This document shows, one piece after another, positions 1 through 42,315 of a stretch of DNA of 42,315 bases. Under the pieces are notes generated by a model, which ran no database searches, was not told where the DNA came from, and saw nothing but the letters and a program-made list of their open reading frames with translations. The position numbers and the translations under genes were made by a program. The stretch comes from Saprospiraceae bacterium. GTDB lineage: Bacteria; Bacteroidota; Bacteroidia; Chitinophagales; Saprospiraceae. Within the stretch, counting starts at the first letter, position 1. Each line of letters opens with the position of its first letter. The stretch is taken from the NCBI GenBank assembly GCA_020630555.1, contig JAHDBE010000004.1:1-42315 (forward strand). The letters run 5' to 3'.

Positions 1-1179
1 AAAGGTCTCAATAATACCTATTTGATTTACGTAAGAATAGTAAAACACGCCTATTGTCACCGCAAGGAGGGAAGAATTAATCAGTAATGTGATTTCTTGT
101 CTCTCTAAAATTGTAAGGGTGTTCGATACCGAACTACTTACAAAACGAAATGCAAAAAGAGGAATTAAAACTTTGGCGATTTGACCTGCAATCGCCCAAT
201 CTTCGCCAAAAACAAAAGAAAAAAGAGGTTCGACAATAAAGAACAAAATTGTAAAGAAAGGTATAGAAATAAAGCTTAGCTTTTTAATTGTTCTCAAAAA
301 TATTGGCCTAATTGATTTTTGTTCGTGGACTAAAGATGACGCTTGTTGAAAGTATACTTGACCAATACTTCTACCTAAGACCATAGAAGGTAAACCCAAT
401 ATTCGAGATGCTAAAGAATAAAATCCTAAAGTCTTTATATTAAAAATTGCGGAAACGATAAAATTTGTAATGTTAAGTGTTGTAGTATTTAGAAGTACGC
501 CTGGTAAAGTGAATAATGGAAACTTTTTATAACGAAACGCTAAGTCTCGCATTTCCTGAGCTGTTACGTCTTTTATTGTTTGTAACTTTGGTTTGAGTAT
601 TCTAATTAAAACGAAATTACCCGCGAAGTAGGAAATAACTTGTCCTAAGATTAGTCCGCCTGCTCCAAGTTTAAACAAACCTAAAAGTGTTTGGCTTAAA
701 GCCAAACCCGAAGATTTACTTATTATAGATTGAGTTATTTCAGGGTATTTTTTCTGTCTATTGCTAAAAATATTTAAGGTGTTATAAACACCTATAATCA
801 ATATTGAAAAAGGTATTAGAAACAACCAGTTTTCAATTTTAGGTTCATTTAAAAATTCTGATATAAATCCTTTAAAGAAAAATATTATAACAAGGACAAT
901 ACTGCTAATTAGACAAGCTATGTAAAGCGTTAACTTAAGAATTTTCAAGGCGTCCTCTTCTCGGTCAGGTAACATTATGGCTAATTCATATTTGCCATTA
1001 ACAATGGATCCAAGAATTGCAGCTATGGAAAGAAATATTGCAAGAACACCAAAATCTTCTGGGGAATACAATCTAGTAAGGATTGGACTCACCCCAATAG
1101 GTATGGCCTGTGCAATTGTCGTGCCTGTTGCCAAGGTGGCAACATTTCTAGAAAACTCTGATTTAAAAAAATTTTTCAA
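1..1179 (-). CDS. Wzx-type polysaccharide flippase (MOP superfamily), C-terminus off window
   Basis: Integral inner-membrane protein predicted to flip lipid-linked glycan units to the periplasm. The minus-strand frame is open from 1179 to the window edge (393 codons, no stop), so the C-terminus is missing. Several hydrophobic stretches are visible, for example around residues 95-115 and 125-140. The N-terminal third carries LYSPEDFGVLAIF and the G-K-Y-E-L-A-I-M-LP...EEDA pattern typical of COG2244 lipopolysaccharide flippases. The most likely start is a TTG (1179-1177) that overlaps the TGA stop of the preceding SDR gene as TTGA, which implies translational coupling. It is the last visible gene of the polysaccharide operon. 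The family is clear; the substrate is unknown. Confidence 0.85.
   Translation of the reverse strand, partial: MKNFFKSEFSRNVATLATGTTIAQAIPIGVSPILTRLYSPEDFGVLAIFLSIAAILGSIVNGKYELAIMLPDREEDALKILKLTLYIACLISSIVLVIIFFFKGFISEFLNEPKIENWLFLIPFSILIIGVYNTLNIFSNRQKKYPEITQSIISKSSGLALSQTLLGLFKLGAGGLILGQVISYFAGNFVLIRILKPKLQTIKDVTAQEMRDLAFRYKKFPLFTLPGVLLNTTTLNITNFIVSAIFNIKTLGFYSLASRILGLPSMVLGRSIGQVYFQQASSLVHEQKSIRPIFLRTIKKLSFISIPFFTILFFIVEPLFSFVFGEDWAIAGQIAKVLIPLFAFRFVSSSVSNTLTILERQEITLLINSSLLAVTIGVFYYSYVNQIGIIETF
690..706. repeat. Dispersed palindrome TTGGC-N5-GCCAA
   Basis: Arms TTTGGC and GCCAAA with centre TTAAA, inside the flippase gene (codons Leu-Ala-Leu-Ser-Gln). One of at least seven copies in the window. 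Confidence 0.6.
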
Positions 1180-2063
1180 AATGAAAAACGAGAATAAAAA
1201 TGTTCTAACTCGAACGAAAAACTTGAATTATAAGGAAGAACTTGACCAATAAATTCTTGAGAAAAATGTTGGTGTTCTACATCTATAAATGCGTATTCAA
1301 GATTCGGCTCTAATTCATTTAACTCAGAAACAATGTGATTTATACTCAAAATATGATCTGATAAATCAATGACTTTTTTTGAGTAATTATTTTCGACTAG
1401 CCAACATAGTTGTTTAGTCAAACGATTAATATGGATAAAAGAATGTTTTTGCTCTCCATTTCCATTAATTAATAATTTCTGATTGTATTTGGCTCTAAAC
1501 GCGAATTTATTGATTACGGTATCTAGGCGAATTGAAGGGTTATAACCAAAAGTGTTTCCTGATCTTACAATGTGGTAGTCACAGGAGCCATGAAGCGTCA
1601 TTAAATGTTTTTCACCATTAAATTTCGATCGCGCATAATCGTTAGATGGATTAGGTTTGTTGTTCGGAATGTAATTATTACCATAAACAGATAATGAGGA
1701 TAAATAAATGAGTTTAGGTATACGGTGATAATTAGCTTGCTCAACAATATTTGAAGTTCCCCAATTATTTACATAATCGAAAAGGTGAAAGTCTTCAGCT
1801 CTATTAGGACTACTAACTTTACCTGCAAGATGAATAATCAAATCTATTCCAACGCAAGCTCTTTTAAGCTTTCTGTTATCTAAAATGTCTCCTTCAACAA
1901 AACTAATAGGACGATTTAAGAAGCGTTTGTCAAAAAAGATATTTATGTTTTTGCGCGTAAGGTTATCATAAATAATTACTTCTTTAACCACGTTTAAATC
2001 TAGTAGATTCAGACAAAGATTAAACCCAATATATCCAGCTCCGCCTGTAACTAGAACGCGCAT
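1176..2063 (-). CDS. NAD-dependent epimerase/dehydratase (SDR family)
   Basis: Extended short-chain dehydrogenase of 295 residues acting on a nucleotide sugar. It starts with MRVLVTGGAGYIG (Rossmann glycine motif) and has the SSLSVYG strand and a YARSK catalytic Y-x3-K. A longer reading frame reaches 2117, but the ATG at 2063-2061 is placed right before the Rossmann strand and overlaps the cysH stop as TAATG, so I choose it. The exact substrate cannot be read from sequence. Because rmlA and rmlB occur without rmlC/rmlD nearby, a 4-ketoreductase or 4-epimerase role on a dTDP sugar is possible. UDP-sugar 4-epimerase is an equally fair guess. Confidence 0.8.
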   Translation of the reverse strand: MRVLVTGGAGYIGFNLCLNLLDLNVVKEVIIYDNLTRKNINIFFDKRFLNRPISFVEGDILDNRKLKRACVGIDLIIHLAGKVSSPNRAEDFHLFDYVNNWGTSNIVEQANYHRIPKLIYLSSLSVYGNNYIPNNKPNPSNDYARSKFNGEKHLMTLHGSCDYHIVRSGNTFGYNPSIRLDTVINKFAFRAKYNQKLLINGNGEQKHSFIHINRLTKQLCWLVENNYSKKVIDLSDHILSINHIVSELNELEPNLEYAFIDVEHQHFSQEFIGQVLPYNSSFSFELEHFYSRFSF

Positions 2064-2740
2064 TAACTTATTACATTTGAATGCAGACCGCATTCTGTCT
2101 TTTGACTTCCGGCCCATCTACCGGACCTTTGGTCATGCGTCGGTTTTGTGGTGCATGGTGCGCAGCCTATACTTGTATATCCATACCTCTCCAATGGGTG
2201 AGAGGGAAGTTTAGTTTTGTGAATATATGCGTTAACCATTTTATCGGTCCAATTTATCATCGGATGAAACCTTTCCGTTCCATCCGAAGTCGAACCGATA
2301 TATTTTAAATCTTTCCTTTTATTATTTTGATCCGCTCGAACACCGGTTATCCAAACATCATAATCTCTCCTTATTTTTTCCAATGTGTTTACTTTGTTTA
2401 TTCGACAACAAAGATCAGGATCACAACTAAAAAGAAATTTTCCATCGTCTCGCATTAAATCTATTTTTGCTACATCGGACTTTACTGTTAAAATATTTAA
2501 CTCTAGTTCTTTCTGAATTATATTTCGGTATACTATAGTTTCGGGAAAATGAAATCCAGTATCTAGAAAAATGACAGGAATTGTATTGTCAATGTTAGAT
2601 ATAATATGAAGCATTGGTATACTATGAGTCTGAAATGAAGAACTCATAAAAAGCCGCTTGTTCTCTTTTTTACACTGATTAATATAGGACTCAACAAAAG
2701 AGACTTCTACTTCTATTTTTTCCCATATTTCTTTAATCAT
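2063..2740 (-). CDS. cysH: Adenylylsulfate/PAPS reductase, [4Fe-4S] type
   Basis: Cytosolic enzyme reducing activated sulfate to sulfite, 225 residues. It shows the LDTGFHFPET segment, WITGVRADQ, and the C-terminal ECGLH motif with the catalytic cysteine at residue 217. A Cys-Cys pair at 111-112 plus C193-x2-C196 match the four cluster ligands of the APS-reductase type. E. coli-type PAPS reductases lack these ligands. If it uses APS, the cysC product (PAPS, gene at 15.6-16.2 kb) is not needed for assimilation and may serve sulfation. The gene is embedded between the export gene and the SDR gene, about 11 kb from cysDN, in the same operon direction. Substrate preference (APS or PAPS) remains an inference. 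Confidence 0.88.
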   Translation of the reverse strand: MIKEIWEKIEVEVSFVESYINQCKKENKRLFMSSSFQTHSIPMLHIISNIDNTIPVIFLDTGFHFPETIVYRNIIQKELELNILTVKSDVAKIDLMRDDGKFLFSCDPDLCCRINKVNTLEKIRRDYDVWITGVRADQNNKRKDLKYIGSTSDGTERFHPMINWTDKMVNAYIHKTKLPSHPLERYGYTSIGCAPCTTKPTHDQRSGRWAGSQKTECGLHSNVIS

Positions 2741-2773
2741 GACATTAACTATGAACAGGAAAGAAGCCCATTT

Positions 2774-5506
2774 TTAATCCAAACGCTGGACAAGTAATAA
2801 TAGAGTCAATATGGAAGTAGCTTGAGCCACAGAATTTGTTAATATACTATTCCAGTCGATCGGGTCATTATCGTTTTGAATTTCCACCTTCTTACTTCTT
2901 ACATTAATTATGGAACCTTTTTCTACTGATGGATATCTATTCCACCATAAAAACTTACGAGTTCCTTGAATTATACCCGTCGAGGATGTTACAGAAATAT
3001 TTCCTTTGTCAGCATTGTCATTAAATCCGCCGGCATATTTTTCAACATAGTATTTAGCACTCTTTCCCTCTTCATAAGGAACGACAATCCTTCCGTTATT
3101 AGCTACCTGAGAATTGGCAATGTTGAAGGAATTAACCTCTCCAAGGATAGTTACTAAATCGTTTCGTTTTGGGACAGTAATTCTATCATACGCCAAAACA
3201 GCTATATTCTGACTAGAGCGAGGGTTATTTAAGGCCTCTTCAAAATCAACAGAAACATAACCTATGTCTCGCGCAGGCCTATAAAGTTTAATACCCTCGA
3301 TGAATGCTTCATCTGTTAAACCACCTGCACGTAAGACAATATCACTTAAGCTCTCATTTTCGTTTAATATGGCATATTGCCCTGGAAATTTTACTTCTCC
3401 ATTTATAGCCACGGTTCTTAACTCTTCAAACTCAGGGGCATTTCGGACTACGACTAAGTCAAACGGCTCTAGAGTAATATCATCCCCTCTTGGCACCCCA
3501 TTTTCATCTAGCTCTATACGCGCCGCAAGGGTTTTTGTTTTTTGATTGTCATCAATGTCTAATCGATAAAGATCTATCCTTTGTCTTGATGCAGTATATT
3601 TAAGACCACCCGCCATAATGATTATGTCAGATAGCTTTAATGAGGAGTCATAGTTATATCGACCAGGTTTTCTTATTTCGCCATCAATATTCACAAAAAA
3701 CTTATCAGAAAAGAATTCTTTGTTATAAGTAACAATTTCGTCTTCTGGTAAAATTTCAATATTGTTTTCACCAGATATATTGTTAACGGCATCTTCAATA
3801 TTTACTCTTATATAGCTACTGTTGTTAGGGCTATCTGGATTTTTTCTTTTGATGTAAGCAAAATCTTCCGAGAATTTTTTTAATCCGCCAGCCATAATTA
3901 TGGCATCGCTCAAACGAAGAACACCGGAGGCATCTAAAATAAATTCTCCAGGACGCCTAACACTGCCGCTCACTTTAAAACTTTGAGATGTTCCAAATCT
4001 GGATTTTTTATATAATACGAGTTCGTCTCCATTTTCAAGAACAATATTATCTACACTTTCTTTATTGTTAAGAATATCATTTATATCTAATCGGAAGAAA
4101 TTAAAAGTACTGTCAAAATTAGGTCTTCTTAAGTAAGCAATATCTAAATAAGCATCATCACTAATAACAGTTTTGCTTAGTAAGTCCGAAACTCTGTCAT
4201 TTTTATTTAAAGCATATTCTCCGGGAGTCGCAACAGCCCCACCAAGGGTTACCTTGTTTTTATATTTGTCAGGAATATTCAATACCGTAATAACGTCTCC
4301 GTTTTTCAAAGAGTAATCTGAATTTTCTTTGAGAATTTGGTTTAAATTAATATCAATCAGTTTTTCAATATTGTTTTCAAACCGTTTTAGTTGAATATTC
4401 TGAAGATTTGCGCTGGCTTTTAATCCTCCACAAAACTGTAGAAGATCGATTAGATTTTCAACGCTTTTGAGTTCATATCGATTAGGTCTGATTACTGCAC
4501 CCTTTATGGTAACTAGCTTTTCTGCAACAGGCACATAAATGACGTCTTTTTCTTCCAAGTAAAAAGAGTTGGCGTAACTAGGATCAATAAGATATTTATA
4601 AACATCTATATTCTGATCTTCCTCTCCATATCGTTTCAATTTTATATTCCTAACAGAACCATAATTATTAGGTCCTCCTGAGGCAACTAGAGCGTTAAAT
4701 GCTGTGTTAATAGCGGGTAAGTTGAAAGAACCAAAATTAAAAACCTCACCTACAATGCTCACATTAATTGTTCGTCCATAACTTAACGCGACCTCAAATT
4801 GATTTTGATTAAAGCGATAATATTTTGAAAACCGTGTAGATAAAAGACTTCTCGCATCTCCTAATCGAATTCCTTTTAAATATATTCTAGGTATACCATT
4901 TGGTTTTATATAGCCTTCTTTATTTATTTCAAAAACCAAGTCCTCTTCAGAATATCCCCATATGGACACTGATATAATATCACCAACACCAAGAACGTAT
5001 GACGCGGGAGGCTTTATATCTTGAGACTTTCTGTACAGTTCAACATTTTGTGATCTAAAAATTTGTTGACCATAAGTGCTAGCGTCTTCCACACGATCAT
5101 CTTGAGCATCAAGAAGTTTTTCAGATACAGCTTCTTGAAGTGTGGCTCCTTCGTCAATAGCGTCTGAGATTTCATCTGCTTGTTTGGCAATGACTTTTTT
5201 CTCTTCGTTTGTGATGGGTTGAATTGTATCTAGTGCTGACCCTGCAGAGTTTAATGAATTTTGAGCTTTCTCTTTTTCTAATTCACTAATAACCTCACGA
5301 AGGTTTTTTTCTAGCTCAAATATTTCGGCAGGATTATTAATGTCTACGAGGTCTACATTAATACCGCGTTGTGATAGTCTTTCCCTAACTTCTTCATCAC
5401 CAAGACCAATGCGTTCCAACTCTTTTCTTGCCATGTTCTCATTAAACTGAGAATAGCATAAACCAACGATGAACGTCAGCATAATAGAAAATAGAACCTT
5501 CTTCAT
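2774..5506 (-). CDS. Large SLBB-domain polysaccharide export protein (Wza-like)
   Basis: Predicted periplasmic/outer-membrane component exporting the polysaccharide, 910 residues, much longer than E. coli Wza (about 380). It has a signal peptide (residues 1-19, cut near CYSQ), then a charged helical segment (about 25-140). The polysaccharide-export domain follows (about 168-245, beginning YVLGVGDIISVSIWG), then about six clear SLBB repeats with the recurring G-x-V-x-x-P-G-x-Y/F pattern and AGG-L turns. A divergent seventh repeat precedes a hydrophobic C-terminal helix (about 885-905). There is no lipobox cysteine. It lies 25 bases downstream of the wbpB-like gene in the same operon. The multi-SLBB form is common in Bacteroidota. 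No Wzc-like kinase is in view. Confidence 0.88.
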   Translation of the reverse strand: MKKVLFSIMLTFIVGLCYSQFNENMARKELERIGLGDEEVRERLSQRGINVDLVDINNPAEIFELEKNLREVISELEKEKAQNSLNSAGSALDTIQPITNEEKKVIAKQADEISDAIDEGATLQEAVSEKLLDAQDDRVEDASTYGQQIFRSQNVELYRKSQDIKPPASYVLGVGDIISVSIWGYSEEDLVFEINKEGYIKPNGIPRIYLKGIRLGDARSLLSTRFSKYYRFNQNQFEVALSYGRTINVSIVGEVFNFGSFNLPAINTAFNALVASGGPNNYGSVRNIKLKRYGEEDQNIDVYKYLIDPSYANSFYLEEKDVIYVPVAEKLVTIKGAVIRPNRYELKSVENLIDLLQFCGGLKASANLQNIQLKRFENNIEKLIDINLNQILKENSDYSLKNGDVITVLNIPDKYKNKVTLGGAVATPGEYALNKNDRVSDLLSKTVISDDAYLDIAYLRRPNFDSTFNFFRLDINDILNNKESVDNIVLENGDELVLYKKSRFGTSQSFKVSGSVRRPGEFILDASGVLRLSDAIIMAGGLKKFSEDFAYIKRKNPDSPNNSSYIRVNIEDAVNNISGENNIEILPEDEIVTYNKEFFSDKFFVNIDGEIRKPGRYNYDSSLKLSDIIIMAGGLKYTASRQRIDLYRLDIDDNQKTKTLAARIELDENGVPRGDDITLEPFDLVVVRNAPEFEELRTVAINGEVKFPGQYAILNENESLSDIVLRAGGLTDEAFIEGIKLYRPARDIGYVSVDFEEALNNPRSSQNIAVLAYDRITVPKRNDLVTILGEVNSFNIANSQVANNGRIVVPYEEGKSAKYYVEKYAGGFNDNADKGNISVTSSTGIIQGTRKFLWWNRYPSVEKGSIINVRSKKVEIQNDNDPIDWNSILTNSVAQATSILTLLLLVQRLD

Positions 5507-5531
5507 ATAGTAATATTTAACAGTGGATACA

Positions 5532-6500
5532 TTAATGTGAGGTAAAAGGGTGTTTTGTAGAGTTCAGTTTAACAAAGGGATGAAATTCACCTTTGGCACC
5601 AATTGGTGTGGCGTTTCGAATTTCATGAACAATTTGAATCGCTTTCCGTGCCTCATCTATTTTAAACCCATTTCCTGATAATATGTCTGAATAGCTTTTT
5701 GTATGTAACTCCGTGAACCCACCACTAAACTCTATTTCTTCTCCATCCAACTTTATGGATCTATAAGTTCTTAAACCTTTTTCACGAACTTCAGAAGGAA
5801 TGGTGTTGTAATTTATACTTAAGAACCACCTTACCCGAGCTCGGTCAAACTCTAAATACCCAGCAGCCCTATCGTGTTCGTGCACGTGAACAACATTTTC
5901 TTTAACATCACCAAAAATCCAGCCAAGCATATCAAAGAAATGAACTCCAATATTCGTAGCTATACCGCCAGATTTAGAATCGTCCCCTTTCCAACTTGTA
6001 TAATACCATAAACCTCTTGAGGTTTGATAGGTCAAATCAAAATCAAAAACTTTATCACTCGGAGAATTGTCCACACGATTTTTTAATTCAACGATACTAT
6101 CATGCAGCCTTAGTTGTAATATGTTGAATACATTTTTTCCAGTCTCATTCTGTAATTCTTCCAGTGCATCTATATTCCAAGGATTTAAGACAATTGGTTT
6201 TTCGCAGATTACATCCGCCCCATATCTAAGACCAAATCTGATGTGAGCATCGTGCAGATAGTTTGGACTACATATGCTTATATAATCTATTTGATCTCCG
6301 TTTCGTTTGAGTTTTTCTAAATGTCGATCAAAACGTTCAAATTCTGTAAAAAACGCAGCTTCTGGAAAATAGCTATCAATAATTCCTACAGAGTCATTTT
6401 TGTCGACCGCGGCAAGAAGTTTGTTGTTGGTATCTTTAATAGCTTTCATATGCCTAGGCGCTATATATCCTGCGGCACCTATAAGAGAAAAACTTTTCAT
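5532..6500 (-). CDS. wbpB: UDP-GlcNAcA 3-dehydrogenase, WlbA/WbpB-like (Gfo/Idh/MocA)
   Basis: NAD-dependent oxidoreductase of 322 residues that oxidises C3 of UDP-N-acetylglucosaminuronic acid to the 3-keto sugar. The N-terminus FSLIGAAGYIAPRHMKAIKD and the stretch YISICSPNYLHDAHIRFGLR are strongly reminiscent of Bordetella WlbA and Pseudomonas WbpB. The Gfo/Idh/MocA EKP motif is present (ICEKPIVLNPWN). It is five bases downstream of the 2-epimerase gene and in the same operon as the aminotransferase and acetyltransferase that take the next steps. Alternative substrates are unlikely given the neighbours. Assignment rests on recalled family similarity, not on a search. Confidence 0.9.
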   Translation of the reverse strand: MKSFSLIGAAGYIAPRHMKAIKDTNNKLLAAVDKNDSVGIIDSYFPEAAFFTEFERFDRHLEKLKRNGDQIDYISICSPNYLHDAHIRFGLRYGADVICEKPIVLNPWNIDALEELQNETGKNVFNILQLRLHDSIVELKNRVDNSPSDKVFDFDLTYQTSRGLWYYTSWKGDDSKSGGIATNIGVHFFDMLGWIFGDVKENVVHVHEHDRAAGYLEFDRARVRWFLSINYNTIPSEVREKGLRTYRSIKLDGEEIEFSGGFTELHTKSYSDILSGNGFKIDEARKAIQIVHEIRNATPIGAKGEFHPFVKLNSTKHPFTSH

Positions 6501-6505
6501 GAATT

Positions 6506-7552
6506 TTAACTTAGATAGTCATTAATGGTATTTATGATTTGTTCAGAAGCATTTCCATCTCCATAAAGGGAATTACTCCATGTTGGAGACAGCTTGAACA
6601 AATCTTTAATAGTGCTTAAGTCATCAAAAACTAAGGTATTTGCATCTTGTTCTAAGGTTTCAACCCATTCAGTTTCAGATCGAATAGTTATGCATTGCTT
6701 TTTCAACCAATACGCTTCTTTCTGCATTCCACCACTATCCGTTATTAGACGACTACAATTCATTAAGTAACCCATATTCTCCAGATATCCCTGCGGTTCG
6801 ATAAAAACAATGTTTGGATAATCTTCATCATTTAGTTGGAGGGTTTCCATTTTGTTTTTTGTCCGCGGATGTCTTGAAAAGATGACCTTTTCTGGCAGAA
6901 GGTTTAACTCGGTTAATATGGACTTTAATCGTTCTTTAATATCCACATTATAGGGTCTATGCAAAGTTGCATATATATAAGGTGCTTCAACCTCAGGGTT
7001 TTGTCCAAGATTATTAATGGAGACATATTGTACGATATCTTTCATAATATCACCAACCATATGAACACCACTCTCAATGCCCTCCTTTAATAAATTCGAT
7101 TTTGAAACTTCGCTCGGAATAAATAAAAGAGAGGATACATGATCGGTCATAATTCTATTGACCTCTTCAGGCATAGATTTATTGTATGATCTTAGTCCGG
7201 CCTCAACATGAAAAAGAGGAATATGTAATTTTGATGAAACAATTGCACCAGCTAAGGTTGAATTTGTGTCTCCATAAACTAGCATTCCATCTGGTTTTTC
7301 ACGAAGACATACGGATTCTATTTCAATAATCATTTTAGCAGTCTGAACCCCATGAGTACCGCTTCCTATATTTAGTTGGAAATTGGGCTCAGACATACCT
7401 AATTGATTAAAGAAAACATTGCTCATGTTTTCATCATAATGCTGGCCAGTATGAAGAGTTAAAAGGTCCACTTTGTTTTTAGCGGCTAACTCCAGAGGAA
7501 AATGCTTTATAAATTGTGGCCTTGCACCTATGATAGCTAGAACCTTCTTCAT
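6506..7552 (-). CDS. wbpI: Non-hydrolysing UDP-sugar 2-epimerase, WbpI/WecB family
   Basis: Epimerase of 348 residues. It shows the family start [10 protein letters not shown], the [13 protein letters not shown] segment, [18 protein letters not shown] and the C-terminal DSGG.QKEA motif. In WbpI it converts UDP-GlcNAc3NAcA to UDP-ManNAc3NAcA; in WecB it converts UDP-GlcNAc to UDP-ManNAc. Placement between wbpD and wbpB homologs, with an ATGA overlap to the acetyltransferase gene, favours the WbpI role. ATLHRPYN replaces the commoner TLHRxEN motif, which also fits the WbpI side of the family. WecB function cannot be excluded by sequence alone. Confidence 0.82.
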
Positions 7553-8130
7553 AGCTTTTTTACAGTATCGTTTGTTAATAGGTACTTATCTTTTGATTCT
7601 GGGCAAACTGCTTCATTGTTTGAGTCAAATTCTAAGCGGTGACCATATTCGCTTATCCAACCTATTTGTTTAGCTGGATTTCCTACGAGTAGAGCGAAAG
7701 CAGGAACCTCTTTTGTCACAACAGCACCAGCTCCAATGAAAGCGAATTCACCAATATCGTTTCCGCAGACTATTGTTGCATTTGCACCAATACTTGCGCC
7801 TTTCTTTACAATTGTTTTTAAATACTGATCTCGTCTATTAATAGCACTTCTAGGGTTAATTACATTTGTAAACACCATAGATGGTCCTAAAAATACATCG
7901 TCTTGGCATTCGACACCTGTATAAATAGAAACATTGTTTTGGACTTTTACGTTATTCCCTAAAATGACATCAGGAGAAACTACAACGTTTTGTCCAATGT
8001 TACATCTTTGACCTATTTTACAATTAGGCATTATGTGTGAAAAGTGCCAAATTTTAGTTCCTTCACCGATTTCACAACCATCATCGATTATGGCAGATTC
8101 ATGGGCAAAATAATTTTCTGTATTACGCAT
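7549..8130 (-). CDS. wbpD: WbpD-like UDP-3-amino-sugar N-acetyltransferase
   Basis: Left-handed beta-helix acetyltransferase of 193 residues. The hexapeptide pattern starts at about residue 14 ([18 protein letters not shown]) and continues through [15 protein letters not shown] and [13 protein letters not shown] to [11 protein letters not shown] and VGNPAK. It is predicted to acetylate the 3-amino group created by the adjacent aminotransferase, using acetyl-CoA, in the cytosol. The start ATG (8130) lies 8 bases inside the 3' end of the aminotransferase gene and the stop overlaps the 2-epimerase start as ATGA, so the genes look translationally coupled. Its length is close to that of WbpD and WlbB. 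Confidence 0.88.
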
Positions 8131-9256
8131 TAAAAAATTGTCTTACATGGTCAATGATATAATCCTGAGTTTCTTTCATCATTTCTGTGTGTATTGGAAG
8201 AGAAATTACTTCCTGACATAAAGCATGAGTAACTGGAAGTTCGACACTATTGGCGAAAGCCGAAAAAGCTTTCTGTTCGTAAAGAGGAACAGGATAGTAA
8301 ATCATAGATGGTATATTTTTATCAGCTAAAAATGACTTTAGCTCATCCCTCTTATTTTGTTTAACCTTAAGTGTATATTGATGAAATACGTGCGAACTTG
8401 ATTTATCTCGATAAGGAATTTCTACATTTTCGAGACTAGAAAAGGCATTGTCATAATTCTGTGCGACTTTTTGTCTTGCAATATTATAAGCATCTAAATG
8501 TTTTAGCTTTTCATTAAGCACAACAGCCTGAATCGAATCTAATCTAGAATTACAACCAATTAAATCGTGATAATATCTTTTAGATTGTCCATGATTTGCA
8601 ATCATTCGAATTTTCTCGCCCAAGGCTTCATCGTTTGTAAAAATTGCTCCCCCGTCACCATAACACCCAAGATTCTTAGAAGGGTAGAAGGAGGTGCATC
8701 CTATATGTCCAATAGTGCCAGATTTTTGATTTTTACCATTGCTAAAAATGTAATCTGAACCGATTGCTTGCGCATTGTCTTCTATGACAAATATGCCTTT
8801 TGCATTAGCAATTTTCATTATGCCCTCCATTTCGGCACACTGGCCAAATAAATGAACAGGAACAACGGCTTTGGTTTTTTCAGTAATTGCTTTTTCAAAA
8901 ATAGCGGCTGTTAGATTAAAAGTATTTGGATCTACATCCACCATTATGGGCTTAAGATTTAGCAGACCAATAACCTCAGCAGTAGCTACATAAGTAAACG
9001 CTGGTACGATCACTTCATCACCAGGTTTTAAATTTAGAGCCATTAAAGCTATTTGAAGGGCATCGGTTCCGTTTGCAACGGGAACAACTCGTTTGACATC
9101 TAGATAAGATTCTAATGAAGCTTGAAATTCTTTGACTTTAGGACCATTGATAAATTGACAAGAATTTATAACGTCTTGGATGCCTTGATCGATTTCCTCT
9201 TTGATCTTGAGGTATTGACTTTTAACATCGACCATTTGAATGTTTTCAGAACTCAT
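8123..9256 (-). CDS. wbpE: DegT/DnrJ/EryC1 aminotransferase, WbpE/PorR-like
   Basis: PLP enzyme of 377 residues predicted to aminate the 3-keto UDP-GlcNAcA product of the WbpB homolog, with glutamate as likely donor. Visible motifs are the [11 protein letters not shown]-like start, [24 protein letters not shown] and the PLP lysine in [17 protein letters not shown] take the ATG at 9256 ([15 protein letters not shown]), four bases after the rmlB stop. A frame extends upstream to 9316, but it would overlap rmlB by more than 50 bases and adds residues not typical of the family. P. gingivalis PorR, needed for A-LPS and T9SS cargo anchoring, belongs to this family. Confidence 0.88.
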
Positions 9257-9260
9257 TGAG

Positions 9261-10316
9261 CTATTTTTTTTCATACATTTTTTCATAATAACTCTGGTAC
9301 TCACCAGAGGTAACATTTTCCAACCATTCTCTGTTAGTCATATACCAGTCAATGGTTTTTTCAATACCCTCCTCAAATTGCAAAGAAGGGACCCATCCGA
9401 GATTAGTTTGAATCTTTGAAGCATCTATGGCATATCTTAAATCATGACCTGCACGGTCTTTCACGAAAGTGATAAGATTCTGGCTTTCGCCAATTTCTCT
9501 ACCTAAGTAAGCATCCATTTTGTCACACAAAATCTTAATTAGATCAATATTGCTCCACTCGTTATGGCCTCCTATATTATATGTCTGCCCGACCTGTCCT
9601 TCAAATAAAATCTTAGAAATAGCGAGGGCATGATCTTCAACATATAACCAATCACGAACGTTTTCCCCTTTACCGTAAACGGGTAATGGTTTTTTATTAT
9701 AGATGTTGTTTATAAACAATGGGATCAATTTTTCAGGAAACTGATTAGGACCATAGTTGTTAGAACAATTACTCATTACTATTGGTAAACCATATGTGTG
9801 ATAAAACGAACTAACCAAATGATCTGAACCTGCCTTCGAAGCAGAATATGGACTTCTCGGATCATATGGTGTTGTCTCCGAAAACAATGAGTCATCTAAA
9901 TCTAAGCTCCCATAAACTTCATCTGTAGAAACATGGTAAAATCGCTTATTGTTAAAATCACCATCCCAGTGCTTTTTGGCTTGAGCCAAAAGGTTGGTAG
10001 TCCCTATTAAATTAGTTTTAACAAAAACAAGAGGATCCTCAATAGACCGATCCACATGACTTTCTGCAGCGAGATGGACGATCGCGTCAATGTCGAATTT
10101 ATTTAAGGTTTCGAAAACGTTACGTTCATCACATATATCTCCTTTTACGAAGAAATAATTTTCGTTGTCTTGTACATCTTTAAGATTTTCTAGATTACCC
10201 GCGTAGGTTAGCTTGTCATAGTTTATAACCCTTTTTCCAGGGTTGTTTTTGAGCAAAACCCGTATAACGTGAGAGCCTATAAAGCCAGCACCTCCAGTGA
10301 CAAGAATATTATTCAT
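9261..10316 (-). CDS. rmlB: dTDP-glucose 4,6-dehydratase
   Basis: Extended SDR of 351 residues making dTDP-4-keto-6-deoxyglucose. Motifs are ILVTGGAGFIGS, HLAAESHVDRSI, the catalytic STDEVYG and YSASKAGSDH (Y-x3-K), and NNYGPNQFPEK. Its partner rmlA is at 12.6-13.4 kb in the same operon. No rmlC or rmlD is in the window, so the end sugar need not be rhamnose. The start overlaps the stop of the upstream epimerase gene as ATGA. Confidence 0.93.
   Translation of the reverse strand: MNNILVTGGAGFIGSHVIRVLLKNNPGKRVINYDKLTYAGNLENLKDVQDNENYFFVKGDICDERNVFETLNKFDIDAIVHLAAESHVDRSIEDPLVFVKTNLIGTTNLLAQAKKHWDGDFNNKRFYHVSTDEVYGSLDLDDSLFSETTPYDPRSPYSASKAGSDHLVSSFYHTYGLPIVMSNCSNNYGPNQFPEKLIPLFINNIYNKKPLPVYGKGENVRDWLYVEDHALAISKILFEGQVGQTYNIGGHNEWSNIDLIKILCDKMDAYLGREIGESQNLITFVKDRAGHDLRYAIDASKIQTNLGWVPSLQFEEGIEKTIDWYMTNREWLENVTSGEYQSYYEKMYEKK
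9974..9991. repeat. Dispersed palindrome TTGGC-N4-GCCAA
   Basis: Arms TTTTGGC and GCCAAAA with centre TTGA, inside rmlB (codons Leu-Leu-Ala-Gln-Ala-Lys). Confidence 0.6.
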
Positions 10317-11287
10317 GAAAAAAGCTTTTTGTAATAAGCAAAGGCATTTTGCAATCCTTCGTCAATTTTGATCCGACCCGAATAGTCTATGTTTTCTATA
10401 GCTTTAGAAATGTCAGCTAAACTATGAGGAATATCTCCGGCTCTATTAGGACCATGTGAGGCATCCACATCACAACCCGTGACATTTTTTATCATCTTCC
10501 AAAGTTGATTTAAATTAGTTTGCTGTCCACAAGCCACATTATAAATCTGGTTTATGCTGTCATTTCTCGATTCACAAAAAAGGCTTTTAATATTCGCCTC
10601 TACGGCGTTATCTACATAAGTAAAATCTCGACTATAAGATCCATCACCATTTATTATTGGAGCTTTTTCAGAAATAGCCGCTTTAAAAAACAATGGAATT
10701 ACAGCAGCATAAGCACCATTTGGATCCTGTTTTGGTCCAAAAACATTAAAATACCTTAGGCCTATATATTCAAAATCGTAATTATCTGAAAACACCTGAG
10801 CATAAATTTCATTGACGAGCTTTGTGACCGCATAGGGAGACAATGGATTTCCGATAATTTCTTCTTTTTTTGGTAGCTCCTTACTATCTCCATATGTAGA
10901 AGAAGAAGCTGCAAAAACTACGCGTTTTACGCCTTGATCAATAGCAGCCTTGAATACATTTAGAGTTCCAGAAATATTTACTTCATTAGAGGTGATGGGG
11001 TCTTTTATTGATCTAGGAACAGAACCAAGAGCAGCTTGGTGAGAAATTAAATCCATACCATCACAAGCCTTGAGACATATTTGGAAATCCCGAATATCAC
11101 CTTCTATGAATTCAAATTTTGTATTATTCTCAAACTCTTGAAGATTTTTTAGAAAACCTGTGGCTAAATTGTCAAGAACTCTTACCGTCCCTACTCGTTC
11201 GTCCTTAATTAAGGCGTCGACTAGGTTTGAACCAATAAAACCCGCACCACCAGTAACTAGTATCGATTTTTTGAAATTATCTGTCAT
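10313..11287 (-). CDS. UDP-HexNAc 4-epimerase, WbpP/TviC-like
   Basis: Extended SDR of 324 residues. The run HQAALGSVPRSIKDP, the ASSSTYGDSKELPK segment, LSPYAVTKLVNEIYAQVF (with Y-x3-K) and LRYFNVFGPKQDPNGAYAAV are the signature stretches of WbpP and TviC. These interconvert UDP-GlcNAc and UDP-GalNAc, or the corresponding uronic acids. It follows the TviB/WbpA-like dehydrogenase with a TAATG overlap, the same pair order as in Vi antigen synthesis, so UDP-GalNAcA is a likely product. Whether the acid or the neutral sugar is the true substrate cannot be seen. Confidence 0.85.
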   Translation of the reverse strand: MTDNFKKSILVTGGAGFIGSNLVDALIKDERVGTVRVLDNLATGFLKNLQEFENNTKFEFIEGDIRDFQICLKACDGMDLISHQAALGSVPRSIKDPITSNEVNISGTLNVFKAAIDQGVKRVVFAASSSTYGDSKELPKKEEIIGNPLSPYAVTKLVNEIYAQVFSDNYDFEYIGLRYFNVFGPKQDPNGAYAAVIPLFFKAAISEKAPIINGDGSYSRDFTYVDNAVEANIKSLFCESRNDSINQIYNVACGQQTNLNQLWKMIKNVTGCDVDASHGPNRAGDIPHSLADISKAIENIDYSGRIKIDEGLQNAFAYYKKLFS

Positions 11288-12579
11288 TATAATCTTCCGT
11301 TAACTAAAGATTTAGGCAAGACACTTTTTACATCATAAATAATTCCATTATCATTTAAAAAAGATGTTAAGTCCAGATCCAAAAACTCTTTATGAGCAAC
11401 CGTTAATACCACAGCATCATACTTTTCGCTAACCGCCTCTAACTGATTGGTAGATTTAATTTTGTATTCATGATGTACTTCATCTGGATTTGCCCAGGGA
11501 TCATAAAGATCCACTTCCGCCCCATAATCTTTTAATTCAGAATACACATCGATGGCTTTCGTGTTACGTATATCTGGACAATTTTCTTTAAAAGTGATTC
11601 CTAACATTAATATTTTTGACCCCTTTATTTTGAGATCCTTATCAATCATAAGTTTTACAATTTCGCTCGCGACGAAATGGCCCATTCCATCATTTAAACG
11701 TCGTCCAGCCAAAATAATTTCAGGATGATATCCTACTTCTTGCGCTTTTTGTGCTAAATAATATGGATCAACACCGATACAGTGTCCTCCTACAAGCCCT
11801 GGTCTAAATGGTAGAAAATTCCATTTGGTACCAGCCGCCTCTAAAACCTCCAAAGTATCAATACCCATTCGATTAAATATTTTTGAAAGTTCATTGACAA
11901 AGGCAATGTTTATATCTCGTTGACTGTTTTCGATTACTTTGGCAGCTTCTGCGACTTTTATAGAACTCGCCAAATATGTTCCAGCGGTAATCACCGTTTG
12001 ATATAACTCGTCAATTACTTTTCCAGATTCTGGGGTAGATCCGGAAGTGACCTTAAGAATTTTAGTCACGGTATGCTTTTTATCTCCAGGGTTAATTCTT
12101 TCCGGGCTATACCCAACAAAAAAGTCCTTATTAAAAGTTAAACCCGAAACACGTTCAAGTATTGGAATACACTCTTCCTCTGTAGCACCTGGATAAACGG
12201 TGGATTCATATACGACATAATCACCTTTCTTTAAAACCTTACCTACTGTTTCACTTGCCTTTTGAAGTGGCACCAAAACAGGTCTATTGTTTTTATCTGT
12301 AGGAGTAGGAACAGTAATTATAAAAAAATTACACTCTTTTAAAACTTCTGAATCCGTGGTGTTTAAAAGTCCTACGCTATCCCCATCAAAAGAGTCAACG
12401 ACCACACTTTTTAAATAATCATTCGAAACCTCGAGAGTTGAATCAACACCGCGATTTAGTTCGTCTACTCTACTGGAATTAATATCAAATCCCACAGTTG
12501 GAAACTTTTGAGCAAATTCTACCGCCAAAGGCAGCCCTACATATCCCAAACCAATTATTCCAATACGTTTATCCTTCAT
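11287..12579 (-). CDS. UDP-N-acetylhexosamine 6-dehydrogenase, TviB/WbpA-like
   Basis: NAD-dependent four-electron dehydrogenase of 430 residues producing the UDP-HexNAc uronic acid that feeds the Wbp steps. It has the Rossmann start [37 protein letters not shown], a central helix [20 protein letters not shown], and the catalytic cysteine C267 in [11 protein letters not shown]. The C-terminal domain contains [14 protein letters not shown]. The PERINPGD signature separates it from the UDP-glucose dehydrogenase gene at 16.2-17.5 kb. It lies two bases after rmlA. Confidence 0.9.
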
Positions 12580-12581
12580 TT

Positions 12582-13448
12582 CTATGTATTTATCATGTCA
12601 AGTAGATATTGGCCATACCCACTTTTTATTAATTCTTTTCCAAGTTTTTCTAATTGACTTTCGTCAATGAAGTTTTTGCGGTAAGCGATCTCTTCTATAC
12701 ATCCGATTTTGTGAGATTGCCTTTTCTCAATTACTCTAACAAATTCAGAGGCATCATGCAAGGAGTCGAAAGTACCCGTATCTAACCAAGCTGTTCCGCG
12801 ATTCATTATACCAACAGAAAGTTTTCCTTCCTTTAAATAATGATCGTTAACGGTCGTAATTTCGTATTCGCCTCTAGCAGATGGCTTTATCTCTTTTGCA
12901 ATAGTCACCACATCATTGTCATAAAAGTATAATCCCGGAACGGCGAAGTTACTTTTAGGATGCAAAGGTTTTTCTTCGATACTTATCGCCTTGTGCGAAT
13001 CATCAAATTCTACGACGCCATATCGCTGAGGATCGTTTACTTCATAAGCAAATATTTTTGCACCTGTTTTTAACTGTGCACTTTCCTCAACTAAATTTGA
13101 TAGTCCTGAACCATAAAAAATATTATCTCCCAAAATTAGAGATACCGTATCTGACCCTATAAAGTCTTCACCGATGACAAAGGCTTGCGCCAATCCATTT
13201 GGCACATGTTGTACTTTATACTCAAAACGACATCCAATTCTATTTCCATTTCCTAACAATCTCTTGAATTGATCTTGATCCTCGGGAGTGGTAATTATTA
13301 AAATATCTCTGATTCCAGCTAACATCAGAATCGAAAGAGGGTAGTAGATCATGGGTTTATCATAAATAGGCATTAACTGCTTACTTATGGCTTTTGTAAT
13401 TGGGTATAGTCTTGTCCCTGAACCTCCGGCTAAAATTATTCCTTTCAA
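12582..13448 (-). CDS. rmlA: Glucose-1-phosphate thymidylyltransferase
   Basis: Makes dTDP-glucose from dTTP and glucose-1-phosphate, 288 residues, the usual length. Motifs are [17 protein letters not shown] (nucleotide binding), [21 protein letters not shown] and GTAWLDTGT. The start must be a TTG at 13448-13446: the glycine-rich motif begins two codons later and an in-frame stop sits four codons upstream, with no ATG between. It follows cysN by four bases and works with rmlB. Confidence 0.94.
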
Positions 13449-13452
13449 AATA

Positions 13453-14709
13453 TTAAATTATCATACCTGCGGCAACCGTATTGTTTGTGCCTTCATCAAC
13501 GAGTATCACAGAACCCGTAATTCGATTCTGTTTGTATTCATCCGCAAATAACGGAAGCGTTGTACGAATCGAGACACGAGCAATGTCATTCGATGTTATA
13601 GTAAAATCCTCTTGGATTCTATGCAGTGAGTTTATATCTAATTTATATCTAATCTCTTTTATCATACATCGAGCTTCTTTAGATGTATGACGGATGGTGT
13701 ATTTTCCCCGAGCTTGTAATGGCTTACTATGGTCAAACCAACAAAGCATTAGTTCAATATCCTGTTCAATATTAGGTTTGTTGTTTGTTCGAACCAGCAT
13801 GTCTCCCCGACTAATGTCAATGTCATCCTCCAATAAAATTGTTACGGATTGAGGAGGAAAAGCTTCCTTGAGTTCGCCATCAAATGAATCGATTTTTGCG
13901 ATTTTGGATGTAAATCCACTTGGTAGAACCATGACCTCGTCCCCTTTTTTAAATACACCTCCAGCAATACGCCCTGCGTAACCTCTATAATCATGAAACT
14001 CATCGGTATAAGGCCTAATAACATATTGCACAGGAAAACGACAATCTATGAAGTTATGATCACTCGAGATATGAACATTTTCAAGATAGTACATTAACGT
14101 GCTACCCTCATACCAATCCATATTCTCGCTTCGATTAACCACATTATCCCCTTTTAAAGCAGAAATAGGAATGAAGCTTACATCGTTTACGTCTAGTTTT
14201 GTAGCAAAAGATTCGAAATCGTCACGGATCTTTTCATAGGCCTCTTCTCTATAATCCACTAGATCCATTTTGTTAATACAAACAACTACGTGCGGAATTT
14301 GTAATAATGAAGCAATAATAGCGTGACGCTTGGTTTGTTCGATTACTCCATGACGGGCATCTACAAGAAGCAATGCTACATTCGCTGTAGATGCGCCAGT
14401 TACCATATTTCGTGTATACTGAATATGTCCAGGAGTGTCCGCGATGATAAACTTTCTCTTTGGAGTACTAAAATACCTGTACGCAACGTCGATCGTTATT
14501 CCTTGTTCTCTTTCCGCTTTTAAACCATCAGTCAGCAATGCCAGATTTACCCCTTCTTCACCACGTTTTTCACTGATTTTTTCAATTTGTTCATACTGAT
14601 CCTGAAAGATAGACTTACTATCATAAAGCAATCTTCCTATCAAGGTGGATTTACCGTCGTCAACGGAACCCGCCGTAGTAAATCTTAAAAGCTCAGTAGA
14701 TGCATTCAT
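13453..14709 (-). CDS. cysN: Sulfate adenylyltransferase large subunit (GTPase)
   Basis: GTPase partner of CysD in APS formation from ATP and sulfate, 418 residues. G-domain motifs are visible: [16 protein letters not shown] (P-loop), the [10 protein letters not shown] switch region, [12 protein letters not shown] (G3) and NKMDLVD (G4). The C-terminal half has translation-factor-like beta domains. There is no fused CysC domain; APS kinase is a separate gene two positions upstream. It is somewhat shorter than E. coli CysN (about 475). It lies 22 bases after cysD. Confidence 0.95.
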
Positions 14710-14731
14710 TTATATATTGTTTTTTTCTTTC

Positions 14732-15637
14732 CTAAAAGTATCCTTGTTTCTTACGGTCCTCCATAGAGGTCTCACTTCTTTTATCATCGGCTCTTCCACC
14801 ACGTTCAGTCATTCGAGAGGTAGCTACCTCTTGGATTATGTCCTCTACACTTTGTGCCTCGGATCTCCAAACACCGGTGCATGTTATATCACCAATAGTC
14901 CTACAACGAACCATCTCTTCAAACACTTTTTCGTTTGGTTTTTTAGGTATATACTCTGAATCGGCCAAAAGAATACCATCTCTTTCTATGACATTTCTTT
15001 TATGAGCGAAATATAGATTGGGAAGAGGTACCTTTTCCTCTGCCAGATATTGCCAAACGTCTAGTTCTGTCCAGTTTGAAATGGGAAAAACTCTAAAGTG
15101 TTCTCCAAAAGATTTTTTTGCATTAAAAAGATTCCAAAGTTCTGGCCTTTGGTTTTTTGGATCCCATTGACCAAATTCGTCACGATGAGAGAAAAATCGT
15201 TCTTTGGCCCGTGCCTTTTCTTCATCACGTCTTCCTCCACCTAAGGCCGCATCATATTTTCCTTTTTCCAATTCATCTAAAAGAGTAAATGTTTGTAATC
15301 CATTACGACTAGCATTTACTCCTTTTTCTTCTGTGACAAACCCTTTGTCTATGGCCTCTTGAACATATCCAACTTTTAATTTAAGACCATATTTTTCTAC
15401 AAGATCGTCTCTAAACTTTATCGTTTCTTCAAAGTTGTGTCCAGTATCAACATGCAAAAGTGGAAAAGGAACTTTAGCAGGATAAAAAGCCTTAACGGCT
15501 AAATAAGTCATCAAAATGGAATCCTTTCCTCCCGAAAAAAGAATGACAGGATTTTCAAATTGTGCGGCCACCTCCCTTAAAACGAAAATAGATTCGCTTT
15601 CTAATTCTCTTAAATGATTTATATTATAGTTGGTCAT
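14732..15637 (-). CDS. cysD: Sulfate adenylyltransferase small subunit
   Basis: ATP-pyrophosphatase subunit that forms APS with CysN, 301 residues, the family length. The PP-loop SGGKDSILMTYLA is at about residues 35-47, followed by HVDTGHNFEET, GGGRRDEEKARAKER and FRVFPISNWTELDVW. It lies in the order cysC-cysD-cysN within a polysaccharide operon. This suggests that activated sulfate is made for the cluster as well as, or instead of, for cysteine synthesis. Confidence 0.96.
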   Translation of the reverse strand: MTNYNINHLRELESESIFVLREVAAQFENPVILFSGGKDSILMTYLAVKAFYPAKVPFPLLHVDTGHNFEETIKFRDDLVEKYGLKLKVGYVQEAIDKGFVTEEKGVNASRNGLQTFTLLDELEKGKYDAALGGGRRDEEKARAKERFFSHRDEFGQWDPKNQRPELWNLFNAKKSFGEHFRVFPISNWTELDVWQYLAEEKVPLPNLYFAHKRNVIERDGILLADSEYIPKKPNEKVFEEMVRCRTIGDITCTGVWRSEAQSVEDIIQEVATSRMTERGGRADDKRSETSMEDRKKQGYF

Positions 15638-15646
15638 ATTATATAT

Positions 15647-16225
15647 CTATTGACAAATAAATTTGTACAAAACGTCTATACTTTCTTCTATTGTTTGGTC
15701 TTTGGTTTTTATCTCTAAACTTGGATTCTCGGGATTTTCAAAAGGGGAGTCAATTCCAGTGAAATTTTTAATCATGCCTTCTCTAGCTTTTTTGTAAAGT
15801 CCTTTGACATCTCGTGCTTCGCATACTTCAAGAGGTGTGTTAATAAATACCTCATGAAAATCCTTTCCTATAATTTTTTTTGCGCTTTCGCGAATGTCAA
15901 TGGTCGGACTAACAAAAGAACAGAGTGTTATTACCCCTGTTTCTTTAAAAAGTTTTGCGACCTCTGATATTCTTCGGATGTTTTCTTTTCGATCTTCTAA
16001 AGAAAACCCAAGATTATTACATACACCAGATCTTATATTATCTCCATCCAAAACCTTAACAAGATATCCTTGGTCATAAAGTTCTTTTTCTACACCTTTT
16101 GCAATTGTGCTTTTACCTGATCCTGATAATCCCGTTAGCCAATACACAGCTCCCTTTTGATTAAGAAGAATCTCTTGTTTTTCTTGTGATAATAATTGGT
16201 CGAAAATAGGATGAATATTCTCCAT
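15647..16225 (-). CDS. cysC: Adenylylsulfate kinase
   Basis: Phosphorylates APS to PAPS, 192 residues. The P-loop GLSGSGKSTIAKG is at about residues 33-45, with the LDGDNIRSGVCNNLGFS segment, the SFVSPTIDIRESA region and KGLYKKAREG. PAPS is the donor for sulfotransferases. With an Fe-S-type CysH in the same cluster, this enzyme points to sulfated glycan, although no sulfotransferase or cysQ is in view. It sits 9 bases after the UDP-glucose dehydrogenase gene. Confidence 0.95.
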   Translation of the reverse strand: MENIHPIFDQLLSQEKQEILLNQKGAVYWLTGLSGSGKSTIAKGVEKELYDQGYLVKVLDGDNIRSGVCNNLGFSLEDRKENIRRISEVAKLFKETGVITLCSFVSPTIDIRESAKKIIGKDFHEVFINTPLEVCEARDVKGLYKKAREGMIKNFTGIDSPFENPENPSLEIKTKDQTIEESIDVLYKFICQ

Positions 16226-16234
16226 TGATTTGTC

Positions 16235-17539
16235 TTAAGGACGCCCGATACTAGAGTAGTTAAAGCCCATTCTTGATAAGTTTTCTTTCTCATAAAGATT
16301 TCTACCATCGAATATTAATGGGTAGTTCATACTTTTCTTCATTCTCTCAAAATCAGGTGTTCTAAATACTGACCACTCTGTACAAATCGCCAAGGCATCA
16401 CAGTTTTCTAAAACATCGTATTGATCCTTACCGAATTGAATCTCGTCTCCATGAATAGTCTTTACATTATCCATAGCTTCTGGATCAAAAGCCTTAATGG
16501 TTGCACCGTGTGAAAGAAGTTTTTTTATAGTGTAGAGTGCTGGGGCCTCTCTAATATCGTCCGTATTTGGTTTGAATGCTAACCCCCATATGGCGATTGT
16601 CTTTTGATTTAAGTCTGGACCAAATTTTTCAATTATTCTATTGGCTAAAATTAATTTTTGATCCTCATTGACATCCATCACCGCATTTAAAATTTTAAAT
16701 GGGTATTCATTTTCCTGAGCCGTTTTATATAATGCTTGGACGTCTTTAGGAAAACAAGACCCCCCATAACCAATACCAGGAAATAAAAAACGTTTACCAA
16801 TTCTTGTATCACTTCCAATTCCTCGCCTTACCATATCTACATTGGCGCCAACTTTTTCACATAGGTTAGCGACTTCATTCATGAATGTAATCTTAGTGGC
16901 CAAAAAGGCGTTTGCTGCATATTTGGTCATTTCAGCAGACTTTTCATCCATAATGATTATTGGGTTTCCTTGGCGAACAAAGGGTTCGTAAAGTCGCGTC
17001 ATGACCTCTTTTGCTCTTTCTGAAGAAGTACCAATTACTACACGATCTGGTTTCATAAAATCATCTACGGCGACTCCTTCTCTTAAGAATTCTGGGTTAG
17101 AAACAACATCAAACAAAGACTCATCAAGGTTCTTTACTAATACAGAGTGGACTTTTTCTGCAGTTCCAACAGGGACCGTACTCTTATCGACGATGACTTT
17201 GTACTCTTTTATAAGTTTTGATAAATCATCTGCTACATTTAAAACAAAACTTAAATCAGCAGAGCCATCAGCACCAGGAGGAGTTGGTAAGGCAAGAAAG
17301 ATAACCTCAGCATGTTGAATGCCCTCTTCTAAAGAAGTCGTAAATTCTAACCGCCCTTGTTTAGTATTTCTTTCGAATAGAATATTAAGACCTGGTTCGA
17401 AAATGGGGACATGTCCATTTCTCATCATCTCTACCTTCTTCTCATCAATATCTACACAGACGACATCATTACCTGTTTCCGCAAAGCAAGTTCCTGTAAC
17501 TAACCCAACATAACCTGTTCCAATGACTGCAATTTTCAT
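16235..17539 (-). CDS. ugd: UDP-glucose 6-dehydrogenase
   Basis: Oxidises UDP-glucose to UDP-glucuronic acid with NAD, 434 residues. Motifs are KIAVIGTGYVGLVTGTCFA, DKSTVPVGTAE, VSNPEFLREGVAVDDF, YAANAFLATKITFMNE and the catalytic cysteine C262 in GYGGSCFPKD. It is the first biosynthetic gene after the antiterminator gene and directly follows an 88-base spacer with strong inverted repeats. P. gingivalis UgdA, part of the Wbp/Vim pathway, is a related dehydrogenase. Here the TviB/WbpA-like gene is the better UDP-GlcNAc candidate. Confidence 0.95.
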   Translation of the reverse strand: MKIAVIGTGYVGLVTGTCFAETGNDVVCVDIDEKKVEMMRNGHVPIFEPGLNILFERNTKQGRLEFTTSLEEGIQHAEVIFLALPTPPGADGSADLSFVLNVADDLSKLIKEYKVIVDKSTVPVGTAEKVHSVLVKNLDESLFDVVSNPEFLREGVAVDDFMKPDRVVIGTSSERAKEVMTRLYEPFVRQGNPIIIMDEKSAEMTKYAANAFLATKITFMNEVANLCEKVGANVDMVRRGIGSDTRIGKRFLFPGIGYGGSCFPKDVQALYKTAQENEYPFKILNAVMDVNEDQKLILANRIIEKFGPDLNQKTIAIWGLAFKPNTDDIREAPALYTIKKLLSHGATIKAFDPEAMDNVKTIHGDEIQFGKDQYDVLENCDALAICTEWSVFRTPDFERMKKSMNYPLIFDGRNLYEKENLSRMGFNYSSIGRP

Positions 17540-17551
17540 AATTCTCTTTTA

Positions 17552-17606
17552 ATGTTTAAATACGGCTTCGCCCTTGATAAGTTGCGGCAACTTATCCTCT
17601 AAACAT
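17552..17606 (-). promoter_or_regulatory. Structured leader between antiterminator gene and polysaccharide genes
   Basis: An outer inverted repeat ATGTTTA/TAAACAT (17552-17558 with 17600-17606) encloses a perfect 9-bp hairpin GATAAGTTG-N3-CAACTTATC (17576-17596). It also encloses a small GGC-TTC-GCC hairpin (17564-17572). As RNA on the minus strand this could form a three-way junction. No U-run follows the stems, so it is not a plain intrinsic terminator. Its position just after a NusG paralog gene suggests a recruitment, pause or processing site; that role is inference. Confidence 0.5.
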
Positions 17607-17627
17607 GTCTAAAATGTAAGCTGAAGT

Positions 17628-18200
17628 TTAAGCTGTTGCTAAAACTTCAAGTGGCCTCAGATTGTCTGAGGATATTTCCATCATCAATTGAATTCCAATT
17701 GTTTGTAATTCTACGATGAAATGTTTTTTATCTAATTGTTCTACCAACACACCTTTTAGTCCCGTCAAATTTCCTGATATCACTTCTACTTTCATTCCTT
17801 CACTGAGTGCACCGCGCTCAGACATCCTGATGTTTTTCTCCCCAGTGATATGTTTAAGAATAGAAATTTCCTCTTCAGGGATAGCGATTAAGTTCTTGCC
17901 TATCTTTAAAAACCCAGAGACGTATTCAGTCTGTAAGACTTTGACATACTCTTCTTTGTTGATCTTTACAAAGACATAGCAATTAATCAATGGTTTCTCA
18001 TATGTCTTTCGGGATCTAGAATACTCCTTTGCTACTTTAATCAGCGGAGTATACGAAGTGATACCTTTTTTTCTTAGGCTATTTTGAACGTACTTTTCAC
18101 ATTTGAATCGTGTGTAAACGGCGAACCATCTCTTCTCGTCTTCGACTAGTTGATTTATTATATGTTCTTTTCTACTCAACGCTCTTAAATCTTTTCCCAT
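17628..18200 (-). CDS. UpxY-like NusG-family transcription antiterminator
   Basis: NusG paralog of 190 residues. The N-terminal NGN domain starts at RWFAVYTRFKCEKYV (about residue 24) with PLINCYVFVKI and YVSGFLKIG. A C-terminal KOW motif GMKVEVISGNLTGLKG is at about residues 134-149. In Bacteroides, UpxY proteins prevent premature termination in the leader of their own capsule operon. Placement as the second gene of the operon, before the structured 88-base spacer, fits this role. The start ATG (18200) is 16 bases inside the upstream regulator gene, so the two are probably co-translated. General NusG is unlikely given the context. Confidence 0.87.
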   Translation of the reverse strand: MGKDLRALSRKEHIINQLVEDEKRWFAVYTRFKCEKYVQNSLRKKGITSYTPLIKVAKEYSRSRKTYEKPLINCYVFVKINKEEYVKVLQTEYVSGFLKIGKNLIAIPEEEISILKHITGEKNIRMSERGALSEGMKVEVISGNLTGLKGVLVEQLDKKHFIVELQTIGIQLMMEISSDNLRPLEVLATA

Positions 18201-18718
18201 AATAAAAGAGGGTCACTATCTAAATGACCCCATGCAATGTTTTCATACTCACCAGACTCGTATATCACATATCGTATTTTTCTAGAAATGTAATCCTCAA
18301 CCTTTTCAATCAATTTTATCAAGTAATCTTTTTTAATATCACCGACAAAAACTAGATCAATAATTTGACTATTTCGTCCTCGAGCAAAATCACCAGTAAC
18401 AAATACTTTCTCTACATTTCCAAGTCGTTTAACGATATCCTCAATAATTCGATCAAATCCAAGGTGTTTTAAAACAAGATTATGAACCTCATTATATAAA
18501 GGATGGTCTGTGTTTGCTTTAAATATCTTTTTATTGCCTCGAGAAAAGGATCGTAACATACCGGCTTTTTCGAATCGATTTAACTCAAGACGAATGGCGT
18601 TAGAAGATTCTCCGAATTCTGATTCTAAACCCCGTAAATAGGAGGTGTTACTGCTGTTTAAGAAAAACTTTAAAAGCAGTTTTACGCGTGTTTTTGATGA
18701 TATTAATGTTTCTATCAT
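18185..18718 (-). CDS. Winged-helix regulator fused to nucleotidyltransferase-like domain
   Basis: A 177-residue protein with an N-terminal winged-helix DNA-binding domain (about 1-70; ISSKTRVKLLLKFFLN, SSNAIRLELNRFEKAGML) and a C-terminal MNT-type nucleotidyltransferase-like domain (about 85-177). The latter keeps VTGDFARGRNSQIIDLVFVG, a degenerate form of G-S-x-A-R-G...SDxDL with only one of the paired acidic residues, so catalysis is doubtful. It is the first gene of the polysaccharide operon and overlaps the UpxY-like gene. A 21-base dyad lies immediately before its start codon and may be its own operator. Specific function is not established. Confidence 0.75.
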   Translation of the reverse strand: MIETLISSKTRVKLLLKFFLNSSNTSYLRGLESEFGESSNAIRLELNRFEKAGMLRSFSRGNKKIFKANTDHPLYNEVHNLVLKHLGFDRIIEDIVKRLGNVEKVFVTGDFARGRNSQIIDLVFVGDIKKDYLIKLIEKVEDYISRKIRYVIYESGEYENIAWGHLDSDPLLLWEKI

Positions 18719-18720
18719 AA

Positions 18721-18741
18721 TTGAGTAGTAAAATTACTCAA
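18721..18741. promoter_or_regulatory. Inverted repeat abutting regulator start (candidate operator)
   Basis: TTGAGTA-N7-TACTCAA lies between the metH stop (18744-18746) and the ATG of the winged-helix regulator (18718). A near-consensus -7 box TGATTTTG sits at its upstream edge on the minus strand. The symmetry suits binding of a dimeric winged-helix protein. It could alternatively act as a weak metH terminator stem, but no T-run follows. Confidence 0.45.
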
Positions 18742-18743
18742 AA

Positions 18744-21700
18744 TCAAGAATTATCCAGACTTTTGACTTGGAAATATCGACTTTCTGGATGGCTCAAATA
18801 CCAACCACTAACAGAGGCAGCGGGATACATGGCAAAATTTTCAGTTAAACTGATCCCTATATTTTTCTCTACATCTAACAAATCAAATAGTTTTCTTTTC
18901 TCACTATGAATTGGGCATGCTGGATATCCAGGGGCAGGCCTAATTCCTTGATAATTTTCTTTAATTAATTCCTCATTAGTAAGACTCTCATTTTGGGCAT
19001 AACCCCAATATTCTTTTCTCACTTTTTCATGAAGCCATTCAGTGGTGGCTTCCGCCAATCGATCAGCTAGGGATTTTAATAATATGGCGTTGTAGTCATC
19101 ATTCTGACTTTCAAATTCTTTGACCATTTTTTCAATTCCAATACCCGCAGTAACCGCAAAAGCGCCCACATAATCTACCTTTTTAGAGTCCATAGGAGCA
19201 ATAAAGTCACTTAGGCAATAATAGGGCAGACCCTTGGCTTTTTTACGGGTTTGACGCAGGTGGTTTAAAGTCGAAATAATGTTATTAGAATCTTGGTTTT
19301 GATAAACATTTGTTTCTTCATTCTTACTAAATGCAGGGAATATTCCAAAAATTGCTTTTGGCGAAAGCCAAGACTCACTAACAATTTTTAGTAACATATT
19401 TTGCGCATCATTAAACAGTTTGTTGGCTTCATCACCAACGATTTTATCTAAAAGAATGGCCGGATACTTTCCAGCAAGTTGCCAACTTTTAAAAAATGGC
19501 GTCCAGTCAATATACTTTATCACCTCATCAAGGTCTATGTGGTGAATAACTTTTACTCCTAAAAAATTAGGTATGAAAGGTTCATAACAGGACCAGTCTA
19601 TCTTAAACTTATTCTCTCTTGCAAAATCAATGCTTACAAACTCTTTATTGACATTTGCTACTTTTCGGGCCTCTCGAATTTTTTGGTATTCGCCTTTTAC
19701 TTCGGACACAAAAAGGTCTTTGTCATCTGTTTTTAAACTTAATAACTGACTTACTACTGGCACAGCTTTCGAAGCATCGAGGACGTGATGGACCGGTCCC
19801 TTATATTCTGGGTCTATTTTAACGGCCGTATGTGTTTTAGATGTTGTTGCCCCGCCAATTAGTAAAGGAACGTTTAATTGATTTTTGGTCATCTCTTGGG
19901 CGACATAAACCATTTCGTCCAAGGAAGGTGTAATTAAACCACTTAGTCCTATTATGTCGACATTTTTAGAGATGGCCTCCTCTATTATTCTATGTTTAGG
20001 GACCATGACGCCCAAGTCTATAATTTCATAGTTATTACAGGCTAAGACTACTGCCACAATATTTTTACCAATATCATGAACATCCCCCTTAACCGTAGCC
20101 AATAGAATTTTACCTTTGGAGTTACTGCCACTTTCCTTCTGAGCATCGATATATGGTGTTAGAATGGCTACGGCCTGTTTCATCACACGAGCACTTTTTA
20201 CTACTTGAGGAAGAAACATTTTACCAGCGCCAAATAAATCACCAACTATATTCATTCCATCCATTAATGGACCCTCAATTACTGATAATGGATTTGGATA
20301 CTTAAGTCGGGCTTCCTCAATATCACGATCTATGAAATCGGTAATACCTCTAACTAAGGCATGAGATAATCTTTCTTCAACAGAATTTTCTCTCCATGAT
20401 AAATCTTTTACCAACTTCTTTCCTTCTCCCTTTACTTTAGCAGCAAATGCAACGAGTTCGTCGGTCGCATTTTTATGTCGATTGAATAAAACATCTTCGA
20501 CTTTCGTCAAAAGATCCTTGGGGATTTCTTCATATACTTCAATCATTCCGGCATTAACAATGCCCATGTCCATACCTGCTTTTATAGCGTGAAATAAAAA
20601 GGACGAGTGCATGGCTTCTCTAACTAAATTATTACCACGAAAAGCAAAAGAAATATTACTTACGCCGCCACTTACTTTGGCTCCGGGACATTCGTTTTTT
20701 ATTTGACGAGTCGCTTCGATAAAATTGATTGCATACTCATTGTGTTCCTCAATTCCTGTGGCTATTGCAAATATATTTGGGTCAAAAATGATATCTGTAG
20801 GATCCCAATTCAGAGTATTGACTAATATATTATATGCGCGTTTGCAAATGTCGACTTTACGATCTATAGTTTCTGCTTGACCATTTTCATCAAAAGCCAT
20901 GACCACCGCAGCGGCACCATATCTGCGAATTAAGCGCGCTTGATTTATAAATTCTTCTTCACCTTCTTTTAAAGAAATAGAGTTGACTATTGGTTTACCC
21001 TGAACACATTTTAAACCAGCTTCTATTACAGAAAATTTAGATGAATCGACCATAATAGGAAGGCGAGCTATGTCGGGTTCTGACATCATTAAATTAAGAA
21101 ACAAGGTCATGGCATTTTCAGAATCCAGCATGCCCTCATCCATATTGACATCAATAATTTGGGCACCTCCTTCGACTTGTTGCTTAGCCACAGAAAGGGC
21201 TTTTTCAAATTGCTCTGACAAAATAAGCTTCGCAAATTTTCTAGAACCTGTTACATTAGTACGTTCACCGATATTGATAAAGTTCATGTCCTCTCTTACG
21301 ATAAGAGCTTCTAAACCACTGTAGGCGGATGTGGCATTGTTTTTTAATAAAGGCCTAGGGTTAACACCCTCTATCGCAAGCGCCATTTGGCGAATATGTT
21401 CTGGAGTGGTTCCACAGCATCCTCCAACTATGTTTACCAAACCGCTTTCTGCAAAATCTTTAATTAAGATTTCCATTTCGGATGGTCCTTGATCATAATT
21501 TCCAAACTCATTTGGTAATCCAGCGTTAGGGTGCGCACTTACATAACAATCAGCAATTTTAGAAAGGGTCTCGATATGAGGTCTCATTTCCTTTGCACCT
21601 AAGGCACAATTCAGACCAATGCTTAATAGATTCATGTGCTTTACAGAAACCCAGAAAGCCTCTGCAGTTTGACCGCTAAGAGTTCTTCCACTTGCATCTG

Positions 21701-22328
21701 TAATGGTACCGGAAACCATAATAGGAACCTCTACCATACGCTCATTACATAAAGAGTCTATCGCAAAAAGGCAGGCTTTACAATTTAGTGTATCAAAGAC
21801 CGTTTCGACGAGAAAGATTTCTACACCACCATCTAAAAGACCTTTTGCTTGTTCGTAGTATGCTTCCACAAGTTGGTCAAAGTTAATGGCTCTGTAACCC
21901 GGATTGTTAACATCTGGAGAAATGGAGGCTGTTTTATTTGTAGGACCTAAAGAGCCGGCAACATACCGCGGTTTGTTTACGGAATAAAACTTATCAGCTG
22001 CTTTTCGAGCTAATTTGGCGGAAGCCAAATTTAATTCATAGGCCAGATGACTCATTTGGTAATCTTCCATAGAAATGGAAGTCGAGTTAAAGGTGTTCGT
22101 TTCTATAATATCACTTCCAGCCTCGAGATACTTGCAGTGAATGTCATAAATGATCTCCGGTTGAGTTATGGATAAAAGATCATTGTTTCCTTTTAATTCG
22201 CAATGAAAATCTTTAAACCTTTCTCCCCGATATCCATTTTCGTCAAGTTTATAGGATTGTATCATGGTGCCCATGGCCCCATCCAGAAGAAGTATCCTAT
22301 TTTGGAGTTGTTCTTTAAGTTGTTTCAT
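18744..22328 (-). CDS. metH: Cobalamin-dependent methionine synthase
   Basis: Transfers a methyl group from methyltetrahydrofolate to homocysteine through B12; 1194 residues, near full length (E. coli 1227). All modules are present. The homocysteine domain has zinc cysteines in GLNCALG (about 240) and GGCCGTTP (about 303). The pterin-binding domain has [12 protein letters not shown]. The B12 domain has the DVHDIGKN base-off histidine (about 748) and [13 protein letters not shown]. The reactivation domain has [15 protein letters not shown] and [16 protein letters not shown]. The start overlaps the stop of the upstream barrel gene as TAATG. No cobalamin riboswitch can fit at this junction. Confidence 0.97.
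19358..19371. repeat. Dispersed palindrome TTGGC-N4-GCCAA
   Basis: Arms TTGGC and GCCAA with centre GAAA, inside metH, in a different reading frame (Trp-Leu-Ser-Pro-Lys) from most copies, which argues against a pure codon effect. Confidence 0.6.
22012..22031. repeat. Dispersed palindrome with 8-bp arms
   Basis: Arms AATTTGGC and GCCAAATT with centre GGAA, inside metH (codons Asn-Leu-Ala-Ser-Ala-Lys). Confidence 0.6.
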
Positions 22329-24106
22329 TAATAATCCAACTTCAATCGATTTATGTTTGCTCTGAAACCAAGTCCGATATATTGGGTTTTCAGATCTAAA
22401 TCGTCCAATTCGCTGTCCCTGTTTCGATATATAAAATCCAAATCGATAAACATGTTATCGTAAATTTCGTAACTCATTTCTAAGGAAAGTTGTAATACAT
22501 CCATGAGTATTCCTTGACCAACGGAATTCCCAAAATCCATCACACGACTTTCATTTGGCAAAAGTACATTTCCTCCCCAATTTTGACCATCGTCTTCTCC
22601 GTATTGAGCCATCATGGCCCGACCATTGAGATTTAAACGATTAGTGGCCTTATAATTTAAGGAAAGAATTAGCTCTTTAAAATTCGCACCCAAAGGATGA
22701 GCTAGTGTTTGATTGAAATGACTGTAATTAGACACCGAAGTGTTAAAACCTTCTAATGTATCACGGTGTGTATATGTAAAAGGTCTCACATAATTATATT
22801 CAATCTGTCCGTCCAACTGGTCAATGCCCGCGACATCCATATATTTAATACCAGCTTGAAAACCATATTTATTGGCCCACCATCCGGAGCCATCTCTAAT
22901 TTCATTTAACTTAAATTCATCCAGAATAACCTGTCCGTAAAAAGAAAACTTTTTAAAAGCATTCCATTTTGCATTAAGCCCAATTAGAACATTGTCAGGA
23001 CTGTCTAAATTAAATTCGACCGTACGGTAAAGGATAACAGGGTTTAAGTATTGAAACTCAAAATTGTTTTCTCGGGAAAACATGACTGTTTCAAACAATC
23101 CGATTTCAATATTTTCTTTAGGTTTAAAACTCAAATAGTGAGAGGCCATATATTTTTTATCCAAAAGATTGTCTCCAGGGTTTTCAAATTGAGAAACAGG
23201 AGAGAGTTCGGCGAAAATATTCTGGTAAAGTAGCTTCCAAACCTTGGTGCGGAACTTTAAATAAAAGTAGTTTGTCCCATAATCGTCCAGCAACAAAGAG
23301 TTGTATCCATGGCCGATAAAATGTCTCCCATGACCTAATTCAACAGATATACTTTTAGAGACATTAAGACCGACGTAGGCCGTCGATAATGGAAAATCAT
23401 ATCCGTTTACATCATCAGCGACAGAACTTTGAAAAAGTTTATAACTGCTATGTCCCGGAATGGCCTGAAACCTCTGAATTCTCTCTTCAACATGAGCTAA
23501 AAAGGAACCTTGAGATTCTAGAAGATCGGTATAGAAGTAAACCTTATCATCGATACTTCCAAATAATCGGATTCCTCTTGTATTTTGAAAAAGAAGATCC
23601 TCACTTTCCGAATCTTGGCCATATCTAAGGTTAAGGATAGGATCAACAGAAATATGAAAATCAGGACTATTTATTTCGAAAAATCGTCCTGGCCTTTTGT
23701 AAAAATATTTTAAAAAGGCTGAAGATTTTTCAATCGGTTTTGATTCTTCGTACTCTGAACCTGAGTCTAGGGTATAAAATATACCAGCACTATCAACATA
23801 AACTTTATTAGGCTCATTGTAAGAAATGTTCTGTTCGGATTTCGAGTCTTGGACACCAATTAAAGAATTTAATTTTTGTATCCTGAACTTATCATGTTCA
23901 GATAAAATCTCGGCATTTGAGATAAAATCAGCAATTTCGGTTCGACTATAATATTTCAATCCGGTGTGAAAATTTTCATTTCCAAGGCCCTTAATATCAA
24001 TTCTGTCAATTGTATGAGCAGCATTTAAATCGCGGTGAATATAACTGGATTGCCCAAAACCTGAGACTGCGAAAAAAACGACAAAAATGAATGAGAAATA
24101 TTTCAT
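22328..24106 (-). CDS. RemB/Wzi-like outer-membrane beta-barrel protein
   Basis: A 592-residue protein with a signal peptide (residues 1-18, cut near GFGQ). A long series of alternating aromatic strands follows from about residue 140 to the C-terminus, which ends in a strand ([11 protein letters not shown]). Stretches such as [55 protein letters not shown] and [12 protein letters not shown] resemble proteins annotated as gliding protein RemB or Wzi-type capsule assembly proteins in Bacteroidota. The assignment is by recalled resemblance. Function could be surface-polysaccharide attachment or gliding. It is two bases after lpxK and coupled to metH. Confidence 0.62.
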
Positions 24107-24107
24107 T

Positions 24108-25169
24108 TTAATATTTAAAGTTTAACAACTCCGATTTTATAAGTTGATCGAAGATTTCACCATCAGAAAATTTAAAACGCACTTCAATTGGAAGTATAAA
24201 AATAGGGAGATTTAAGGCCTGAATTTGTGGGGCTAATAATTCGAGCCTCGTGGCGTCTTTTTCAGTGGTGATAATGCATTTATTATTAGTTTCTATATTA
24301 TCAAAAAGCACCCTTAGATCTTCAATTTCTTTTTGCGTATAAAGATGATGGTCCTCAAATTCCACATTATGTATATGGTTTACTTTGGACTCCATATAAT
24401 GCTCAAGGTAACTAGTATTGGCTATAGCGCTAATTAAAACAATTTCATCAAAGTCATCTATTCGTACCCTTTTGCTTGGGTCAAAGAAAAAATATGGCAA
24501 ACCATAGACATAATCCGTAAAAAATAAAGATTGATAATCTTGAATTTGTAATTTTTTTCGGACTAATTCTTGATCTATTTCTTGCTCATTATTAGGGCAC
24601 TTGGTCACAATGATGATGTTAGCACGATTAGCTGATTTGGCGCCTTCTCTTAATCGACCCGCTGGAAGAATGTAGTCATCAGTATATAAATCGTCATATG
24701 GTGTTAGGAGTATATTAAGAGCGGGTTTGACAGATAAATGCTGAAAGGCATCGTCTAATATAATTGTCTTTAAGTACGGATAAGATTTTAGCATCAAAGG
24801 AATACCTAATGCTCTACTTTCAGAAACGGCCACAACAACACCCGGATATTTACGAGCATATTGTAAGGGTTCGTCTCCAGCTTGAGTCACATTATCTGTT
24901 CTTTTAACGAGTCTGAATCCTTTGGATTTTCTTTTATACCCTCTGCTTAATACTCCTATCTGAAGATAGGGGGCAAGTAATCTTATAAGATATTCAGTAT
25001 GTGGTGTTTTTCCAGCTCCACCGACACTTAAATTTCCTACTGAAATTACCGGTGTAGAGAAACTTGTCGAACGCAAAACACCGGCCTCGTATAAAAGATT
25101 TCGTGTATGAACAATAAACCCATACACCAAACTAAAAGGAATCAATAAAATGCGACCTAAAGAATTCAA
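24108..25169 (-). CDS. lpxK: Tetraacyldisaccharide 4'-kinase
   Basis: Lipid A pathway kinase at the inner membrane, 353 residues. It has an N-terminal hydrophobic anchor (about 5-20), an unusual Walker A VGNLSVGGAGKTPHTE, LSRGYKR, GDEPLQYA and LDDAFQH. No ATG fits: the coding frame is best opened by TTG at 25169-25167, since upstream codons offer no ATG or GTG and the kinase motif lies about 45 residues in. A candidate -7 box lies about 24 bases upstream. Confidence 0.93.
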   Translation of the reverse strand: MNSLGRILLIPFSLVYGFIVHTRNLLYEAGVLRSTSFSTPVISVGNLSVGGAGKTPHTEYLIRLLAPYLQIGVLSRGYKRKSKGFRLVKRTDNVTQAGDEPLQYARKYPGVVVAVSESRALGIPLMLKSYPYLKTIILDDAFQHLSVKPALNILLTPYDDLYTDDYILPAGRLREGAKSANRANIIIVTKCPNNEQEIDQELVRKKLQIQDYQSLFFTDYVYGLPYFFFDPSKRVRIDDFDEIVLISAIANTSYLEHYMESKVNHIHNVEFEDHHLYTQKEIEDLRVLFDNIETNNKCIITTEKDATRLELLAPQIQALNLPIFILPIEVRFKFSDGEIFDQLIKSELLNFKY

Positions 25170-25192
25170 ACCTATTAGAAAATTTTTACATA

Positions 25193-25200
25193 CAAAAGTA
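25193..25200 (-). promoter_or_regulatory. Candidate -7 promoter box for lpxK
   Basis: TACTTTTG on the minus strand matches the Bacteroidota -7 consensus TAnnTTTG and lies 24 bases before the TTG start of lpxK. No convincing -33 TTG is found at normal spacing, so support is weak. Confidence 0.3.
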
Positions 25201-25208
25201 ATTCAAAT

Positions 25209-26501
25209 TCAGACATTTTGAGTAGACATACATTGAATTCCGATTTTACATTGAAGGCATAGGGATTTAGAACAATGTTCATTTTTAAGTTCTATCAAAG
25301 CTTGAGTATCTAAGGCATTTTTAATTGGGACATTGTATCCTTTCCAATGTGAAATTATTCTATTTTTTTCAGGAGAACATTGTTCCATTAAGTGGATGGC
25401 GTGACTCTTTAATTCTTCTAAATCATGAAATCTTGCATATGAGAAAGTAAAAGGTACAATGGCGTTAATAACTAGTCGTTCAACAGCCGCTCTACCTATT
25501 GTTTTATGGGAGGATTTTCCTGTACTTGATTCAAACCTATAATGGGTATTCCAGTAGGGTGTGGGTTTTGATTGGCATAGTTTGAGAATGTCTTGGAAAT
25601 TGATTTTTGATTTATATAAATCAATAATTCCTTTGGATAGGATAAGTTTTGACAGTTGAGCAATTCTGATAGTTGGAAAACCGGCAGGTCTCATTTTAGA
25701 AAACTGCCATTCATTTCTTGCCATTGGATTAAGACAGTGCTTCCTTTTTAAAAACCTATATTCTGATTTTAATTCAATCACATATTCATGTGAAGTCTCA
25801 TTAGGAAGTAAACCGCTTTGTCCAAACAAAAGGGCCTCTATGAGAATCGGGCGATCGTAATATTTTCTTAAAAACAATTTTGGGCATTTTTGGCTTAAAG
25901 CCAAAAAGGAGTTTTTATTAACTCGACCCCCAAGACTCATGAAAAGAAAGTCTAAGAAACTCTGGTCCCAATCTCCATTATTTGACTTAACAGTATAAAG
26001 AACTTCTTTGTCTTTTCTAATTAATCGAGATATGGCTTTTTCGGACAAAGTGTCTATCCAGTGTATTTGTGGAACTTTCCTAATAAAGGGACTACAAGGA
26101 ATCCAAGAGCTAGACATCATGAGTTTTAAATACCGACTTGTTGTCAATTTTGGTACACGATTCTTCAAGACTAGAGTAGGTAATTCAGCACCTAACGAAT
26201 TTCTAACAATTTTGTCATTATATAGGACGACATGTAATATCACATTGTTGTATGCTGGATCCAAGTGATGGGCATGACGGTACCAATCCGATGAGTTTAT
26301 GTGAATTTCTATATGGCCGACCCAAAGTGTGCCATCAATTTTTATTCTTGCTTGCTTGAAATCGGGACCGGAATCTTCATTTAGAAAACCCGGATTTATA
26401 ATCACAGTTGGCAAGCCGTTTACAGTAGTTAACTCTGTAGAATCAAACTTTTGTAGTTTCCATAAAAATTGAATTAGGTCTTCACCAATCTTAACAGGCA
26501 T
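25209..26501 (-). CDS. DUF2851 family protein
   Basis: Conserved Bacteroidota protein of unknown function, 430 residues. It is recognised by the N-terminal block GLPTVIINPGFLNEDSGPDF, WVGHIEIHINSSDWYRH and the aspartate in LDPAYNNVILHVV. The C-terminus carries a cysteine cluster C-x4-C-x2-C-x4-C (CSKSLCLQCKIGIQC) that could bind a metal. There is no signal peptide. A TTG one codon upstream is possible, but the ATG at 26501 is preferred. It lies six bases after folA. No function is assigned. Confidence 0.85.
   Translation of the reverse strand: MPVKIGEDLIQFLWKLQKFDSTELTTVNGLPTVIINPGFLNEDSGPDFKQARIKIDGTLWVGHIEIHINSSDWYRHAHHLDPAYNNVILHVVLYNDKIVRNSLGAELPTLVLKNRVPKLTTSRYLKLMMSSSWIPCSPFIRKVPQIHWIDTLSEKAISRLIRKDKEVLYTVKSNNGDWDQSFLDFLFMSLGGRVNKNSFLALSQKCPKLFLRKYYDRPILIEALLFGQSGLLPNETSHEYVIELKSEYRFLKRKHCLNPMARNEWQFSKMRPAGFPTIRIAQLSKLILSKGIIDLYKSKINFQDILKLCQSKPTPYWNTHYRFESSTGKSSHKTIGRAAVERLVINAIVPFTFSYARFHDLEELKSHAIHLMEQCSPEKNRIISHWKGYNVPIKNALDTQALIELKNEHCSKSLCLQCKIGIQCMSTQNV
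25887..25907. repeat. Dispersed palindrome with 10-bp arms
   Basis: Arms TTTTTGGCTT and AAGCCAAAAA around a single A, inside the DUF2851 gene. This is the longest perfect copy in the window. Confidence 0.65.
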
Positions 26502-26507
26502 CAAGGA

Positions 26508-26999
26508 TTATTTCCTTGTTAATACCTTAAATCTGTAGGAATACACATTTTTTTCGTCTGGGCCATGTTCTTCACACGATGTCTCGTCCCATTCAGACAA
26601 TTCTAACTTAGGAAAAAACACATCTCCATCTACGTCTAAATCGACTTCCGTCAAATATAATTTATCCCAAAGATCTTGAGTCTGAGTATAAATATGTCCT
26701 CCTCCAATAATAAAGCATTCCTTTGCTCCCGTTTCTTGTGCCACACGTAGCGATTCTTCAATGCTATGAACAACAAAGGCATTTGAGACTATATAGAAAG
26801 GATTTCTCGTGATAATGATGTTCGTTCTTTTTGGAAGGGGACGACCTATGGACTCGAAACAATTTCTACCCATGATAATAGGATGATCAGAAGTTATTTT
26901 TTTAAAGTACTTCAGATCTGCAGGAAGATACCATGGGATATCATTATCCTTTCCGATGACATTATTTTTTGCAGTAGCAACAATACAAGAAATGATCAT
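26508..26999 (-). CDS. folA: Dihydrofolate reductase
   Basis: Reduces dihydrofolate with NADPH, 163 residues, the usual length. Motifs are VATAKNNVIGKDNDIPWYLPADLKYFK, IIMGRNCFESIGRPLP and the glycine-rich CFIIGGGHIYTQ. The acidic active-site residue is the aspartate in PADLKYF. It starts two bases after the mrdA stop, so it sits at the tail of the mre operon. No thyA lies beside it, although folA is often paired with thyA. Confidence 0.95.
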   Translation of the reverse strand: MIISCIVATAKNNVIGKDNDIPWYLPADLKYFKKITSDHPIIMGRNCFESIGRPLPKRTNIIITRNPFYIVSNAFVVHSIEESLRVAQETGAKECFIIGGGHIYTQTQDLWDKLYLTEVDLDVDGDVFFPKLELSEWDETSCEEHGPDEKNVYSYRFKVLTRK

Positions 27000-27001
27000 T
27001 C

Positions 27002-28858
27002 TTAATTCTTTGGAATAAGGTCAATATTATTAATCATTTCTTCTTTCCACAAATTACCTGGGGCAATTTCTTTTCGAATGTATTTTTCTATCATCAAACT
27101 CGCTATTGGCGCGGCGATACTTCCACCTGCACCGGCGTTTTCAACATAAACAGCAATGGCGATTTTTGGGTCATCCTTAGGGGCAAAAGCAAAGAATACA
27201 GAATGGTCCTCACCATGAGGATTCTGGGAAGTACCTGTCTTACCTACAATATCTATTCCTCTCACAAATGCCATTTGTGCCGTACCTGATCGAATGACTC
27301 GCGCCATTCCATCTATGACTGGTGGGAAATGCACACTATCCACCCCTACAAAGTTCTTTTTGGCGAAAGCCAAAGAGAGAGAATCAGAAATTTCAGAGTA
27401 GTCCTTTAGAAAATGTGGAGTCTTAAAATAGCCTCTATTTGCAATAATCGCCGCTAGATTTGCCATTTGTAAAGTCGTTAATTGCAATTCTCCCTGTCCA
27501 ATTCCTAAGGAAAGGATATATGTAGACCTCCAACCACTACGAACGGAAGCGTATAACCTATCATAATACTTAGAGCTAGGGAGATACCCCTTATTTTCTA
27601 AATAACTGTCCACACCAAGAGCATTACCCAGACCGAAATCTTCAAGACGTGATTTAAGTTTATCCAGACCAAGACCTGGTTTTGAATACCCAAATTGTTC
27701 AACATACTCTCGCATGAGCTGATAGTAATATGAATTACAAGAGTGTTCCAGAGCTATAGAAATATTATATGGAGTGGGGTGACCATGACATCCTTGTGTA
27801 AATCCCCTTTTTTTGTTGAGGGTATATTCTCCATCGCAATAAATGGTTCGTCTTGCATAAGTAATTCCGTCTTGTAATGCGATCAAGGAAAAAATTGGTT
27901 TAAAAATGGATCCTGGGGGATATTTGGACAAGACAGATCGATCTAAAAATGGACGATTTATGGAATCTTGCAATAGAGTTCTAAACGCTTTTCCTCTATT
28001 CTGGTTAAGAGTGAGCAAGTTAGGATTGTAGCCAGGTGCACTAATAATTGATAAGATTTCGCCAGTACTGGGTTCGAGTGCGACGATACTCCCCTTTTTA
28101 TTTTTCATTAATGATTCGCCGTAACTCTGAAGTTCGAGGTCTAAGGTCGTCTTTAAATCTTTTCCAGAGATGGCCATCGAATCAAGTTTTCCTCCAGAAT
28201 ATTCGCCCATGTCTCTACCTAAATAATCTTTAAGAATAAAACGAAATCCTTTTTTGCCACGCAAAGCCTCTTCATAAGTTTTTTCGAGACCGCTTACTCC
28301 CAAGTAATCGCCCACGGCGTATTGTGGCTTTTCATCGATTACTTTCTGATTAACCTCGCCCATATATCCTAACACATGAGGAGCGCTGGAATGCGGATAT
28401 GATCTAATATATCTTTGTTCGGGATAAAATCCTGGAAATTTAAAGAGGTGTTCTTGAAATTTAGCAAAGGTCTTTGGGGTAATCCTAGAGATACATGTAA
28501 AAGGAACAGATTTACTAAACCGAGGACTTTTCCAGTTTCGTGTGATCAGGTTTCCAAAACTATCAATCGGAAGATCTAATAATTCACAGAATAGAGCTGT
28601 GTCCATTTCTGATGAGAGTTGATTATGGATCACTTTTAAATCATAAACGGGATCATTGAGAACCAAAAGTTTTTCGTATCGATCGTAAATAAGTCCACGG
28701 CTTGGAAACTGTGTTTGTTTATCGATGGCATATTTACTAGCCAAATCTTTGTATTCAGGACTAAAAATCTGAATTCGTGCTGCTTGTAATATTAGGCCTA
28801 ATCCAGCCACTAAAAAGACCGTGTAAATCACACTAAATCTATTTGACATGGCACTCAT
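27002..28858 (-). CDS. mrdA: Penicillin-binding protein 2 (elongasome transpeptidase)
   Basis: Class B PBP of 618 residues that cross-links peptidoglycan during side-wall growth. It has a single N-terminal membrane anchor (about 8-27), then a dimerisation region with SRGLIYDRYEKLL. The transpeptidase domain has S317-I-F-K320, S373-C-N375 and K540-T-G. It overlaps mreD as ATGA. In many Bacteroidota rodA follows this gene; here folA follows instead. Confidence 0.95.
   Translation of the reverse strand: MSAMSNRFSVIYTVFLVAGLGLILQAARIQIFSPEYKDLASKYAIDKQTQFPSRGLIYDRYEKLLVLNDPVYDLKVIHNQLSSEMDTALFCELLDLPIDSFGNLITRNWKSPRFSKSVPFTCISRITPKTFAKFQEHLFKFPGFYPEQRYIRSYPHSSAPHVLGYMGEVNQKVIDEKPQYAVGDYLGVSGLEKTYEEALRGKKGFRFILKDYLGRDMGEYSGGKLDSMAISGKDLKTTLDLELQSYGESLMKNKKGSIVALEPSTGEILSIISAPGYNPNLLTLNQNRGKAFRTLLQDSINRPFLDRSVLSKYPPGSIFKPIFSLIALQDGITYARRTIYCDGEYTLNKKRGFTQGCHGHPTPYNISIALEHSCNSYYYQLMREYVEQFGYSKPGLGLDKLKSRLEDFGLGNALGVDSYLENKGYLPSSKYYDRLYASVRSGWRSTYILSLGIGQGELQLTTLQMANLAAIIANRGYFKTPHFLKDYSEISDSLSLAFAKKNFVGVDSVHFPPVIDGMARVIRSGTAQMAFVRGIDIVGKTGTSQNPHGEDHSVFFAFAPKDDPKIAIAVYVENAGAGGSIAAPIASLMIEKYIRKEIAPGNLWKEEMINNIDLIPKN
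27359..27374. repeat. Dispersed palindrome TTGGC-N4-GCCAA
   Basis: Arms TTTGGC and GCCAAA with centre GAAA, inside mrdA (codons Leu-Ala-Phe-Ala-Lys). Confidence 0.6.
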
Positions 28859-29376
28859 GATCGGGCACTTTGGATAATTTGATAAATAACAATAACAACG
28901 AATGAAGCAACGAAACTAAATATCGAACGCATAATTATATCAAAGTAATATATAAACGAAAAGGCTTCGACGCTAAAATAGAAAAGGAGATAAATCCCTA
29001 AGAGGATACTTGAGTAACTTAAAAACCAAGGCAGCCCCATAGTCCCTAAGTTGGGTGTTTTATCCATTTTATACCCTTCATAAGGTTCAATGGCCCTCAA
29101 TAAATACGGTCTTAAGAACGCCATTAAAGTAGCCGCACTTGCATGAATTCCGGGAGAATCATAAAACATATCAATGGTTAGTCCTGAGATAAATCCTATT
29201 AGTATAACCAAGAACCTTGGTGTCCGAAAAGGTAGGACCATAATAAACAAAGGATATACTATGAAATGAATAAAGTCAAACTCGCCAAAGCTCAAATCTA
29301 TACGTTTGAATAGTACAACCTGCACTGCTATGCTAAACAACCAGGCAAAAACTCCTTTGAATACATCACTGTTCAT
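28855..29376 (-). CDS. mreD: Rod shape-determining protein MreD
   Basis: Small integral membrane protein of 173 residues with about five hydrophobic helices, including FAWLFSIAVQVVLF and FIHFIVYPLFIMVLPF. The central segment GLTIDMFYDSPGIHASAATLMAFLR, with conserved D and G-H residues, is typical of MreD. It lies between mreC (11-base overlap) and mrdA (ATGA overlap). Sequence conservation in this family is low, but the context is decisive. Confidence 0.92.
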   Translation of the reverse strand: MNSDVFKGVFAWLFSIAVQVVLFKRIDLSFGEFDFIHFIVYPLFIMVLPFRTPRFLVILIGFISGLTIDMFYDSPGIHASAATLMAFLRPYLLRAIEPYEGYKMDKTPNLGTMGLPWFLSYSSILLGIYLLFYFSVEAFSFIYYFDIIMRSIFSFVASFVVIVIYQIIQSARS

Positions 29377-30193
29377 TCTGACTTAGCTCTAATTGTGATT
29401 GTTCTTCTTTGAAGTTATTTTTTATGACATAAACTGTATGTGCTGTATAGAGGTTACCGATAAGTTCGACTTCAATCTCATAATTATCAGACCCTGAAGG
29501 TATTTTAAAGGATTTAATTTTACCAATCTCTATACCTTTTGGAAACATAGTAGAAAATCCGCTCGTGACGATTTTGTCTTCAGTGCTGATATCAACGTGC
29601 TTTGGAATGGCTTCTAAATGCATAATTCGTGGATCAAAACCCCTCCACACAAGATTTCCAAAGTAGTTTTTATTTTCTACCATAGCACTGATTCTAGTTT
29701 GAGAGTTCAATAAACTCAGGACTTGCGCAAATCGACTGCTGACATTTTTAACGATGCCTACAAGGCCATCGTCGGTTATGACGCCTAAGCCCGGAATGAT
29801 ACCATGGTCGGTACCTTGGCATAGAGTTAAATGGTTGTTTCTAAGTCTTGTGGAGTTAGAACAAATCGTTGCAGGCACGATTTCATAGTGTATTAATGAA
29901 CTATCTTCTTTAACGGCTTCATTGATAATAGCTAACTCAGGGATATTTAAAATTCTTTGGAGGAGTTTGGCATTTTCAACACGAAGACTATCATTGACTC
30001 TTCTTAGCTCAAGATAATTCTGAACATTATTAACACGGTTATTGATTTCACCGCTTATTAAACTAGAAGAATGTAAATAAATATCCCTCTGCTTTGTATT
30101 ACGATTTACGATTAGGTTGAAACAAAAAACCTCGAGTAATACAAACAATAGGATTGAACCATATCGTGCAAAAAACAAAAGAAGATTTTGCAT
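29366..30193 (-). CDS. mreC: Rod shape-determining protein MreC
   Basis: Periplasmic scaffold of the elongasome, 275 residues. It has one N-terminal membrane helix (about 8-27), then a short coiled-coil stretch (about 50-85, NNRVNNVQNYLELRRVNDSL). The beta-rich domain carries CQGTDHGIIPGLGVITDDGLVGIV and the VTSGFSTMFPKGIEIGKI motif. It is 15 bases downstream of mreB. Confidence 0.95.
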   Translation of the reverse strand: MQNLLLFFARYGSILLFVLLEVFCFNLIVNRNTKQRDIYLHSSSLISGEINNRVNNVQNYLELRRVNDSLRVENAKLLQRILNIPELAIINEAVKEDSSLIHYEIVPATICSNSTRLRNNHLTLCQGTDHGIIPGLGVITDDGLVGIVKNVSSRFAQVLSLLNSQTRISAMVENKNYFGNLVWRGFDPRIMHLEAIPKHVDISTEDKIVTSGFSTMFPKGIEIGKIKSFKIPSGSDNYEIEVELIGNLYTAHTVYVIKNNFKEEQSQLELSQNEQ

Positions 30194-30208
30194 GAGTTAT
30201 GGTTTAGA

Positions 30209-31240
30209 TTAGATGCTTTTCCGATCTATTAAGAAAGAGTAAACATCTGTATTTTTTAATGCAAGCCCAGTACCACGGACAACGGCGCGTAACGGATCGT
30301 CAGCGACCTGTACTTTGAGCTTAGTTTTTTCTGATAGACGATCTGCCAGACCCCGTAATAAGGCACCTCCACCAGTTAAATACAGACCTACTTTATAAAT
30401 ATCAGAAGCTAGTTCTGGAGGAGTATCTTCTAATGCCTTTAAAATAGCCTCTTCAATTTTTGCGATGGATTTATCAAGGGCTTCCGCACATTCTGTATGT
30501 GATACTAGAACTTGTTTTGGAATACCAGTCAATAAGTCCCTACCATTTACGGCATATTTCTCTGGAGGATTCGGTAATTCCGCCGTAGCGGCGCCCACAT
30601 TTATTTTAATTTGCTCAGCTGTGCGCTCCCCAATAAGGAGGTTGTGCTTTCGCTTCATGAAATCGATAATGTCTGCTGTAAATTCATCTCCAGCCACTCT
30701 TATAGATTGGTCAGTGACAATTCCTGACAGGGCAATGACGGCGATTTCTGTAGTACCACCCCCTATATCAATAATCATATTTCCTACTGGAGCCTGAACA
30801 TCGATCCCGATACCTAAAGCTGCCGCCATAGGCTCATGGATTAAATAAGTTTCTTTAGAATCTACGTGGTCAGCAGAGTCAAATACCGCCCTTTTTTCAA
30901 CTTCCGTAATTCCTGATGGAATACAGATGACCATTTTTAAGTGAGTGAAAAATCGTCTTTTTTCACCGAGCATTTGAATCAATCCTTGAATTAAGCTTTC
31001 TGCAGCTTGAAAATCAGCAATAACACCATCTTTTAGAGGTCTAATAGTACGGATATTTTCATGGGTCTTTTCGTGCATGTTCATTGCGTTAGTGCCTACC
31101 GCAATGACTTCGTTTGTTAAACGATTAATAGCGACAATGGATGGTTCATCGATAACCACCTTTCCGTCTTGTATGATCAAGGTATTTGCCGTGCCTAAAT
31201 CGACGGCTAATTCTTGTGTAAAAAAGCTGAATAATTTCAT
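30209..31240 (-). CDS. mreB: Rod shape-determining protein MreB (actin homolog)
   Basis: Cytoplasmic actin-like filament protein of 343 residues that guides wall synthesis. Phosphate-binding motifs are visible: AVDLGTANTLI (phosphate 1), DIGGGTTEIAVIAL (phosphate 2) and LTGGGALLRGL (adenosine). The PRGITEVEKRAV-like segment appears here as PSGITEVEKRAV. It opens the mreBCD-mrdA operon; the 111-base spacer upstream probably holds its promoter. Confidence 0.97.
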   Translation of the reverse strand: MKLFSFFTQELAVDLGTANTLIIQDGKVVIDEPSIVAINRLTNEVIAVGTNAMNMHEKTHENIRTIRPLKDGVIADFQAAESLIQGLIQMLGEKRRFFTHLKMVICIPSGITEVEKRAVFDSADHVDSKETYLIHEPMAAALGIGIDVQAPVGNMIIDIGGGTTEIAVIALSGIVTDQSIRVAGDEFTADIIDFMKRKHNLLIGERTAEQIKINVGAATAELPNPPEKYAVNGRDLLTGIPKQVLVSHTECAEALDKSIAKIEEAILKALEDTPPELASDIYKVGLYLTGGGALLRGLADRLSEKTKLKVQVADDPLRAVVRGTGLALKNTDVYSFLIDRKSI

Positions 31241-31351
31241 CTAGATAATAGCTGCAAAAATCGGTCCTAAAAAGAACACTAAAAATAAGTAATAAAAGAA
31301 TTTATATTGACGAAAGTCTAGGGAAGATAAGCCCTATAGAAACTCTTTTTT
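31241..31351. other. mreB upstream spacer
   Basis: AT-rich 111-base spacer between the M16 homolog and mreB. On the minus strand a TATTTTTA (one mismatch to TAnnTTTG) is the best -7 candidate, but no clear -33 element goes with it. A short imperfect stem (TCTAGGG/CCCTA) lies at 31317-31340. No coding potential seen. Confidence 0.4.
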
Positions 31352-32623
31352 TTAAGATTTATTGCCAACGAGTGACACATTCAACTCTTGAAAATCAAAA
31401 TGCCTCTCCGCAACCCTTTGTATGGCTTCTGCATCGATGTTAATTATTCGATCAACAGTCTCTTCAAAACCTTCTTTTCCGCAGTCATCAGCCATAAAGG
31501 ATTTAATCAGATTTGCCGACTTGAATGGACCATCTTTAAGGTTCATAAGGTTGCCCAATAGATAATTTCGAACCATGGATAATTCGCGATTACTCACGAG
31601 TTCGTTTTGCAATCGATCCATCTCAACTTTAATAGATTTGAGCGTTTCATTAACATGCACATTGTCTACTTCTGTTGAAATGGAAAAAAATCCGGCATAT
31701 AAAAAATGCTCAACGGTCGAATAAACACCATAGGTGTAGCCTTTATTTTCACGGATAGACTGCATCAAACGCGATCCGAAATATCCTCCAAGAATGGTGT
31801 TATATATAAAACTATCTATAAAGTCGGGATGATCTCGTGTAAATAGTGTTTTCCCTAGTCTAATCGCAGACTGAAAAGGATTTTTACCAATTTCAGTAGT
31901 ACAACCCTTCATTGAATTTACTTCCGAAATTGTGTAAGTTGATGACTCAGTCCGTTTTAAGGCACTGCAACTTTCAATTTGAGTTATAACCTCCTGGTTA
32001 ATATCTCCGCTTACAAATATTTTAAGGGTACTCGCACTGTAGTTTGTGAGATGATGTCTTTTAATGTTCTCTGTATTGATAGATCGTATGGACTCAGCTA
32101 TTGTATTATACCCATAGGGGTGATCAGATCCGAATAAATCTTCAGTCAATAAACGATAAGCGACCACTTCATTTTTAGACAGCTCATATTCTAAGTTATC
32201 TATGAGTTGATTTTTCTTAGTCTCCAGTTCTTTATTATCGAAAATGGGATTAGAGATAATATCCAATATGGTAGGAAGTACTTTGGGTAAATGTTTGTTT
32301 AAAACGTAGGTGGTAAAACCACAAAAATCCATTCCTGCTACAGCACGCAATGTTGCTCCATAATAATCTAAGTGATCAGCAATATCCTTTGCGGAAAGGG
32401 TCAGAGTCCCTTCCCTCATTAAGGTGTGACAAATTTTAGAGACCGATTTTTTTAATTCCGATGTGCGCCCGCTTTTAAAAAGAAAATCAATCTTTAAAGC
32501 TTGGTTTGTTTTTCCAGGGATCAAATAGACAGGAATACCATTGTCTAATTCTATGAGTTCATATTCCGGGAATATTACCCGAGATAAGTTCTTAATTATT
32601 GGTCCCGTTTCTCTATTAACCAA
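31352..32623 (-). CDS. M16 peptidase homolog without zinc motif (non-catalytic subunit)
   Basis: A 423-residue protein with the two-lobe M16 fold pattern. The expected HxxEH zinc site, just before the conserved G-T, reads KICHTLMREGT, so the ligands are not in place. The C-terminal lobe keeps the substrate-binding R/Y region GGYFGSRLMQSIRENKGYTYGVYS. This is the pattern of the inactive partner in two-gene M16 pairs, but no catalytic M16 gene is in the window. There is no signal peptide, so it is likely cytosolic. The start appears to be TTG at 32623, since no in-frame ATG precedes the upstream stop. Confidence 0.83.
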   Translation of the reverse strand: MVNRETGPIIKNLSRVIFPEYELIELDNGIPVYLIPGKTNQALKIDFLFKSGRTSELKKSVSKICHTLMREGTLTLSAKDIADHLDYYGATLRAVAGMDFCGFTTYVLNKHLPKVLPTILDIISNPIFDNKELETKKNQLIDNLEYELSKNEVVAYRLLTEDLFGSDHPYGYNTIAESIRSINTENIKRHHLTNYSASTLKIFVSGDINQEVITQIESCSALKRTESSTYTISEVNSMKGCTTEIGKNPFQSAIRLGKTLFTRDHPDFIDSFIYNTILGGYFGSRLMQSIRENKGYTYGVYSTVEHFLYAGFFSISTEVDNVHVNETLKSIKVEMDRLQNELVSNRELSMVRNYLLGNLMNLKDGPFKSANLIKSFMADDCGKEGFEETVDRIINIDAEAIQRVAERHFDFQELNVSLVGNKS

Positions 32624-32642
32624 GTGCGTAAAATTTAATCGC

Positions 32643-32650
32643 CAAAAATA
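32643..32650 (-). promoter_or_regulatory. Candidate -7 box for the M16 homolog
   Basis: TATTTTTG on the minus strand matches TAnnTTTG and sits 19 bases before the TTG start at 32623. No clear -33 TTG is found. It faces the divergent dnaN promoter. Confidence 0.4.
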
Positions 32651-32684
32651 TCAATATCCTTAAATAAGACCCGAGATATTAAGC

Positions 32685-32712
32685 TTGAATTAGGCTTAAT
32701 GGCTTATTTTTG
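32685..32712 (+). promoter_or_regulatory. dnaN promoter, Bacteroidota type
   Basis: TTG at 32685-32687 and TATTTTTG at 32705-32712 are 17 bases apart, which fits the Bacteroidota -33/-7 consensus (TTG and TAnnTTTG). It lies 50 bases before the dnaN ATG and is divergent from the M16 promoter. Confidence 0.55.
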
Positions 32713-32762
32713 TGAGGTTCGCTAACGGCCCTATGGGTTTTGTTTTTTAAAACTGAACATTT

Positions 32763-33878
32763 ATGAAATTCGAAGTATCCTCCTCTTTATTACTCAAGAA
32801 GCTACAAATTGCAAGTGGGGCCATAAACCCAAATCCAGTATTACCTATTCTTGAGGATTTTTTATTTGAATTAAATGGTAATGAACTTACAATTGTCTCT
32901 ACAAATTTAGAGACATCAATAATTACTAGTGTCGATGTTATGGCTAATGAAGGAGGAAAGATTGCGGTACCTGCAAAAATCCTTTTGGATACTTTAAAAG
33001 CCCTTCCAGAACAACCTATTACCTTTTCGGCAGAATCAGATAAAAATGCGATCAAGGTTAAATCGGCCTATGGAGAATATAAATTAGCAGGAGATAGTGC
33101 CGAAGATTTTCCAGAAATACCAGCATTAGAAAATGCCGAAGCCATAAAGCTTCCATCCAATGCGATAAATAGTGCCATCAATAGAGTTTTGTTTGCAACG
33201 AGTTCAGATGAATTAAGACTGGCAATGACTGGTGTCTATGTACAAGTTGATTTTAACAAAGTAATTTTCGTAGCAACGGATGCTCACAAATTGGTGAAGT
33301 ATACTTATGGAAATGTAAAAAGCGAATCAACATCTAGTTTTATTATCCCCAAAAAAGGGTTTACCCTTTTAAAATCTGCCCTTAGTGGAGATCAGGAGGT
33401 AGAAATGGCTTACAATAAAACCAATGTGTTTTTCTCCTTTGGTGAGACACAAGTTGTATGTCGCCTAGTGGATGCTAAGTATCCAGATTACAATGCAGTC
33501 ATTCCCGTTGATAATCCCAACCTTTTAACCGTGGGGAGAACAGATTTTCAAAACTCTCTTAAGCGGATTGCCATTTATGCAAACAAGACGACCAATCAAG
33601 TCATCTTAAACATTAGTGATGGGAGTTTAACTATTTCTGCTCAAGATCTAGACTTCTCTAATGAAGCCACAGAACAATTGACTTGTAATTATGATGGCGA
33701 ATCAATGACGATCGGATTTAACGCCAAATTCTTAATAGAAATGCTAGGTGTTCTCGATTCTGATGACGTAAAATTCGAACTTTCTACACCCAATAGAGCA
33801 GGAATTTTATTGCCTTCAGAGAAAGAAGAATTTGAGGACTTACTCATGTTAGTCATGCCTGTCATGATGAGTAATTAA
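32763..33878 (+). CDS. dnaN: DNA polymerase III beta subunit (sliding clamp)
   Basis: Ring-shaped clamp that tethers the replicase, 371 residues, the family length. The N-terminus MKFEVSSSLLLKKLQIASGAI, the region DEL-RLAMTGVYVQ, GFNAKFLIEML and the C-terminal LMLVMPVMM tail are typical. dnaA is not adjacent, so this is not an obvious origin region. It is followed one base later by nadD. Confidence 0.97.
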   Translation: MKFEVSSSLLLKKLQIASGAINPNPVLPILEDFLFELNGNELTIVSTNLETSIITSVDVMANEGGKIAVPAKILLDTLKALPEQPITFSAESDKNAIKVKSAYGEYKLAGDSAEDFPEIPALENAEAIKLPSNAINSAINRVLFATSSDELRLAMTGVYVQVDFNKVIFVATDAHKLVKYTYGNVKSESTSSFIIPKKGFTLLKSALSGDQEVEMAYNKTNVFFSFGETQVVCRLVDAKYPDYNAVIPVDNPNLLTVGRTDFQNSLKRIAIYANKTTNQVILNISDGSLTISAQDLDFSNEATEQLTCNYDGESMTIGFNAKFLIEMLGVLDSDDVKFELSTPNRAGILLPSEKEEFEDLLMLVMPVMMSN

Positions 33879-33879
33879 A

Positions 33880-34455
33880 ATGAAAGTCGGACTCTTTTTT
33901 GGCTCCTTTAATCCAGTGCATACGGGGCATATGATCATTGCTAATTATTTAGCTCAAAATTCAGATTTAGACCAAGTTTGGATGGTGGTTTCTCCCCATA
34001 ATCCACTTAAGGAAAAGAAATCACTGGCAGAAGATTATGATCGACTTCACTTATTGAATTTGGCTATTGGTGAGAATAAATTGATTAAAGCATCTAACAT
34101 CGAGTTTTATCTTCCCAAACCCTCTTACACCATTGATACATTGACATACCTCAAGGAAAAATACCCTGAATTTGAGTTTGTATTGATTATGGGAGGGGAT
34201 AATATCGCGAGTCTTCATAAGTGGAAAAATTATGAAGCGCTCTTAAAACACCAGATTTATGTTTACAAAAGACCCAATTATGAGGAAGGGTCACTTATAG
34301 AACACCCAAACGTTTGTTTACTCGATGCCCCTTTATTAGACATTTCTGCAAGCTACATACGACAATGTATCCGAGAGAAGAAGTCAATCCGCTATCTTGT
34401 GCCCGACAAAGTCTTTGAATACCTTGAGGAGACTCCCATTTACAGTAAGCTATAA
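33880..34455 (+). CDS. nadD: Nicotinate-nucleotide adenylyltransferase
   Basis: Adenylates nicotinate mononucleotide in NAD synthesis, 191 residues. The nucleotidyltransferase motif GLFFGSFNPVHTGHMIIA at about residues 4-21 contains the H-x-G-H, and ISASYIRQCIREKKSIRYLVP is the C-terminal ISxxxIR motif. It probably shares the dnaN transcript, since the spacing is one base. Confidence 0.96.
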   Translation: MKVGLFFGSFNPVHTGHMIIANYLAQNSDLDQVWMVVSPHNPLKEKKSLAEDYDRLHLLNLAIGENKLIKASNIEFYLPKPSYTIDTLTYLKEKYPEFEFVLIMGGDNIASLHKWKNYEALLKHQIYVYKRPNYEEGSLIEHPNVCLLDAPLLDISASYIRQCIREKKSIRYLVPDKVFEYLEETPIYSKL

Positions 34456-34514
34456 AAGTGATAATTACAATAAATTAGAGTTTAGACGTTTTAATTGAGT
34501 GCAAATCCTAAACG

Positions 34515-36809
34515 ATGAGGTATATATTTTTCATTTTCATTTCCCTTATCAGCTTTGAGCTTTTTTCTCAAAGCAATTTGGCTTTGAATGAATGGAAATC
34601 CTACTTGCCTTACCAAAACGTTAGGAAAGTGGTTGAGACTGACGATCGTGTGCTATTTGCCACAGAGTGGTCCATCCTTGTACACAATCCTTCAGATAAC
34701 AGTTTTGATTTTTTATCCAAAGTAGATGGTCTTAGTGATATTGGAATCGCGCAAATAACTTATGATCGATTTAATGATCAACTCATCATCGCGTACCAAA
34801 ATAGCAACTTGGATGTCGTAACTGAGCAAGACATAATTAATAAATCGGACATTCGAGATAATGGAAGTTTGACAGGAGATCGCTCGATAAATCATCTGCA
34901 TGTGGCTAACGAGAATTTTCTGTATTTATCCACAGCATTTGGGATTTTAGAACAAAACCTCAAAAATTTAGAGTTCGGCCCCACCATTTTTACAAATAGC
35001 ATCGTGTATCAAATGGCTTCCAATGAAAGTATTTTATATGCGGCAACTGAGGATGGTTTATACTATGTGGATACAGAGACTTCCGTCAACATTGGAGATT
35101 TCAGCACCTGGTCCATGTACAGCGAAGAAAGTGGATTGCCTCTAGTATATGAAAGTCAGTTTGTGGCTTTCGCCAATGAAACCTTGTATTGCATTGTGGA
35201 CGGGATTTTAAAAAGGCTTGTTCAGGATCAATTTGTAGATGTGTTTCAGATTCCTGATGGTTATGTAGCTAGATATTTGAAAGAATCAGGAGGGCTACTT
35301 TCACTAGGGATATTCGATGAAGAATTCAGTAGTGAAGCTTTATTTTTTGACGAAAGTCACCAACTAATTAAAGAGTTTACTAATTGCAATAACCGCATAA
35401 CAGATGTACATATTGCTAGAGATGGACGTATATGGCTTGCTGACGAATGGGATGGAATTAGATATGCAGAAAACCTCAATTCAGAAGGATGTCAAAGAAT
35501 ATTTTTGGATACTCCTAATTCGCATACTGTTTCAGAAATCGCTCTAGACGGTAATGATATATATATCGCTACCGGGGGTGTATCAGATTCTTATACCTCA
35601 CTTAATTCAAGAGATGGTTTTTATGTATACAGAGATAATGAATGGACCATTTATAACGAAAATTCATATTCACCTATAGTTGAAAATAATCTTCTGAATT
35701 TTTATCGCGTACTAAAGCATCCAAGTGAAAACAAAATAGTTCTTGGCACCTATTACGGAGGCATTATGATCGTCGATTTGGAAACGAATGAATTTGAAGT
35801 TTTCAATAAAGATAATTCAGCACTTCAAGGGACAGTCGGTAATGAAAATAGGACACGGATTGGTGGGATGGTTTACGATGATGAGGGTAATTTATGGGTG
35901 TCTAATTTCGGAGCGCCAGAACCTTTGGTTGTATTTTTAAATGGAGGAGGTTCACTCTCTTTTGATGTGGCAGGATCAAATAATTTAGCACAGATTGACA
36001 TCGACCCCTCTGGTTTAATTTGGGCCGTGGTCGCAGGTAATCCTGGAAGTTTATTGATTTATGATTTTGGAGGAACTCCCCAAGATCCTTCGGATGATGA
36101 TGATCGCCCAGTGAATTTAGGAGTCATCATTAATTCGGTCGAAGTGGATAATGACGGGGATGTTTGGGTAGGGACAGTAGAAGGCCCTTTTATTTTTGAA
36201 TGTGGTCCCTCGGCCGTGGAAAATTCATGTGAACCTACTCAAAGAAAGGTCCTCCAAGACAGCATTCCTGCCATTTTGCTTCAAACCGAAAATATTCGCT
36301 CTATAGAAACGGATGGCGCAAATCGAAAATGGTTTGGAACTAGAAATGGCGTTTTTGTGCAATCTCCAGACGGAGAAGAACAGATTGCATTTTTTGATGA
36401 GGACAATAGCCCGTTATTTGATAACAGTGTAAATACCTTGCGTTTTAATCCAGAAACAGGTGAAATGTTTTTAGGAACCGATAAAGGGATTCAATCTATA
36501 AGAACGGAAACAACCGGAGGAAATGCCCGTCATTCTCAAAATATTTATGCATTTCCGAATCCCGTACGACCTGATTACAATGGTCCAATAGCCATCAAGG
36601 GACTGGCAAACGATGCCGAAGTAAAGATTACAGACATAAACGGCAAGCTCATTTATGAAACGACCGCATTAGGAGGTCAGGCAGTGTGGGATGGTAGAGA
36701 TTATAACGGGAGAAGAGCAGCCTCAGGGGTTTACTTGGTATTTTCTAGCAGCACCGAAACCTTTGATATGCCTGATAGCTATGTGACTAAAATTCTAATG
36801 GTAAATTAA
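34515..36809 (+). CDS. porZ: T9SS attachment-complex protein PorZ
   Basis: Secreted beta-propeller protein of 764 residues. The signal peptide (1-19) is followed by LALNEWKSYLPYQNVRKVVE and ATEWSILVHNPSDNSFDFLSKVDGLSD, the typical PorZ start. Repeated propeller blades (two-component-regulator-like, e.g. DGRIWLADEWDGI, EGNLWVSNFGAP, ANRKWFGTRNGVFV) follow. A C-terminal sorting-type domain (about 680-764, AFPNPVRPDYNGP, LIYETTALGGQ, ASGVYLV) ends the protein. In P. gingivalis PorZ binds A-LPS and works with the PorU sortase at the surface. No other core T9SS gene is in the window. The stop overlaps the convergent bshA stop as TTAA. Confidence 0.88.
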   Translation: MRYIFFIFISLISFELFSQSNLALNEWKSYLPYQNVRKVVETDDRVLFATEWSILVHNPSDNSFDFLSKVDGLSDIGIAQITYDRFNDQLIIAYQNSNLDVVTEQDIINKSDIRDNGSLTGDRSINHLHVANENFLYLSTAFGILEQNLKNLEFGPTIFTNSIVYQMASNESILYAATEDGLYYVDTETSVNIGDFSTWSMYSEESGLPLVYESQFVAFANETLYCIVDGILKRLVQDQFVDVFQIPDGYVARYLKESGGLLSLGIFDEEFSSEALFFDESHQLIKEFTNCNNRITDVHIARDGRIWLADEWDGIRYAENLNSEGCQRIFLDTPNSHTVSEIALDGNDIYIATGGVSDSYTSLNSRDGFYVYRDNEWTIYNENSYSPIVENNLLNFYRVLKHPSENKIVLGTYYGGIMIVDLETNEFEVFNKDNSALQGTVGNENRTRIGGMVYDDEGNLWVSNFGAPEPLVVFLNGGGSLSFDVAGSNNLAQIDIDPSGLIWAVVAGNPGSLLIYDFGGTPQDPSDDDDRPVNLGVIINSVEVDNDGDVWVGTVEGPFIFECGPSAVENSCEPTQRKVLQDSIPAILLQTENIRSIETDGANRKWFGTRNGVFVQSPDGEEQIAFFDEDNSPLFDNSVNTLRFNPETGEMFLGTDKGIQSIRTETTGGNARHSQNIYAFPNPVRPDYNGPIAIKGLANDAEVKITDINGKLIYETTALGGQAVWDGRDYNGRRAASGVYLVFSSSTETFDMPDSYVTKILMVN

Positions 36810-37945
36810 ACGCCAATTTTTACACGATCAATGGTTTCTATATAGTAGTCTTCATAAACAGGAACTATCTCTTCGATCTTAAATTTTTTGGCTTCCGCCA
36901 ATGCAGATGCTTTAAACGCATGAAGAGTATTTTCATTCTCTAACAAACTCAATGTATTTCTTGCCATATCTTCTACATCACCAACTTCCGAAAGAAAACC
37001 AGTAACTCCATGAATATTTACCTCTGGTAAACCACCCACATTAGATGAAATTATTGGCACTTCACATGCCATGGCTTCTAAAGCAGCTAGACCAAAACTC
37101 TCATCAGCCGAGGGAATTATAAAAACATCACTTATGGCTAATAATTCTTCAACAGCATTTTGCTTACCTAGAAATCGAATTTGATCACATAGTCCTTTTG
37201 ATCGACACAACTCTTCCATCCTTTGTCTTTCTGGACCATCCCCAATGAGAAGAAGTAAAGAAGGTGTTTTTTGAACCACACGACCAAACACCTCAATGAC
37301 ATCTTGGACTCTTTTTACTTTTCTAAAGTTTGAGGTATGAACAAGTACTTTTTCACCATTTGGTGCAAGCATCTTCTTAAAATGATCTTTATCCACTTTT
37401 TTGAATCGATCAAAATCAATAAAATTATAAATGACTTCAATGTCAGTGGTAATATTAAAAGTGTTAAGTGTTTTTTGTTTCAGATAATTAGAAACCGCTG
37501 TGACCCCATCCGAACTATTAATGCTAAATTCTACAACTGGAGCAAAAGATTTATCATTACCCACTAAAGTGATATCCGTACCATGTAAGGTTGTAACCAC
37601 AGGAATGCGGATTCCAAAAGAAGACAAAATACTCTTGGCCATAAAAGCAACAGCCGCATGCGGAATGGCATAATGCACATGTAATAGGTCCAACTTTTCG
37701 TATCGGACCACATCTGCTATTTTTGAAGCCAAAGCCGTTTCGTAAGGATCATACTCAAAAAGAGGATATGACATAGAGTTCACCTCGTGATAAAAAATGT
37801 TTTGGTAAAAGCCTTCAAGACGCACAGGTCTTTTATAGGTAATGAAATGTACATTATGGCCCTTTTTGGCTAAGGAAATACCTAATTCTGTAGCAATTAC
37901 ACCACTTCCACCAAAAGTCGGATAACACACGATACCTATGTTCAT
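36806..37945 (-). CDS. bshA: N-acetyl-alpha-D-glucosaminyl L-malate synthase
   Basis: GT4 glycosyltransferase that starts bacillithiol synthesis by joining GlcNAc to L-malate, 379 residues. The N-terminus IGIVCYPTFGGSGVIATELG, the HVHYAIPHA segment, TTLHGTDITLVG and the E-x7-E motif in SADESFGLAALEAMACEVP are characteristic. Bacillithiol is a known thiol of Bacteroidota. bshB and bshC are not in the window. The gene is convergent with porZ and divergent from the MerR gene. Confidence 0.94.
   Translation of the reverse strand: MNIGIVCYPTFGGSGVIATELGISLAKKGHNVHFITYKRPVRLEGFYQNIFYHEVNSMSYPLFEYDPYETALASKIADVVRYEKLDLLHVHYAIPHAAVAFMAKSILSSFGIRIPVVTTLHGTDITLVGNDKSFAPVVEFSINSSDGVTAVSNYLKQKTLNTFNITTDIEVIYNFIDFDRFKKVDKDHFKKMLAPNGEKVLVHTSNFRKVKRVQDVIEVFGRVVQKTPSLLLLIGDGPERQRMEELCRSKGLCDQIRFLGKQNAVEELLAISDVFIIPSADESFGLAALEAMACEVPIISSNVGGLPEVNIHGVTGFLSEVGDVEDMARNTLSLLENENTLHAFKASALAEAKKFKIEEIVPVYEDYYIETIDRVKIGV
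36888..36901. repeat. Dispersed palindrome TTGGC-N4-GCCAA
   Basis: Arms TTGGC and GCCAA with centre TTCC, inside bshA (codons Leu-Ala-Glu-Ala-Lys). Shorter TGGC-N4-GCCA relatives occur at 19046-19057, 35164-35175 and 41943-41954. Confidence 0.6.
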
Positions 37946-37961
37946 AAAAACACTTTATTTA

Positions 37962-37969
37962 CAAATTTA
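37962..37969 (-). promoter_or_regulatory. Candidate -7 box for bshA
   Basis: TAAATTTG on the minus strand matches TAnnTTTG and lies 17 bases before the bshA ATG. The nearest TTG is 27 bases upstream of it, longer than usual, so confidence is limited. No equally good box was found for the divergent MerR gene. Confidence 0.35.
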
Positions 37970-38072
37970 AGGATATTCGTTTTTCAGAATTGTCTGCAAT
38001 TTAATTAATGCAAAACCTTTCGGGTTAAAACTTGTTCTGATTAACAGGCGATTACTGAAATGGTTTTTATAG

Positions 38073-38978
38073 ATGGTAATTTATTCCATAAACGACTTAG
38101 AAAAACTCTCCGGGGTCAAGGCTCACACCTTGCGCATCTGGGAGAAGCGTTATGGCATCATCGAACCTAAGCGGACCCCTACAAATATTCGTTATTATCT
38201 AGACGAAGATCTGAAGCTTATTTTAAATATTGCTTTTCTAAATAAGAAAGGATACAAGATTTCGAAAATCGCCGCACTTGAACCTTCTGAAATTCAAAGA
38301 AAAGTCTCCGAATATTCTGATGTAGAAGAGGTTGGGAATGACCACTTAGATGCACTCACTTTGTGCATACTGGAATTAAATGAAGCTAAGTTTTCTAGAA
38401 TTCTAGATAAGAGTATTAAGGAATACGGATTCGAATACACCATGAACAATGTGATTTATCCATTATTGGATAAACTAAGTATGATGTGGATGTCAGGATC
38501 AATAAAGGGCGTTCATGAACATTTCGTAAGTAACATTGTACGCCGAAAAACAATTCATGCGGTAGACTCAATAACCGATCATTATCCCTCTAATCCCACA
38601 TTTCAAATCTACCTGCCAGAAAATGAAAATCACGAGTTGAGTTTACTCTATTTGCATTATCTTCTTAAGGCGAGAGGGATGAATGTAATTAATTTAGGAA
38701 TAAATTTATCCTTGATAGATGTCATTGACGGAAGTCGAATAGCACATCCAGACTTTATTTTTGTAATCATCAATGAAAGTTTAGCAGGAGAGGGATTAGA
38801 AATGTATTTAGAACAATTAGAAATACAATCTGGTCGTTCTAAAATCTTATTATCCGGTTTGCAAGTAGTTAATCCTAATGTTAAGCTTCCAAAAAATGTG
38901 TCTGTTTTATCCGGAACAGAGGATGTTGTTAAATTTGTAGACGGTTTGAAGACAGGAAGCGCACCAACAGATCATTAA
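38073..38978 (+). CDS. MerR-family regulator with B12-binding domain (CarH/LitR-like)
   Basis: A 301-residue regulator. The MerR helix-turn-helix is at residues 1-70 (VKAHTLRIWEKRYGIIEPKRT). A helical cap domain (about 90-170) contains W139 followed by nine residues and E149-H150, matching the Wx9EH signature of CarH photoreceptors. A cobalamin-binding Rossmann domain (about 175-295) follows. The base-off motif D-x-H-x-x-G reads E185-N-H187-E-L-S190: the histidine is kept, but D and G are substituted. CarH uses adenosyl-B12 to relieve repression in light, often of carotenoid genes. Light sensing here is inference. The YceI gene follows 16 bases downstream. Confidence 0.85.
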   Translation: MVIYSINDLEKLSGVKAHTLRIWEKRYGIIEPKRTPTNIRYYLDEDLKLILNIAFLNKKGYKISKIAALEPSEIQRKVSEYSDVEEVGNDHLDALTLCILELNEAKFSRILDKSIKEYGFEYTMNNVIYPLLDKLSMMWMSGSIKGVHEHFVSNIVRRKTIHAVDSITDHYPSNPTFQIYLPENENHELSLLYLHYLLKARGMNVINLGINLSLIDVIDGSRIAHPDFIFVIINESLAGEGLEMYLEQLEIQSGRSKILLSGLQVVNPNVKLPKNVSVLSGTEDVVKFVDGLKTGSAPTDH

Positions 38979-38994
38979 TTAAAATCACATATAA

Positions 38995-39663
38995 ATGAAA
39001 CTAACGTTAAAATTATTTTTAGCCAGCTTTATCTTTCTTTCAGTTGTTTCTTGTAAAAAAACAGAAGGGGAAAAAGCGACAACAGGAGAAGCAGAAAAAG
39101 TAGAATCTGCAGAAGGTACTGCGGTAAATGTTAATACAGAGACAAGCTTGGTAAAATGGGTTGGTACCAAACCAACAGGAAGCCATATGGGAACAGTCGG
39201 ATTATCTGAAGGATCTATTTCTGTAAAAGACGGAAAAGTTACTGGAGGAAGTTTTGTTCTAGATATGAATTCAATAAAGTGTACAGATTTAGAAGGTGAC
39301 GAGGCGGCAGGACTAGAAGGACACTTAAAAGGATTGGACTCAGATGGAGCCGATGATTTCTTTAACGTCAATAAATATCCTACAGCAAAATTTGAGATCA
39401 CAAAGGTGTCTGCTTTGATGAACAACGATGAAGCGAATAGCTTAGTCTATGGAAATTTAACGATGAAAGATCAGACTAAATCTGTAGGATTTAAAGCAAA
39501 CATCACCGTAGATGGTGGTGCTGTAAAAGTGTCTGCACCACAATTTACGATTGATAGAACTCAATGGAACATTAACTATGGTTCAAAAACGGTTTTCACA
39601 GACCTTAAAGACAAGTTTATCAATGATGATATTGGTTTATCTATAGAGTTATCATCGATCTAA
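38995..39663 (+). CDS. YceI-family lipoprotein
   Basis: A 222-residue lipoprotein. A signal peptide with lipobox LSVVSC (Cys20) is followed by an acidic, low-complexity linker (about 21-45), then a YceI domain (about 48-220; LVKWVGTKPTGSHMGTVGLSEG, KYPTAKFEITKV, GNLTMKDQTKSVGF). YceI proteins have a lipocalin-like fold and bind polyisoprenoid-type lipids. It is probably co-transcribed with the MerR/B12 regulator upstream. Its 3' end overlaps the convergent gene by 12 bases. Confidence 0.9.
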   Translation: MKLTLKLFLASFIFLSVVSCKKTEGEKATTGEAEKVESAEGTAVNVNTETSLVKWVGTKPTGSHMGTVGLSEGSISVKDGKVTGGSFVLDMNSIKCTDLEGDEAAGLEGHLKGLDSDGADDFFNVNKYPTAKFEITKVSALMNNDEANSLVYGNLTMKDQTKSVGFKANITVDGGAVKVSAPQFTIDRTQWNINYGSKTVFTDLKDKFINDDIGLSIELSSI

Positions 39664-41094
39664 TTCGATGCCGTTATCAGTAAGTTCGATTTCGATTAAC
39701 TCACTGGTATTTAGGTCAGACTTTAATAGGATTCGTTCCTCTTTACCAAGATATTTATAGGAGATGGCCATCGTATTCGGTGGCCTTTTTCCTATGTTTT
39801 CGGCATGTAAGAGTAAATAATTTTTTCCTTCCTTATTCAACTGCAATTTCAATTTGGTTGGCTTGGCCTCTAAAGAGTGTTTCTCAAGGATCCAATCCCC
39901 ATTAAAATTTATCGAGACTATATCTCCATCTTGAATTAAATGGTCGTATAAACGAAATTCTACTTTATCGCTATCCACTTTTATGACACGACTACTTGTT
40001 GTGATTTCACGTTCCTTTAATTTTTCTGGGATTAAGTCCACTTTATCGTCTGAACTCACGATAAGTTCATCGTCTTCCTTAAGTTTTTCTGGATAAATCA
40101 CTTTAAAGTAATGTGGGGTCTCTTGAAACTTAAGTGTGTTAAGTTTTTGTATATCAATTAACTTGTTCATTTCAGATACAAACCCAATTCCGTACTGATT
40201 GACATAATTGACGATTTCGGAATTGTGGTAATAATAATATTTACCGTATTGTTTGTATTCTGTGGGGACATCAGCATAATCATTAAATTTCTTGGCAGAT
40301 TCTAAGGCACTTGATGCTTTTTTAAGAATTGTTTTTTGTGTAAACCCTGCCCTGGAATTCGACGCTTTTATAGGCACCTTTTTGTAATCTTGATATGCTT
40401 TTTCGAAAGCTTCAATCCTTGGAATTATTTGGACTTCATCCTTTGTGCGTATTGCATGTAAGAGTGAACTTATGGTTTGGTGTAGTTCTCGCATCTGTTT
40501 TATTCTCGAGTTCATTTTTGAGTCTGCAAGTCCAAGCTCTTTATGTAGAAGGTTAATTTGCTTTCTGAGTTGTAAATGCAGCTCATAAAATGAGTCGTAA
40601 TAATCCACACCATTTTCCAAAAGCGTGTACACACGGTTTAAGTTTGTTGTATCTGTTAAATCATAGGAAGCAATCTGGGTTTCCAAATCAAATCGTAACT
40701 GATTTACATTTCGAGTGATATCTACCATTTTACGAATGGTCGTATTGAGCTTTTTACCGTCTTTGTAAGGTAAATGTCGAGCACCATTTATGGCGATGTC
40801 ATACCATTGACTTGGAGAGGTGCTGTAAAACAGTTTGTCAGGATCTACGAAAATATTCTCGGGAAGATCTTTATTAGAATAGAAGTTTATTTGATTGCTT
40901 TCAAGATCCACATATTTATTAATGTCCTGGTTAAAGTTTTCCAGCAATCGATGGACAATTAGCAAACCATGTATAGACTCATTAGCAAACTGAACATAAT
41001 TGTTAAGTGCTATAAGTTTAGTCTGATTATTCTGCGACTGAAGCATTCCCGAAAGGGAAAAAATACAAAGAAGTACGAGTCCAATAGAACGCAT
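39652..41094 (-). CDS. Secreted protein of unknown function
   Basis: I do not recognise this 480-residue protein. It has a signal peptide (1-20, cut near LQSQ) and a helix-rich central region with likely coiled-coil segments (about 120-280). A lysine/glutamate-rich linker (about 325-365) leads to a beta-rich C-terminal domain (about 370-478; RLYDHLIQDGDIVSINFNGDWIL, LLLHAENIGKRPPNTMAISY). That C-terminal pattern resembles small secreted domains seen in other Bacteroidota proteins. There is no lipobox and no obvious T9SS sorting tail. It is monocistronic, with a well-matched -7 box upstream. Confidence 0.7.
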   Translation of the reverse strand: MRSIGLVLLCIFSLSGMLQSQNNQTKLIALNNYVQFANESIHGLLIVHRLLENFNQDINKYVDLESNQINFYSNKDLPENIFVDPDKLFYSTSPSQWYDIAINGARHLPYKDGKKLNTTIRKMVDITRNVNQLRFDLETQIASYDLTDTTNLNRVYTLLENGVDYYDSFYELHLQLRKQINLLHKELGLADSKMNSRIKQMRELHQTISSLLHAIRTKDEVQIIPRIEAFEKAYQDYKKVPIKASNSRAGFTQKTILKKASSALESAKKFNDYADVPTEYKQYGKYYYYHNSEIVNYVNQYGIGFVSEMNKLIDIQKLNTLKFQETPHYFKVIYPEKLKEDDELIVSSDDKVDLIPEKLKEREITTSSRVIKVDSDKVEFRLYDHLIQDGDIVSINFNGDWILEKHSLEAKPTKLKLQLNKEGKNYLLLHAENIGKRPPNTMAISYKYLGKEERILLKSDLNTSELIEIELTDNGIELDR

Positions 41095-41112
41095 GATATG
41101 AGTTTTCAGCTA

Positions 41113-41141
41113 CAAACATATATTAAAAAACACATATGTTT
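41113..41141 (-). promoter_or_regulatory. Promoter box within an inverted repeat, upstream of secreted protein gene
   Basis: On the minus strand TATGTTTG (41120-41113) matches TAnnTTTG, 18 bases before the ATG at 41094. It lies within an inverted repeat AAACATAT/ATATGTTT (41114-41121 and 41134-41141). The repeat could be an operator. A -33 TTG is not convincing. Confidence 0.45.
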
Positions 41142-41191
41142 AAGCCATTCATCTCATATAACGTTTTTATAACTCGGATAATTCTAAAGTC

Positions 41192-41431
41192 CTAGACAAA
41201 CTCATCAAAATCCTCGCTGACACCAAATTTTTTATGGAGCTGATCAAGGTGTTTTTCTTTTTCTATCCACTCTTCTGTAAACCCGCAATTGCAGCAAATG
41301 TATCGCGTCACCGGAAATACCTTAAAGGCACTGAATACGACTTTGTTATGAATGCCTTTAAAGTAACTACCTCCCTCCATGCGTGCTATTTTGGTGGATT
41401 CGCATTTAGGACAAGATTGAAAATTCTTCAT
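41192..41431 (-). CDS. Small zinc-ribbon protein
   Basis: A 79-residue protein with two cysteine pairs: C8-P-K-C11 near the N-terminus, and ICCNCGF near residues 46-51. This suits one zinc ribbon, followed by an acidic/lysine-rich helix. No enzymatic motif is seen. It starts on the mnmG stop as TAATG, so it is translationally coupled to that gene. Function unknown; nucleic-acid or protein binding is plausible. Confidence 0.8.
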   Translation of the reverse strand: MKNFQSCPKCESTKIARMEGGSYFKGIHNKVVFSAFKVFPVTRYICCNCGFTEEWIEKEKHLDQLHKKFGVSEDFDEFV

Positions 41432-42315
41432 TACCTACCTACTTGAATGAGTAAAACGGAAATGTCTGACGGAGAGACTCCACTAATACGACTGGCTTGC
41501 CCGATAGTCTTAGGTCTAATTTCTTTTAACTTTTCACGAGCTTCAGAGGATAAGGATTGTATGTCATCATAAGGCATGTTGTCACTTAATCGTACCTCTT
41601 CAAGCCTATTCATTTTTTCGACTTGCTCTTGCTCTCTTTGTATATATCCTGAATATTTGATCGATACCTCAGATAACAAAATAGTTTCTTCGTCATACTG
41701 GCTCAATTTATTATCCAGAGCAGACACATGTTTTCGTAAAGCATTTAAATCCACATGAGGTCTTGCCAAAACAGAGATGAGTTTTACCTTTTGTTTTAAA
41801 GTGGCAGATCCTACAGATTCTAGGTAGCCATTTAATTCATCTGGCCCTACACTTAATTCGTTGACGAATTTTGTGATTTCTTGTTCGTACCTAAGCTTAT
41901 CATCAACTCGAGTTAAGCGTTCGTCTAATCCTTTCATACCTATGGCTTTCGCCAATGGGGTTAAGCGAATATCTGCGTTGTCTTGTCTCAGTAGAATTCG
42001 ATATTCCGCTCTTGAGGTAAACATTCGATAGGGTTCTTTGGTCCCTTTGTTTACCAAATCATCTATTAAAACACCGATATACGCCTCAGATCTTTTTAAA
42101 ACAAAAGACTCTTTTTCTTGGACTGCGAGATGCGCATTTATACCAGCCATTAATCCCTGACAGGCAGCTTCCTCATAACCTGTTGTACCATTAATTTGAC
42201 CAGCAAAGAATAAACCATTTACTAATTTAGTTTCAAGGGTATTATATAACTGGGTGGGCTGAAAGAAATCATACTCAATGGCGTAACCCGGTCTAAACAT
42301 TTTCATGTTTTCAAA
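41431..42315 (-). CDS. mnmG: tRNA uridine-5-carboxymethylaminomethyl modification enzyme MnmG, N-terminus off window
   Basis: The C-terminal 294 residues of MnmG (GidA), the FAD enzyme that with MnmE modifies wobble uridine in tRNA. The visible part starts at MFRPGYAIEYDFFQP, followed by GLFFAGQINGTTGYEEAACQGLMAGINA (FAD-contact region), FTSRAEYRILLRQDNADIRLT and the C-terminal helical domain ending RISGVSPSDISVLLIQVGR. The frame is open to the right edge, so about the first half of the protein lies outside the window. Confidence 0.96.
   Translation of the reverse strand, partial: FENMKMFRPGYAIEYDFFQPTQLYNTLETKLVNGLFFAGQINGTTGYEEAACQGLMAGINAHLAVQEKESFVLKRSEAYIGVLIDDLVNKGTKEPYRMFTSRAEYRILLRQDNADIRLTPLAKAIGMKGLDERLTRVDDKLRYEQEITKFVNELSVGPDELNGYLESVGSATLKQKVKLISVLARPHVDLNALRKHVSALDNKLSQYDEETILLSEVSIKYSGYIQREQEQVEKMNRLEEVRLSDNMPYDDIQSLSSEAREKLKEIRPKTIGQASRISGVSPSDISVLLIQVGR

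Follow-up and report, generated by a model that had tools for sequence, protein, structure and literature searches.

The spacer considered here lies within a window of 42,315 nucleotides (the whole stretch of Saprospiraceae DNA that was analysed) and separates two minus-strand genes. As upxY (17628..18200) ends at 17628 and ugd (16235..17539) starts at 17539, the spacer covers exactly positions 17540-17627, and since both flanking genes are minus-strand genes, its transcript was likewise read as the minus strand. The upxY product is a NusG paralog of 190 amino acids, which was identified as a member of the UpxY family by model NF033644 (antiterm_UpxY, 123.8 bits, cut-off 100) and which matches Pfam NusG with 61.3 bits. 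Tested with the RfaH model TIGR01955 (61.0 bits, cut-off 144.5) and the LoaP model NF033641 (56.4 bits, cut-off 125), the protein was assigned to neither of these families. Solved structures matching UpxY by sequence were NusG chains only, and its relatives in the wider contig collection are distant, comprising ten loci of which eight are titled Nitrospira.

The first gene past the spacer, ugd, encodes a UDP-sugar dehydrogenase of the UDP-glucose type and is followed by cysC, cysD, cysN and more sugar and export genes, whereby the polysaccharide operon beside upxY was found to comprise ugd, DegT, epimerases, a Polysacc_synt protein and an SLBB export protein. That cysC, cysD and cysN (13453-16225, minus strand) as well as a PAPS-reductase-domain gene (2063-2740, minus strand) reside within this sugar operon suggests a sulfated polysaccharide. 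Upstream of upxY, housekeeping genes (mreB, mreC, a penicillin-binding protein gene, the DHFR gene, lpxK and metH) form a tightly packed minus-strand run from mreB to metH (18744-31240) with upxY at its end. Counting open reading frames of at least 90 amino acids, no other gap in the co-directional run between MreB (31240) and the left window end is as large as the 88-nt spacer. As upxY closes the packed housekeeping run, UpxY production may be constitutive, and polymerase may continue from the run into the polysaccharide genes.

The start of upxY is overlapped by a minus-strand reading frame (18185-18718) for a protein of 177 amino acids, which gave no Pfam or NCBIfam match at E<=0.001 and whose N-terminal part resembles, by eye, a winged helix and whose C-terminal part a nucleotidyltransferase. 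A homolog of it is found on the locus in 29 of the 85 upxY places with enough upstream sequence, and it is a possible candidate for a UpxY partner. The Bacteroidota -7 motif TAnnTTTG occurs in the window at chance frequency (55 found, 53.8 expected).

Anatomy of the spacer

Three inverted repeats had been described for the spacer, namely a 9-bp hairpin, a small GC-rich hairpin and a 7-bp outer repeat, and all of them were located, each on the minus strand. The larger hairpin, GATAAGTTG-CCG-CAACTTATC, occupies 17576..17596 and is a perfect palindrome of 10+1+10 nt, which as RNA possesses 9 bp and a 3-nt loop; palindrome and covariation in relatives point to a putative nascent RNA hairpin of the pause type. 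Its 3' arm region (17576..17585) reads GCAACTTATC in the window and mostly GCGACTTATC in the relatives, is less variable than the 5' arm and is a candidate for upstream-duplex contact. The small hairpin, from here on the mini-hairpin, is GGC-GAA-GCC at 17564..17572, which resembles the ops element, is near-invariant in relatives, shows compensatory stems and is predicted to fold in exposed non-template DNA. Two bases past it, the T at 17562, which is equivalent to T11 of ops and belongs to a T column both in the family and in class-wide sites, is the predicted pause position. The window hairpin ends 13 nt ahead of this T, which is close to the spacing that allows a hairpin to stabilise a pause, and 23 nt separate the T from the ugd start. 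The outer 7-nt repeat (5' arm 17600..17606, 3' arm 17552..17558) is present in the window and not conserved.

Folded alone, the minus-strand spacer reaches -16.6 kcal/mol (z -1.94, 8 of 200 shuffles at least as stable), and this single-sequence fold shows the three-way layout. The plus-strand reading (z -1.10, 35 of 200 shuffles) was discarded, given that both neighbouring genes are encoded on the minus strand. With DNA parameters the mini-hairpin yields -1.5 kcal/mol, a value reached by 46 of 200 shuffles, and as it possesses just three base pairs at this stability, its fold on the polymerase is argued from analogy. The spacer structure is real, modestly better than chance in the single sequence, and the strong evidence for it is comparative.

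The scan for intrinsic terminators (GC-rich stem followed by a T run) found none in 17400-17800, which bears out the preliminary description in that a standard terminator was said to be absent. Rfam gave no match in the window at gathering score. Within the own genome, no second copy of spacer or palindrome was found, the palindrome being unique even when up to three mismatches are allowed, hence neither is a dispersed repeat.

Conservation and covariation in the Saprospiraceae

The UpxY protein was searched against 199 Saprospiraceae genomes, most of them drafts, and at E<=1e-12 a match was obtained in 145 of them. Behind upxY, a common motif was identified in most of the 29 nearest relatives; 22 of these, picked by eye and pattern, formed together with the window a first alignment of 23 sites, on which the covariance model R1 was built, and R1 was then searched against all 199 genomes (E<=0.01 per genome). 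It returned 135 sites in 110 genomes; provided that the rough E-values are right, chance alone would give about two. In the window, which is among the 23 training sequences, the match delimiting the whole conserved element covers 17555..17599 on the minus strand (50.9 bits) and is the sole one in its own genome at E<=0.01, the second best of the window (16.4 bits) falling on the same place on the opposite strand. Among all sites, 98 of 135 are located on the same strand, 24-377 nt past the end of a listed UpxY match, and without the training sequences 75 of 112 are still downstream of upxY. A UpxY match is present in 107 of the 110 element-bearing genomes as compared to 145 of 199 overall (Fisher p 2e-19), the element occurring in three genomes without such a match.

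Subsequently, 51 of the 52 upxY places lacking an R1 match were searched at the lax threshold of E<=3, with one place at a contig end (G052) left out. Among the 28 matches, 22 (in 21 loci, 16 of these added loci at E<=0.03) lie 32-187 nt downstream of upxY on its strand, and six lie elsewhere. By model, the element is absent from 31 of 150 listed upxY places, G052 included, some of which are contig ends or more distant NusG paralogs. At two loci (L204 and L207) tandem NusG paralogs were seen, by eye, as another NusG-like reading frame nearly directly behind the upxY-like gene.

The element consensus begins with a stem-loop whose 3' arm is GCGACTTATC; three bases later comes GGCGAAGCC, followed by one base of any kind and T, so that the element ends in GGCGNAGCC-N-T. 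Across 97 distinct upxY-adjacent sites the mini-hairpin is near-invariant and the column equivalent to 17562 is T in 97%, and in upxY-adjacent sites the GAC of the 3' arm is conserved to 95% (G), 97% (A) and 97% (C) with T at 94% in the second-last column, figures which are conditional on the model search, conservation at the columns used by the model being in part a result of how the sites were selected. The block GACTTATC stands at a constant distance to GGCG, and the outer end of the stem varies, lying 1 to 7 nt before GGCG. Among the family loci, the gene behind the element varies and the upxY ahead of it stays.

Compensatory changes in relatives had been set in advance as the test of the proposed structure, and they are present in the hairpin. 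When the hairpin arms of 134 distinct sites were compared, own arms reached a stem score of 5.85 as compared to 4.78 for swapped arms (0 of 40 permutations reach the own value); for the 56 sites without ACTTAT in the 3' arm the values are 5.69 and 4.10, and with the 5' side shuffled the best stem drops from 5.56 to 3.52 (134 sites). A contiguous stem scoring at least 4 is found in 109 of the 134 sites and in 25 there is none. These swap and shuffle tests were added because column counts suffer from the variable loop length: loops range from 3 to 10 nt, which is the allowed range, and loop and 5' arm are highly variable. When 98 sites were aligned by fitting to the model, an alignment that leans towards the model, 74.1% of the cells are paired; displacing the partner arm by one to three columns leaves at most 46.0%, and in 10 of 12 pairs both sides have changed. 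The helix-1 count (65.4% of cells paired) probably understates the stem, as loop length differs between sites. On the first, ungapped alignment of 23 sites, RNAalifold predicted the mini-hairpin and not the larger hairpin.

For the mini-hairpin, compensatory swaps were likewise found, namely AGC-GAA-GCT in several genomes, GCC-GGA-GGC in L016 and GCC-GAA-GGC in L201, each keeping the G-N-A loop, and at one further locus (L006) the stem is intact and the loop departs from the rule (GGC-AGA-GCC). The mini-hairpins of L172 and L200 were seen by eye and stand outside every count. The three-way layout fared differently: the window sequence does fold so on its own, but the enclosing helix pairs equally well between sequences (own pairs 5.63, cross pairs 5.56, reached by 44 of 200 permutations), so that the three-way junction was rejected as a conserved unit. 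As judged from the sequence comparison, the conserved unit is made up of hairpin, mini-hairpin and pause-type T.

Related sites in the Bacteroidia and known NusG-paralog signals

Across the class, R1 at E<=0.001 matched three of 295 genomes, all three of them Saprospiraceae, and gave no match in the 292 genomes of other families, UpxY itself being found in 93 of the 295 at E<=1e-25. For a wider view, 90 upxY loci outside the Saprospiraceae, from 33 families, were compiled (30 + 40 from the UpxY listing and 20 added; left out were second copies per genome and the majority of the places with the lowest scores). The pattern [GA]GCGNAGC[CTA] occurs within about 200 nt of upxY in 39 of these loci and in 19 of the 33 families, as compared to a mean of 1.56 and a maximum of 5 in 200 shuffles and to 2 on the reverse strand. 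In the remaining 51 loci the strict pattern is absent, and in the two families with top UpxY scores (f34 and f67) it is present in one of six loci. At 37 of the 39 sites a T follows two bases past the pattern, a column outside the search pattern, and GACTNA is found within the 20 nt ahead at 28. Depending on the family, the site precedes or follows upxY. Pairing of the upstream arms with the GACTNA side gave 5.04 for own and 4.32 for swapped arms (0 of 300 reach it) in 35 contexts with short stems and long loops; four contexts (L306, L294, L215 and L244, cut short or chance-like and without a proper GACTNA block) were left out, and as dropping them favours the loading-site reading, column frequencies in the 35 contexts lean upward. 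A search of plasmids gave one uninformative match of 41 bases in a Prevotella record. Among the literature matches listed, titles and beginnings of abstracts report no such element outside Bacteroides.

The E. coli ops element of 12 nt, GGCGGTAGCGTG, is described in PMC5995543 as carrying a pause-inducing TG at positions 11-12 and forming a non-template DNA hairpin closed by C3:G8, with polymerase pausing at C9 and U11. As the window reads GGCGAAGCCGTA and not GGCGGTAGCGTG, its element is ops-like, not ops. Both have in common GGCG at positions 1-4, a small hairpin closed by C3, which in the element is predicted to form in non-template DNA, and the pause-type T at position 11, which in the window is the T at 17562; both are located near surface polysaccharide genes and have a NusG paralog as partner. 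The G at position 12 is shared by 26 of the 39 class-wide sites, where it comes next after T11, whereas the window possesses an A. Unlike ops, which has a GGTA loop, the element has a GNA triloop (GGCGNAGCY), and as this triloop replaces the GGTA loop, there is no T6. Moreover, the element has two additions, a nascent-RNA hairpin that covaries and an upstream block of the GACT type, its partner is UpxY and not RfaH, and it is usually located beside the regulator gene. A title cited by PMC10527192 presents d(GCGAAGC) as an extraordinarily thermostable DNA mini-hairpin.

Compared with these systems, the element is best read as a variant of the known UpxY/ops-type signal, standing near the Bacteroides UpxY sites. 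Bacteroides UpxY is said to recognise exposed non-template DNA together with upstream duplex DNA, and nascent RNA hairpins reportedly help it, first in pausing and then in letting go. These sites share the UpxY family with the element, which has candidate counterparts of all three. An interaction of UpxY with the upstream duplex was observed according to passages of PMC12691694, which cites Saba 2024. The B. fragilis leaders lie upstream of upxY, as stated in passages of PMC7819879, whereas the Saprospiraceae site lies downstream, and the two are likened by anatomy, not by sequence.

Whether Bacteroidia UpxY proteins load at one ancestral signal is a question on which we are evenly divided. 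This signal would be made up of a nascent-RNA pause hairpin, GACTnA as a block in the upstream duplex, and an ops with a GNA triloop (GGCGNAGCY-N-T-G), three parts whose placement before or after upxY would depend on the family. Since the E. coli ops frame is common to both and the loop differs, it would represent an ancestral or convergent form of the RfaH signal, and the origin of ops-type hairpins becomes testable by means of triloop versus GGTA loop. If the proposal is true, the position of the Saprospiraceae site after upxY puts the polysaccharide operon that follows under the control of the gene closing a housekeeping run, and scattered copies of the signal let one UpxY serve several operons in trans. 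The choice of long surface-sugar operons that a cell expresses is made by NusG paralogs, and to our knowledge the landing sites of these proteins have been little mapped outside E. coli RfaH and Bacteroides. The element supplies exact candidate pause positions, and a signal located by upxY in 19 of 33 families outside the Saprospiraceae would permit UpxY regulons to be predicted from sequence.

A proposed pause and loading site for UpxY

The early suggestion that the NusG paralog acts at the spacer is well supported by the 98 of 135 sites located just downstream of upxY and by the covariation of the arms, and going by these genomic data, the spacer very probably is the place where the paralog engages the transcription complex. 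Most likely it serves as a pause and UpxY loading site, in which a nascent-RNA hairpin is joined to an ops-like hairpin of the non-template DNA; that polymerase pauses, that the mini-hairpin forms as DNA, that UpxY binds and that antitermination results is what we infer here. The proposed mechanism assumes that polymerase leaving upxY would make the 9-bp hairpin, which would stabilise a pause upon arrival at the T of GGCGAAGCC-G-T (17562). Within the paused complex, GGC-GAA-GCC of the non-template DNA would become exposed on the polymerase surface and fold as a GNA-loop mini-hairpin, the putative counterpart of the RfaH ops hairpin, whereby the conserved GAC block would lie in double-stranded DNA immediately ahead of the bubble on its upstream side. 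Here, UpxY would read the mini-hairpin and probably also the adjoining upstream duplex, GACTTAT. Finally, UpxY would bind to the polymerase, free the pause and stay as an anti-pausing or antitermination factor throughout the long polysaccharide operon.

By analogy with ops, the mini-hairpin most likely acts as non-template DNA rather than as folded leader RNA. The reverse idea, that UpxY binds the nascent RNA hairpin as LoaP does and that GGCGAAGCC is part of the RNA target, draws on the covariation of the hairpin, on the conserved sequence in its 3' arm and loop (TGCGAC) and on the LoaP work, which, according to passages of PMC12691694, uses the dfnA leader hairpin and thus likewise concerns a NusG paralog acting with a leader hairpin. 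Yet the spacing from mini-hairpin to T11 is that of the ops DNA element, the ops-like stretch and not the RNA hairpin is most conserved, loop and 5' arm vary greatly, and GGCGNAGC recurs class-wide by shorter stems and longer loops; with a window protein far below the LoaP cut-off (56.4 against 125), we regard an RNA target as unlikely. A terminator or attenuator which closes the upxY transcription unit and has to be overcome by UpxY would fit the position at the largest gap (88 nt) of the co-directional run and the leaders on which Bacteroides UpxY acts, which terminate early as stated in passages of PMC7819879; several relatives (e.g., L097 and L121) also show short T runs soon past the mini-hairpin. 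Such a function appears distinctly improbable, as the window, which alone was scanned, gave no terminator-like match in 17400-17800 and no family profile column past T11 exceeds 68% T.

Two further explanations take the spacer for a structure of another kind. As a folded leader RNA it would form the three-way junction and control ugd translation or sense a ligand, and indeed the window sequence folds so with its predicted pause T 23 nt from the ugd start; but the enclosing helix is not conserved, Rfam gave no match, the downstream gene varies and upxY stays, and in other families a related element is located upstream of upxY, all of which leaves this function very improbable. It is hardly credible that the 21-nt palindrome is a double-stranded operator bound by a dimeric repressor or activator, since, perfect as it is in the window, it is unique in the genome with up to three mismatches, it is imperfect in the relatives, whose arms covary as stem partners over variable loops, and it is accompanied by the asymmetric GGCGNAGCC-N-T.

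Sites away from upxY

The remaining 37 of the 135 R1 sites have no listed upxY in the 1.2 kb ahead of them. In three cases (G066, G104 and G192) the site follows a listed upxY of the same contig and strand at a distance of 1.7 to 4.7 kb, and some sites are near contig ends, where upxY is possibly cut off, as in L138, in which ugd follows. For 30 of the 37 sites one downstream protein was scanned (L070, L133, L154, L155, L157, L159 and L161 were left out; for L135, L138 and L162 the second downstream reading frame was taken and not the first), and 26 of the 30 proteins are of polysaccharide, export or sulfation type. They comprise SLBB export proteins, Wzc-like kinases, glycosyltransferases, CpsB/CapC and DegT, UDP-sugar dehydrogenases, epimerases, Gfo/Idh/MocA proteins and ABC-2 transporters as well as acyl- and hexapeptide transferases and APS kinase. 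As 26 of these 30 sites precede polysaccharide-type genes, UpxY may act in trans on other surface operons. Behind the other four, unrelated genes were found, coding for a DUF4261 protein, a LytTR protein and two phage-type integrases (L140:1154-2914 and L162:856-2004, both minus strand).

Two single loci deviate in their arrangement. In L027 (681-755, plus strand) GGCGAAGCC is located at the tip of a long, terminator-like hairpin with T-rich and A-rich arms and with no upxY ahead. In L188, one upxY is followed by tandem copies of the element (1488-1531 and 1570-1613, plus strand), which are 82 nt apart.
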